Shown here: positions 1-49,248 of the stretch, piece by piece
How the letters are laid out: the number at the start of each line of letters is the position of its first letter
Position numbering within the stretch: the stretch's first letter is position 1
Source of the DNA: a virus
DNA: 49,248 bases
Strand: one strand, 5' to 3'
IMG/VR virus record: IMGVR_UViG_3300042398_000914
Coordinates: 1-49,248 of that record
Program-made: the position numbers and the translations under genes
The notes under the pieces: generated by a model
Databases searched by the model: none
The model's input: only the letters and a program-made list of their open reading frames with translations
Told to the model about the DNA's origin: nothing

Positions 1-174
1 GTATCCGCCGTCGGTGAAGGCGATCGGGCACATGTGGGCCGGTTTGGCTCCCTGAAACACGCGGTACCAGTCGTCGCCCTCCTTGAGCTGAGTGCGCCGG
101 AAGGCGATCATCTCGTCTCTAGGCAAGCCATACCGGGCTATTATCTCCTTCTCAGTCTGGGTTGTGGGATGCAT
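1..174 (-). CDS. Partial copy of the 156-residue unknown late protein (N-terminal part)
   Basis: This is the first 58 codons of the gene seen complete at 48565-49035, cut by the left edge of the window. It begins with ATG at 174 and overlaps the 3' end of the resolvase gene by 23 bases. It differs from the complete copy at two silent positions, an AGA/CGA arginine codon and a GAC/GAT aspartate codon. It is not a separate gene: the reading frame continues across the circle junction. Confidence 0.9.
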   Translation of the reverse strand, partial: MHPTTQTEKEIIARYGLPRDEMIAFRRTQLKEGDDWYRVFQGAKPAHMCPIAFTDGGY

Positions 175-387
175 ACAAAGCGTCTACGAAGGGTTCATCG
201 ACCCAAGGGGCCGGGCAGATACGCACGCCGACGAACGGCTGCTTGTACCGGCACTTGACCACCTGACCGAACACGATCTGGCAATCGTCATGCCAGAACT
301 TCTCGCGCGTCAGGATATCGCAGACAGTCTTCGGGAGGTTATCCCAGTCCGGTTTGACTGTGTGCGGAAGGGCCTTGGCCTTGTCTC
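1..387. repeat. Terminal overlap, copy 1
   Basis: The first 387 bases recur at the end of the window, starting at 48862, in the same orientation. The copies differ at five places in this copy's coordinates: 115, 120, 179, 194 and 260. The overlap shows that the sequence is a circular or circularly permuted genome of 48,861 bp written with redundant ends. All five differences are silent in the genes they fall in, which points to two natural variants in the sequenced population rather than sequencing errors. A genuine long terminal repeat would normally be identical between ends. Confidence 0.93.
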
Positions 388-646
388 CCTTGTTCAAGGG
401 GAAGGCAAAGGTCAGCCTGAGCCAAAGAGGGCCCTCAAGCGGCTTGTCCGGCCGGTGCCGGCGGACTTGCATGGCGAAGAGCTCTCCCCAATTCTTGATC
501 TTAGACTTGGAGGTCTTGCCGATGAACTGCCGGCCGGCCTTGGTCTTGAGGATACGCAGGTCAGCTTGGTGGGTCGTCCTGATCGGCTCGACGTGCGCGA
601 TGAAGTCGATCCTGAGCGGGTCACGCCCAACAAGCTCGTTTGACAT
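152..646 (-). CDS. rusA: RusA-family Holliday junction resolvase
   Basis: The 164-residue product carries the RusA signature: KPDWDN around residues 98-103 followed by a helix and WHDD at 118-121. The aspartates at 100, 102 and 120/121 match the metal-binding acidic residues of the family. RusA enzymes cut four-way DNA junctions as dimers; phages use them to remove branches from replicated DNA before packaging. An in-frame TTG lies at 682, but it would overlap the divergent gene at 676, so ATG at 646 is preferred. The gene is the first of the minus-strand late unit and leads through the circle junction into the packaging genes, which fits a role in preparing DNA for the terminase. The start codon lies only 29 bases from that of the divergent HTH gene. 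Confidence 0.88.
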   Translation of the reverse strand: MSNELVGRDPLRIDFIAHVEPIRTTHQADLRILKTKAGRQFIGKTSKSKIKNWGELFAMQVRRHRPDKPLEGPLWLRLTFAFPLNKGDKAKALPHTVKPDWDNLPKTVCDILTREKFWHDDCQIVFGQVVKCRYKQPFVGVRICPAPWVDEPFVDALYASHNPD

Positions 647-675
647 GGGCGTGAATGTCGCGACACTCCTGAAGC

Positions 676-1290
676 ATGTCAAACGATAATGGACGGCTGG
701 ATACGAACCCCAGCTCGGATCACAACGCCTCGCGCGTCTCGGACGAGCGCAAGGAGGCCGTCCGGGAGCTCCTGAGGGCCGGCAGGCCTATCGACGAGAT
801 CGCCAAGCTTCAGCGAATGTCGCCCAACAACGTCATGGCCATCAAAAGGTCGATGCCGGAGGCCACGGGCCTGAATGACGAGTTTAAGGCGGCCACAGTC
901 CGGAACCTGAAAAGCTTCGTCCAGCAGGCCAGCCAGAAGCTGGTCGACGAGCTCGACAACCTGCACGTCTCCCAGATCCCTATCGCCATGGGTATCGCCA
1001 TAGACAAGATACAGGCCCTCCAAGACCAACCTCAGGCGGTCGTCGAACACAGATTTTCAATAGACCATGCTTCGCTCGACCGGCTGCTCAAAAGCCGCGG
1101 TGCTGAGCTTAGCCGGGCCAAGGGTGACGTCATAGACGCCAATATCGTGGCCCATAAGCCCGAGGAAACCGCGAAATACCTCGATTGGGCTAAAGACCCG
1201 AGGGGATCTTTTTTGGATATAACGGGTGAGGTTGATAACCCGTCGACCACGCAGCCGAAGGCCGACGATCGACCCCCCCCGCCCCCTTAA
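676..1290 (+). CDS. HTH DNA-binding protein, candidate small terminase or regulator
   Basis: The 204-residue product has a helix-turn-helix-like segment at about residues 25-60 (ELLRAGRPIDEIAKLQRMS and the helix after it). A helical region at 75-120 contains IPIAMGIAIDK, a pattern I know from phage HTH proteins annotated as terminase small subunits or homeodomain-like proteins. The C-terminus is a proline run encoded by 8 C, G, 5 C. The gene is divergent from the resolvase gene and 30 kb away from neither terminase nor early genes in the circle: it lies about 1.6 kb beyond the start of the large terminase gene across the junction. It could recognise DNA for packaging or regulate the divergent transcription. 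No Shine-Dalgarno sequence precedes the ATG. Confidence 0.6.
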   Translation: MSNDNGRLDTNPSSDHNASRVSDERKEAVRELLRAGRPIDEIAKLQRMSPNNVMAIKRSMPEATGLNDEFKAATVRNLKSFVQQASQKLVDELDNLHVSQIPIAMGIAIDKIQALQDQPQAVVEHRFSIDHASLDRLLKSRGAELSRAKGDVIDANIVAHKPEETAKYLDWAKDPRGSFLDITGEVDNPSTTQPKADDRPPPPP

Positions 1291-1517
1291 TCATGACCGG
1301 ACAACACCGGATTTGATTTCGCACAAGATCCATTATGTCTAATCGACACGACAATATGAGCTCAAAGCTCATCATTACGTCGCGCTGATCAGATATCTGG
1401 CCCAAGGGGGCTTGACATGGGGTCGTTCTTTAGGAGGCTACCAGCTAGGGGTCACGCGTCGATTATATCCCTGTCCCTGACCAATACGGCTCACAATCGG
1501 CTCTACCGGTAGTCAGG

Positions 1518-1988
1518 CTAGGCTTGGCCATCAAACGAGCTCCTGAGCTTACCTAGGGGCCTAAAACGATGTGCTGGGAGGATGACCATAGGCTCTATGG
1601 CCTTGGGGTCATCTGGCCGGTCTGATCGGCCGGCTGTGATGAGCTCGGGGTATGGAGCTTGGACTTGGATGAAGCTGACCTGATCGGATGTGGCACAATG
1701 GACGGCTAGGAAGGCTGGGCATGACGTCGTGTCGGCGAGCTCTAGCAGGTAGTCCCACTTGTCCTTGGACAGCCAATAATTGGGCCGGTGCAAGGACCGG
1801 CATTTGATCTCGAGATAAGCATGAGCCATTAGCCGGTCCGACTTATGGTCATGCCTGCATAGCGCGTAGTCGTGCATGGCCAATAGGCCCGACTTGATGG
1901 GCGTGCAATTCCAGCGCATGGCTATGAGCTGGGCTACGCGATGCTCGCGCTCTCTATCTGCGGCCGACTCGTACAATTGGATGGACAT
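1518..1988 (-). CDS. PD-(D/E)XK-like nuclease
   Basis: The product has a nuclease-like pattern: an N-terminal helix with acidic residues (ADREREHRVAQ), an aspartate in HDYAL, then YLEIKCR about 20 residues later. Counted from the start at 1988 these are D40, E60 and K62, matching the D...ExK core of the restriction-endonuclease fold. The enzyme would cut DNA, but I cannot name a subfamily. Two starts are possible, ATG at 2009 or at 1988; I chose 1988 because the bases before it end in TATCAC, like the A/C-rich leaders elsewhere. The gene is alone on this strand, divergent from the next gene with about 30 bases between starts, and convergent with the HTH gene upstream. Its isolation suggests a mobile or independently expressed cargo gene. 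Confidence 0.6.
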   Translation of the reverse strand: MSIQLYESAADREREHRVAQLIAMRWNCTPIKSGLLAMHDYALCRHDHKSDRLMAHAYLEIKCRSLHRPNYWLSKDKWDYLLELADTTSCPAFLAVHCATSDQVSFIQVQAPYPELITAGRSDRPDDPKAIEPMVILPAHRFRPLGKLRSSFDGQA

Positions 1989-2018
1989 GTGATACGATAT
2001 GATCTGCATTGGATTGCC

Positions 2019-2408
2019 ATGACACGCAAACGCAAATCAACCAAGAAACAGAAAATCAAAGCTCGCCTAAGCACGAGCCCGGCTGAACAGCTGGGCAATG
2101 ATGTGCCGACCAAGCATCGCACGTGGTTCGACGACGTGCTCGACAATGAGGCCGGCCTGCACGGCTGCATCTTGCTCGAGCCGCGCGAACAGCTCGACGA
2201 AGCAATCGTGGGCTGGGACATGGATGCGAACCATGTGATCTACAGCTACGAGAAGCTGATCGCCGCATTCTACGAGGCCTTCGATGACGTCGATGAGGAT
2301 GATCGCCTTGAGACGGCCGTAGAGTGGGTGGACTACAACGTGGTCAGGGGCGTGGCCTATATGGGCGAGCGCCGGCCGGTCATAATACGCACCGGCGAGG
2401 ATCGATAA
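2019..2408 (+). CDS. Small conserved phage protein of unknown function
   Basis: The 129-residue product begins with a lysine/arginine-rich stretch (MTRKRKSTKKQK) and continues as an acidic globular domain. The part from LLEPREQLDEAIVGW through YSYEKLI to EWVDYNVVRG resembles a small protein common in many tailed phages, with a loaded 'conserved D-AI-G ... Y-LI ... AVEW--YN' pattern. No function is established for it. The frame is open further upstream to 1941, but that would overlap the divergent nuclease gene, and the basic N-terminus starting at 2019 is more natural. It ends eight bases before the tRNA gene. Confidence 0.65.
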   Translation: MTRKRKSTKKQKIKARLSTSPAEQLGNDVPTKHRTWFDDVLDNEAGLHGCILLEPREQLDEAIVGWDMDANHVIYSYEKLIAAFYEAFDDVDEDDRLETAVEWVDYNVVRGVAYMGERRPVIIRTGEDR

Positions 2409-2416
2409 TATTTCGT

Positions 2417-2492
2417 GGGCCTGTAGCTCAATGGTCAGAGCAGTCCCCTCATAAGGGATTGGTTCTCGGTTCAACCCCGGGCAGGCCCACCA
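2417..2492 (+). tRNA. tRNA with CAU anticodon, probably Ile2 (AUA)
   Basis: A full cloverleaf can be drawn. The acceptor stem is GGGCCTG/CAGGCCC, the anticodon stem GTCCC/GGGAT with loop CTCATAA, and the T arm CTCGG/CCGGG. The discriminator is A and CCA is encoded (2490-2492). Anticodon CAT is shared by initiator Met, elongator Met and the lysidine-modified Ile tRNA that reads AUA. The first base pair is G-C and the GGG/CCC stack of initiators is absent, so it is not the initiator. The G-T pair at the top of the anticodon stem and the TGGT variable loop resemble bacterial Ile2 tRNA. AUA is frequent in the phage's giant gene. Confidence 0.93.
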
Positions 2493-2563
2493 AATAATTA
2501 GTTCAAAGAGCTTGACGTGGGTGGGTAGATGGGTCAAAACACTTGTCTCACCCAACACCACAC

Positions 2564-2782
2564 ATGAGAACCGCAGCAGAAATAAAGGTGCGCGACGCAA
2601 TGTTCGCCATCATCCACGAAGCCACTCACAAGATCGAGAGCGCCGAGACCGGAGGCACGATCGACCCGGACGCAAGCGTTCAGGCCAACATCCGGCGCAA
2701 GGAGCGCGTGATCAGCTTCAACAAGTCCATCATCGAGGATACGCGCGTCATGCTCGCCAAGCTCGACCTTCTCACCCGATAA
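2564..2782 (+). CDS. Small unknown early protein, helical
   Basis: This 72-residue protein is predicted to be mostly alpha-helical (RTAAEIKVRDAMFAIIHEATH, then RRKERVISFNKSIIEDTRVM) and has no motif I recognise. The HEATH pentapeptide formally fits HExxH, but there is nothing else of a metallopeptidase in so short a protein. A TTG lies in frame at 2543; the ATG at 2564 is chosen because it follows the leader CTCACCCAACACCACAC, nearly identical to the leader of the gene at 6683. It is the first gene after the tRNA and probably opens the early operon that runs to 6617. Confidence 0.6.
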   Translation: MRTAAEIKVRDAMFAIIHEATHKIESAETGGTIDPDASVQANIRRKERVISFNKSIIEDTRVMLAKLDLLTR

Positions 2783-2787
2783 CCAAC

Positions 2788-3192
2788 ATGTCCAAATACG
2801 AATACACCATCATGATCGCCGACGAGGTCGTCGACACCCGCAAGAGCAACCGGGAATACGAGTTCGCCATCGCCTGCATGCGCGGCCCGAAGTGGCGCGC
2901 GGCCAAGCTCAAGGAGCTCGAGGAACAGCTCACCAAGATCGGCGCAAAGCTCGCCAACCCGGCTCTCACGCCTAGGGAGATCGAAGAGTACCAGAAGTAC
3001 GCCACGTCGCTCGGCCTTCGCCACGTCGAGATGCAGGGTTGGAAGGACGATTGGTATGTCGCCGGATACTGCGGCAACATGAGCTTGGCCCAGAAGGCCC
3101 ACGCCAAAGAGTCTAGGTTCGTAGGCGACTGGGGCTGGGACCGCGTGGTCATTCAGCCTGTGCTCAAGCGCGAGATCAAGAAACGCGCATGA
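2788..3192 (+). CDS. Unknown early protein (134 residues)
   Basis: The product has a central charged helical stretch (WRAAKLKELEEQLTKIGAKL, residues 37-56) and an aromatic C-terminal part (GWKDDWYVAGYCG, WGWDRVV). I recognise no family. The start at 2788 follows GATAACCAAC, again A/C-rich and without a Shine-Dalgarno sequence. It lies five bases after the stop of the previous gene, and its own stop overlaps the next start as ATGA at 3189. The tight spacing shows it belongs to the same operon as the recombination and replication genes downstream. Confidence 0.6.
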   Translation: MSKYEYTIMIADEVVDTRKSNREYEFAIACMRGPKWRAAKLKELEEQLTKIGAKLANPALTPREIEEYQKYATSLGLRHVEMQGWKDDWYVAGYCGNMSLAQKAHAKESRFVGDWGWDRVVIQPVLKREIKKRA

Positions 3193-3338
3193 GCGACGAC
3201 AAGCAGAGGCGTGAGCTCTTCGCCGCTTACCGGCAGCTCATGCGTGGCGCGAGCAAGGTAGTCATCGACGGGGTCGAGTATGGCCCGGATGCTGCGCCCA
3301 TGATCCTCGACTGGATCGAAGACCTTACCACCCGATAA
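3189..3338 (+). CDS. Very small unknown protein (49 residues)
   Basis: An open frame of 49 codons starts inside the stop codon of the previous gene (ATGA overlap) and ends eight bases before the next start. It reads MSDDKQRRELFAAYRQL through VVIDGVEYGPDAAPM to DWIEDLTTR. It fills the gap between two genes exactly, has no competing frame and shares the C/G-ending codon choice of its neighbours, which is good support for a real gene. No function can be assigned. Confidence 0.6.
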   Translation: MSDDKQRRELFAAYRQLMRGASKVVIDGVEYGPDAAPMILDWIEDLTTR

Positions 3339-3346
3339 TTCCCACC

Positions 3347-4216
3347 ATGGATACCAACACCAACAACCCGGCGACGCTCAACAGCGAGCTCGCCTTCACC
3401 AAGAACGCGACGATCAAGGTCGACCACATCGAGCTCATCGATCGTGAGAAGTACCGCGGCTACGACGCTGTCAACCAGAGCCTCATCAAGAAGGTGCTCG
3501 AGCACGGCATGCATGCCGGCTGTCGCATCTACGCTGAGAACGAGCTCACGGATGATATCGTGCTCGGCCGCTACTATCACTCGGTATGCGCGAACGACGA
3601 TCTCACCAAGTCGTACATGATCGTGCCCAAGATCGACAGGCGCACCACGGCCGGCAAGGCCGAGTGGGCCCGCGTCGAGGAGCTCAGCAGATCCCAGAAC
3701 CTCACGCCTGTGCCCGAGCACATCGCTCATAAAGCCCATGGCCTTGCGATCGATGCCTTCAAGCTCATGCGTGCTCTCAATCCGGCCGGCGGAGCCAAGC
3801 CTGAATACGAGCTCAGCCTTGCTGCCCACGTTACTGTCAGCGACGGGGAGACCACGATCAAGGGCTTCCAGATCAAGGGGCAGCTCGATTACGTCGAGGT
3901 GCTCAACTCCGGCAAGGTGTTCGTCGGCGATTACAAGACCGCGCCTCAATGCACCGAGGTGGCTGTGCGTCGCAAGTCGCGTGACAGCAACTGGCCGCTT
4001 CAGGCGTTCACCTACACGTTGCTCGCGTCCGCGCATTACAACATGCCGGCCGAGTGCACCTACGTCGTGAGCTCCAAGGATCACCTCACGCACAGGGCTT
4101 ATGATATCAGCCAAGCCACGCTCGACGACGGCAAGCGCGCGCTCATCCAAGGCATCTACCGCATGCACTTCCAGACCGGCCCGGACGAGTCCTACCTCTG
4201 GCGCACCTCGCTCTGA
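3347..4216 (+). CDS. RecE-like PD-(D/E)XK exonuclease
   Basis: The 289-residue product matches the pattern of phage RecE/exodeoxyribonuclease VIII-like nucleases (DUF3799 type). It has GRYYHSV with H78, then KGQLDYV with D181, VGDYKTA with D195 and K197, and a following QAFTYTLLA helix with Q219 and Y223. In this fold the D...DxK residues bind the metal and the Q/Y helix packs on the active site. Such enzymes resect one strand of double-stranded ends and work with an annealing protein; the ERF protein at 8380 is the likely partner. The start follows TAATTCCCACC, identical to the leader at 8369-8379. Its stop overlaps the next start (TGATG). All 15 isoleucines use ATC, in contrast to the giant late gene. 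Confidence 0.82.
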   Translation: MDTNTNNPATLNSELAFTKNATIKVDHIELIDREKYRGYDAVNQSLIKKVLEHGMHAGCRIYAENELTDDIVLGRYYHSVCANDDLTKSYMIVPKIDRRTTAGKAEWARVEELSRSQNLTPVPEHIAHKAHGLAIDAFKLMRALNPAGGAKPEYELSLAAHVTVSDGETTIKGFQIKGQLDYVEVLNSGKVFVGDYKTAPQCTEVAVRRKSRDSNWPLQAFTYTLLASAHYNMPAECTYVVSSKDHLTHRAYDISQATLDDGKRALIQGIYRMHFQTGPDESYLWRTSL

Positions 4217-4440
4217 TGTTCGACCATATCAACAGGCTCGGCTTCGACGCGTGGGCTGACAGCAAGCTCGTCGACGCCATCGAGAACACGCCCTTCATCA
4301 TGCAGGGCGAAGGCAACATCACCTACGAACACGACGACGTCACCATCAGGCTCGATTGGAAGCCTGATGGCTATGTCGCCAGCATCCGGGCGCACACGCC
4401 TGATGGCTGGAAGGAGCGCTCTACCAGCTACAAGCGATGA
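4216..4440 (+). CDS. Small unknown protein (74 residues)
   Basis: The start shares a base with the stop of the exonuclease gene and its own stop overlaps the next start as ATGA. The sequence is a mixed alpha/beta pattern (FDHINRLGFDAWADSKLVDAI, then YEHDDVTIRLDWKPDGYVA). I recognise no family. The coupling to the nuclease gene suggests a role in the same DNA-processing step, but this is inference from position only. Confidence 0.58.
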   Translation: MFDHINRLGFDAWADSKLVDAIENTPFIMQGEGNITYEHDDVTIRLDWKPDGYVASIRAHTPDGWKERSTSYKR

Positions 4441-4667
4441 GTGAACTCGCAGCACACGAAGGATCCGGCATCCGCTACCGCATGCATCTGAGCGCGCCCA
4501 ATGGGGGCGTAGCCCAGATGGTGCGCAGCCCGGATGGAGACTGGGTCGAGCATGCTGAGTATGAGCGCAAGTGCGTTCAGCTCAGGCATGTGATGGATCT
4601 GGTCGGCGCGCTCATGGTCGAGCTCGACGACACCAAGGCCAAGCTCAAGGAGATCGAACGCAAATGA
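4437..4667 (+). CDS. Small unknown protein with C-terminal coiled coil
   Basis: This 76-residue protein has a short N-terminal part and a helical C-terminus (QLRHVMDLVGALMVELDDTK then AKLKEIERK) that could form a coiled coil and so a dimer. It overlaps both neighbours as ATGA. No function can be assigned. Its place directly before the replication initiator gene may mean it is an accessory factor. Confidence 0.57.
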   Translation: MSELAAHEGSGIRYRMHLSAPNGGVAQMVRSPDGDWVEHAEYERKCVQLRHVMDLVGALMVELDDTKAKLKEIERK

Positions 4668-5317
4668 GCGACCTTCCGTTCAAGGGGGTCTGGATACCGG
4701 CCAAGGTATTCAGCAACCCCAACATCAGCACGAACGCCAAGTTCCTCTGGAGCATCATCCACATCCTCAGCAATGAGCGCGGATGCTACGCGTCCAGAGC
4801 TACGCTTGCCTCCTATCTGCATTGCACGGACCGCAACGTGCAGATGCTGATCGGCGAGCTGGCTAACGCCGGGTTGATCAGGCGCGACGCGACAGGCGTA
4901 CTCTGGGATATCGTCACGCTCGCCGTTGAGGGTGAAGAAAACTTCACCGGGGGGGTGAAAAATCCTTCAGGGGAGGGGCGAAAGATCCTTCACCCTATAG
5001 ATACAAAGGATAATAATGATAAGATTAAGATACAGACGGAGTACGAACAGGTGATCAAGGCTTGGCCTAAGGACCTGTGGAACGCTTGGTCTGATTACGT
5101 GGCCCTCAGGAAGCAGCGAAAGTGGACAACCAGCCTTAGCTGGCAGCTCAAGCAGGCTAAATACCTGTCCAGCTTCGATCCTAGCGCCGCCATAGACGCG
5201 CTTGAGGTATCCGGCCGCAACGAGTGGCAATCGGTCCATGTGAAGGCAGCCAAGGGCCTCTATGGGCGTCCGGCCAAGCCGGCCCAGTCCGACAATGACC
5301 ACGCCAAAGGCTTCTGA
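4664..5317 (+). CDS. Winged-helix replication initiator (replisome organiser)
   Basis: The 217-residue product has a winged helix at about residues 20-75: a helix with KFLWSIIHILS, a CYASRATLASYL helix, then RNVQMLIGELANAGLIRR. This is the usual N-terminal domain of phage replication organisers. A low-complexity linker (about 88-115) leads to a helical C-terminal domain with WNAWSDYVALRKQRKW and DALEVSGRNEWQSVH, a pattern seen at the C-terminus of such proteins. It would bind the phage origin and recruit the helicase loader encoded at 5476. The start at 4664 overlaps the previous stop (ATGA), which is why longer in-frame starts are rejected. The linker-coding stretch has short runs of G and A unlike the rest of the gene and could be part of an origin, which often lies inside such genes; I see no clear iterons. 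Confidence 0.75.
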   Translation: MSDLPFKGVWIPAKVFSNPNISTNAKFLWSIIHILSNERGCYASRATLASYLHCTDRNVQMLIGELANAGLIRRDATGVLWDIVTLAVEGEENFTGGVKNPSGEGRKILHPIDTKDNNDKIKIQTEYEQVIKAWPKDLWNAWSDYVALRKQRKWTTSLSWQLKQAKYLSSFDPSAAIDALEVSGRNEWQSVHVKAAKGLYGRPAKPAQSDNDHAKGF

Positions 5318-5318
5318 C

Positions 5319-5492
5319 ATGAAACAGATCACCAAGACCAAGTACTTCATGTTGCCTGATGGCTCTGTCGTGCGGCCGCTCAAGCCGCGCGTCAAGGGCA
5401 GCGTCCGGTACTACAACCTGTGCATCGACGGCAGGCTTAAGGCATTCAGCGAGAAGACGATCAGGGAGCTCTACAATGCACCCCGAAGCTAA
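5319..5492 (+). CDS. Small unknown protein (57 residues)
   Basis: It starts one base after the stop of the initiator gene and overlaps the start of the helicase loader gene by 17 bases. The sequence (TKYFMLPDGSVVRPLKP, SVRYYNLCIDGRL, FSEKTIRELY) looks like a small beta-rich domain followed by a helix. I have seen similar short sequences in homing-endonuclease-associated and regulatory phage proteins, but there is no nuclease motif here. Its location between initiator and loader suggests a replication accessory role. Confidence 0.6.
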   Translation: MKQITKTKYFMLPDGSVVRPLKPRVKGSVRYYNLCIDGRLKAFSEKTIRELYNAPRS

Positions 5493-6195
5493 GCCCTGCG
5501 CGAACTGTGGCTCGATGATCGAGCCCAAGTATCTCGAGATCGCCGGCAACGTGATCAAGCTCGCGCCGGCCGAGTACTGCAAGGATGACGCCTGTGTGCT
5601 TGCCGCCGAGGCCATCCGGGCGAAGGAAGAAGGCATCAAGCCCAGCCCCAGCAACACGGATGGATGCCCGGAGCTGTTCAAGGATACTGACCCGAACAGG
5701 CTGACCGACGTGCTGCGCAACGTGGCCCTGCATTGGGATCCGGCCGTCACTAAGAAGTCTCTCATCATCCATGGCGCCACACGTAAGGGCAAGACCCGGT
5801 GCATGTGGTATGTGCGCAACAGGCTCAAGGGCATGAAGCGTCACGTCCGGGTGCTTACGATGTTTGAGCTCGAAGCTGAGCTCGTAAGCGCGTGGGGCAA
5901 GGACAGATGGGATCGCGTGATGCGTGAGCTCGTCGAGTGTGACGTCCTTGGCCTCGATGATCTGGGCAAGGAGAAGATGACCGACCGCATGGCATCCGTG
6001 TTGTTCGCCCTCGTAGATCAGCGCACGCAGGCGTGCAGGCCTACCATCATCACCACCAATCACACGGGCCAGTCCCTGCTTGATAGGTTCCCGGACAAAG
6101 AGATCGGCGCTGCGTTTGTCGCGCGCTTGAAGGACAGGGATCTCTTTGCAAGCGTGGCTGTCGCGCCCGGCGCTGAGACGCCTGAGATGATATGA
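5476..6195 (+). CDS. DnaC-like helicase loader ATPase with zinc finger
   Basis: The 239-residue product has an N-terminal zinc-binding pattern (C8, C11, C35, C40) followed by a DnaC/IstB-type AAA+ ATPase domain. Walker A is GATRKGKT at 100-107, Walker B is VLGLDD at 157-162, and the sensor 1 strand is TIITTNHT at 190-197 with N195. VARLKD near 216-221 fits the conserved arginine region. Such proteins load the host replicative helicase DnaB onto DNA opened by the initiator. Together with the absence of a phage helicase, primase and polymerase, it says the phage replicates with the host replisome. The frame is open upstream to 5359, but ATG 5476 puts the zinc finger at the N-terminus and keeps the overlap with the previous gene short. 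Confidence 0.85.
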   Translation: MHPEAKPCANCGSMIEPKYLEIAGNVIKLAPAEYCKDDACVLAAEAIRAKEEGIKPSPSNTDGCPELFKDTDPNRLTDVLRNVALHWDPAVTKKSLIIHGATRKGKTRCMWYVRNRLKGMKRHVRVLTMFELEAELVSAWGKDRWDRVMRELVECDVLGLDDLGKEKMTDRMASVLFALVDQRTQACRPTIITTNHTGQSLLDRFPDKEIGAAFVARLKDRDLFASVAVAPGAETPEMI

Positions 6196-6617
6196 GGTGG
6201 CTGCTCCTGATGCTTGGCATCATCACCAAGGCCGATCAGCTGGACATCGTGCGTGAGCTCGAGACTGGCATCGTCAAGGACGCCGACGAACATCTGCACA
6301 CATACAGGGGCATGATAATAGCTCGAGGTGCGTATGGACTTTCTAAGGACGCATGGAGCGAGGTGTCTGATCGCCCGTGGACTGACGCCCATTATCCCGA
6401 GCCCGCGCGTCGTGCTTGTGCGCTGTATCTGGAACTTACATACATACGGCTCAAGGCTAAGCTCAACAGGGAGCCCACGTTCGCCGACGTCTATGCCGGA
6501 TACCGCTTCGGAGTGTCCGGATACGTCAAAATGGGGGGTCGGATCTGGTGCACACCCCTCAATTTCCAAAAAAAGATGCTGAAATATCACGTTAAGTATC
6601 AGCGACTTACGAAATAA
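6192..6617 (+). CDS. Possible lysozyme/transglycosylase-fold protein
   Basis: The 141-residue product has ARGAYGLSKDAW near residues 44-55 and then a long helix with ARRACALYLELTYIRL, followed by PTFADVYAGYRFGVSGYVKMGG. The order GAYGLS-W, ALYL helix, then 'T--D-Y-GY--G--GY' resembles the transglycosylase fold, in which a glutamate at the end of the first helix is catalytic; E22 or E24 in VRELETG could serve. The similarity is by eye only. There is a short hydrophobic N-terminus (MRWLLLMLGII) too short for a sure signal peptide. It is the last gene of the first early operon (ATGA overlap with the loader), an unusual place for an endolysin, so it may be something else. Confidence 0.4.
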   Translation: MRWLLLMLGIITKADQLDIVRELETGIVKDADEHLHTYRGMIIARGAYGLSKDAWSEVSDRPWTDAHYPEPARRACALYLELTYIRLKAKLNREPTFADVYAGYRFGVSGYVKMGGRIWCTPLNFQKKMLKYHVKYQRLTK

Positions 6618-6630
6618 TGTTAAATTGGTG

Positions 6631-6661
6631 TTGCACAAGGGTGCACACCTAGGAATAGTAC
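6631..6661 (+). promoter_or_regulatory. Candidate promoter with inverted repeat
   Basis: The gap between 6617 and 6683 carries TTGCAC at 6631, a possible -35, and AT-rich AATAGTA at 6654-6660, a poor -10 at 17-18 bases spacing. Between them is a perfect inverted repeat TGCAC-AAGG-GTGCA (6632-6645) that overlaps the -35 and could bind a dimeric regulator. One of the ribbon-helix-helix-like proteins encoded downstream is an obvious candidate, without direct evidence. It would drive the second plus-strand operon. Confidence 0.3.
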
Positions 6662-6682
6662 GGACCTCACCCAATCACACAC

Positions 6683-7594
6683 ATGAGCAACACGATCGAA
6701 CAGCACAACGTCAGCGCCGAAGGCTACAAGGCCCTCGTCAACGCCGTCACCACCGAACTCACCAAGGCCGGCTACAAGCTCGCCATCGAGGTCACCCAGC
6801 ACACCGGCGGATACTCCGGCTCCCACGAGAAGACCGCGATCCGCGTGATCTTCGGCGAAAGCTCCAACAAGGCCATCGACGCCTATAAGGCCAAGATCGC
6901 CTCGGCCAAGGCCAACATCGCTGATCTTACCGCCAAGCACAACGTCACCAAGGGCGAGTTTAGCTTTATCGATAACGTGGCCGCCTTGCCCGAGAACCCC
7001 TTCACCGCTCATGATGAGGCCGGCAACCTCGTCATGACGATCCGCGGAGGATGCACCCATAGCAACGGCGTCATCGACACGATCAGCTACGACACCTATA
7101 ACGTCTTCCCTAACACCGACACCAAGCGCAGCTGGGATGGCTCCACCATCCAGCACCAGCGCACCAGCGGTGCTTCTAGTGCGAGCGTCTGTCGCTGGAA
7201 GGGTCGCGCGATCAACCCGGAGTCTGTTGCCAAGCGTCTCGTCAAGCTCCTCGCCGAGAACTTTAATTTTCACATCATGAACGACGTCAGCTATGCGGCC
7301 TCGCTCACCTCCGAGAAGCTTGCCGAGGAGCGCGCCACAGTCGCGAAGTGCGCCGCTGAGCACGCCAACGTCAAGGCCAACGCCGCCTTCATCGCCGGCC
7401 TTGTCCCGAACTCCAAGGTGGCCTCTGTCGAGCGCAAGTACCGCGGATCCGGCAACGTCGACGACGTTCAGATCAAGATCAACATCAGCCTTGCCGACGT
7501 CAGCAAGTACATCGCCAATGGCGAGCAGTATCCGAACAACACCCAGCTCCTCGAGGCCGTCGTGGCCATGATCAAGGCCGAGGCCACCAAGTAA
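6683..7594 (+). CDS. Unknown early protein (303 residues)
   Basis: This is the first gene of the second early operon and follows the leader CTCACCCAATCACACAC. I do not recognise the family. It has an N-terminal alpha/beta part (residues 1-60), a helix-rich stretch rich in Ala and Lys (AIDAYKAKIASAKANIADL, 65-85), a central region with CTHSNGVIDT and a second helix (KLAEERATVAKCAAEHANV). The strong bias to C-ending codons (GCC, AAG, ATC, CTC) suggests high expression. It may be an abundant early protein that interacts with DNA or host factors; function is unknown. Confidence 0.62.
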   Translation: MSNTIEQHNVSAEGYKALVNAVTTELTKAGYKLAIEVTQHTGGYSGSHEKTAIRVIFGESSNKAIDAYKAKIASAKANIADLTAKHNVTKGEFSFIDNVAALPENPFTAHDEAGNLVMTIRGGCTHSNGVIDTISYDTYNVFPNTDTKRSWDGSTIQHQRTSGASSASVCRWKGRAINPESVAKRLVKLLAENFNFHIMNDVSYAASLTSEKLAEERATVAKCAAEHANVKANAAFIAGLVPNSKVASVERKYRGSGNVDDVQIKINISLADVSKYIANGEQYPNNTQLLEAVVAMIKAEATK

Positions 7595-7639
7595 TTTCCC
7601 ACCGGAAAACCAAACCCAACCCAAAACACACACAACAAC

Positions 7640-7882
7640 ATGGCATACTACAAGCCCAACAAGACGCTCACGATCAGCGAAATCGAGCAGATGCTCAAGG
7701 AGGCGCGCGATCCGTTCATCGCGGTCCTCGGCAAGCATCACTCCGAAGTCGACCCCGAGCGCGATCTCCCCGACATGATCCGCATCCACAATGCGACTGT
7801 CGAAGCGATCGAGGACCTCCACCAGCGCGTCGCTAAGCTCGAAGCTCAGCTCGCCGTCGTCCTCAACAAGCAGCAGAACTGA
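7640..7882 (+). CDS. Small coiled-coil protein (80 residues)
   Basis: After a basic, aromatic N-terminus (MAYYKPNKTLTISEIEQML) the protein ends in a predicted coiled coil (AIEDLHQRVAKLEAQLAVVL). The leader CCCAACCCAAAACACACACA directly before the start region contains no G and no Shine-Dalgarno sequence. The codon bias is strong, as in the gene before it. No family is recognised. A short GC hairpin lies between this gene and the next. Confidence 0.58.
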   Translation: MAYYKPNKTLTISEIEQMLKEARDPFIAVLGKHHSEVDPERDLPDMIRIHNATVEAIEDLHQRVAKLEAQLAVVLNKQQN

Positions 7883-7888
7883 TCAATC

Positions 7889-7904
7889 GCCCCCGAAAGG
7901 GGGC
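7889..7904 (+). other. GC-rich hairpin just upstream of a start codon
   Basis: GCCCCC-GAAA-GGGGGC forms a six-base-pair stem with a stable GNRA tetraloop, ending ten bases before the ATG at 7915. It has no U-tract (ACCCTTTCCC follows), so it is not a standard terminator. It may stabilise a processed mRNA end or tune translation of the next gene. Confidence 0.55.
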
Positions 7905-7914
7905 ACCCTTTCCC

Positions 7915-8226
7915 ATGGACGATATCATCAACAACGCGCTCAACGCGCTCCACACCAACAACCAGCTCATGGCCACGCGGGCCGAGCTCGCCGCCGCGCA
8001 GGAAAGCTATCACATGCTCAACGAACGCGTCGCCAAGATCGTCGCCGAACAGCAGAAGATCATCGCCGAGTTCGACAACATCTCCGGCCACATCGGCAAG
8101 CTCCGGCAGGCCGGCAAGGCCATGCGCGACGCCATCGTGCATGGCAAGGTCGAAGCCCTCGGCGCTGATCTCACCAACGAGTGGGACAAGATCGACAACC
8201 AAATCGACACCGACAATGCTTCCTAA
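7915..8226 (+). CDS. Coiled-coil protein (103 residues)
   Basis: Almost the whole product is predicted helix with heptad-like spacing (ATRAELAAAQESYHMLNERV, then AEQQKIIAEFDNISGHIGKL). It is likely an oligomer. It follows the hairpin at 7889-7904 and the leader CACCCTTTCCC, and overlaps the next small gene by 11 bases. Function unknown. Together with the 80-residue protein before it, it forms a pair of small helical proteins. Confidence 0.58.
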   Translation: MDDIINNALNALHTNNQLMATRAELAAAQESYHMLNERVAKIVAEQQKIIAEFDNISGHIGKLRQAGKAMRDAIVHGKVEALGADLTNEWDKIDNQIDTDNAS

Positions 8227-8371
8227 GCGTCACTTCCTTACTGTCCGCCTCACGCCCAAGGAGATCAAGCAGCTCACTAAAGCTTCTAAGTCCAGCGAGT
8301 TCCGCACGACCAGCGCCCTCACCACGGCCATCATCCGCGCGTTCCTCGAACGTTTCACCAAGACCCTCTAA
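8216..8371 (+). CDS. Ribbon-helix-helix-like small DNA-binding protein
   Basis: The 51-residue product fits the Arc/MetJ ribbon-helix-helix layout: a short beta strand (HFLTVRLT, residues 6-13), helix 1 (PKEIKQLTKASK), a turn (SSEFRTTS) and helix 2 (ALTTAIIRAFLERF). Such proteins dimerise through the strand and repress promoters. A likely target would be an inverted repeat such as that at 6632-6645, but this is a guess. It overlaps the end of the coiled-coil gene and lies eight bases before the ERF gene, so it is co-transcribed with them. Confidence 0.6.
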   Translation: MLPKRHFLTVRLTPKEIKQLTKASKSSEFRTTSALTTAIIRAFLERFTKTL

Positions 8372-8379
8372 TTCCCACC

Positions 8380-9096
8380 ATGGATAACAACACCACCAAC
8401 AAGCTCAGCGCCGTCGCTTCCGCGGCGTTGGTCAAGGCTATCAGCGAAGTGTCGTCGCCTAAGTTCGACGCGAAGAACCCTCATTTCGGCAACAAGTACG
8501 CTACCCTCGGGTCGCATATTGATGCCATCAAAGGGGTGTTCTCCAAGAACGGCTGGACCATCATCCAGCACCCGGACTCCATCGGGTCGCACGTAGGCAT
8601 CACCACGATCTTGCTCCACGCCAGCGGAGATCAGCTCAGCTTCAGCGCGCATCTTCCGGTCAATCCGGACAAGATCGACGCCCAGAAGGCCGGCTCGATC
8701 TATAGCTACCTTCGCAGGTACGCACTCTCGGCCATCACCTTCACGGCCGCCGATGATGACGATGGTCAGTCCGCCGTGGACGTCGTGAACAGCTACGTGC
8801 CCCAGCCCAAGCCGGCGTATGAAGCTCCGGCCAAGCCCAAGCCCGCTCCCAGCGCCGTTCCCGGCTCTTGGCGCAACGTCGCCCTTCACTTCGGCAAGAA
8901 CAAGGGCCAGACCCTCGGCGAGCTCCCCGAGAACAGCCTCTCGTGGTACGCTGAGAAGTGGCAGCCCAAGCCGTACGGCGACAAGGGCATCTCCGACGCG
9001 GATCTCAACCTCCGCGCCGCGCTCGACGAATACCTCAACGCCAAGTCCGGCCCGGGCTCCACGCCGCCCGCCTTCGGAGACGACGTTCCCTACTAA
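8380..9096 (+). CDS. erf: ERF-family single-strand annealing protein
   Basis: The N-terminal domain (about 1-135) shows the ERF pattern: NPHFGNKYATLGSHIDAIKG, then NGWTIIQHP, TTILLHASGD, and the hallmark GSIYSYLRRYALSAITF followed by DDDDG. ERF proteins anneal complementary single strands during phage recombination and genome circularisation. After a Pro/Lys/Ala-rich linker (140-162) the C-terminus (VALHFGKNKGQTLGELP to about 220) resembles a small domain also found at the end of exonuclease X-like proteins, perhaps a DNA-binding add-on. The extreme C-terminus FGDDVPY is acidic with an aromatic end, like the tail of single-strand-binding proteins. The partner is likely the RecE-like nuclease at 3347. 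Confidence 0.88.
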   Translation: MDNNTTNKLSAVASAALVKAISEVSSPKFDAKNPHFGNKYATLGSHIDAIKGVFSKNGWTIIQHPDSIGSHVGITTILLHASGDQLSFSAHLPVNPDKIDAQKAGSIYSYLRRYALSAITFTAADDDDGQSAVDVVNSYVPQPKPAYEAPAKPKPAPSAVPGSWRNVALHFGKNKGQTLGELPENSLSWYAEKWQPKPYGDKGISDADLNLRAALDEYLNAKSGPGSTPPAFGDDVPY

Positions 9097-9103
9097 TCAA
9101 CCC

Positions 9104-9175
9104 GGCCTTGTCGTTCAACGGATAGGACAGGCGTTTCCTAAACGCTTAATCTAGGTTCGACTCCTAGCAGGGCCA
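9104..9175 (+). tRNA. tRNA-Arg (CCU anticodon)
   Basis: The acceptor stem is GGCCTTG/CAGGGCC, D stem GTTC/GGAC, anticodon stem GGCGT/ACGCT with loop TTCCTAA, and T arm CTAGG/CCTAG with loop TTCGACT. The anticodon CCT reads AGG. The discriminator is A and no CCA is encoded, so the host CCA-adding enzyme is needed. AGG is used often in the giant late gene. It lies between the ERF gene and the next gene within the plus-strand operon. Confidence 0.94.
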
Positions 9176-9198
9176 TTTCCAATCCCCCCAAAACACAC

Positions 9199-9645
9199 AT
9201 GATCAACAACAACAACAACAGCGACGCTGAGTTTTCCATCAGGCAGACCGGCGCTCGCAAGTCCACCAAGCGCATCTCCTGCCCCAACAGGGATACGTTC
9301 AACGGCAAGAAGGCCAACCTCGGCATGGGCTACGGCAAGTCCATCCACGGCGTGCTCAGCTGCGCTGTCCCGGGTGAGCTCTACAAGCAGATCGTCATGG
9401 CCGCCAAGCAGGAGAAGATCAATCTCTCCGACTTCGTGCGCCGCGGCGTGATGCGTGAGGTCGGCGCGACGCTTCTCTGTCGCAGCCTCAAGCTCGAGCC
9501 CTCTGTTTATGGCGTCGCCGCCATGAGCAAGCCGGTCAAGCCGGTCAAGCCGGCCAAGGAAGCCAAGACTGACCGCGCGACGAAAGTGGAGGCCCGCAAG
9601 GCCATCCGTGATCTTCGCAAGGCCCTCAAGCGTCTCGCGGACTAA
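9199..9645 (+). CDS. Ribbon-helix-helix-like protein with basic C-terminal tail
   Basis: The 148-residue product starts with an Asn run (INNNNN). A central segment (residues 51-88) reads GVLSCAVPGELYKQIVMAAK then INLSDFVRRGVMREV, which fits strand-helix-helix of a CopG/Arc-type DNA-binding domain. The C-terminus has KPVKPVKPAK and a very basic helix (ARKAIRDLRKALKRL), likely to bind nucleic acid. The leader CCCCCCAAAACACAC contains no G. It sits between two tRNA genes and is the last protein gene of the early strand before the terminator. It may be a transcription regulator or nucleoid-like protein. Confidence 0.6.
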   Translation: MINNNNNSDAEFSIRQTGARKSTKRISCPNRDTFNGKKANLGMGYGKSIHGVLSCAVPGELYKQIVMAAKQEKINLSDFVRRGVMREVGATLLCRSLKLEPSVYGVAAMSKPVKPVKPAKEAKTDRATKVEARKAIRDLRKALKRLAD

Positions 9646-9651
9646 GCAGAC

Positions 9652-9732
9652 GCCCGGATGGTGGAATGGCAGACACACCAGATTTAGGTTCTGGCGTCGC
9701 AAGGCATGTGGGTTCGAGTCCCACTCCGGGCA
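9652..9732 (+). tRNA. tRNA-Leu (UAG anticodon)
   Basis: This is a class II tRNA with a long variable arm. The acceptor stem is GCCCGGA/TCCGGGC, the anticodon stem CCAGA/TCTGG with loop TTTAGGT, and the T arm GTGGG/CCCAC around TTCGAGT. Anticodon TAG reads CUA and other CUN codons. The discriminator is A; CCA is not encoded. CTA codons are frequent in the giant gene. The terminator begins two bases after the tRNA. Confidence 0.95.
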
Positions 9733-9733
9733 C

Positions 9734-9765
9734 GAGGTCCAGCGAAAGCTGGGCCTCTTTCTTTT
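9734..9765 (+). terminator. Intrinsic terminator of the early strand
   Basis: GAGGTCCAGC-GAAA-GCTGGGCCTC forms a ten-base-pair stem with one G-U pair and a GNRA tetraloop, followed at once by TTTCTTTT. It ends the plus-strand unit right after the tRNA-Leu and faces the end of the late minus-strand unit at 9846. On the minus strand there is no T-run after the hairpin, so it works in one direction. A second GC hairpin (GCCGGA-GTAA-TCCGGC, 9778-9793) lies behind it; I see no clear terminator for the late strand in 9766-9845. Confidence 0.88.
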
Positions 9766-9845
9766 GCGCTATAAGGCGCCGGAGTAATCCGGCTTTAAGC
9801 CTTCGGCAGGCACCTCACACGCGATCAACAACCGACGATGATACG

Positions 9846-10898
9846 TTAGGGCTGGGGTTGGTCCGTGTCAATGGGAGGGCTGGCCTTGGTCCTATCCCTA
9901 ACCCAGTCATATGCGTACCAAAGCCCTAGCAGGCATAGGCAGGCCATGGAGCCGCCGGCCAGCCAAGGGAAGAACTTGGAGTCCACCACGAACGGGAAGG
10001 CTCCTAGGGCGGCCCCGCACACGATGAGGGGTATGCCAGCCTTCGGACTGAAAAACGCCGTAGCGAGGGCGCCAGCCACCGCCACGGCTACGCCTGCCAT
10101 GCTCCACAGGTTAGCCGACGCCTCCTTCTTGACCCGATCCAGCTCAGCCGTGAGCTCGGCTATCCGGGCGTCCCGGGCGATCAGCGCGGCCTTGTTGGCC
10201 GCAACCTGCTTCTCGAGGTTGGACCACTCGGCTTCAAGGGCCTTCTGCTTCTCGGCCGCCTTCTTCCGCTGGGCCTCATACTCGGCCGGCGTCGCCTTCT
10301 CCGATCTCTGACGCGCGAACGCAAGATCCCCCTCTGAAGCCTTGGGCAAATAGGAGGACGCCACCGACAGCTCCGACTCGACGACGGCCGGCTTGCCCGC
10401 CGTGTTAGCCTCCCGAGCCACACTTACGGCCGCGGCGACGCGCGAGTCGATGACGTCCAGATCTTTTCCGACCTTATCAAGCTCGACACCTTTCGGGGCG
10501 GGAGCTGCGTCCGGGAGTTTGCTTGGCGAGCTGGAGCATCCGGCCAGCGCAAACAAGCACAACACCGGCGCCACTTTCATCCAGCTTTTCCACACCCTGA
10601 CAACCAAGCCTATCGCCACGATGGCGCAAGCTATGGCCATGGCCAAAGCCAGATCACCGCTTGCTTCGAGCGCCTGTTGCGCGGCGTTTAGGTTTCTTTC
10701 CATCGCCTTGTCGTCGCTTGCGATGCCGTCCGGAGTCAGCAGGACCACCATCGCGTCCCTCGACCTGAGAGAGGTCAATACCGATTGCACGACAAAGCTG
10801 GTGTAGACCGCACAAGATGCGGCCATGGATAGTATCAGCGAGGTTGCCCACAGCAGGTTACTTACGTCGTTTGCGCTTGTTGGTTTTGAGGGTCGCAT
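9846..10898 (-). CDS. Membrane protein with embedded lipoprotein signal, lysis region
   Basis: The 350-residue frame (start ATG 10898; 10931 also possible) has two N-terminal hydrophobic helices (about 14-41 and 83-104). Directly behind the second lies MKVAPVLCLFALAGCSSS at 107-124, a textbook bacterial lipoprotein signal with lipobox LAGC and Cys121. A coiled coil follows (about 205-261) and three hydrophobic helices at the C-terminus (263-282, 286-305, 310-332). The internal ATG at 10580 could give a 244-residue lipoprotein from the same frame. It overlaps the holin gene by 41 bases and is the last late gene, the usual place for lysis functions. A spanin-like role in outer-membrane disruption is possible, but the C-terminal membrane helices are not typical of o-spanins. 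Confidence 0.6.
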   Translation of the reverse strand: MRPSKPTSANDVSNLLWATSLILSMAASCAVYTSFVVQSVLTSLRSRDAMVVLLTPDGIASDDKAMERNLNAAQQALEASGDLALAMAIACAIVAIGLVVRVWKSWMKVAPVLCLFALAGCSSSPSKLPDAAPAPKGVELDKVGKDLDVIDSRVAAAVSVAREANTAGKPAVVESELSVASSYLPKASEGDLAFARQRSEKATPAEYEAQRKKAAEKQKALEAEWSNLEKQVAANKAALIARDARIAELTAELDRVKKEASANLWSMAGVAVAVAGALATAFFSPKAGIPLIVCGAALGAFPFVVDSKFFPWLAGGSMACLCLLGLWYAYDWVRDRTKASPPIDTDQPQP

Positions 10899-11202
10899 GA
10901 GATAGCTCTTTTTCGCCGCGCGCGCGGACATACTTGATTAGGTATTCCATGATCTCCGGAGCGACTGCGCCAGCTGCGCCTATGGACGCATATAGCGCGC
11001 CCTTGCTTGTGATATAATCTTGGGCGACTAGGCCCACGATGGCTGCAGTAATCATGGCCGCCGCCCCACGCCTGATGATCCACCCAAGTGACAGCTTCTC
11101 ATCGCTGAGCAGCATGCGTGCGGCCATTGCCGCTCCGCCTAGGATGCCCGAGATGACCGAGTCCTTGGCCATGCCGGTCATATCGGTGTCAGGGGGTCTC
11201 AT
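10858..11202 (-). CDS. Putative holin
   Basis: The 114-residue product has three hydrophobic segments (about 15-32, 40-60, 67-93) rich in Ala and Gly, and ends in a very basic tail (LKTNKRKRRK). Size, topology and charged C-terminus fit a phage holin; the stretch WIIRRGAAAMITAAIVGLVA resembles the LydA-type holin family. It would form pores in the inner membrane at lysis. It overlaps the end of the giant gene by 14 bases and the start of the membrane/lipoprotein gene by 41 bases. In-frame ATGs at 11181 and 11172 might give shorter forms, as holin genes often have two starts. Confidence 0.65.
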   Translation of the reverse strand: MRPPDTDMTGMAKDSVISGILGGAAMAARMLLSDEKLSLGWIIRRGAAAMITAAIVGLVAQDYITSKGALYASIGAAGAVAPEIMEYLIKYVRARGEKELSHATLKTNKRKRRK

Positions 11203-14200
11203 CGGTATCCTTTATTCTGGGTAGCATTTCACGCTGTCTGAGCATGTGCGCCAGCCTCTTTACGCCATTGGTACTGATTGGCTCGCCTCGGCCCGCATCC
11301 GCGCCGGTGATCTGCATGAGGGGGATGCCCTCAAGCACCCTGCGTCGGAACTGGATATCCATTTCCTTGGTACGCTTAAGAGGCGTATGCACCATCACGC
11401 TGTTAAGCGGGTTGGTCATTCGCATCACGTAAGCTGCGGCGGCGGCAGGATCGAGATGAGCCCGAGGGAAGTACATCTTGACGAGGCCTTTGACGTGCCT
11501 GTCGTCACCAAGGCCAGCGTGGAACCATCCGCCGCGCTCATTTCCTCTTCCCTTCGCGCCGTATACCATCGGCTGAGCCATCGCGCCTTGAGGAGCTATT
11601 TCGACCGGTATCTTTTCGCCGGAATGTCCAGACGGACCACCCGGGACGTAAGTCTGCGCCATCCTAGCGGGCCTGTTCATATCTATCTCCGCCTCGGGGC
11701 TGATCATGCCTTTGTTGATCATGGCCTGATTAATGGCATCCTGATTGAAGTTGCCATTATCAACGGCGTTGAACGAAGGCATCAGCTCGGTGGGCACATC
11801 TTCACCTAGGTGCGTCGGGATCAGTCCTCCCTCGATGTACTTCGCCCTGATACGGCCAAGCACGTCAGCGCGGAGATCATGTCCGATGACCTTTTCCGGG
11901 AATGAGCCGAAAGCGTTCTGCGTGAACGCAGACGTGGGGCCGACTATGCCGAAATCGACATAAGCTCCGACGGGGCCAAACTCTTTGAGGAACGTCTTTA
12001 TCATCCAGTTGCCACCCTTGTAGGAGGAAAGCTGAAGATACCTTTCTCGGAACGCCTCAAGCTGCCTAGGAGTAGCCGTGGCTTGGTCGATGACCTCGAC
12101 GGCGCGCCCGTTCTTGTCATTGATCACCAGCTTCGTGCCTTCAGCGCTGATCGTGGGACGATCGAACGCGTCTAGGGCGAAGTTGCGCCTGAACTCCATG
12201 CTGGAGCCCGGGGCAAGCAGATCCATCGAGTACATCGGAAGCCCGTAGTTTGCTATGTAGCCCCAGCCGGCGGAGTCGCCGGAAGGGCCGGCAACTGCGA
12301 ACAGTCCGGTGTCAGATCCAAGCTTGGCGGCCACCTTGTCGACGAGACCGCTGCTTCGCGAAGATCCCGGCTCGAACACAGGCTTTTTGCCCTCGTATGC
12401 GTGAGGCTTGGGCATGCCCTCCTTGAACGGATCCTTCATGTTCTCCATCTGCAGCTCCATCGACCTTATCCATGAGGCATCGAAGAAGTCAGAGGCGTAA
12501 TCCCTCATCTCTTCTAGGGCTCGTTTGAAGTGCTCGAACATGGTTCCCTCCATGTTGTTATGGCTGAAGCGACGCTGGGACTGCGACCCAAGCTCTCCGT
12601 CGATATCCATGGTGGCCATTCGGTGCAGGAAGCCGCCATGCGGACCCTCCGGACCATTGGGGTGCTTGCCTGTGGATTTTTCGTACGCGATAAGAGCTCC
12701 GCCCACGAACTTGGTGAACTGGCCGGGCTCATTGGCAAACTGATCGGACGACACGATCCATCCTCGGGGGCCACCGAACCTGATGTGCATGTTGGGTTCT
12801 TTCAGTCCACCACCGCGCTGCAGCTGGTACGTGGCATCTAGGATGCCTACGCCATGTGAGCCATGGTTCATGGAGTCCAGCACGTTCATGATAAGCTGGG
12901 TGCTCTTGTAGGTTCCTTCCGCCACGCCGGGTATGACGTCAGGGAATATGACTTTCTTGCCTTTAGGCGTATCGGCGTAACCGGAGCTGTTGGTGTTGAA
13001 CACCTCCTTGACCTCTTTCCTCATCGCGGCGATCTCAGCTTCCTTGGCCTTGGCCATGTCTAGGAACTTGGGGCCCTGCGACATTGCCGCGAACACCTCC
13101 ACGACATTCTTGGCGAAATCACCGGCGGCCGATCCCGGGTGCCTGTGGTAAGGAGCTGCGTAGACACGTATCTCTCCGTCACTAGCTCCGGCCCTTTTGA
13201 TCTCGCGGATGTAATTGGCGAAATCCAATCCGTCCGTGAAGGTCCTGAACGTGTTATTGGTACCTGCGCCGACGCCAAGCTTGTTGCCATTTGCGCCAGC
13301 GTCCACACGGACATAGATCATATTGGACCTGTCGGCGGGATTGGGAAGGTTTGCTGCGACGTCCTCAATCATTCGCTTGCTGTCTGTCGCGCTGATAGCA
13401 TCTATGGCCGTCAGGAATTGGCTCACAAAAGGATCGCCCCTTCCTTTGACGTCTCCGAACGCCGCGGCGGCCGAAGCGAACGGCCTCACTTCGGAAGGCA
13501 TCTTCTTCATCTGATCTAGGATCACGAGAACAGCTTTGCCTATGTATGACTTGCTGTCGCCGTATTCTTTCCTGATCCGCTCAATGGTCCTATCAACCAA
13601 GGCCTCGTAATCTATGGCTCCGCTTCCTTCCACATACGCAGCCATCTGCATGGCAAGCTTCTCGTCCTTGACCATAGCCCTAGCCACATGCGATGCTACT
13701 GTGTTGCCAATGTCATTGGCGCGCTTCCCGAGATTGTTCAGTCCCTCGACAAGAGCCCTTTGCGGACCATGAAGCCCCATCGTTTGCATCGACCTAGCTT
13801 CGTTGCTCAGGGCGTCGTATCCCTGAGCCCTTAGCGCTTCGACGCCGCGGCCTATGATCGATTGAATTATGTTGAAGTGCCTGTTTATGACCGGCGCCAG
13901 TTCGTCATTCGCGATCCTTGACTGGTCGGCCCTGAACTCAGCAACAGCCCTCGGGTTGACCTGACCGGCCATGTCCGGATCGGCGTGCTTGGCGTTGTTC
14001 ATGTTCTCCGTGATGCGAGCCTTAATGCGGTCCCATATCTCAGGCTCCACCATGTCCTTATCAAGGTCAGGGTACATCCTGACCATGTCGATCAGCTCAT
14101 GGTCGAACTCGAACACGAATATTTCCTTAGGCGCGGGGGCGCCTCCGGTCATCCTAGATATGGAAGCCCTTATGCCTTCAGGCACCTTGGATTTTCTGCC

Positions 14201-17200
14201 CGTATTGCGGAGGAAGGCCGGGACGGCTTCATGCATCATGGACCTTTGGAACAAGTCGGTCTGATCTAGGAATAGCTTTGCGGCCAAAGAGTCGAAGACC
14301 TTGGTACCCGTAGATATGCTGTTGAGGTCGGCCGGCCTGCCGATGATGCTCACAAGCTGTCCGACGGCCTTCTCTTCAGCGTTGTCCGCGAGAGCTCGCA
14401 TCGATGCGTGGTCTGCCACAAGCTTGGCCAGCTCGCCAGACCTGCTTTGCGCGGCCTTTTCGGCTGCATCGGCCGGCAGGAACATCGCATCTCCGGAAAG
14501 CTGGCCGAATATGTCGATGTTCTGGAACACGTCCGATTGGATCTCCTCAAGGAGAGCTACAGGCTCTCTTCTGAAGCCGAGCGCGAACTCGCCTGCCGGG
14601 TCGATGCCCATCAAGGACGCAAAGCCATCCAGCGTAAGCGCCGAAGTGAGCATGCCCCATGCAAAGCGAGAGTGGCCAAGCTCAAATGCTCCGCCGCCTC
14701 CGGTCATGTTAGTTCCATGAGGCATGGATCCGGAGAAATGCGTACCATGATGACGGCCGCTTTCTTTTTCCATCCTTTGGGCTGCCGTAAGCCTAACCTC
14801 CATTACTCGCTCAGCTGTTTCGCGCATGGCTTCGAGAGCCCCGATCCTTTCTTTCAGCTTTTCGGCGTTGGGGTGTCCGTCTTCTATCTGGGTCTTGGCC
14901 GTGATTATCTCGGCTTTTATCTCTTTCAGGTATTCCTTCATGGTGGCCATGCCGGCCTTGTCCGCGAAGCGAATGATAGTCTGGTAATGCTGCTCATAGG
15001 CGCCAGCGACGTAGCTCGGGTAGCCAAAGCTTCCATAGTCATGCAACGACTGGCCTAGGTCTGCGTAGCCGGATCCATATCCGAACTCCTTTGAGGTAAG
15101 CTGATTGCCCTTTGCGGCGTCGAGAAGGTCTATCGTCTGCTTCGCAAATCCCGTGCCGCCCGGGAACAGTTCATCCGGAGCCATCAGCCCCTTGATGAAA
15201 GGCTGCACCTCTCCGAACTTGCTGAACAGGACGCCCATTGCGGAGTCTTGGGACATTGCCCTGATCCTCTCATTGAGGTCCATCCTAGTAAGTTCGAGAT
15301 TTCGCATCTCGTACGATGTGAAGCCGTTGTCCTTCGGGTTCTTGGCGAGTTCTTGCAGCTTGGCTATTATAGCAGCCTGATCCGCATCTATGGCTTCCTG
15401 ATCGGACATTCCTAGGGCCTTCGCGAAATCCGTAAGGCTTTGGTCTATGATGGCGATCAGCGGTATGCTGGCTTGCTTTTCTTCGTCGGTTCGGGACAGC
15501 GCTTCCATCTTGTCGCGCATGTCGAACAGGTTTTGCACCGCGTTGATCTGATTGGCCCTAGTCTGAAGCCTAGAGTCATGAATGAACGGGGGCACGAAAT
15601 GGCCCTTGCCGCCCACGCTGCTTTGTTCGGGCAGTCCGAGCGCGGCAAGCTGCTGCGCGGCGTGCATGCCATAGAAGGCGGGCGAAGCCCTGTGCACTAT
15701 GGGGTATGAGGCGGCGACGAACTCAGCAAGGTCCTGTCTGCTGAGGGATATCTCGCCGTAATTGGCAAGCATATGGCCTAGGCCGGTCTGCCTGATCTCA
15801 TCCTTGGTCACGCCATTCCTAGAGAGAACGGCCAGCCACTCTGTGGCCGGCAGGTGCGTGAAGTTTTTATACTTCGGAGACGCATGGGTGCCACGTATGA
15901 TGGCATTCATGGCCTTGGAGGAGAAGTTTAGGGCGCCCTGAGGCAGGCCTGCGTTCACTTTCCTGCGCACGATGGACTCAAGCTCCTGCATGCTTGCGCC
16001 GGTGATCTGGTGAAGGCTGATGGGCGGAGTGTCGAACTCGACGTGGGCATTCTTCCCGAGCGCCTTGCCTAGCTTGCGGGCCTCTTCAATAGACATGGCC
16101 ATATCCAGATCGCCGACCCTATGCAGGCCGGAGGGAGTTAGGGCTTCTTGGAACGCTCGGCCAGACTGAGGTATGACCCTGTCGATGCTCCTGACTCCGG
16201 TATCAGGGAAGAACTTGTCAGTTCCGCCCTCCTTGGGCCTTTCGATGACCCTGAAATCTCCGCCGGACAAAGCCCTGACCAGCATCGAGCTGGTGGCTTG
16301 CGCAGCCACCTTATTGGAGTAGGCGATGGCTTCCGCTTCAGTCTTGAAGGCGATAGCCCTCTTGCCGATCACGAGCCCGCCTTCCGGGTGCATCATGGAC
16401 GGGCTGTTTAGCTCGACGACATAGGGCCTGAAATTGACGTCATCCTTGGGGCCGGTGCGCTTCCACACCTTGATGCCATTGGCAGCCTTGGAGTCCCATG
16501 CATGCTTAAGCAGGTCCGGCCTTCCGGGGAATAGGCTAGCTATGGCTACGCCTGTGTCTCCGCTTACGGACAGGGTCCTTTCCGTGTCAGGCAGGAAGTA
16601 TCCGCCCTCTTCTCCGGCCATCTTGGCCGCGGCCGCGAACACGTCATTCCATAGGTGCGGGTCCTGAGATACACCAAGCTTTACGCTGTCCGTAAGACCG
16701 GCGAGAGAGCCCATGTTGTAAGCACCCTTCTTATTGAAAGGCATCAAGCCGATCTTCGGATCGGGCTTTTCGACATAAACGCCGCGGTCGAAGCGGCTAG
16801 ATCCTAGGCTGGCGTCAGGGAACAAGGTAGCCGCGCGGGCGCTCCTCTCGCGCTTTCCGGAGTCCGTCATGGCGTAGCCGATCGACGGATCGACATGCAG
16901 CGTCATGAGGGTGGCCGCGATATCTTCGACGCTCAGCCCGGCCGGCAGGATGATCGTCATGTGGCCGCTGGGGGCGTTTACGTCCTGTATGGACGCGGCA
17001 TGCAGGGCCCTGCGCGTGAAGACCTTTTCCTTGTCCATGAGGAACGCCTTGAAGGCGTCGACTTCCATCCTGCCAGAGAACGAAGAGCTGGAAGGAAGTA
17101 TGGCGGATATGTCGTCTATGTTTCCGCGAGTGTGGTGGTAGCCCCTCTTGTCCCGGATGGCTCCATCGATATAGGCCTGCATTATCGCGGGATCATTCGG

Positions 17201-20200
17201 GTCAAACAGCCCGGCAAACGGGTGACCCATCATTGTCGCTGCGTCATTGGCCATCATCTGCGAAAGCAGGTTGGCCGGTAGAAGCAGGCCGGTGTTAGGG
17301 TCATAGCCTAGGCCTTCAGCCAAGCTGAAGCCATATCCGACCCTGCCTGCCCGGGTCGCCATGTCGTCCAGCTTGTAGCCAAGATGGTCGCCCGTGATAT
17401 TTACCATGATCCTGCCGTCAGGCAGCCTCTTCCATGCGTAGCCTTTTTTGGTGGCCTGCTCGCCGGCCCTGTAAGGGTCGGATAGATATCCAGATCCGAC
17501 TTCCTCGTCCAGCCTTTCGGTGTTACGGCCGGGAAGCTCGCTGGTCATGTCCGACAGCACGAACCCCTGCTTCTTGCGTTTGGCGTGAAGCGGGGAATAC
17601 AAGCTCTTGCTGATCGTTCGAGTGCCTCGCGCGTGCAGGTTTAGAACAGCCTCAGCGGTCTTGCCTCCAGACAAGTCTCCAGACACCTCCATTACGCCTG
17701 CGGAACCAAACGAGAGCTGGCCGCCGGCGGGAGCTATCTCAATCGTCTTAGACCCAGACCTCTGAGCCCTTCCGATTATGGAGTCAGCTAGGAAGCTGCG
17801 GATGACGCTCTGAGAGAGGGCGCTGTGCCCGCGCGCTCCGACGTCTACATCCATCATCCCAGCATCAGGGACTGGATCGGCGTGGATCATGTCCACCGGA
17901 TCATCCATCTCAAACATGGCTCCAAGGACTCCCAAGGTTCCTTCGTGGCGGTGCACCGAGAACTCTTCCTGACCCTTGGCACCGACGAGCGTCATGAAGC
18001 CGTCATAGGTCCTAGAGTCGTGGTAGTTGTGCCCATCAAAGACTATCTTGTCCCTGTAATCGTTGGACTGAAACTCGTCGTCGAGCAGGTCGGGAGAAAG
18101 CCTTATGGCTCCTTCACCATGCGTTCGGACTACGCCCTTTTGGTTGTTGCCGCGAAGGCCAGAAATAAGGCGATCGGTGCCGGACCTCTTAATTCCGAAC
18201 CTGCCGCCCTGCGAGTCCCTGTAGAGAGGAACCCTGATGCCTTCTATCTTCGAAAGCTCCCTTAGTGTGCCGGACATGCGTTCAAGCGAGCGCTGCATGC
18301 TGAACATGTCATGAACCGAGTGGAGCATCCGCCTGAATAGGTTGTGCTCCATCGCGTTCTTCTGATCTCCGTAGGCGCGGGGGTTGGCCCTGTCTGACTT
18401 TGATCCGCCGAGAACTATGTTCTGCGGATCAGTCCTCATTTTCGCGACCGGATCTATGTCGTAACAATCGACAAGGTCCACCCTCGAGGCCGTGTCCGCC
18501 ATCATGGCTTCGATGGCGATTTTCTCGGCCGCCGTAAACGGACTTCCGACCCTGTTTATGAGCTCTTGCTTGACAAATATCTGCCCGGCCAGCTGGAACA
18601 CTTGTTTCACCGCGTCGAAGCTAAGCCCGTTTAGCATGGATATGCGCCCGTTCTCCAGCATGTTCCTAACGTTGCTCTCGACCTGCATCCCTAGGGTGGA
18701 GTTTGAGTCAACGCCCTCCAAATAGGTCTCAAGGTTGGTCAAACTGTCGAACATCTCCTTGCCTATGCCTGCCTCTAGCATGCTTGAGAGTCCGCGTCGC
18801 GCGTAAGCCAATCCGATCGTCTGCATGGCCGCCTCGATGGACGCCATCATCCTGATCTGTGTCTTGACCTGAGACTCGGTCAGGCCTTCCACGGAATAAC
18901 TGTCTTTCCACCACTCCACGGGCGCCCAATTGTTCCTCACGAACGAGTCGAGCTTCGCGGCAAGCGCGGCGTTGTTGTCGTTGCCCCTGTACATCATCTG
19001 AGCCGTAGCCGACAGCAGCGAGGTGCCGTCAAACACGTGGGCAAGGTGGCGCATAAAGCCGCCCGCCTTGTAGTTCATCCTAAGTGATCCAAACAGGTTC
19101 GAAGGCCGGTGCAGGGTGGACAGGTAATACTTCGAGTTGTCGATCGTCTCAATCCACTCTCCATCAGGACTCATGAACTCTTCCATGAACCTTTCGGCGC
19201 CCTTGGACATGGCCCGCAGTATCCTAGTTGATCTGGTATCTGCGATGGCCTTTTCCATGGCTTGCGCGTCAAGGTGGGACACCTGAAGCGGAGAAGACTT
19301 CTGGTCGTTGGCCGTTTCCGAAAGCAGGTTTGCTCCGATGGCAAGCGTCCTAGACATGACGCGCATGGGCTGTGCGGCAGTAATGGTGGCCGTAGTGGTG
19401 TTATCCCTCTTGGCCAAAGCGTTGATAACCTTGGCTTCGACGTGGTCCGAGGTGGCTCCTAGCGCCTCATAGGTGGAGCCGACAACCAGCGCCTCGCCCC
19501 TGACATACGACCTGACGAGCGTGGCCTGAGCCATGGGCTTGTACCCCGGAGACTTGATGCGATCTACGTCATGGGGCATGTTGTAGTAGCCCTGATCCGT
19601 CGCTACGATATTGCCAAAGCCTACGTTATGAACCCCTTGGGTGACGCTTTCTGCGATAGAGAGGAGGGCTTTTGCCTTTTCGAGCTGAGGGCCGGCATCA
19701 GGGCCAGATATCACAGCCACGAGCTCAGGCTTTTCGGTGATAAGGCTCATAAGAGAGCTGGCAGATATGCGGCTTGCGCCCTGAAGCGCCGATAGCTTGT
19801 GCTCGACTCCCTTGTCTCCGGAAAACCTGTCTATATGTGCCAGCAGCGCGTTGGCCCTGAGGACCAAAGCTCGCTGCGCAAGGATGGCGGACTGAACGGC
19901 GATCGGATACCTTTCTTGGTTCGATTGCAGGGCCTCCAAACTGGTCGGGTTGATGTTGGCCGCTAGGAAGTTGTCGGACTTCTCGAGCTCAGCCTCGTTG
20001 CCGCGGGCAAGCCTGACCACTCCTCGCTCCGAGTTGACCTCGATGATCGTAGGAACGTCATCGCCGGCGCCAAACTTGATGCTTTTGTGCATACCTGCGT
20101 AGGCATTGCCCGTGAAGCCTTCGATCGGGCTTGCCGTGTTCCTGCCCATGCGGGGGTAAATCGAGGCCCCTGCCATACCAGACTGTATGCTTCGTACGTT

Positions 20201-23200
20201 GGCGACGTCGGCAAAGGCTCGCTGAGCGCCACCCATCAGGCCGTGCATCACTATGGTTCCGGCAACAGGGGCGTCTCCTACGGCCCCATAAAGCCTGTTC
20301 ATCAGCGTCACATTGGGATCATCTGCGCCAGCGTATCTGGCGTTCGTGGCTCTGCCCCTGAAGTCACGGGCCGACTCATGAGACCACACCTTGTCTCCGT
20401 TGGACAGGGTGCTGGACGAGAACGAGTCTTTCATGCCCTCATCAAGGGCGTTGGAGTACAGCTCGAACAGCAGGTCCTGAAGGCGCATGCTATGCTTGCC
20501 GGACTCCTTGGAGATATCATCGCCCGCCTCGACAGCCCTAAGCATCATATGGCCAAGCTTCTCGGCCATGGGCGTCAGCTTGACCAGCAACCTCTCAAGC
20601 CTAGAGGTGAACCTGATCATGGCTTCCGTGGACTTTCGCTCCCTCTCTTGCCATCCTGCCCCTCCGTATCCATCCGACCCCAGCGAAGAGCCGGACATGC
20701 TCATGTCTACCTCTTTCTTGACTAGCATTCCGGACAGGCGCAGAGGATCCCATTCGACGGGAAGGCTATTCTCATCGGGGTACTTCTTGACCAGCTTGTC
20801 GATGATCCTCTTGATCACCTCCTCGCCGCGCACCTTGCCGAGCATCTTTTTGATGCCCGGGGTGGCCTGATAGCTAAATTGTATCGCGGTGGAAATCACA
20901 TCCATCATGAAGAACCTGCTCGCCGCACTTCCGGTCGGAGTGCTTTCGCTCTTCTTGGCGAATATCGACGTAAGCGGACTCGTACCCCTGTCTCCGAAGG
21001 CGTGATTGATGAAGTGGCGCACGGCATCGGCGTAAATATCATCCCCATCTACGGCCTCCTTGCTCAGGGCTAGATCATAGAGCTCCTTGAATGTTAGGCC
21101 GGCACCCTTTTCCTTCATGGCCTTAGCAAGTAGCTCCTTCATCTGGAAGCCGCCCTGATACGAAGACAGCATCGGCACCTCGTGCAATACGGCGACGATA
21201 TCGACGAGCTCTCCTATGCTGAGCTCAGAGCCCTTGAACTTGTCCTGTATGTCAAACACCCTTGCCGCGTGCAGCTCAGACTCAGGCACGCCGGCGCCCT
21301 TCAGGATGTCGGCCAACTGATCTGCCTTGATGACCAAAGGTATGCCCAATCTATCCGCCGTGTATAGGGCGTTGAGGACAGCGCTTCTATAGCCTATGGT
21401 GTCCTCGACGTGCACAGTCGCGCCCATTGCCTTGGCGACGTCTTGGATCGTGACGGACTTGCCGTCTCCTGTGAGCCCGGCCATAAACGCGATGGGGCCA
21501 CCCAAGGCGTTGTAGGCTCCGGTGGCCGGCAGGAAATCGTTTTCTAGGACCAAGTCCGCGACAGGCTGGACGTTTGCCCTGAACTGCTGCTCGGTGCCGC
21601 GGAAGTTCCCGAACTGCTCCATCGCTATGTTGGGCTGTCGGCGCAGGTTTTGAGCGCCTATCTGGGCCTTGGCTAGGGTAAGCTGCTCGACGCCGGTAGC
21701 TAGGCCATAGGTGTTGGTGAAGCCCTCAACCGAGCCTCCGGGGAGTCCGGACAAGGTACCGACCTCGCTGACATACACAGGCAGTCCGTCGGCGCCTATC
21801 CTCCATCCCTTGGAGTTATAGGTAGCCTTTCCGTAGCGCATCAGGTCGCTGTTGATGTTCGATACGTAGTGACTGAGCAGCGCGGAGCGCGCGATCATCC
21901 TCATGCCAGCGGCGAACATGTTGCCTGAAGCATTGCCGAAGATGCTCACGTTCATGCTCTCCGATCCTGCAGAGCCGCCGATCATTCTAAGCGTGGGGCC
22001 TCGGGTGGAAGAATACCCTTTCATCATCTCCGACTCCAGCCAACTGGCGTAAGACGCTATGTTTTCATACTGAGGGACGAACTGGGGCATCTTGCTGGAC
22101 GCAAGCTCCGCCTCGCTCATGCGAGAGCGAGCCATCGTGACATTAGGTGCGAACTCTTCCTGAGATGACGCGTACAGCAGGGACTTGAGGTCGTCCATCA
22201 GGGTGTGCGCAATCAGGTAAGAATGAGACGCGGTGTGCGTCTGGGGTCTGACTGCGGCTGAGTACTTAGAGACGGCTAGGTTAAGCCCGGCGCTTACCTC
22301 GGCCCTAAGGACGCCAATCTCCCTGTCATACGTATCGCCCATTGCTGAGTTTACGTAGTCGGTCATGGCAAACGCATCCCTGTTATGCTGATCAACCAGC
22401 TTGTATATGGAATGCATGGCCGAGAACGCGCCAGATGCGTCATACTTGGGAAGAAGCTTCGAGTAGGCGTCCAGCTGGCTCTTTATGTTCTGAGACCGCT
22501 CGGCTAGCTTGATTAGGCTTTGAACGGCCTCCGCGTATCCTTCCTTCTTGGTCGAAGATATCACGGCTATGGCCATGTTTATCCTCGGCATCATCTTCTC
22601 TATCAGGGCGACCTGATTAGGTATGACCCTGTTCATGAGATCTACCGCAATAGGCGCGTCGAATATCCTATCAAGAGACCTCTTGATTGATGCGGGATCC
22701 TGCGACTCTATCATCGATCCGCCCGCCATGCTCGCCGTCATCCTGATCAGGTTCTTGCTGGAGCCGTAGATCCTATCTACGGCATCCATGAGCTTGCCGT
22801 CCGCGTCGGAGTACTTGTGGTACGAGTAGCCATCGAACGCGCCTTCGACAGAGCCTGCCGCCTGAGCGCTGTTGCCCGGGACGGAGATCTGGTCGGATCC
22901 TCCGAAAAGTATGGGCAGGTTTATTAGCCCTCCTGCCGTTGCGCTTCCGAATATGCTATTCACCTGCGTGGGGGCCCTCTCCCTCATCGAGCCCAAGAAC
23001 GTAGAAGTGCTCACGGCATCAATCCAAGTGGCCGGCATCATTCTTTCGGACGACACTATGGCGTGCTGTATCTCATGAAGCATGACCCTCCTGAACCTTT
23101 CAGCTTTAACCTCGGGGCTGAACAGGGACGCATAGGCAACGCTCGACTCGAAGGCTCCGGCCACATCTTCTTTCATGACCCTTTCGGATATCACATCTTC

Positions 23201-26200
23201 GAGAAGGAACTCGGCTCCGATGGAAAAGCCTCCAGCAATAGGCCTCCAAGACGCTCCGGCCGAGTCAGGGTCAATAGACACCTCAGCTTTAGCTATGCCC
23301 GGGTAAAACGCGTATAGCTCCGGGTGGCTTATCACGTCGCTCATCTTGAGCTTCACCTTGCTTAGCTCATTCCTTACGCGCTGCCCGATGCCGGTTTCCA
23401 TTTCCGCCTGCGCGGCAGGGTCCCCCATTCTGCTGCCAATCATTGCGTCCACATATTCATTCACCGCGGTCATTCCCCCGGTTATGCTTTGAGCTATGAC
23501 CTCGACCGGAGAGCCGCCGAACTTGGCGAGATTGATTTCAGCGCTAGAGTCAGACAGCTCGAAGTAATCGAACATCTGGCCCATGCTGTTGGTCATCCTG
23601 CCTATCAGCCCAAGGCGGAGAAGCTCATCTTTTCTCGATTGATCCAGCTGCCTGATTGCGTCTGCGCCCGTGATCATCATGAGCGGAGAGCCTTGGACAG
23701 TATCAATCTTTGCGGTTCCATAGGGGACCCCTTGGCCTGTCTTGCCAGAGAGCTCGACGTCGGCTTCCATGGTCCTATATTGCATGGAGTATCCATCGTC
23801 GACTGCCGCTACGCTGCCGGTCTTTATGAACTGCCTCAGATCCCTGAGGTATTTGTTGGACGCGGGAGTGAGCTTGGCCTGCTTGACGCCCATAGACCTT
23901 AGGAAAGAATGAGCTGCCCCTTGCCCCGGGAAAGAGTCGGTGTCTAGTCCGGCCTTGAATAGGTTCTCGTGGATGGAAAGCGCTTGAGCTATCCTGAGTG
24001 CTCCATTCATGGGCTCTCCGGCGTATTGCTGCCTCTTTGTCTCAATGTACCCATGGGCAAGCTGTTCCATGATGACCATGTTTTCTCCTGCGATACCTGC
24101 GGCTCGTAGAAGGGTCGTAACCTCGGCGCTCCTTATTTCAGATCCTTTGGCCATCTGCTGAAGCCTTTCGGTAGCGGTCTTCCACTTGTACCCCATCGCC
24201 GCCCTGAACGTCTCTTCCACCGCTTTCACGGCTGAAGGTATCATGGCGGTAAGCGACTTCTCGCCATCCTTGCTGGCGAAGAACTGGAGCGCCAGCGCGG
24301 GCATGACCCCATTCCAGTTGCTTTCAGAAGGCGTTATGCCGGCGCCAGACCTGCGCAAGCTTCCGGGATCAGAAGTGACTAGCGCGTCTCCGCTCATGTT
24401 CGCCATGAACGACCTTACGGAGTCTCCGGCCGCGACTATGTGCGAGACCTTGGATATGTCTATGTCGCCGGTCTTGGTGGAACTGTGCGCGAAAACCATC
24501 GCGGGTATTCCCAAGGAGGTAAAGTGCATCGCCCTTTCGCTTGCGATCTTCTCAAACCTAGAAGGGTGGTTCCTGTTTACGTTCAGCGGGGAATAGACGG
24601 CAGGAGTCAGGGGGGCGTTAGGATCGCCACCGCGAAGGCCGGACACAACTTCTCCCATGGTTGGAGGAAGGGTGTAGAAGTCGGTCTTTTGGTCTTCGGC
24701 GCCTTCAAGCAGTCCGGTCTTTGCCCTTATCTCAAGCTTGCCGGGCCTAAACATTCGGTCGTCCAGAGACTTGAACTCGTGATATATCATGCTCTGGTCT
24801 TCGGTTACTCGCATGATAAGCGCCAGCGTCCTTACGTAATCCAACTTGTTGGCTTCCGTGGGGTCTCTCTTTATCTCGTCGGCTATTATGGACAGGGCCC
24901 CGTACAGATCCTGCATGGACACGACCCTCATCACATCCTCGTCGGACAAGTCCAGCATAGCCATTGCGGACACGAAACCCTTCTTGGTTCCGTCTTCTCC
25001 GGTGCGCAGCTTCCCCTCCTCATTAAAGAAGCCGGCCACGGACTTGGTGAACATGCCTCCCCTTGCCGCCAGCTTCTCGAGCGAGCTTAGGTACCTTTTG
25101 ACCATCTCGCTCGCAGGGCCTTCCTGCATCTTTGCCTGAGCTTTGATGGCTCGCTGCTTTCTGTCTCCTTCCGGCAGCATTTCACCGGCCCGCTTGGTTC
25201 CGGAGCCATCAAGGAACTCGCGCATGGCGGGAAGCAGATCCTGAATGCCAGACGCTTCGCTATGGAACCTCCAAAACTCTCCGCGTTGAGCTCCGATTGA
25301 AAGAAGCCTTGCCACGAGCTGGTCTCGCTTAATTCCTTTCGGGGCCAAGGTAGTTACATCCAGATACAGCGGCGTCTCAGCTCCCACCTTGTCGTCGTAG
25401 AACTGCTTGCTCTTGGACTCCATCGCGCGCTGGACATACTGGCCGACCTCGGGGTCATTGACCATGTCAGGCGTGACAATGAAAGAGTTAAATGCCGACT
25501 GCCACCGCTTAGGAACATCATCAAACCCCTTGGTGAACGAGCGAGGCCTGAAGTCGCTCATGCTGATCGTCCTAGGCTTATTGGTCTCCCCGAACACGGC
25601 CCATCGTATGTCCCCGGCGAGGGTGGCCATGCCGAGTCCATGGCTTTCCAGCGACTTAGATATGGCAGCGTCCCTTTGACCCGTAGGCCCGGAAGCTCCT
25701 GCATACATGGCCTCCCCTAGCAGCTTGTAATCCCTTATGGAGCTTGCGTTGAACGCGGTCGGAAGGTTTATCAGGCCAGCCTTGTGCATGGCGTTTACCT
25801 TAAGTGCGTGAGAAAGCCTTCGGGCGATCTGGTCCTGCAGGAAGTCCTTGTCGTAGGCATACAGGTCCTTGAACCATTCCCTGTCGATGCGCAGGATCTC
25901 ATTGCCGTATCCTCCGACGACGTCCGTTCCTTTGGCCCTTCCAAGGTCAGGGTCGGTGATCGCGATCTGCGTATCCGACAGCTTCACTCCGTACTTCTTG
26001 CCATTGATCTCTATGTCCCTGTCGAACTCCTTGGCCTTGTCGCCAAGCATGGAGTAAAGGCTGATGAACCTTTTCGAGAACGCCACCTCTTCGCCCGGAA
26101 CCCTATTCCTATAGGGGTCGGTATTATCCGATCCGGATATCTGCTCGTCGATATGCTCGACGGCTTTCTTGCCTTGGTGGGCAGACTCGACGACCGCGGT

Positions 26201-29200
26201 GTGCAGTCCTCCAAGGTGGAACCTAGCGGCCCTCGTGGCCGTCTCGGTTACCATTTCTAGGTCGGCCAAAGTCTGATCGTGGTGTCCGGTATCGTCGATC
26301 ATCGGGGTCGACTGCTCGACCTTGTCCGCCTCGTCGATCTTTCCTAGCTCAGCTCCAGCTCGCTTGATGGCCGCCTTTGCGGTCTTAAAGACACCAACCT
26401 TGATCGCGAAAGGATTGTAGAGAGCGTAGCCGTTCTTAGTGTCGTAAATCTCAAAGCCATGGTTGTCCTTCAGGTACTTTGATCCATTGCCTAGGTCGCG
26501 CTCGGTGAAGCCGGTGATCTGGAAGTTTCTAGCGATGCCGTCGTAGCCCTGAAGATGTACGTACGGGAAGGGCTGCACGCTGCTGTGCACGTTCCAAGAC
26601 GTCGGGTGAACCTTAATGTCCGCCAAGGTGTCGAACCGCATCGTGAAGAACGGGCGGTTGGGGTCGTCTGCTCCGCCGGCGTATCCGTCGCCCGGCGTGT
26701 TGATAAACGCGTCATCCTTGCGCTTACGTCCACCAAAGGACTCATACATTATGTCGCGGACGCGCTCAGCTTGATCGCCGAACTCAGGCCTGAACAGATC
26801 GGCCGACGGCATTTTGGCTCCGGTAAGTCCAGACTGGTTGGTGACGTATTGGTTGAAGCGATCGACAAAAGTGCCGAAGTTATTTCCGAACAAGCTCCTG
26901 ACGTCAGGGCGCTTGAACATCTTCATCAGCCTTCGGTTGACGGCTGCTACGTCCACGGAATGGATCAAGACGCCTCCCTTGGGAGAGCGGAGAGGATTGC
27001 CTTCTGCGTCGTGCGTCTTGAGGGTCACCTCGACGCTATAGGGCATGAACGTCCTGTAAGTGACAGGAACGTCAGAGCCGGTAAGCCTGAACACTCCGCC
27101 TCCACGTCGAACCTGCTTGGTGTGCGCGAGCAGCGTGCCGGTAAGCACGTTAAAGGTTACATCCCCAACCCTGTTCTTCTCGGCGACCTTAACGATGGCT
27201 AGGAGCTCATTGAACTCCTGAGCGGTGAACGCGCCTGACTGCTGGATGGCGTTGAGCGTCTCAGCATTTGCGTTCTCCAGCTTGATGCGCTTCCCGCCGT
27301 CCGGAGTGGACTCTATGACCGGCCTGATCTGCTCGTTTACGTTCTGAAGAGAGTTTAGTATCTTATTGGCCTGCTCGCGCGAAGCTTCGTCGAGCTCAGA
27401 AGGCGACTTAAGGCGCATGCCGCCGGTGGGTATAGACTTGAATAGGTGAGTCTTGCCGTGCTCCTTGGCAAAGGCTTCCTGCCTGTAGGGGTCAAGGGTG
27501 GACACGAGAACCTCGCTGCGTGCGTATGCCTGCTTCAGCACGGACTCCACCCAAGAGTCCATGCCCGGACTCCTGATGACGACGCCGTCGTCGTACATGT
27601 AGGTCTCGATTGCCGGGTTTCCATTCTCATCGAACAGCTTGGGAGAGCCATCGGTGTTGGTGAACTTGGCCCTGATCTCTACGCCAGCCTCCTCGAGGGA
27701 AGATAGGATGCGACTACCCTTGCGGGCAGCCCTATTCTCGGCCCAAGCCCTTAGCAGGTTTCTTGCAGCCGGGTCCTTGACATACTTATCTACCGGGAAG
27801 ACATTGGACGTTCCAGCCGCGTAGTAGGCAAACGCCTCTTCCGCCATCGTGGTTGCGTCCATGAAGTCGCCAAGCACGTCATAGTTCTGCATGTCGACGC
27901 CCTTGCTAAGGTGACCCCTCATCCTCGTGAGGAGATTGCCATACCTGCCTTCGGCGTTCTTGGTTATCTTTTCTATGATGGCAGGGTCGGTCGGCTTTCC
28001 GGACGCACTCCAATCCTTGGCAGCTCCATAGCTTATCATCAGCGCCTGCCACGCGGCGTCGGGCATTACGCCGGCGTCCTTGGACGTTCCGAATATTCGG
28101 CCAGCATAGGAGGGATTGAATACGTCTCCCATGTACCTGCCGGTGGTCCTGTCTATTACGGAGTCCATCTCGGCGTTGGCCTCGACGACGGACCTGAACA
28201 GGGCGTGGGTTATCTCGTGGCGGGCCGTGGTGGGCCTGTATAGATCAGAGTTGATCGCGATCAGCCTCTTGACGGAGCCGTCGTTAAGCGTGATCTTCTC
28301 GAACATGCCGGCGCTGGTGCCCATGTTCTGGAACGCGCCCATGACTTTGTCGTAGTCGGCAGGCTTGATGTTGGACTCTGCCATCACGTTCGCGAACTCC
28401 TGAGGGCTGCTGCCAAAGTAGAACATCACATTGCCTTCACCGACCAAGCTGGCCTCGTGAGCTACTAGGGTGGACAGGTGCGAAAGCTCTATGGAAGTCG
28501 TCCTCAGGTCGCCGAACGTATTGACCTTGTCGTAGAAACGCTTGGCCATCTCCATGCTCGTCGGGCCCATGATGCGGCCAAACGAGGGAACGACATAGTC
28601 ACGGAAATTATCCAGTATCCTAGTGTCCTGAGGGGTGTACTGCGTGTAAGAGTGGAGGTGCCTTATGCTACCAGACAGTCCGCCCCACGCGGCGCCCATG
28701 CCAAGGCCGGCGCCCGTTCCTTCAGAGGGGTTGTTCATGTAGCCAAGGCCGGCACCGATCATGCCATCCCTGAACATGGTCTTGAGCGTGGCAGACGACA
28801 GAGACGGAGCCCATCCTATCGCGGCATTGAGGCCCTTCGAAAGGAGCTGGGCCTCCCGGCTCATCGTATCAGCTCCCTTTGCCGTGCCTGATGCCATTCG
28901 CTCAAGCGTGGTCATGCCAAGCGAGTCGGCCTTGACCATGGTCTTGCCGAGCGCGCGATCCACCATGTCTTGACCGGCGACTTGCATCACCTCGCCAAGG
29001 GCCTCGGCTCCGAAGCTGCGCAGGAAGCCGACGGCAGGATGCCTAATGCTATCGCCGACGACCTGAGCGCCCATCTCGACAACTTCAGCCGCGGCCATGT
29101 TTCTTACGGCGTTACCGGCGTAATCGCCCGCCAGCTGCGCGGCTGCTTGGCTGGTGCCATATACCGCCTTGAAGGGGGCTTGGGCGGCCTTGCCGGTTCC

Positions 29201-30094
29201 TTCTAGGGCATTGCCTAGGACTCGCTGTCCGAAGGCAGCGTAGCGGGCCGCGGTGGCCTCCGTCCAGCTTGCTAGAGTGCTGGCAGCCTTGGCTGCATGC
29301 GCCGCCTTGGATCCGGATCTGGCTGCGATCCTAGCTGCGGTCGCCGTCGTGGAAGATCCGCCGCTTAGTATGGCCTCCGGAAGATCCCAAGCTAGATAAG
29401 AAAAGCCGACTGCATACTTCTGGTCTACGTAGCTATTGAAGGTGTCCTTGTATCCCTCGGGAAGCATCTCGGCTATCAGCGAGTTGGTCTGGTAGGTTGC
29501 CCTATTGAACTTGCGCGAGTCGTGGAACTGGCGCATCGCAGAGTCAATATCTCCATCACCCTTGCCAAGCAGCATGTTTACGTAGCTGCGGAACTTAAAC
29601 AGCGGGCTAGACGGATCTTCTGACTCAAACAGGATGCCGTAAATATCCCTAAGGCCTCGGTAAGCGCCTTCAGCGCTTGAGGCTGCGAACTTGCCCGGAT
29701 CAGTAAGGGGATTGGGAGCGGAAGCTATGCCTTCGGCTATTTCCGATCCCATCTGGCCGAGCGCCTGACTCATAGGACCTATGATCTCAATGTCCTTGTT
29801 GCGCTTAAACTCCATCACCTTCCTGAATGCGTCCCTGCCCTGATCGTCGAAGGTAAACTCGGCCTCTTCGTTGGCCATGAAGTATTCGTATATGTCCTTT
29901 CCGGTCCACTCGCCTTCCTGCATCTGCTGGACAAGCGGATCCATGGGAGCCTGAGCCTCTGACTCCGCGCCAAAGAAATCAGGGAGGGCCGGCGTTATCA
30001 TCGGCACTCCCTGTCTTGCGAGAAGCTCCCTTGTCTTTTGTAGGTCTAGGTTATCTAGGTTGACCTGAGGTTGAGCTTCCTGATTGTTTTCCAT
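11189..30094 (-). CDS. Giant polyvalent virion protein, ~6,301 residues
   Basis: One uninterrupted frame of 6,301 codons. The start at 30094 (not the in-frame ATG at 30160) is chosen because it reads MENNQ in the context CTAATGGAAAAC, as in the upstream gene at 31118. Features: Ala-rich amphipathic N-terminus (to ~400); glycine zipper (444-475); HEITH at 626-630 with a later EEAFAYY (E752/E753), a zinc metallopeptidase pattern; a second motif HEIQH at 2340-2344 preceded by YAFYPGI, as in polyvalent phage proteins; P-loop GLTGDGKS at 2873-2880; EEIQSD at 5183-5188, a hallmark of DarB-like ejected proteins; ITGA motifs near 2138, 4695 and 6259. The rest has no similarity I can name. It follows the internal virion proteins, so it is probably packaged and ejected into the host to cut, modify or shield targets there. 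The codon use (AUA, AGG, CUA) differs from the early genes. Confidence 0.85.
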   Translation of the reverse strand: MENNQEAQPQVNLDNLDLQKTRELLARQGVPMITPALPDFFGAESEAQAPMDPLVQQMQEGEWTGKDIYEYFMANEEAEFTFDDQGRDAFRKVMEFKRNKDIEIIGPMSQALGQMGSEIAEGIASAPNPLTDPGKFAASSAEGAYRGLRDIYGILFESEDPSSPLFKFRSYVNMLLGKGDGDIDSAMRQFHDSRKFNRATYQTNSLIAEMLPEGYKDTFNSYVDQKYAVGFSYLAWDLPEAILSGGSSTTATAARIAARSGSKAAHAAKAASTLASWTEATAARYAAFGQRVLGNALEGTGKAAQAPFKAVYGTSQAAAQLAGDYAGNAVRNMAAAEVVEMGAQVVGDSIRHPAVGFLRSFGAEALGEVMQVAGQDMVDRALGKTMVKADSLGMTTLERMASGTAKGADTMSREAQLLSKGLNAAIGWAPSLSSATLKTMFRDGMIGAGLGYMNNPSEGTGAGLGMGAAWGGLSGSIRHLHSYTQYTPQDTRILDNFRDYVVPSFGRIMGPTSMEMAKRFYDKVNTFGDLRTTSIELSHLSTLVAHEASLVGEGNVMFYFGSSPQEFANVMAESNIKPADYDKVMGAFQNMGTSAGMFEKITLNDGSVKRLIAINSDLYRPTTARHEITHALFRSVVEANAEMDSVIDRTTGRYMGDVFNPSYAGRIFGTSKDAGVMPDAAWQALMISYGAAKDWSASGKPTDPAIIEKITKNAEGRYGNLLTRMRGHLSKGVDMQNYDVLGDFMDATTMAEEAFAYYAAGTSNVFPVDKYVKDPAARNLLRAWAENRAARKGSRILSSLEEAGVEIRAKFTNTDGSPKLFDENGNPAIETYMYDDGVVIRSPGMDSWVESVLKQAYARSEVLVSTLDPYRQEAFAKEHGKTHLFKSIPTGGMRLKSPSELDEASREQANKILNSLQNVNEQIRPVIESTPDGGKRIKLENANAETLNAIQQSGAFTAQEFNELLAIVKVAEKNRVGDVTFNVLTGTLLAHTKQVRRGGGVFRLTGSDVPVTYRTFMPYSVEVTLKTHDAEGNPLRSPKGGVLIHSVDVAAVNRRLMKMFKRPDVRSLFGNNFGTFVDRFNQYVTNQSGLTGAKMPSADLFRPEFGDQAERVRDIMYESFGGRKRKDDAFINTPGDGYAGGADDPNRPFFTMRFDTLADIKVHPTSWNVHSSVQPFPYVHLQGYDGIARNFQITGFTERDLGNGSKYLKDNHGFEIYDTKNGYALYNPFAIKVGVFKTAKAAIKRAGAELGKIDEADKVEQSTPMIDDTGHHDQTLADLEMVTETATRAARFHLGGLHTAVVESAHQGKKAVEHIDEQISGSDNTDPYRNRVPGEEVAFSKRFISLYSMLGDKAKEFDRDIEINGKKYGVKLSDTQIAITDPDLGRAKGTDVVGGYGNEILRIDREWFKDLYAYDKDFLQDQIARRLSHALKVNAMHKAGLINLPTAFNASSIRDYKLLGEAMYAGASGPTGQRDAAISKSLESHGLGMATLAGDIRWAVFGETNKPRTISMSDFRPRSFTKGFDDVPKRWQSAFNSFIVTPDMVNDPEVGQYVQRAMESKSKQFYDDKVGAETPLYLDVTTLAPKGIKRDQLVARLLSIGAQRGEFWRFHSEASGIQDLLPAMREFLDGSGTKRAGEMLPEGDRKQRAIKAQAKMQEGPASEMVKRYLSSLEKLAARGGMFTKSVAGFFNEEGKLRTGEDGTKKGFVSAMAMLDLSDEDVMRVVSMQDLYGALSIIADEIKRDPTEANKLDYVRTLALIMRVTEDQSMIYHEFKSLDDRMFRPGKLEIRAKTGLLEGAEDQKTDFYTLPPTMGEVVSGLRGGDPNAPLTPAVYSPLNVNRNHPSRFEKIASERAMHFTSLGIPAMVFAHSSTKTGDIDISKVSHIVAAGDSVRSFMANMSGDALVTSDPGSLRRSGAGITPSESNWNGVMPALALQFFASKDGEKSLTAMIPSAVKAVEETFRAAMGYKWKTATERLQQMAKGSEIRSAEVTTLLRAAGIAGENMVIMEQLAHGYIETKRQQYAGEPMNGALRIAQALSIHENLFKAGLDTDSFPGQGAAHSFLRSMGVKQAKLTPASNKYLRDLRQFIKTGSVAAVDDGYSMQYRTMEADVELSGKTGQGVPYGTAKIDTVQGSPLMMITGADAIRQLDQSRKDELLRLGLIGRMTNSMGQMFDYFELSDSSAEINLAKFGGSPVEVIAQSITGGMTAVNEYVDAMIGSRMGDPAAQAEMETGIGQRVRNELSKVKLKMSDVISHPELYAFYPGIAKAEVSIDPDSAGASWRPIAGGFSIGAEFLLEDVISERVMKEDVAGAFESSVAYASLFSPEVKAERFRRVMLHEIQHAIVSSERMMPATWIDAVSTSTFLGSMRERAPTQVNSIFGSATAGGLINLPILFGGSDQISVPGNSAQAAGSVEGAFDGYSYHKYSDADGKLMDAVDRIYGSSKNLIRMTASMAGGSMIESQDPASIKRSLDRIFDAPIAVDLMNRVIPNQVALIEKMMPRINMAIAVISSTKKEGYAEAVQSLIKLAERSQNIKSQLDAYSKLLPKYDASGAFSAMHSIYKLVDQHNRDAFAMTDYVNSAMGDTYDREIGVLRAEVSAGLNLAVSKYSAAVRPQTHTASHSYLIAHTLMDDLKSLLYASSQEEFAPNVTMARSRMSEAELASSKMPQFVPQYENIASYASWLESEMMKGYSSTRGPTLRMIGGSAGSESMNVSIFGNASGNMFAAGMRMIARSALLSHYVSNINSDLMRYGKATYNSKGWRIGADGLPVYVSEVGTLSGLPGGSVEGFTNTYGLATGVEQLTLAKAQIGAQNLRRQPNIAMEQFGNFRGTEQQFRANVQPVADLVLENDFLPATGAYNALGGPIAFMAGLTGDGKSVTIQDVAKAMGATVHVEDTIGYRSAVLNALYTADRLGIPLVIKADQLADILKGAGVPESELHAARVFDIQDKFKGSELSIGELVDIVAVLHEVPMLSSYQGGFQMKELLAKAMKEKGAGLTFKELYDLALSKEAVDGDDIYADAVRHFINHAFGDRGTSPLTSIFAKKSESTPTGSAASRFFMMDVISTAIQFSYQATPGIKKMLGKVRGEEVIKRIIDKLVKKYPDENSLPVEWDPLRLSGMLVKKEVDMSMSGSSLGSDGYGGAGWQERERKSTEAMIRFTSRLERLLVKLTPMAEKLGHMMLRAVEAGDDISKESGKHSMRLQDLLFELYSNALDEGMKDSFSSSTLSNGDKVWSHESARDFRGRATNARYAGADDPNVTLMNRLYGAVGDAPVAGTIVMHGLMGGAQRAFADVANVRSIQSGMAGASIYPRMGRNTASPIEGFTGNAYAGMHKSIKFGAGDDVPTIIEVNSERGVVRLARGNEAELEKSDNFLAANINPTSLEALQSNQERYPIAVQSAILAQRALVLRANALLAHIDRFSGDKGVEHKLSALQGASRISASSLMSLITEKPELVAVISGPDAGPQLEKAKALLSIAESVTQGVHNVGFGNIVATDQGYYNMPHDVDRIKSPGYKPMAQATLVRSYVRGEALVVGSTYEALGATSDHVEAKVINALAKRDNTTTATITAAQPMRVMSRTLAIGANLLSETANDQKSSPLQVSHLDAQAMEKAIADTRSTRILRAMSKGAERFMEEFMSPDGEWIETIDNSKYYLSTLHRPSNLFGSLRMNYKAGGFMRHLAHVFDGTSLLSATAQMMYRGNDNNAALAAKLDSFVRNNWAPVEWWKDSYSVEGLTESQVKTQIRMMASIEAAMQTIGLAYARRGLSSMLEAGIGKEMFDSLTNLETYLEGVDSNSTLGMQVESNVRNMLENGRISMLNGLSFDAVKQVFQLAGQIFVKQELINRVGSPFTAAEKIAIEAMMADTASRVDLVDCYDIDPVAKMRTDPQNIVLGGSKSDRANPRAYGDQKNAMEHNLFRRMLHSVHDMFSMQRSLERMSGTLRELSKIEGIRVPLYRDSQGGRFGIKRSGTDRLISGLRGNNQKGVVRTHGEGAIRLSPDLLDDEFQSNDYRDKIVFDGHNYHDSRTYDGFMTLVGAKGQEEFSVHRHEGTLGVLGAMFEMDDPVDMIHADPVPDAGMMDVDVGARGHSALSQSVIRSFLADSIIGRAQRSGSKTIEIAPAGGQLSFGSAGVMEVSGDLSGGKTAEAVLNLHARGTRTISKSLYSPLHAKRKKQGFVLSDMTSELPGRNTERLDEEVGSGYLSDPYRAGEQATKKGYAWKRLPDGRIMVNITGDHLGYKLDDMATRAGRVGYGFSLAEGLGYDPNTGLLLPANLLSQMMANDAATMMGHPFAGLFDPNDPAIMQAYIDGAIRDKRGYHHTRGNIDDISAILPSSSSFSGRMEVDAFKAFLMDKEKVFTRRALHAASIQDVNAPSGHMTIILPAGLSVEDIAATLMTLHVDPSIGYAMTDSGKRERSARAATLFPDASLGSSRFDRGVYVEKPDPKIGLMPFNKKGAYNMGSLAGLTDSVKLGVSQDPHLWNDVFAAAAKMAGEEGGYFLPDTERTLSVSGDTGVAIASLFPGRPDLLKHAWDSKAANGIKVWKRTGPKDDVNFRPYVVELNSPSMMHPEGGLVIGKRAIAFKTEAEAIAYSNKVAAQATSSMLVRALSGGDFRVIERPKEGGTDKFFPDTGVRSIDRVIPQSGRAFQEALTPSGLHRVGDLDMAMSIEEARKLGKALGKNAHVEFDTPPISLHQITGASMQELESIVRRKVNAGLPQGALNFSSKAMNAIIRGTHASPKYKNFTHLPATEWLAVLSRNGVTKDEIRQTGLGHMLANYGEISLSRQDLAEFVAASYPIVHRASPAFYGMHAAQQLAALGLPEQSSVGGKGHFVPPFIHDSRLQTRANQINAVQNLFDMRDKMEALSRTDEEKQASIPLIAIIDQSLTDFAKALGMSDQEAIDADQAAIIAKLQELAKNPKDNGFTSYEMRNLELTRMDLNERIRAMSQDSAMGVLFSKFGEVQPFIKGLMAPDELFPGGTGFAKQTIDLLDAAKGNQLTSKEFGYGSGYADLGQSLHDYGSFGYPSYVAGAYEQHYQTIIRFADKAGMATMKEYLKEIKAEIITAKTQIEDGHPNAEKLKERIGALEAMRETAERVMEVRLTAAQRMEKESGRHHGTHFSGSMPHGTNMTGGGGAFELGHSRFAWGMLTSALTLDGFASLMGIDPAGEFALGFRREPVALLEEIQSDVFQNIDIFGQLSGDAMFLPADAAEKAAQSRSGELAKLVADHASMRALADNAEEKAVGQLVSIIGRPADLNSISTGTKVFDSLAAKLFLDQTDLFQRSMMHEAVPAFLRNTGRKSKVPEGIRASISRMTGGAPAPKEIFVFEFDHELIDMVRMYPDLDKDMVEPEIWDRIKARITENMNNAKHADPDMAGQVNPRAVAEFRADQSRIANDELAPVINRHFNIIQSIIGRGVEALRAQGYDALSNEARSMQTMGLHGPQRALVEGLNNLGKRANDIGNTVASHVARAMVKDEKLAMQMAAYVEGSGAIDYEALVDRTIERIRKEYGDSKSYIGKAVLVILDQMKKMPSEVRPFASAAAAFGDVKGRGDPFVSQFLTAIDAISATDSKRMIEDVAANLPNPADRSNMIYVRVDAGANGNKLGVGAGTNNTFRTFTDGLDFANYIREIKRAGASDGEIRVYAAPYHRHPGSAAGDFAKNVVEVFAAMSQGPKFLDMAKAKEAEIAAMRKEVKEVFNTNSSGYADTPKGKKVIFPDVIPGVAEGTYKSTQLIMNVLDSMNHGSHGVGILDATYQLQRGGGLKEPNMHIRFGGPRGWIVSSDQFANEPGQFTKFVGGALIAYEKSTGKHPNGPEGPHGGFLHRMATMDIDGELGSQSQRRFSHNNMEGTMFEHFKRALEEMRDYASDFFDASWIRSMELQMENMKDPFKEGMPKPHAYEGKKPVFEPGSSRSSGLVDKVAAKLGSDTGLFAVAGPSGDSAGWGYIANYGLPMYSMDLLAPGSSMEFRRNFALDAFDRPTISAEGTKLVINDKNGRAVEVIDQATATPRQLEAFRERYLQLSSYKGGNWMIKTFLKEFGPVGAYVDFGIVGPTSAFTQNAFGSFPEKVIGHDLRADVLGRIRAKYIEGGLIPTHLGEDVPTELMPSFNAVDNGNFNQDAINQAMINKGMISPEAEIDMNRPARMAQTYVPGGPSGHSGEKIPVEIAPQGAMAQPMVYGAKGRGNERGGWFHAGLGDDRHVKGLVKMYFPRAHLDPAAAAAYVMRMTNPLNSVMVHTPLKRTKEMDIQFRRRVLEGIPLMQITGADAGRGEPISTNGVKRLAHMLRQREMLPRIKDTDETP

Positions 30095-31118
30095 TAGAGG
30101 GATTTTTGGTTCCGGGAGGGGCGCTTCCGGGCGTGGTGACCCTTCGGCTATTGGACGCATCCTTGGGCTTTAGTTGCACCAATTCAACACCATTCATTCG
30201 CGCCGTCCTCATCAGGATGCCAAGCACCTGAGCCCGCGTGTTGCGGACATTGATCAAGCCGGAGCCCGTGCTTTCAAGCAGCTTCGTCCCGGACTGAGGG
30301 AGGCTTGCCTGTATTGCATCCATCTCCTTGTCGGAAACGCCGGCCATACTCTTTGAGCCGGTTTTGATCGATTGGACGATCGTAGAAAGTCCCGCCTCAA
30401 GCTGAACGAGTTGCCTGTACGTCTCAGTACCCCTCATACTCTTTAGGTCAGTATTGGCGTAAAGTTTCTCTATCTGGTCTAGCGTGTTCATCAGCTCTCC
30501 AGACTTGGCGGCCATAGACCTAAAGGCTTTGGCCTCTTCGTCTCCGCCAAGGTAAGGGACTACATTCACTCCGTTGGCGCGGAGAAACTGCCAAGTAGGA
30601 ACCTTGGACGATGTGCCGTCGGGATTAGGTATGTCCAGATCTCCAACAGGACGTATGGCAAACATCTGGTTAGGGCCTAGGTCTACCTGCTCGCCAAGCT
30701 GAAACAGCGCAGGGCCTGCGGTCTTGGCTATCGTGCGCGCGGCGGCTAGGTTGCCCGTCTTGCCGTAGATATTTTGAGCCCTGAAGAAAGGGTCGTTCTG
30801 TTTTTCTAGGGCCTTAGCCTGAGCTATCTGAGCCTTCTCTGAGGCCGCAAGGTAGGATTTGTACGCCGAGGCGTTGGCAGACGCCATCTGGGCCTGAGAT
30901 TGCGCATGCTGAGCCCTGAAAGAGCTGGCCGTTGACTCCCAATTCCCGGCAAGCATTTCAAGTGGGTTCTTGCCCATCATCCTAAGCACCTCTGAGTCAG
31001 AGAGGGCTCCCATCGACTGCATCTGGGGAGGCGGAGGGGCCGCAAGCCCGTAGCCGGACAGAGCCTCTCGCTCGGCGGCTGCAGAGACGTCCGGATCTTC
31101 CTCTTGGCCGTTTTCCAT
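30051..31118 (-). CDS. Internal-virion-like protein (355 residues)
   Basis: It begins MENGQEED, nearly the same start as the giant protein. The N-terminal third is rich in Pro, Gln, Ala and Ser with a long helix (AQHAQSQAQMASANASAYKS then AASEKAQIAQAKALEKQ). The middle has a globular patch (LGPNQMFAIRPVGDL, VPTWQFLRANGV) and the C-terminus is low complexity, Ser/Gly/Pro. This composition and the place between tail genes and the giant gene fit the internal core proteins of podoviruses that are ejected with DNA. Its 3' end overlaps the giant gene start by 44 bases, and its start shares a base with the previous stop (TAATG), so the two are probably made together. Confidence 0.6.
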   Translation of the reverse strand: MENGQEEDPDVSAAAEREALSGYGLAAPPPPQMQSMGALSDSEVLRMMGKNPLEMLAGNWESTASSFRAQHAQSQAQMASANASAYKSYLAASEKAQIAQAKALEKQNDPFFRAQNIYGKTGNLAAARTIAKTAGPALFQLGEQVDLGPNQMFAIRPVGDLDIPNPDGTSSKVPTWQFLRANGVNVVPYLGGDEEAKAFRSMAAKSGELMNTLDQIEKLYANTDLKSMRGTETYRQLVQLEAGLSTIVQSIKTGSKSMAGVSDKEMDAIQASLPQSGTKLLESTGSGLINVRNTRAQVLGILMRTARMNGVELVQLKPKDASNSRRVTTPGSAPPGTKNPSNGKQSGSSTSGQPR

Positions 31119-32572
31119 TAGTCGGCCTCGAAGTTGAACTGCTCGAACATGTCGGCCCGCTTACCGGTTCCTCTGCCGAAGGAAAGGTCGGTTCCGTCTT
31201 CAGATAGGCCTATGCCGTATACGCTCGGGATATCAGAGCCTTCCGAGTCCACGCTTCCGCTGTAGAACACATCCTTAGGGTTGGCCTCTATCATGGCCTT
31301 GAACGCAGGGTTATCCCTGATCAGCTTCTTGGTGTTCTTGGATATCGGTCCAACCCTGCCTTCGGCGGCGGCGGCGGCCATAAGTTTGTCGAGCTCCTTG
31401 GCAGAGGCCGTAAGCGAGGCGCGTGTGGACTCGGCTAGGCCCGGGGCATTGCCCGACTTGGCGGTAGTCTTGTTGACCGAGTTAGTCACAAACCTATTGC
31501 GACTGCTCCGCAGGGTCTCAAAGGGATCAACTTCATTGTACCCACCCATGGCTTTCCTGTCGTAGCCATAAAGGCCCTTGAACAGCCTGCTATCAAAGGC
31601 TTCACGAAGCTTCTGTTGCTGGGCGTCGGTCTCCTTGTTCTGCATGTACGTCTGGAAGTTGTCCGTCGCAAGCAGGCTCCTGAGGGTAGGATTGTCGGAC
31701 GCCATATAGGCAAGCTGGCCCATGAAATCGTATTTGGGGTCGATAAGCTTTCCGGCCGCGGACGACGCTCCAACTCCGGCTAGGCCAGCTCCAGCGACGC
31801 CACCGCCATACTTAGCGGTGGCCTTGATGCCCTTTCCGGCCGCAGTAAGGCCCTTCCTTCCCATAGCCTCAATGCCGCCAGCAATGCCTTCTATTCGCTG
31901 AAGCCTATTCAGCTTCGTGTTGGCGGCCTTGATGCCGGCAGTCTCCTTAACCCTTTGAGCGTCGATTGCCGGCGCCGCGATCTGGCCAGAATTAAGGCCT
32001 AGGGTTATGTCGCCAGTCGCAGGAGACATTCCTCCGACGCCAAGCTGGGCCGCGCCAAAGACCCTCTCATTGAAGCCGGCGGGATCTAGTATCGCCTGAA
32101 GCGTAGGATCATCGAACGGCGTGACGCCGCCCGAGGCGACGTTGTAAAAGTCGCCCTGTTGACCAATGAAGGGGGTGGCCCTCTTAAGGAAAGCCATAAA
32201 CTCATCACCAAAGTTGACCTCGCTGCCCCTAGACTTTTGAGCTTGAGCTATGGCTAGAGCCTGAGCATCGGGAACATACCTGTCACTACCTACGCCCCCG
32301 GCATTGGCCACCCTAGCGGCAGCGGTGGGATCTCCGCGGCCAGCGGCGCCGGGCTTTGTGGCCGCGTGAGCCGCAAGCTCGGCGTCAACTGCGGCAAGCG
32401 CGGCAGCAGCCTCGTCATACTTGCCGGGCACCAAAGTGCCTTGGGCGTTTTTTGCGCCGCCGCGAAAACTTTGTTCAGCCTGAAGGGCGGCCGCGCGGCG
32501 CAGGGCGAGAGCCTGCTGTTTGGCTTCCCATTGAGCCTGAGCGTTTACGAAGTCTATCTGGTTTTGGTCCAT
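31118..32572 (-). CDS. Internal-virion-like protein (484 residues)
   Basis: The N-terminus is Gln/Ala-rich (ALALRRAAALQAEQSF), followed by Ala/Gly-rich linkers and a region (about 225-275) with GRKGLTAAGKGIKATAKYGG then GVAGAGLAGVGASSAAGK, an amphipathic glycine-rich stretch that could insert in membranes. Helices rich in Gln and Lys follow. Podovirus internal core proteins that build the ejection channel have this kind of sequence. No enzymatic motif is seen. The start follows CCATAATTAAC, again without Shine-Dalgarno sequence, after a 37-base gap; the gap (32573-32609) carries AT-rich bases and might hold a weak late promoter. Confidence 0.55.
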   Translation of the reverse strand: MDQNQIDFVNAQAQWEAKQQALALRRAAALQAEQSFRGGAKNAQGTLVPGKYDEAAAALAAVDAELAAHAATKPGAAGRGDPTAAARVANAGGVGSDRYVPDAQALAIAQAQKSRGSEVNFGDEFMAFLKRATPFIGQQGDFYNVASGGVTPFDDPTLQAILDPAGFNERVFGAAQLGVGGMSPATGDITLGLNSGQIAAPAIDAQRVKETAGIKAANTKLNRLQRIEGIAGGIEAMGRKGLTAAGKGIKATAKYGGGVAGAGLAGVGASSAAGKLIDPKYDFMGQLAYMASDNPTLRSLLATDNFQTYMQNKETDAQQQKLREAFDSRLFKGLYGYDRKAMGGYNEVDPFETLRSSRNRFVTNSVNKTTAKSGNAPGLAESTRASLTASAKELDKLMAAAAAEGRVGPISKNTKKLIRDNPAFKAMIEANPKDVFYSGSVDSEGSDIPSVYGIGLSEDGTDLSFGRGTGKRADMFEQFNFEAD

Positions 32573-32609
32573 GTTAATTATGGTGTATTCGGTTTAGTCT
32601 GTATGCAAA

Positions 32610-33680
32610 TTAAAGTGAGAAGCCCGGGAAGGCCTCGGCAACATTCCCGGACGGGGCGTTGTATGGATCAAGGTGGTACCCGTTCAAGACGGCCTCCCTG
32701 AGCCTGTTGGCTCGTTCAGATTGAATGGCCTTATCTCTGGCCCTCATCTGAGCCGCCTGTCTAAGGAGCCCTATGGTTTCAGCGTCTTTCTGCTCCTGTG
32801 TCATGAGCGAATGCCGACCTCCCGCATTTGCCTTAGTTTGCAGTCGTGCAAACGTGCCTCCCCCAAACACAGAAACTGGATTAGCCCGATCTCCCTCTTC
32901 GTCTGCCGCTAGGCGGATCAGTTCGGCCAGTCCTTTGAGCTCTTCTCCCACCTTGTCATAGTATGCGTCTTCATCGTCGCCGCCGGCTGCTATGATCTGG
33001 GCTATCCTGCCTGTCTCCGAGGCCATTGCTGATTGGAGCCTGTCGTATGGGTTGAAGGGGGCCATTCCGTATGCCGACCCTTTCCCCCAGCTGGCGTTGG
33101 CAGCTCGGAGCATTTGGGCCACTATCTCGACATTGCTATCATTGTCCTTGAGCTTGGGGTCGAACCTTCCTGCTAGAGCTATGTTATCTTTTGCCGAGCT
33201 TTCATTTTGCAGGCCCTCGGCCGTGCCTCCAAGGGGCCACGCGACAAGAGCCGCCGGGGATGGTATCATCCTGTAATAATCGGCAGCTCCTCCAACCGCG
33301 TTGACCCCAAGGTCCACGTACTTGTTATGGTCCAGATCCTGTGAAGAGTTGGCGTCCGTAACAAACTCAGTAACGGGCCCCAATACGCTTTGAGCCTTGT
33401 CTAGCGCGCGCATTCCCGGGTGATCAAAGAAGTTAGACACAGGCTTAGCTATCTTCCTTATCCCGGGGATTTTAGATCCGCCGGCAGCCAATAGCCTAGT
33501 GTAGTCTTTCCCTACATTCGCAAGGGCGTTGACGCCAAGCGGAACTGCGACTTCGCTAAAGTTAATAACGGAGCCCTGAGGAGCGAAAAAGTTCTCGGGC
33601 TTTATTCTACGGCCAGCCCCACTATACGTAGGCTCGGGGGCCTGCGCTCTGTAGTTAGACTCGTCGTAGATCTCTGCCAT
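32610..33680 (-). CDS. Internal-virion-like protein (356 residues)
   Basis: No family is recognised. The protein has a Pro/Tyr-rich N-terminus, short hydrophobic helices (VAVPLGVNALANVGK, PAALVAWPLGG), an acidic stretch (GGDDEDAYYDKVGEELKGL) and a C-terminal helix with QMRARDKAIQSERANRLREA. Alternating low-complexity and helix is like its neighbours on both sides, with which it forms one block of virion genes (30051-35609). It starts one base after the previous stop region at 33682. The likely place of action is inside the virion or in the tail channel. Confidence 0.5.
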   Translation of the reverse strand: MAEIYDESNYRAQAPEPTYSGAGRRIKPENFFAPQGSVINFSEVAVPLGVNALANVGKDYTRLLAAGGSKIPGIRKIAKPVSNFFDHPGMRALDKAQSVLGPVTEFVTDANSSQDLDHNKYVDLGVNAVGGAADYYRMIPSPAALVAWPLGGTAEGLQNESSAKDNIALAGRFDPKLKDNDSNVEIVAQMLRAANASWGKGSAYGMAPFNPYDRLQSAMASETGRIAQIIAAGGDDEDAYYDKVGEELKGLAELIRLAADEEGDRANPVSVFGGGTFARLQTKANAGGRHSLMTQEQKDAETIGLLRQAAQMRARDKAIQSERANRLREAVLNGYHLDPYNAPSGNVAEAFPGFSL

Positions 33681-33681
33681 G

Positions 33682-34794
33682 TCAGACGTCGTTCCAGTTG
33701 GAGGCGTCTACCTTCCTCTGAATGACGGGAGGCTGCTGCGGGTTTAGCAGCACGCCTGATCCCGGCGTGTTATTAGGAAGGCCAAGTCCGCGAGGATTGA
33801 ACTTCCAATCCGGAGACATAGGGCTCGGCCCTCCGGTTATGTTGGCCGGGGGAGTATAGGGAGCGGGAGCGGGAGCGGGAGCGGGAGCGGGAGCCGCAGG
33901 AGCGCCTGCTGGCTTCCAATTCAACAGCTCCTGAAGGGACATGGTTCCGGCTCCAGCAGAAGAAGGGGTGATAGTCGTAGCGCCGTTCTGGATTGTTCCG
34001 CCGGCGGCACCCAAGTCTGTCGCCTCATAGGAGATCGGATTGCTGCCTCCAAGGTTGTAGGTTCCGCTAGAATTGGCCGGCGTATTAAAGACCTGCTTGC
34101 CGGCGTCGGTAAGCGGAACGCCTCCGGCTGCCGGAGCGTTGGGGTATTTCTTGCGCCCTACGTCGCCTGTCGACACCTCCCTGCCTAGCATGCCCGGGAC
34201 TCCCGTGCTGCCGGCGGCAGGATTAAGCATGCTCATCACGCTCTTAATATAGGCAGATTTTTGTCCGGGCTTGGCGTTATTAAAGCCATCAACGATGCCT
34301 TGCTTCCTTTTCGTGAGCTGAGCTTTTCTTGCTTCAAAGTCAGGATCATTGGGGTTCAGCATGCCTATCATTGCGTCGATCTGGGAGGTAAGAGCGGCTA
34401 TCTCGCCTCCAGCGGCTACATCATCCTGAACCACCCCCGCAGCAGCTGAACCACCCGTGTTCCACTTGGTGGTCGTAGTGTTGTTGGCCAGCATCCCGGA
34501 ATTGTATTCATTGGTGGCCATATTGTTTCGCTCCACTTCGCTTTGCTGCCTGTTGGCTAGGGCGTTAGTCAGGGTAAAATGCCTGTTCGCCTGCTGCCTA
34601 TTTGCGTCGGCTATGCCAACCTGCGTCGCATTGTTCATGGCCGTCGTTTTGACCTGAGCGCCGGCGGACATGCCAGAGGAGAGGGCCGCTTGAGCCATCT
34701 GCGAAGTGGCGTTCTGGGGCTGATATTGCATGCCGAATATCTGCGCCAAAGACGGCGAGCTATCGCCGCGGTATAGTGATTGTAGTTGTTGCAT
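33682..34794 (-). CDS. Low-complexity virion protein with Ala-Pro repeat
   Basis: The 370-residue protein is rich in Gln, Asn, Ala and Gly. An N-terminal part (QMAQAALSSGMSAGAQVK, NRQQANRHFTLTNALANRQQ) looks like a long helix of the type seen in internal core proteins; a helix follows at about 130-190. Residues near 300-316 are an (Ala-Pro) run encoded by six copies of GGGAGC at 33859-33894. No enzyme motif is seen. The start overlaps the stop of the previous gene as TAATG. Likely a structural or ejected protein. Confidence 0.52.
   Translation of the reverse strand: MQQLQSLYRGDSSPSLAQIFGMQYQPQNATSQMAQAALSSGMSAGAQVKTTAMNNATQVGIADANRQQANRHFTLTNALANRQQSEVERNNMATNEYNSGMLANNTTTTKWNTGGSAAAGVVQDDVAAGGEIAALTSQIDAMIGMLNPNDPDFEARKAQLTKRKQGIVDGFNNAKPGQKSAYIKSVMSMLNPAAGSTGVPGMLGREVSTGDVGRKKYPNAPAAGGVPLTDAGKQVFNTPANSSGTYNLGGSNPISYEATDLGAAGGTIQNGATTITPSSAGAGTMSLQELLNWKPAGAPAAPAPAPAPAPAPYTPPANITGGPSPMSPDWKFNPRGLGLPNNTPGSGVLLNPQQPPVIQRKVDASNWNDV
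33859..33894. repeat. (GGGAGC)6 tandem repeat
   Basis: Six perfect copies of GGGAGC lie inside the gene 33682-34794 and encode alternating Ala and Pro on the minus strand. Copy number could vary by slippage without changing the frame, altering the length of a flexible linker. Confidence 0.95.
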
Positions 34795-35609
34795 TAGGTG
34801 GCTTTAGCGGCGGCGGCCTGCGACTTGATGCCGCAGTAGGCAAGGGCGTACTCTGCGTTCCACGCTGAGAAGTTGGTGCCCGGATTAAAGGAGTCTAGAG
34901 CCGCGCCGGCCTCGTAGGTCTGACGGATCTGCTGATCGCGGAGCTGGCCGGTATTGAGCGCGTCGTTCCAGTTGGACAATATGTCGGCCGCCATCTGCGA
35001 CTCAAACGGAGCCACAGTCGGGACCATCAGGGCGGCCTTTGCCGCTCCATCGGTAGTCACCTGCGAAAGCTGTGATCCGGTGGCGGTGTAGGTCTTGTAG
35101 TAGGCGTCGAGAGCCTGAGCGTAAGCGCCAAATGCCACGTTCTTGGCCTGAAGCTTCTGATCGAAAGTGATATTGTCCTTGATCGCCGTTACTGCGTTAT
35201 GTCCGCCTCCCATCGCGGCGCTCAGTCCGGCAGAGATCTGACCATTGGCGGACTCATCTATCTCCGGGTCGTCAAGCAGGGCTTTTGCCGCTAGCGCCAG
35301 CTCGTCGAGCCTTAGCACCTGTCCGGAGGTGGTCGGGACAAGAGAGATGGCAGAGCTCCCCATAGAGCTCGAGTACATCGGCCTAAGGTTGGCCGCATTG
35401 GTTACAGTCTGAGATACGAGCGACCCGGTCAACGTAAGGTTAGTGCTGGCCCACTTCGACGCGTTGGCCAGATATGAGTCTAGCGTTGTCGATATTTCAG
35501 ACGTCAGATCGCGCCCATAGATCTTGTAGCTATACCCATTGTGCACCTCGGGCATGGTGTACCCGGAGACCGGAGTCGTATCGTTGCTTGGAGTCCCGGA
35601 GATGGGCAT
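34794..35609 (-). CDS. Unknown virion protein (271 residues)
   Basis: The product is Ser/Thr/Ala-rich with predicted helices (SYLANASKWASTNLTLTGSL, LRLDELALAAKALLDD, QLRDQQIRQTYEAGAAL). No family is recognised. Its start shares a base with the stop of the nozzle protein gene and its stop with the next start (both TAATG), so it is expressed with them. In podoviruses the position after the nozzle gene is taken by the smallest internal core protein, and this may be its counterpart. Confidence 0.52.
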   Translation of the reverse strand: MPISGTPSNDTTPVSGYTMPEVHNGYSYKIYGRDLTSEISTTLDSYLANASKWASTNLTLTGSLVSQTVTNAANLRPMYSSSMGSSAISLVPTTSGQVLRLDELALAAKALLDDPEIDESANGQISAGLSAAMGGGHNAVTAIKDNITFDQKLQAKNVAFGAYAQALDAYYKTYTATGSQLSQVTTDGAAKAALMVPTVAPFESQMAADILSNWNDALNTGQLRDQQIRQTYEAGAALDSFNPGTNFSAWNAEYALAYCGIKSQAAAAKAT

Positions 35610-36976
35610 TAGTAGATGCTAAAGAAGGAGCGTCCGACCATGGAGCCATCAACCCCCATGCCTAGGATGCGAGGGCTGCCTGCGGTTACAATGATCTTGA
35701 GCTTCACAGCCATGGCACGCTTGTTGATCAAACCGCGCCTAATCGTGTTTCCGGATGCGTTGGAAAATTGATCCAGCAGCTGCTCTGAGTCTGGGTTGAC
35801 TGTGATGGCTTTTATCTGGACCGCCGCGCCGTCGGCATTGTCCATGTGGACGTAGAAGCCGTCATACCTCTTGTCTACCATGGTGCGGAATTGATAACTG
35901 CGGCTGCGGATTTCAGACACAGGGTGGCCTCCGCCGGAGTCATTGGACCCATCCTCAAGCAGGTACAGGTTCTTGTGCTGAGTGTCGAGCGCCCACAGGC
36001 GTGGAATGCCATCCTTCCGCGCGACCATAAGCACGTTGGGGTTGAAGGGGTACTCATCCAGAGACTCAAACATGCCCTTGATGGAAGGGTTAAGCACCAG
36101 CACCTTCCACTTGTTCTGGAACGGAAGAGAGAAGTAAAACCGACCGGCGTGGCCGACTGCGTGTATCTCGGAGTACTTGAGCGGGTTCACCTGCTGAATG
36201 ATATCCTTGATGGCGTTGCTCATGGGCTCAGATCCCTCGTTTATCTTGCCGCCGCTGATGATCTTGATGCCCGGCTCGCGGTTGACGTCAAAGAACGCGA
36301 TCACGCCGCCTAGTTCGGCGACGGCATTCGGGCCGGCTACGCCATCCTGAGAGCTCAGCTTCTGCACCTGATGCAGGCTGTCCGGCTTCTTCTGTGAAGC
36401 TACATAGCCCATGCCTGCTTTGACCGCGTAAATACTGCGTTTTCCGAACGCGAACACGGAGTTGTGGCCCGTTATCACGGCCTGTATTGGGTCGTATGTG
36501 CATTGAACCAAGCTCAGGTTATCGGCCGGTATCGGCTCAACGCCGCCGTAGAAAGTGAAGCTGAGCTGATCGTTCTTCGCCGTCACCAGACGCTCGACGA
36601 TGTTGCCTCCAGCTACAAAGTCCGTGTCGTCAGACTCCATGCATAGTGCGTCCGCGTATCCTTGCCCTCGCACAGGCCTTTTGGTCGCTAGCGCCGGCAA
36701 GGAAACGTGGGTAGATCCGTCGATAGTGTAGCGCTCATTGGCTCCAAACAGCAGGATAGAGTCGCCGGTCTTGCCGTGAGCCGCCACGGCATAGGTCACA
36801 TTGTGTCCTGCCGTGTAGGCCTTGTATGATCCCTTGCGCGGCGTGATGACGCCTTCGCTGATGCGGATGTTGGACGCGTACTCAAGCATCGTGCTTGGCT
36901 CGAAGGCTCCGCTATTGGGATAGCTGGCAAAGCCTTCAAACCTTAGGTCTGCTTCTGTAGATATCTCTCGGGCCAT
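35609..36976 (-). CDS. Tail nozzle / DNA stabilisation-like protein
   Basis: The 455-residue product is rich in beta strands with propeller-like repeats: SILLFGANERYTIDG, NSVFAFGKRSIYAVKAG, SSQDGVAGPNAVAELGGVIA with FFDVNREPGIKII, then RFYFSLPFQNKWKVLVLN and PRLWALDTQHKNLYLL. The block with SQDGVAGP then LGG-IAFFD is what I know from phage stabilisation or nozzle proteins (P22 gp10 and T7 gp12 type). These close the tail end and hold the DNA in place. The neighbours, adaptor and tail genes upstream and internal proteins downstream, agree with this. The start reads ATGGCC after CTAGCTTTAGCC, without Shine-Dalgarno sequence. Confidence 0.68.
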   Translation of the reverse strand: MAREISTEADLRFEGFASYPNSGAFEPSTMLEYASNIRISEGVITPRKGSYKAYTAGHNVTYAVAAHGKTGDSILLFGANERYTIDGSTHVSLPALATKRPVRGQGYADALCMESDDTDFVAGGNIVERLVTAKNDQLSFTFYGGVEPIPADNLSLVQCTYDPIQAVITGHNSVFAFGKRSIYAVKAGMGYVASQKKPDSLHQVQKLSSQDGVAGPNAVAELGGVIAFFDVNREPGIKIISGGKINEGSEPMSNAIKDIIQQVNPLKYSEIHAVGHAGRFYFSLPFQNKWKVLVLNPSIKGMFESLDEYPFNPNVLMVARKDGIPRLWALDTQHKNLYLLEDGSNDSGGGHPVSEIRSRSYQFRTMVDKRYDGFYVHMDNADGAAVQIKAITVNPDSEQLLDQFSNASGNTIRRGLINKRAMAVKLKIIVTAGSPRILGMGVDGSMVGRSFFSIY

Positions 36977-36984
36977 GGCTAAAG

Positions 36985-37482
36985 CTAGGTTATGGGTTGT
37001 AGCTTTTCAATGGCATACCATCCAGCGCCCTGATTGCTAAGGGGCTGATCTCCTGTCTTGGCAAGGATGTCTATTATCTCAGTTCCTACGTCGGAAGTAA
37101 GAAGGGCGCCTTCCATCTCATCGAAATCCCTGTCATCCAAGCTGACGTATAGGTTCTGCGGCGGCATCAGGCTTGGGTCATTTGCCCACATCCAGTAATA
37201 TTGGCTATACCCAATATACGCCCCAGACCACCCAAATGGAGAGTAAGGTATCACCCTGAACATGCTTCCATGCTCTGACACAAAGTATGCCGGAGGGTAG
37301 CAGAAGCTTATCTCAGTATAGCAAAACTGGCCTGCCCTGTACTCCTTGTTAAAATCGCTTCCCACCCAAGTCGGGAACTCAGTCGTCCATAGGAAGCCAT
37401 AATATGTGTCCACGTTGCTCAACGGAGCCCTGAACTTACCCCAAGTGCTGTAGACGTCCGATGATCCGATGAGCTCTCCCAT
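36985..37482 (-). CDS. Unknown tail-region protein (165 residues)
   Basis: An aromatic-rich, beta-type protein (STWGKFRAPLSNVDTYYGFL, YIGYSQYYWMWANDP) of unknown family. The many Trp and Tyr residues are common in virion surface or receptor-contact proteins. It starts inside the stop of the 407-residue gene (TAATG) and ends eight bases before the nozzle gene. A role in the tail appendage is likely from position only. Confidence 0.55.
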   Translation of the reverse strand: MGELIGSSDVYSTWGKFRAPLSNVDTYYGFLWTTEFPTWVGSDFNKEYRAGQFCYTEISFCYPPAYFVSEHGSMFRVIPYSPFGWSGAYIGYSQYYWMWANDPSLMPPQNLYVSLDDRDFDEMEGALLTSDVGTEIIDILAKTGDQPLSNQGAGWYAIEKLQPIT

Positions 37483-38705
37483 TAGATGCGAGCGTAGAAG
37501 TATTTGGCCGTCGCAGTACCGAGCTTAATTCGGTCAGACCATAGCGACCCAGTCACATACTGCTGTATGTCGGAGCCGACACGCTTGGCTATCCTGAGGT
37601 ATCCCGAGTCGTCGTCATCGTCCGGCATCACGACCCCATGCCCTATCGAGACTGCGCTCGGGTATTCATGCGTCGTGCTGTCCGTGTCGCATTTGATCCA
37701 TACCGACTCTCCGTCCACCAGATAGAACGTATCCGTCACGTTTGAGGGCACGATGTTGTTTAAGGTTCCGGCCGTGACCTCCCAGACTGTGGTGTCAGGG
37801 TCGGAGGTAGTCATGTTCTTGCGTAGCTTGAACGGGTGGACGCTCTCGCCGCCTCCACCGCCAAGCACAACGACGTCGCTGGAGAAGAACTGAAGGACCC
37901 TGCCTCCTGATATTTGGGCTATGAGTATGAAAAACCCGTCATCGCCAAGGTCAGTAGGCGATCCTGAGTTACCCCAGACGCCCCAAGCGCGCGTTTCAGG
38001 GTCAGAAGCGTTCTTGCAGAACAGCCTGACCATGGCTCCGTCCGAATATGACCACTCGAAGTAGGCTCCAAGCGTCGTATTCGTGGTAAAAGTGTCCTTC
38101 CCGTATGGATATCCGCCTGTTCCGTAGATCTGGGTGGTCGTTTCTGGCTCAGGATGCTGATCCACGCCTGAGCTTACGCCCCCAGAGGTAGCTACGCCGG
38201 TAAAATCAGGGGCAAAAGTCGTCTGAGTCGGGTCGTTATACTCCGAATACTTGAATTGCTCGGGACCCGGATCGTAATTTGAGGGCGTGAAGTCTTTTTG
38301 GTCCGCGCCGACGATGCCGGAACTGCCTCCGCCGACGTTTATCTTGATCCTTTTGCTCGTACGCTTGGGCACCGGTATGGCCGCCTGAGAGTTCGAGCTC
38401 ATCTTTCCTGTCTGATAGTCCGATATCACGCCCTTGTAGCACCTAATGTGCGTAGGGTTGCCGGCATCATTGAATACCAGCCTTACCTCAAACGGGTTTA
38501 CATGGGTCGCCGGTATGACGTTGTCCTGATTGAAGACGGCATCTGGCTGGCTTTGGCTCTGGGGCGGAGCTTCGGCCGCGGCCGGACTGCCCGGCTGGAC
38601 CTTTTCTGCGGCCGTCTGCGCCGGAGACTTAAACTTGTACGCCAGATCAGGACGAGCCCTAGTGGCTTCGTCGATCAGACGCTTCCAGTAGGGCTCCTCG
38701 AGCAC
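37482..38705 (-). CDS. Tail appendage-like protein (407 residues)
   Basis: A helical N-terminus (EEPYWKRLIDEATRARPDL) and a Pro/Ala/Gln linker lead into a long Gly/Ser/Thr-rich beta region (TTTQIYGTGGYPYGKDTFTT, GDDGFFILIAQISGG, VVVLGGGGGESVHP). Such a layout is usual for tail-spike or fibre-associated proteins that attach through the N-terminus. The start codon is GTG, just after the stop of the small membrane protein gene. No depolymerase motif is visible. An aspartate run DDDDD lies near the end. Confidence 0.55.
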   Translation of the reverse strand: MLEEPYWKRLIDEATRARPDLAYKFKSPAQTAAEKVQPGSPAAAEAPPQSQSQPDAVFNQDNVIPATHVNPFEVRLVFNDAGNPTHIRCYKGVISDYQTGKMSSNSQAAIPVPKRTSKRIKINVGGGSSGIVGADQKDFTPSNYDPGPEQFKYSEYNDPTQTTFAPDFTGVATSGGVSSGVDQHPEPETTTQIYGTGGYPYGKDTFTTNTTLGAYFEWSYSDGAMVRLFCKNASDPETRAWGVWGNSGSPTDLGDDGFFILIAQISGGRVLQFFSSDVVVLGGGGGESVHPFKLRKNMTTSDPDTTVWEVTAGTLNNIVPSNVTDTFYLVDGESVWIKCDTDSTTHEYPSAVSIGHGVVMPDDDDDSGYLRIAKRVGSDIQQYVTGSLWSDRIKLGTATAKYFYARI

Positions 38706-38708
38706 GGC

Positions 38709-38816
38709 TTACTTACCGGTGACGGAAGTGTAGATCGCGCGGAGCTTTTCGGCCCAGCGAGCGCCGACGTAAACGCCGCCGACGAAGGAGATGGAGATAA
38801 GGATTATGGTGATCAT
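38709..38816 (-). CDS. Tiny single-pass membrane protein (35 residues)
   Basis: A short frame starts in the stop codon of the fibre gene (ATGA overlap) and ends three bases before the GTG of the next gene. It encodes one membrane helix (MITIILISISFVGGVYVGA) and a basic amphipathic tail (RWAEKLRAIY). The exact fit between two genes and the clear hydrophobic helix make it a likely real gene. Small membrane proteins in phage tail regions can act in lysis or superinfection control; the role here is unknown. Confidence 0.6.
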   Translation of the reverse strand: MITIILISISFVGGVYVGARWAEKLRAIYTSVTGK

Positions 38817-39862
38817 GCTTGGGAAGGTGGGCTGTATGTCAGGCCTCCAGATCCGTCCGAATACACAGTAACGTATCCTTGCGAGGAGTAGAAATTGCCG
38901 ACAGTAGTTTGGTTGTAGTTGTTTCCGGCGTTGACCCAATTGAAGCCGGACCCGTCGAACTTGAACTCTGACATGGCTGTTCCGACCTCAGGGTAAAGGA
39001 TTGTGCTCATGTTAAAGTCCTCGCTACCGCTGTAGTACCAATTATACCCGTCGTAGTAGCTGATGCTGGCGGTTATCGTGGATGACGAAGACGCTATCGG
39101 GGTTCCGCTTCCTATGGCTGATATTACCGAGGCCGTAAGCGAAGAAGCAGACGGAGCGGCCGTTGTCTGGATCGTCCCGTCGCCGAACGCCAACCCCCAT
39201 CCATAACTGAACACGATGTGGCCATTGTAGATGGCGAGCTTGTGCGCCGTGTTCGTGGCTGGCGTACCATGAATACCAACGCGCCCGTCAGCGCCGACTA
39301 CAAATGGGGTAGAGTCTGGGGTAGTGGAGTCCTCGACCAAAAGGGAATTGCCAATGCCCCTGTTCTCGATGCGAAGGCAATTACCAGACGATGAAGTGGA
39401 TGTGTTTCTGACGACAAGACCGCCCCCAGAACCCGTTTGGTCAAACTGTGCCACGGGCGAGCCAGATATGTTAGCCGAAACAGCCACCTTGCCCGTGAAA
39501 GTTCCTCCAGAAAGCAGGGCGTATCCAGAAAGGTCCTGCGAGGAGAGCTTGGTCCACGCGGACGGATGGGTTATCGGTCCGTATCCAGCCGCGCCGATGA
39601 AGGTATTGAACCTGTAGAAATCGTTAGACGCCAATACGATCTCTCCGGCCGCGTAGACCTTGAAGTTGTCGTAGTCCGTTATGTTGGGCGGAGGAGCCGG
39701 TATCGCGGCTATGGCAGACGCGACGTAGTCCTCCGTGGCAGCGGGGTTGGCCTGAGACAGGCCGGGATTAGCCGCCTGTATGCCGGCTAGCGAGCTGGCG
39801 GAGATCTCATCGCCAACGTTGACGACGTTCTGCTCCGGAGGGGGCAGATACGACGATCCCAT
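38813..39862 (-). CDS. Putative tail fibre protein
   Basis: The 349-residue product has a Pro/Ala-rich N-terminus, then a region with VYAAGEIVLASNDFYRFNTF and PITHPSAWTKLS, a small domain frequent in phage fibres, then SGYALLSGGTFTGKV, a motif usual in fibre shafts. The rest is Ser/Gly-rich beta repeats with VVGADGRVGIHGTPATN, as in fibre proteins with collar and shaft. It probably binds the host surface. The start shares a base with the stop of the 91-residue gene (TAATG). Unlike many fibres there is no C-terminal chaperone domain in view. Confidence 0.68.
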   Translation of the reverse strand: MGSSYLPPPEQNVVNVGDEISASSLAGIQAANPGLSQANPAATEDYVASAIAAIPAPPPNITDYDNFKVYAAGEIVLASNDFYRFNTFIGAAGYGPITHPSAWTKLSSQDLSGYALLSGGTFTGKVAVSANISGSPVAQFDQTGSGGGLVVRNTSTSSSGNCLRIENRGIGNSLLVEDSTTPDSTPFVVGADGRVGIHGTPATNTAHKLAIYNGHIVFSYGWGLAFGDGTIQTTAAPSASSLTASVISAIGSGTPIASSSSTITASISYYDGYNWYYSGSEDFNMSTILYPEVGTAMSEFKFDGSGFNWVNAGNNYNQTTVGNFYSSQGYVTVYSDGSGGLTYSPPSQA

Positions 39863-40137
39863 TAGATGACGCCCTCGTAGACGATGACAGTACCGGAGCC
39901 GGTAATGAATAGCGGACCCTGATAGCCTTCGATGATGTAGATGCCATTGGTCAGGACTAGCAGGCCTTCGGCATCAGACTCATTGAACTTGATCACGCAG
40001 TTGGCCGCCTTCGGCTGGATGTGAAGCTGGATGCGCTGTTCGCCGAGCTCCACCTTGGGAACTTCGGTGGCGGTAGCCGAGGCCGTTATGGTCTTGGTCT
40101 TGAACCGCTTGATTAGGGGGGTGGTCTTGTTAAACAT
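39862..40137 (-). CDS. Small beta-rich virion protein (91 residues)
   Basis: After a basic N-terminus (KRFKTKTITASATATEVPKV) the protein is made of short beta strands (QRIQLHIQPKAANCVIKF, EGLLVLTNGIYIIEG, LFITGSGTVIVYEGVI). This type of sequence is common in small capsid decoration or tail-attachment proteins. It begins one base after the stop of the adaptor gene, so it is in the structural operon. No family name can be given. Confidence 0.58.
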   Translation of the reverse strand: MFNKTTPLIKRFKTKTITASATATEVPKVELGEQRIQLHIQPKAANCVIKFNESDAEGLLVLTNGIYIIEGYQGPLFITGSGTVIVYEGVI

Positions 40138-40138
40138 G

Positions 40139-40894
40139 TTAGTATCCTCGGAAATTGATCCTACGGGTGCTGCCTTGCTGGCGCAAGACTTGGTCTAGGG
40201 CGTGGTCCTTGGCTTCCTCCGCGCGGTTCTCGATAAAGCCGAGCGTGTTTACGTCCAAGCTGGCCTGAGCCCGACTGTAGTCAGAGAAAGCCCCCTGAGC
40301 CATGTAGTCGGAGAACAGGCGAGGTATCTTAACCTTTTCCCATGCGCCGATCGTCGGAGCTGACCCCGGGGACGACGGGGTGCTGCCGACGTAAGTATAA
40401 AAATCGCCCTGAATTGCATAGCCCTGAACAGGAACCAATGAGCCGGAAGAGCTTCCGGCATCGTAGTATACTTGGGCTCCCGGATTATAAGCCTGAGTAG
40501 ACGACCAAGCGTCCCCAGACAGTACGGGAGCGTCCGGGCGGTGCTCAATCCAGACTACGCTATCCAGATCGTTCACAAGGTAAATGCCATCGTTGATGGT
40601 CTCCGTGTCTTTCTGGATCGAGTGAGTAGTGGCTAGCGGGTCCCTAGTCCAAACGGCAATGACCTGACCGACGTTAGCCGGCAAGATGATGCGCGTCCGC
40701 TCGCCGACGACTTCGGTCTGGCATTGGGTGTACTTCTTCAGCTCCGGCCAGTCGTTGGACTCCCATATCTTCTGGAGCCTGCGGCTGGCAAAGTCCCGGA
40801 TCATGGCGAACCTATCCGGAGTAGTCAGGTTCCTATCCAGCCCGCATAGCTGCAGGGTGATGTGCAAGATCTCGCTGAAGTAGCCGGTGCGCAT
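40139..40894 (-). CDS. Head-tail adaptor (gp4/gp11-like)
   Basis: The 251-residue product has the helical N-terminus of podovirus adaptor proteins (LHITLQLCGLDRNLTTPDRF, SRRLQKIWESNDWPELKKY), a central beta part (RTRIILPANVGQVIAVWTRD) and a C-terminal helix (RAEEAKDHALDQVLRQQG). An insert at about 130-190 (STQAYNPGAQVYYDAG, GDFYTYVGSTP) resembles small carbohydrate-binding inserts seen on virion proteins. Adaptors sit under the portal as a ring of twelve and hold the nozzle. Placement after capsid genes and before tail genes agrees. Confidence 0.62.
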   Translation of the reverse strand: MRTGYFSEILHITLQLCGLDRNLTTPDRFAMIRDFASRRLQKIWESNDWPELKKYTQCQTEVVGERTRIILPANVGQVIAVWTRDPLATTHSIQKDTETINDGIYLVNDLDSVVWIEHRPDAPVLSGDAWSSTQAYNPGAQVYYDAGSSSGSLVPVQGYAIQGDFYTYVGSTPSSPGSAPTIGAWEKVKIPRLFSDYMAQGAFSDYSRAQASLDVNTLGFIENRAEEAKDHALDQVLRQQGSTRRINFRGY

Positions 40895-41232
40895 CAGAAA
40901 GGCAGCCCCGGCGTGACTATCTGCGTTTTAGCGGCGACAGTCGGCTTGAACTCAGGGTTTTCCTGAAGGACGCGGTTAAGGAACTTTTTGTCCTGCCAGA
41001 TATCTTGGCCGAACAGGAACTTCATGTGCTGATAAAAGTCAATAGGGATGCGGGCCTTCAGCTGGCCCAGACCATCGGAAAATTGGTGCTCATTTTTGTT
41101 GGTCTCGGCGATGAGCTTCCGAGCTGCCTCAGCTTGGACCTTACGGAGGTTCCACCCCGAGCGAAACTCCTCAAGCATGGGCTTGAGAAGCTCGTCGGGA
41201 ATGGACTCATGGATGGGCGGCAGCTCAGCCAT
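40894..41232 (-). CDS. Unknown structural-region protein (112 residues)
   Basis: A mostly helical protein (ESIPDELLKPMLEEFRSGW, LRKVQAEAARKLIAE, RIPIDFYQHMKFLFG). No family is recognised. It lies between the major capsid gene and the adaptor gene, 12 bases after the former, and shares a base with the start of the latter (TAATG). It could be a head completion or connector accessory protein. Confidence 0.58.
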   Translation of the reverse strand: MAELPPIHESIPDELLKPMLEEFRSGWNLRKVQAEAARKLIAETNKNEHQFSDGLGQLKARIPIDFYQHMKFLFGQDIWQDKKFLNRVLQENPEFKPTVAAKTQIVTPGLPF

Positions 41233-41244
41233 GACCTCGTATGA

Positions 41245-42582
41245 TTAGGCGTTGTTGGCCTTGTAGTCGAACATGCCGAAGCACAGGGGGCTCTGGACGA
41301 CCAGAGCGGCCATGGCTTCCATCATGCGACGAGGACCGCCGCCGTTTTCGGTGAGCTCGCGGACCTGCGCGATGTTGCCACCATAGCGGATCTCGAGGTA
41401 CTCCCACGGGATGATGAAGCCCTTGCACTTGGCATTCTGCGCGTGCAGATTGATGTGCTTCTTGGCTTCAGCCTCGGTGGCGTAGCAGGCGATGGCGCTG
41501 GTGGTGTCGACAGTCGGGGTATCGCCGGACCAAGACACGTTGATCGGGACGATGTTGCCTTCGACCTGAACGCCATCATAGACGACCCAGTTGAGGCCAT
41601 CGGCGACTCCGGACGGGAGGTCGGCATTGGCGACGAACTTGGTGGTGTAGGGATTGACGCCGGCGTGTAGGAACTGCGACGGGATCAGCGACAGACGACC
41701 GAAGTCACCTTCGAAGACGTCGACGGAAGCCTTGATGGTGTCCGAGTTGGCGTCGCGATTGTTGGTGATCTTGGAGTCGAGGGCCGGAGCGCGCTGGGTG
41801 TACACGAGGTTCGTGAACTGCCTCTTGAGGGAGGTGCCAACGACGGCTTCGTGGGAGCGGAACTGGCCGGTCTGTTCGTAGACCGAGGTCATCACATCCT
41901 GAACGTCGTTCTCCGAAAGGTTATCGACAGTAAGGCCGGTACCAATGATGGAGGTGGACGGGGTCGTGAAGTTGGAGTCGATCGGGCGGATCACCTGCTT
42001 ATTAGCGCTGGTGATGCCGTACTTCTCCTGCTGGTTGTCAGCCTTGGTCGCGAGGTCGTTCTTGATCCAAGACGTGAGGCATCGGGTCCTGTAAGGGATG
42101 GTCGAGCCATTGTCGAGGGACGGGAGGACGTCGGACGTGAAGGTGAGCTCCATGGAGCGCTTCAGGTCGAGGGTAGCCTTGGAAAGCTGGCGGGACAGTT
42201 CGTCCTTAACGCCGGCGATGTTTAGGATATCCTGAGTGAGGTTGGAGACGTGGACGGCCCTGCGGAACATGTGGATGTTGTTCTCCACTTCGGTGCGGTA
42301 CCCGATGGTGTACTGCTTGAAATCCGAATTGTCCTTGGGGTTAGTCGGATCGACATCAGCGCCATCGAGGACGCCGAGCTCGATGGACGGCTCCGGGTTG
42401 CGGTCGACCTGCCAGCGGAACGTGGTGTTTCCGGGCTTGGAGCCACGCTTGGCCATCGAGGTGATGGGCGTGTCCTTCATGTCGACGTTGAGGATGAGGT
42501 CCGAGAGCTCTTCTCGGATACCGACGCGAGCACCCGGGAGGGGGCGCTGGTTCTGGAACTGGCTTTCGTAGAGGTTGGCCAT
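41245..42582 (-). CDS. Major capsid protein, SU10 type
   Basis: The 445-residue product matches the DUF5309/SU10 major head protein pattern: a start region with REELSDLILNVDMKDTPI and TTFRWQVDRN, then a helical part (LSRQLSKATLDLKRSMELTF) and a beta C-terminal part with GDFGRLSLIPSQFL and FIIPWEYLEIRYG. This family has the HK97 fold and forms the icosahedral shell. The scaffold gene lies just upstream and the portal further up, as usual. The leader AACCACCAAATACC before ATGG is G-free, like those of the early genes. Codons are strongly biased (ATC, CTC), unlike the giant gene. Confidence 0.87.
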   Translation of the reverse strand: MANLYESQFQNQRPLPGARVGIREELSDLILNVDMKDTPITSMAKRGSKPGNTTFRWQVDRNPEPSIELGVLDGADVDPTNPKDNSDFKQYTIGYRTEVENNIHMFRRAVHVSNLTQDILNIAGVKDELSRQLSKATLDLKRSMELTFTSDVLPSLDNGSTIPYRTRCLTSWIKNDLATKADNQQEKYGITSANKQVIRPIDSNFTTPSTSIIGTGLTVDNLSENDVQDVMTSVYEQTGQFRSHEAVVGTSLKRQFTNLVYTQRAPALDSKITNNRDANSDTIKASVDVFEGDFGRLSLIPSQFLHAGVNPYTTKFVANADLPSGVADGLNWVVYDGVQVEGNIVPINVSWSGDTPTVDTTSAIACYATEAEAKKHINLHAQNAKCKGFIIPWEYLEIRYGGNIAQVRELTENGGGPRRMMEAMAALVVQSPLCFGMFDYKANNA

Positions 42583-42594
42583 GGTATTTGGTGG

Positions 42595-43545
42595 TTAGAC
42601 GAACTTGTTTTTGAACACGTTTGCCAGATCGTCGATTGAGCCCGTCCTGCGGTAGCGGTCCATGCTGGCCGAGGCTTCAATCGGGTCGCCCTTTTGGGGG
42701 CGCACCGGAGCGGAGCTCGAACTCATGGGCTGCATCGGAACTCGTGCCGGCTGCTGTTTGGCTCGGGCTTTCTGAGCTTGGTAGCTCGTAAGTCCGTTCA
42801 CCATGTGCGCCGCGTAGATCTCGTAATCCGGAAACCGCTTTATCTCCGGGACTGCGTCGACAAAGGCTTTCACCTTGGCCGTACGTTCATCCGTCGGGTC
42901 GTTAAGCCATTTAAACTCGCTCGAAGCGACTTGCTTGGCTTGCGACTTGGTTCTCAGATAGTTGAGCTGACGCGGAAGGTGCTCTTCGATGGCCAGAAGC
43001 GCCGTAACCTTTGATTTGGCTATGGACTCCTTGCTCACCGGCTCACCATTATCCGGGTAGTATCCGTCCGGGTAACGCTCACAGAAGATGCGGATTTTTC
43101 GCTGTTTCTCAAACTCGGCCTGTATATCGCTTTCACTTTCCAGCTGCACGTATGGATTGGGCGACTGGGTGCTAACGACGGCCTTGGATCGCTTGAGTTC
43201 CGCGACTTCCTGTTCCAGCTTCTGGGCTCGCTCCTCGGCTTCCCGCCTCAGGGCCGTCAGCTTATCCAAGCGCTTCTGCATCCCTTTGGTGGGGGGTGCG
43301 GATTGCTCGGCCGGCTGTTCGGTCTCTTGGCTTTCCGTGGTTGCCTCCGACATTTCTGCCTCGGGCGCTTCCGGCGACTCCTCGCCGGTGGTTTGTTCCG
43401 TCTGGCCGCCAGACAGCACCCGAGAGAAGAAATCTTCCGGGCTTTGGATTACGCGGGGTTCGGCCTGTCCCGCGGTTTGGTTCATGGGGGGATTAGACTC
43501 GTTCCCAAGTTCGAGTTCAGCTTGCGGCTGTTGGTCGTTTTCCAT
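42595..43545 (-). CDS. Capsid scaffold protein
   Basis: The 316-residue product is very acidic in its first third (EESPEAPEAEMSEATTESQE), then has a strong coiled coil (about 87-118: KRLDKLTALRREAEERAQKL then EQEVAELKR) and a basic C-terminus. This charge pattern and coiled coil, directly upstream of the capsid gene, are typical of scaffolds that guide shell assembly and leave afterwards. It begins MENDQ, the third virion protein with a MENxQ start. No protease domain is seen in it or nearby. Confidence 0.75.
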   Translation of the reverse strand: MENDQQPQAELELGNESNPPMNQTAGQAEPRVIQSPEDFFSRVLSGGQTEQTTGEESPEAPEAEMSEATTESQETEQPAEQSAPPTKGMQKRLDKLTALRREAEERAQKLEQEVAELKRSKAVVSTQSPNPYVQLESESDIQAEFEKQRKIRIFCERYPDGYYPDNGEPVSKESIAKSKVTALLAIEEHLPRQLNYLRTKSQAKQVASSEFKWLNDPTDERTAKVKAFVDAVPEIKRFPDYEIYAAHMVNGLTSYQAQKARAKQQPARVPMQPMSSSSAPVRPQKGDPIEASASMDRYRRTGSIDDLANVFKNKFV

Positions 43546-43613
43546 GTAGGTTCAGCGTTTAATGTCCGCAGAGACAGGTCAAAATGTGTGCCTCGTAGGA
43601 GCAATCACAAGAG

Positions 43614-43901
43614 TCATACGCCCGGTGAATTGCTTTGAGCCGCATTTGTGCCGGCCGTAGCCACGTCGCGACGGGATTGGAGCTCTACAAGCATGTCGTT
43701 TAGGGCGTCCAGACGGCCGGCGCTATGGATACGGGCCTCGCCAACAGTACTTGAGGCCATGACTCTAGACATTTCGATCTGCAAGGACATGTCTATGACC
43801 ACGAGTATGGCCTTGAACATTTCGTTGCATTGGAGGCTTTGGTTCTCCAGCGCGCGCTGAATGGCCATGTTCACTTCTTGGGGGTTCTTAGGTTGGCTCA
43901 T
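43614..43901 (-). CDS. Small helical protein between portal and scaffold (95 residues)
   Basis: A helical product (VNMAIQRALENQSLQCNEMF, FKAILVVIDMSLQIEMSRVM, RLDALNDMLVELQSRRDV) without a known family. The start overlaps the portal stop (ATGA), so it is translated with the portal. A 68-base gap to the scaffold gene follows. Small proteins here often act in portal or head assembly. Confidence 0.57.
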   Translation of the reverse strand: MSQPKNPQEVNMAIQRALENQSLQCNEMFKAILVVIDMSLQIEMSRVMASSTVGEARIHSAGRLDALNDMLVELQSRRDVATAGTNAAQSNSPGV

Positions 43902-46132
43902 GCGAGTAGTTGATCAGGAGAGGGGGCCTGCTGCTGGGGTGCGGGCGCTTGAATTGCGCCTTCTTCTGCGGCCTTGCCGAACTCCTCTTGTATCTTTTCG
44001 GAGGCAGGAGAAACACCGACCCGGCCAATCTGCTTGTTCTTCTCCTGCTCTACTGAGAACTGAAGTTGCTTCATGTAGTTCTCGAGCAGGATCTGGAAGA
44101 TGCGATCGCCCTGCGCGGCCTGCTGAGCCTTCGGGTTCTTGGCCAAGATATCCTGAGCGAACTGGAGCTTGGAAGATGCCTGCGGGTCGTTTTCGACGTA
44201 TTGAGCTTCATTGCCAAGCATCATCAGCGCGATATCGCTGGTGACGTCCTTGTAGAGCTTCTGCGACGCGGTAGCCTTGTCGATGACGAGCTCGCGGGCC
44301 GCATCCGGGCTGATCGACTCGATGACAAGCTTCACCAGCTTGTCGCGATCTATGACGCCGGAAACGTCCAGAGGAACGACAGTTTCGACGATGGACTTGA
44401 GCTTCTCCCTGACGAACTCCGGATCGGCGTCACGGACGTCGAACCTTACGTTCAGGTCATATTGGGTGTGGATATCTGACATCCCCTGCTTGAGCGGAGT
44501 TCCGGTGATGCGGACGATCTCCTCTTCGGGCATGTATTGAAGGCATAGGCTGAACATCTGACTGAAGCAGCGGGTCCAGAACATCAGCCAGTTGTCGATC
44601 TGAAGCTGCTTCATCATCTGTATCTTGACCGGGTCGATGGGCTTCTCTCCGACTTGGAAGCCGAAATAGTTGCCTAGGTTCTTCTCGACCTGCTCGATTA
44701 CTTGGAAGGCGTATTCCGCCCTGCCTGCCGGGGGCTCAAGCCAAGTGTAGTCGTCCTTGTTGGTGACGGGAAGCACCTGACCGGGAGCGATCCTGTTTAG
44801 CGCGCCGATGCGCTTAACTACCTTGACGGGAGGCAGGACTTCGATTGCCGTCCTGTCCCTTATCGCATCATGCTGAGCTTTGACTTCTTCCTGTTCGGTC
44901 TTGCACAACTCCGGTATGCCGCGGGACTCGGTCACGGCGCGGCGCGACGTCTCCATGCGAAGCTCTACAAACGGATACTGGTTGTGGGCATAGTTTAGCA
45001 TCTCTTGGATGCCGTACTTCTCCGAACCGACCTGAGGGCAGAAGACAGTATAATAGATCGCCGGTATGTTGTCCTTGTCCAGCTGCCTGTAGTAAGCCCA
45101 GACGATCTCGATCAGGTTGTCGCCGCGCTGGATGTTGGTGTTCAGCATGGTCGTCGTCGGGACTAGGTTCGGGTCATTGAAGTAGTAATGGTTGCCCATC
45201 GTCTTGGACGCGTCTTCGACGAAATCGCGCTTCCAGCCGGCCACTTCAGCCATGGACCGAAGCTCGACTTCCGTGACGTACTGTCGTCGGAATATGACTC
45301 GGGCCTTCTGCAGGTCGCTCGTCTCCGGGGGGAAGCACACCTCGTCATAAGGCTTTAGGGCCGTGACGACCGGGAGGTTCTTGGCGATAAAAGGTTGCGA
45401 CAGGCTGGACTCTCCGGTTTCGCGGAGCTCCCTGATGACCTTCCTGAGGTCGGGCTCAGCCTGATCGGGCAGGTATGCCATCATGAGCTGCAGCGCGTAG
45501 TCTTCCTTCGAGGAGTCCTGTATGGCGGACACCATTGCACCCATGCGCCCGTCGGCGCCGGCCATCTGCTGGGCCTGCGCGGCCTCAGCAAGCTCCATCA
45601 GCGTGATCGGCTGGATGCGCTTGCCGGCCTCTCGCTCCCATCCGATCTGCACGATGGACCATCCGTAGTGAAGCATGTAGTCTGCCGTAAGCTCGGCTTC
45701 CTTATGGAGCTCAAGCTTCATCTTGGTCTCGATAAGCCACCTCATCAGGTTTGTGGCCGATGCCGCTGACATGGTGTCATTAATCTCCGTGCCTCCGACC
45801 TTTAGCGTGCAAGCCTTGAATGAGTGCATGAGCAAGGCTTTCTGCTCTCTAATGAGCCTGTCGACTAGGCGGATACGAACGTCAGAGGCGCCTTCAAACG
45901 GAAACGCCGGGTCTCCGTCGGGGCGCGCGTAGCTATGCTTCTTGCCGTCGTCGGTCTGGCCGGGCCAGCGAGCTAGGCGAATGTCGTCGGCATAGTTCAT
46001 CTTCGACACCATCGTGCCGAAGAAGGCGGAGCGCTGATACTCGTTCAGCAGGAACTGGATATCCGGTACCCGCTGATGGTAAGCTAGCTGGTCACGCTGG
46101 TTCCTGTGATCCTTGTACTTGATGTTTGCCAT
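43898..46132 (-). CDS. Portal protein
   Basis: The 744-residue product lies between terminase and scaffold and has the size of podovirus portals. Recognisable parts are an N-terminal helical region (RLVDRLIREQKALLMHSFK), an ADYMLHYGWSIVQIGWER segment, a central beta part (NLIEIVWAYYRQLDKDNI, AIYYTVFCPQVG), a MEPTSRRA-type region (LRMETSRRAVTESRGIPEL) and long C-terminal helices ending in a Gln/Pro-rich tail. The portal forms the twelve-fold ring through which DNA enters and leaves. The start ATGGCA follows CAAGAACACCA and lies 41 bases inside the end of the HTH gene. Confidence 0.82.
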   Translation of the reverse strand: MANIKYKDHRNQRDQLAYHQRVPDIQFLLNEYQRSAFFGTMVSKMNYADDIRLARWPGQTDDGKKHSYARPDGDPAFPFEGASDVRIRLVDRLIREQKALLMHSFKACTLKVGGTEINDTMSAASATNLMRWLIETKMKLELHKEAELTADYMLHYGWSIVQIGWEREAGKRIQPITLMELAEAAQAQQMAGADGRMGAMVSAIQDSSKEDYALQLMMAYLPDQAEPDLRKVIRELRETGESSLSQPFIAKNLPVVTALKPYDEVCFPPETSDLQKARVIFRRQYVTEVELRSMAEVAGWKRDFVEDASKTMGNHYYFNDPNLVPTTTMLNTNIQRGDNLIEIVWAYYRQLDKDNIPAIYYTVFCPQVGSEKYGIQEMLNYAHNQYPFVELRMETSRRAVTESRGIPELCKTEQEEVKAQHDAIRDRTAIEVLPPVKVVKRIGALNRIAPGQVLPVTNKDDYTWLEPPAGRAEYAFQVIEQVEKNLGNYFGFQVGEKPIDPVKIQMMKQLQIDNWLMFWTRCFSQMFSLCLQYMPEEEIVRITGTPLKQGMSDIHTQYDLNVRFDVRDADPEFVREKLKSIVETVVPLDVSGVIDRDKLVKLVIESISPDAARELVIDKATASQKLYKDVTSDIALMMLGNEAQYVENDPQASSKLQFAQDILAKNPKAQQAAQGDRIFQILLENYMKQLQFSVEQEKNKQIGRVGVSPASEKIQEEFGKAAEEGAIQAPAPQQQAPSPDQLLA

Positions 46133-46319
46133 TGGTGTTCTTGGAAATGTGTTCGGTCAGGTCGTCGCGGTAGAACATGAACTGTCCTCCGGTGGTCTTG
46201 TAGGTCCTGACGTCGCCACGGCGTCGCATTCGCAACAGCGTGGATTTGCTTATGTTGAATATGCTCTGAGCCTCGGCGAGGCGGAGCAAGGGGGGCGTGC
46301 CCGCGGGTATCGATATCAT
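46092..46319 (-). CDS. Excisionase-like winged HTH, candidate small terminase
   Basis: The 75-residue product has the layout of MerR/excisionase-type winged helices: LLRLAEAQSIFNISKSTLLR (helix-turn-helix, 11-30), MRRRGDVRTYKTTGGQFMFY (wing, 31-50) and DDLTEHI (final helix). This fold is also used by the DNA-binding domain of the lambda small terminase gpNu1. It lies five bases after the large terminase stop and overlaps the portal start. No integrase is present, so an excision role is unlikely; DNA recognition for packaging or late regulation fits better. It is short for a full small terminase because no oligomerisation region is seen. Confidence 0.65.
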   Translation of the reverse strand: MISIPAGTPPLLRLAEAQSIFNISKSTLLRMRRRGDVRTYKTTGGQFMFYRDDLTEHISKNTNGKHQVQGSQEPA

Positions 46320-46324
46320 GGGAA

Positions 46325-47965
46325 TTAGTATGATCCTCCGCCGACGGCCTTAAAGGTCTTGTCGTCCGCGTAGTTCGGCTGCATCACGGCAAGATACCGG
46401 AGGCAGTCCACAGGGTCTTTGCTGGCGCCCTTTTCGCCGTCCAAGCCGGTCCACTCGCGGATGCACCAGCTCGTGTTGATACAGTCCTCGGAGATGTAGA
46501 GCTTCGGCTGGTTGATGGCGCTGATAGGCTGGTTCTGGTCATAGGAGAACCAGTCGTTGATGATGTTCACGCCTTCCTCAAGCCTGAGGCCGGCGGCAGG
46601 AGTGAACCACATTGGCTCGGGCTCTTCTTCTAGAAGCTGTATGAGCGTAGTGCCGCCCTCCTTGTTAATGACTGTGGCGTTGCCGGCGCGAGGGTCGATG
46701 TAGCGCTCAAAGATCACCTCGTCGCCTTCGAGAGATCGTATATGCTGCTTGGTCTCTATGAGTCCCATGCCAGCCCCTTGGCGCTGAGCCGGGCCGGGCT
46801 TCCCATCGGGCTTGTCGCCATTCAGGGCCCACTCGCCCATGCTTATGTCGGGCCACTCCCGGTAGACGTACCTGTTGCCATCCTTGTCGACGCGCATCCA
46901 AAGCATGAACCAGTTCCTAGCTCCGGCCGGGTCGGCCACCATGTAGTTGGTACCCTCCTTGGGTATCCTATCCGGCGGGATTATGTTTGGCTCACCGAAA
47001 CGCGGGAACTGCGAGCCGGACAATGACTCGGCCCATCCGTACGCGCGGATTTTTACCTCGTAAGGCCCCCTCCCCCTTAGAGCCAGCTTGATCTGGTCAA
47101 ACGGAGAATAGCTATTGAGTACGGAGTGGAACCAGATGACGTTTGCTGATCCCTTGATACACGAAGCCGTGTAGGGCATATGGCCCTTAGGTATGTTGGG
47201 TACATTCTGAGTGTCGGGTAGAAGGTCGGCTTTGAGGGTCTTTTTGAAGCGGCAGCCAGAAACATACTCCTTAACGACCGGCGTGTATCCGGTGATCGGA
47301 GTGAAGGTTAGGATCATTTTGCCAGAGCGGGTCACCAAGCGATATCGCAAGGTCTCTACCCAGTCCGGCGGCACAAGCTCGTCGCACCAGATCAGGTCGG
47401 GTTCACCACCCTCAATGACCTTCTTCTCCTGACCATAGTTCATGAAGAAGATCTGTGACCTGTTCGGGAGGACGAACGTCGCGTCGGTGAAGCCGTTCTT
47501 CTGGGAGTACTGGATGTTAGTCACCTTCGTCTTCTTGGCGTTCTTGTACTCCGGCGGCATATACTTCCATATGACCGCTTGCTGCATCTGGATCGAGGTC
47601 TGCGACGTCGTGTGCAAGCACCAGACGCGCGAGTTCGGGCGGGAGCACAATAGCTGCATGACTCGCTTGGCCGCGTACTCTGTCTTGCCGGCGCGATTGC
47701 CACCCATGATCAGGAGCTCATTGCCGGACATGAGCAGCCCATCGGCTTCACGCCAATGATCCGGCTCGTAGCCGTGGCGGTACGGGTCGAGCTCTTCAGC
47801 TTTAATCTTTTCCTCGCGCCTTTTTAGCACTTCGGCGGCGGCCTCGGGGCCGAGCTCGCGAGCCAGCTCTATCAAATCCTCCTTTGTCGGAGTATGTATT
47901 ATCGGGTGCTTCGTGACCATCAAAGGGTCGTCACGAGTTCCGATATTGACCTGCTCGAAGCTCAC
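46325..47965 (-). CDS. terL: Terminase large subunit
   Basis: The 546-residue product has the ATPase motifs of large terminases: Walker A GGNRAGKT at 88-95, Walker B LIWCDE at 191-196 with E196 as catalytic base, and the coupling motif LTFTPITG at 219-226. The RNase H-like nuclease part follows with D345 in VADPAG, D424 in YIDPRAG and a further aspartate near 471-475. It cuts and pumps DNA into the head. The start is GTG at 47965, overlapping the previous stop as GTGA; the frame has no better start. A separate small subunit is expected; candidates are the HTH proteins at 46092-46319 and 676-1290. Confidence 0.95.
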   Translation of the reverse strand: MSFEQVNIGTRDDPLMVTKHPIIHTPTKEDLIELARELGPEAAAEVLKRREEKIKAEELDPYRHGYEPDHWREADGLLMSGNELLIMGGNRAGKTEYAAKRVMQLLCSRPNSRVWCLHTTSQTSIQMQQAVIWKYMPPEYKNAKKTKVTNIQYSQKNGFTDATFVLPNRSQIFFMNYGQEKKVIEGGEPDLIWCDELVPPDWVETLRYRLVTRSGKMILTFTPITGYTPVVKEYVSGCRFKKTLKADLLPDTQNVPNIPKGHMPYTASCIKGSANVIWFHSVLNSYSPFDQIKLALRGRGPYEVKIRAYGWAESLSGSQFPRFGEPNIIPPDRIPKEGTNYMVADPAGARNWFMLWMRVDKDGNRYVYREWPDISMGEWALNGDKPDGKPGPAQRQGAGMGLIETKQHIRSLEGDEVIFERYIDPRAGNATVINKEGGTTLIQLLEEEPEPMWFTPAAGLRLEEGVNIINDWFSYDQNQPISAINQPKLYISEDCINTSWCIREWTGLDGEKGASKDPVDCLRYLAVMQPNYADDKTFKAVGGGSY

Positions 47966-48525
47966 CTCGCTCGGGCGGCAAAACCTGTACCGCGAGTCCC
48001 TAGGATGTTTATGTTGGCGCCACCGGCAGACTTGCCAAAACCGACCGACACAGGGCCACAGACGATGTTCGGGAACTTGCCCGGAAACATCTCGGGAGAT
48101 CCGTATCTGGCGCCCGCAAGGGCGCCCGCGCCTCTTTTTTTCTGAGACAAGTAGGCTTGGTTCTGGGCCTTGATGCCCGCGGCGCCCATGCCGATGGTCA
48201 CATGGTCACCCGTTTTTTGTCCGCCAGCCGCGATGATGCCAGCCGCGCCGGACTCAAGGGACACGTAGCCCCCTTTTCTTTCGCCGCCGGCGTTGATGAT
48301 ACCTTGCGCGCCCATGCCGATGGTCACTCGGCGTTGGTAGGCCATGTCCGCACCAAGCCCGTATTGGGCCGCGACGTCAGCTTGGCGCCTTGAGTCCTCG
48401 AGGTGCTTCTGCCGCATCATCGGCGAAAGCAGATCAAGGTTGGATTTGATGGCTCCCCGAACCCGAGCTTGTTCAGCAGGGTTGGGGACCTCTAGGAGAT
48501 CCTCGTCTTCCGAGGGTCCGGGCAT
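47962..48525 (-). CDS. Unknown protein with three 21-residue glycine-rich repeats
   Basis: The 187-residue product starts acidic (GPSEDEDLLEV), has a helix (PMMRQKHLEDSRRQADVAAQ) and then three repeats of 21 residues starting at V67, V88 and V109, with the pattern V(T/S)(I/L)--GA-GII-AGG-KG. In DNA, GCGCCCATGCCGATGGTCAC occurs twice 126 bases apart, so the repeats are recent or selected. The C-terminus is Gly-rich. No family is recognised. The stop overlaps the terminase start (GTGA), so it may belong to the packaging machinery or be a minor virion protein. Confidence 0.58.
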   Translation of the reverse strand: MPGPSEDEDLLEVPNPAEQARVRGAIKSNLDLLSPMMRQKHLEDSRRQADVAAQYGLGADMAYQRRVTIGMGAQGIINAGGERKGGYVSLESGAAGIIAAGGQKTGDHVTIGMGAAGIKAQNQAYLSQKKRGAGALAGARYGSPEMFPGKFPNIVCGPVSVGFGKSAGGANINILGTRGTGFAARAR

Positions 48526-48599
48526 TAGCAGCCCTTGTAGCCTTTCCAGCTCTTGGAGCTGGAGTTACTGGATTTCTTTCCGGGGTTTGATTTCTTCAT
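48525..48599 (-). CDS. Possible 24-residue Lys/Ser-rich peptide
   Basis: A short frame starts with ATG at 48599 and stops so that its TAA shares a base with the start of the 187-residue gene (TAATG), the same coupling as elsewhere in the late region. The peptide MKKSNPGKKSSNSSSKSW and the last six residues are strongly basic. It overlaps the end of the upstream gene by 35 bases. It may be a real DNA-binding peptide or only a short leader that couples translation. Confidence 0.42.
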   Translation of the reverse strand: MKKSNPGKKSSNSSSKSWKGYKGC

Positions 48600-49035
48600 G
48601 TTTGCGCTTCAGGGCTTGAAAGAGCTTGGCCGAGCTAAGCGGCCGTTGCGAGCAGATTAGATTTCCACCCTTCCGGTCAACCTCAACTTCAGCTCCGGGG
48701 TAAAACAGCTTGGCGTTGGCCACGATGACGTTGTGGCTCTTGCCGTCAATCAGGACAGTCATGAGCTTCTGGTTGGGCCAGTTGTTCCGGCTGACTATCG
48801 CGACCTTCGGCCAGACGTCCTGCTCGGTGGTGGTGAGCTTGAACTTGGCCATGACCTTGAGGTATCCGCCGTCGGTGAAGGCGATCGGGCACATGTGGGC
48901 CGGTTTGGCTCCCTGAAACACGCGGTACCAGTCGTCGCCCTCCTTGAGCTGAGTGCGCCGGAAGGCGATCATCTCATCTCGAGGCAAGCCATACCGGGCT
49001 ATTATCTCCTTCTCAGTCTGGGTTGTGGGATGCAT
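48565..49035 (-). CDS. Unknown late protein (156 residues)
   Basis: The product has a helical N-terminus (HPTTQTEKEIIARYGLPRDE), a central part with CPIAFTDGGYLKVMAKF and two beta stretches (WPKVAIVSRNNWPNQKLMTV, VIVANAKLFYPGAEVEV), then a basic C-terminal helix (LFQALKRKHEEIKPRKE). I recognise no family. It overlaps the end of the resolvase gene by 23 bases (in the circle) and leads into the packaging genes. The basic end suggests contact with DNA. Its first part is repeated at the left edge of the window. Confidence 0.65.
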   Translation of the reverse strand: MHPTTQTEKEIIARYGLPRDEMIAFRRTQLKEGDDWYRVFQGAKPAHMCPIAFTDGGYLKVMAKFKLTTTEQDVWPKVAIVSRNNWPNQKLMTVLIDGKSHNVIVANAKLFYPGAEVEVDRKGGNLICSQRPLSSAKLFQALKRKHEEIKPRKEIQ

Positions 49036-49248
49036 ACAAGGCGTCTACGAAGGGCTCATCGACCCAAGGGGCCGGGCAGATACGCACGCCGACGAACGGC
49101 TGCTTGTACCGGCACTTGACTACCTGACCGAACACGATCTGGCAATCGTCATGCCAGAACTTCTCGCGCGTCAGGATATCGCAGACAGTCTTCGGGAGGT
49201 TATCCCAGTCCGGTTTGACTGTGTGCGGAAGGGCCTTGGCCTTGTCTC
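48862..49248. repeat. Terminal overlap, copy 2
   Basis: This is the second copy of bases 1-387 in the same orientation. Relative to copy 1 the five differences are at 48976, 48981, 49040, 49055 and 49121. It closes the circle at 48,861 bp. Confidence 0.93.
49013..49248 (-). CDS. rusA: Partial copy of the RusA-like resolvase (C-terminal part)
   Basis: This is the 3' part of the resolvase gene seen complete at 152-646, cut by the right edge of the window. It includes the KPDWDN and WHDD active-site regions. The three differences from the other copy (codons for Val, Glu and Ala) are all silent. Confidence 0.88.
   Translation of the reverse strand, partial: DKAKALPHTVKPDWDNLPKTVCDILTREKFWHDDCQIVFGQVVKCRYKQPFVGVRICPAPWVDEPFVDALYASHNPD

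Follow-up and report, generated by a model that had tools for sequence, protein, structure and literature searches.

Why would a compact phage devote two fifths of its genome to one protein, and why is this kept up across a divergent clade? The window analysed here is the whole stretch of a viral record from IMG/VR, 49,248 nucleotides in length, and a large share of it is taken up by a single gene on the minus strand. No publication on giant genes in phages of this clade turned up in the literature search. We examined the reading frame, its relatives, its motifs and its neighbours (Table 1).

The giant frame and its relatives

The minus-strand frame 30094..11189 contains 6,301 codons, corresponds to a chain of 0.686 MDa and is open from end to end. 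The first ATG of the frame is at 30160 (30160..11189, minus strand, 6,323 codons), the second is at 30094 and the stop is at 11189. Because the alignments of relatives begin at about residue 18-26 of the 6,323-codon form, and because the relatives' own start codons coincide with ATG 30094, the latter is the better start; the interval 11189-30094 given in the first-pass annotation matches this frame exactly. Third-position GC is steady across the gene (0.65-0.75). The other two forward frames over it carry 334 and 269 stops, and therefore the giant open frame is not due to chance. The two window ends, 1-387 and 48862-49248, share a 387 bp overlap in which 5 positions mismatch; the contig is therefore a circular map, complete at about 48,861 bp, and shows strain variation. 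The intact gene occupies 38.7% of this map, in agreement with the 39% proposed earlier. The contrast in size that had been drawn with known phage proteins holds as well, since T7 gp16 has 1,318 aa (9.9% of its genome) and the N4 virion RNA polymerase (vRNAP) 3,500 aa (15%).

Relatives were found by way of the major capsid protein, which gave 51 related IMG/VR loci. The giant gene, with an open frame, is present in 24 of the 25 related IMG/VR records searched, and the one record that lacks it is an 18.9 kb fragment. Counting only genes uncut by contig ends, the open frames have about 5,300-6,460 codons. Identity to the nearest relatives is 70-80% in the N-terminal blocks, and identity in the islands of distant relatives is 25-35%. 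Three reported 'stops inside' were alignments extending upstream of the start codon. In eight pairs, dN/dS was about 0.03-0.48 and mostly <0.4 in every 300-codon window with computable dS, indicating purifying selection over the full length of the chain. Related giant genes do exist in metagenomic phages, where the first-pass annotation had suggested looking for them, and the internal stops that it named as a reason to give up the gene were not seen in the relatives. When only the C-terminal 923 residues were used for the scan, no locus was returned, because exact peptide patterns were too strict in that region; whole-record searches did recover the C-terminal half. Prophages or hosts were sought in GTDB genomes with alignments A2 and A10, and none was found.

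As the source is a metagenomic contig, an artefact of assembly or sequencing might be supposed to have joined several genes. The same frame occurs, however, in all 24 of these records, down to 25-35% identity and with the low dN/dS given above. The relatives' open frames refute the artefact reading, whose probability we put at virtually nil.

Selection is accompanied by strong local variation. In five close pairs, identity is lowest in a mosaic segment of about 800 residues, at ~1270-2080 in the pairwise comparisons and ~1290-2130 as delimited in Table 1: L061 and L076 are 40-60% identical there and about 99% elsewhere, while L066 and L068 are 25% identical within the segment and about 99% past residue ~1957. 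Residues ~1290-2130 had no Pfam or PDB match.

Table 1. Features of the giant gene and of its neighbours in the window
Feature	Coordinates	Strand	Basis or detail
Conserved N-terminal block, residues 60-560	28415..29917	-	Alignment A1
Putative metallopeptidase, residues 560-800	27695..28417	-	HExxH and conserved Glu 753
Most conserved block, residues 801-1290	26225..27694	-	Motif RVRDIMYETFGGRK..D...IN.P..GY
Variable mosaic segment, residues ~1290-2130	23705..26227	-	Lowest identity here in five close pairs
LPD23-like module, residues 2140-2200	23495..23677	-	hhalign, A4 vs LPD23 region of L149
'HPELYxxYP' and second HExxH, residues 2257-2350	23045..23326	-	Alignment rows, hmmsearch
Helical module 'FxSKAM..EWxxFxKxxGVSKDE.R.TGL', residues 4716-4800	15695..15949	-	Alignment, profile matches
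'GHxR...EEIQSDxFQ' module, residues 5135-5200	14495..14692	-	Invariant E-E-x-Q-S-D
Conserved C-terminal block, residues 5900-6050	11945..12397	-	GYxxxYGxP...DxFxRP
Holin-like gene, directly after giant	10858..11202	-	phrog_6384, E 7e-4
Four genes (355, 484, 356, 370 aa), all cysteine-free	30051..34794	-	Directly upstream of giant
Head closure Hc3-like protein (P22 gp10 type)	35609..36976	-	phrog_578, E 0.008, weak
Major capsid protein	41245..42582	-	phrog_1328, E 1.4e-35
Portal, SU10 type	43898..46132	-	PF23899, E 3.7e-7, 29.4 bits vs cut-off 30
Terminase large subunit (TerL)	46325..47965	-	phrog_2, E 6.4e-17; 33% identical to Phage C75C1

Conserved islands and probable kinship with polyvalent proteins

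The conserved parts of the chain form islands at residues 60-1290, 2130-2360, 2640-2970, 4205-4275, 4480-4800, 5090-5210 and 5720-6060, which are separated by long, poorly conserved stretches. Nothing significant was obtained with Pfam and PHROGs on the window protein, with Pfam on members of alignments A2, A3, A4, A6 and A7, or with PDB profile searches on eight segments of the giant; tblastn of three parts of the chain against 50,697 GenBank phage records gave no match. The earlier remark that most of the chain is unexplained was therefore right.

Within the N-terminal block, a Gly-rich stretch (residues ~443-477) resembles membrane-active segments of ejection proteins, and the block gave a weak hhalign match to residues 15-107 of CDS0003 of Phage C75C1 (score 37, P 0.0015). 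The first HExxH, at residues 626-630 (28219-28205, minus strand), is invariant or nearly so, and predicted model m1d4d349c27ca places both this motif and E753 on helices. Residues 560-1290 gave a fold model with mean pLDDT 72.6 and pTM 0.64. Compared with viral models (Foldseek, BFVD), it matched ten at E <0.001, the best at 5e-18, all with low TM-scores (0.16-0.42); several of the ten bear the names large polyvalent protein associated or ART-PolyVal-like. Among the fold matches are the uncultured Caudovirales proteins A0A6J5MBV1, A0A6J5R0Z9, A0A6J7X551 and A0A6J7XQW5 (BFVD/UniProt; E 5e-18 to 8e-12), two of which are named large polyvalent protein associated. These four are 15-19% identical to the giant with low TM-scores, and the likeness covers residues 560-1290. 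The same model had no match in the PDB; as no solved fold matches it, the putative zincin identity rests on the HExxH and the Glu.

In the second HExxH, 'HEIQHAI' (2340-2344), H, E, Q and H are invariant in 20 of the 20 rows covering the site, and HPELY..YP precedes it at 2257. By hmmsearch this region matched the phage proteins L146-L149 (E 4e-8 to 5e-10). The family profile of residues 4480-5210 also reached distant phage proteins. Of particular use is L149 (1,447 aa), which carries Pfam LPD23, then HPELF/HELQH, then VSKDE and then EEIQSD, in the order seen in the giant. Its hhalign scores were 62 (A4 against the LPD23 region) and 70, whereas shuffled sequences scored no higher than 26 and the reversed sequence 16-19; the Pfam LPD23 model itself matched 0 of 22 clade members. 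The VSKDE module (GVSKDE.R.TGL near residue 4765) is well predicted, with pLDDT 84-89. GHxR at residue 5140 and EEIQSDxFQ at 5183-5191 are invariant or nearly so, and the EEIQSD motif and the module order are common to proteins L146-L155. The fold model of residues 4480-5210 had a mean pLDDT of 58 and found no viral fold match; therefore no function is assigned to EEIQSD, a module that recurs among these proteins and had no Pfam match. In one of these proteins (L153:4183-10254, 2,024 aa), ART-PolyVal, VSKDE and EEIQSD are followed by a C-terminal Phage_Mu_F (MuF) domain. Two relatives, L071 and L072, carry a weak second VSKDE copy at window-equivalent residues 2910-2968 (E 2e-5 in L071). This hints at growth of the giant through duplication of a polyvalent core.

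The polyvalent proteins (Iyer et al. 2017, PMC5512222) are, like the giant, very large multi-module chains encoded beside or among phage late virion genes. HExxH sites that may be metallopeptidase-like and a candidate LPD23-like module are further points of resemblance, as is the module order, shared with the LPD23 protein L149 and in part with the ART-PolyVal/MuF protein L153. In contrast, no SNF2, methylase, RNAP, ART or kinase domain was recognised in the giant, and its modules are too diverged for Pfam. What sets it apart from known polyvalent proteins is its size (~6,300 aa), its genome share, the mosaic segment and the fact that no enzymes were recognised in it. It is probably a far-diverged relative of these proteins that works like them. 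A DarB-like methylase-helicase was rejected, as no SNF2 helicase or adenine methylase Pfam match was obtained with the segments or with the members of five segment alignments.

Cysteine depletion and the case for packaging and ejection

The first-pass annotation had placed the gene after internal virion proteins and before the holin. This order is seen in Table 1, where portal, capsid and head-closure genes precede the giant and the holin follows it. Among relatives, the 355-aa gene lies just ahead of the giant in 12 of 12, and the holin follows in 8 of 12.

A single cysteine occurs among the 6,301 residues of the giant. By comparison, 40 were counted in 6,474 residues of the window's other late genes and 27 in 2,075 residues of its early genes; at 0.6% cysteine, the giant would have ≤1 with a probability of about 1e-15. 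Known ejected proteins are equally poor in this residue: T7 gp15 plus gp16 have 0 in 2,065, N4 vRNAP 0 in 3,500 and P22 gp7/gp16/gp20 0 in 1,309; the two large proteins of Phage C75C1 in the same slot have 0 in 4,112. The four genes before the giant also lack cysteine, and a cysteine-free block before the giant was found in eight relatives. In the window and these eight, the cysteine-free run begins with the first or second gene past the Hc3-like one, while genes farther upstream mostly contain cysteine. The four are probable further internal virion or ejection proteins. Lack of cysteine in N4-like vRNAPs has been tied to passage through the tail and periplasm (PMC3715699, PMC3915230, PMC2784036); for T7, P22, C75C1 and the present clade, the pattern comes from our own counts and extends that literature. 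Where similarity fails, ejected proteins can be flagged by combining gene slot with cysteine depletion, and a cysteine-free gene run may be a general marker for ejection modules.

The slot after the head-tail genes and the cysteine depletion are common to the giant and the ejection proteins of T7 (gp14/gp15/gp16) and P22 (gp7/gp20/gp16), as are the run of consecutive internal protein genes and the Gly-rich segment. The giant is 5-10 times longer and has no clear sequence similarity to them, and no lytic transglycosylase domain was recognised. A T7 gp16-like protein was thus rejected (no kinship in sequence and no N-terminal transglycosylase domain by Pfam or hhalign), and so was kinship with the P22 ejection proteins (no clear hhalign similarity).

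Taken together, these results make it likely that the giant is a polyvalent-type internal virion protein, packaged in the head and ejected with the DNA into the host. Packaging and ejection had been proposed before and remain the best reading given slot, cysteine depletion and probable polyvalent kinship, from which we infer presence in the virion. The accompanying worry, that a short tail would let such a chain through only with difficulty, is weak. The T7 internal core contains 8 gp15, 4 gp16 and at least 8 gp14 (PMC8954989), and from these copy numbers and computed masses about 1.4 MDa of core protein is ejected; therefore, a 0.69 MDa chain present once or twice would not exceed that load.

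The phage is probably short-tailed, and its head may contain the chain in a few copies; at the start of infection the giant and the four cysteine-free proteins encoded upstream would be threaded through portal and tail. Lack of cysteine would permit unfolded passage through the oxidising periplasm without disulphides, an idea put forward for N4 vRNAP. After entry, individual modules might act on the host, in the envelope or in the cytoplasm. Cleavage of the chain itself or of host proteins may be the task of the two metallopeptidase-like sites, in line with what Iyer et al. suggest for polyvalent proteins (PMC5512222); the LPD23-like, VSKDE and EEIQSD modules could be further host-acting modules, and the mosaic segment could adapt the giant to host or competitor. 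On this account the giant would set the upper case for the size of chain that a phage may eject, and it offers thousands of uncharacterised residues in modules that probably act on bacteria. A bolder version, which we think rather unlikely, is that, in this clade, the machinery of ejection and the effectors of early infection have been gathered in a single cysteine-free chain as long as 6,460 residues, which would enter the host as one polypeptide and include one swappable host-tuned segment. If true, such a single-chain ejection machine would be an extreme, largely uncharted early-infection device.

Alternative readings and other features of the genome

The giant may instead be a polyprotein, cut by its HExxH peptidases or by a host or phage protease before or during packaging, with no 0.69 MDa chain in the virion. 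This is possible, though we lean against it. Phage C75C1 (OQ984151), the nearest sequenced relative by TerL (33% identical; capsid 27%), has proteins of 2,769, 375 and 1,343 aa in the same slot; the 2,769 and 1,343 aa pair is cysteine-free and shares with the giant a weak Gly-rich match, whereas the C75C1 slot is split over several genes and lacks HExxH or EEIQSD motifs. The poorly conserved stretches between the giant's islands would suit cleavage, and P1 DdrB is reported to be processed ahead of packaging (PMC5512222). Against cleavage, the single frame has survived deep divergence and is retained in at least 20 genomes, and N4 vRNAP, which has an HExxH site, is reported to be packaged uncut.

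The N4 enzyme (gp50, Schitoviridae) suggests a further reading. Like the giant it is very large, cysteine-free or nearly so, encoded by a late gene (in N4, that of a short-tailed phage) and provided with HExxH (one site in N4, two in the giant). The giant is 1.8 times longer, takes 39% rather than 15% of the genome and shows no sequence or profile similarity: in hhalign none of eight segment profiles rose above background against N4 gp50, PDB profile searches with the segments found no vRNAP chain, and no polymerase was found. An N4-type virion RNA polymerase was accordingly rejected and seems very improbable. A non-ejected structural protein of the tail, either tape measure or tail tip, would also fit a large late gene ahead of the holin, and tape measure proteins can be long. 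It is nevertheless improbable, since portal, Hc3 and capsid have the look of a short-tailed phage with no long-tail genes recognised in the window, and since the giant carries conserved HExxH, EEIQSD and other enzyme-like motifs, has mixed helix-strand structure in models, counts polyvalent proteins as probable kin and matches no PHROGs tape measure family.

Several other features were observed in the window. A 361-aa frame after the holin (9846-10931, minus strand) had no Pfam match and may be a lysis gene. The hexamer GGGAGC is repeated six times in perfect copies at 33859-33894, inside a cysteine-free late gene. A 23-bp tandem repeat at 4930-4994 lies within a replication initiator-like gene (4571-5317) and, by analogy with lambda O, may be an origin with iterons. 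Three tRNA genes are present: Met-CAT (2417-2492), Arg-CCT (9104-9175) and Leu-TAG (9652-9733).
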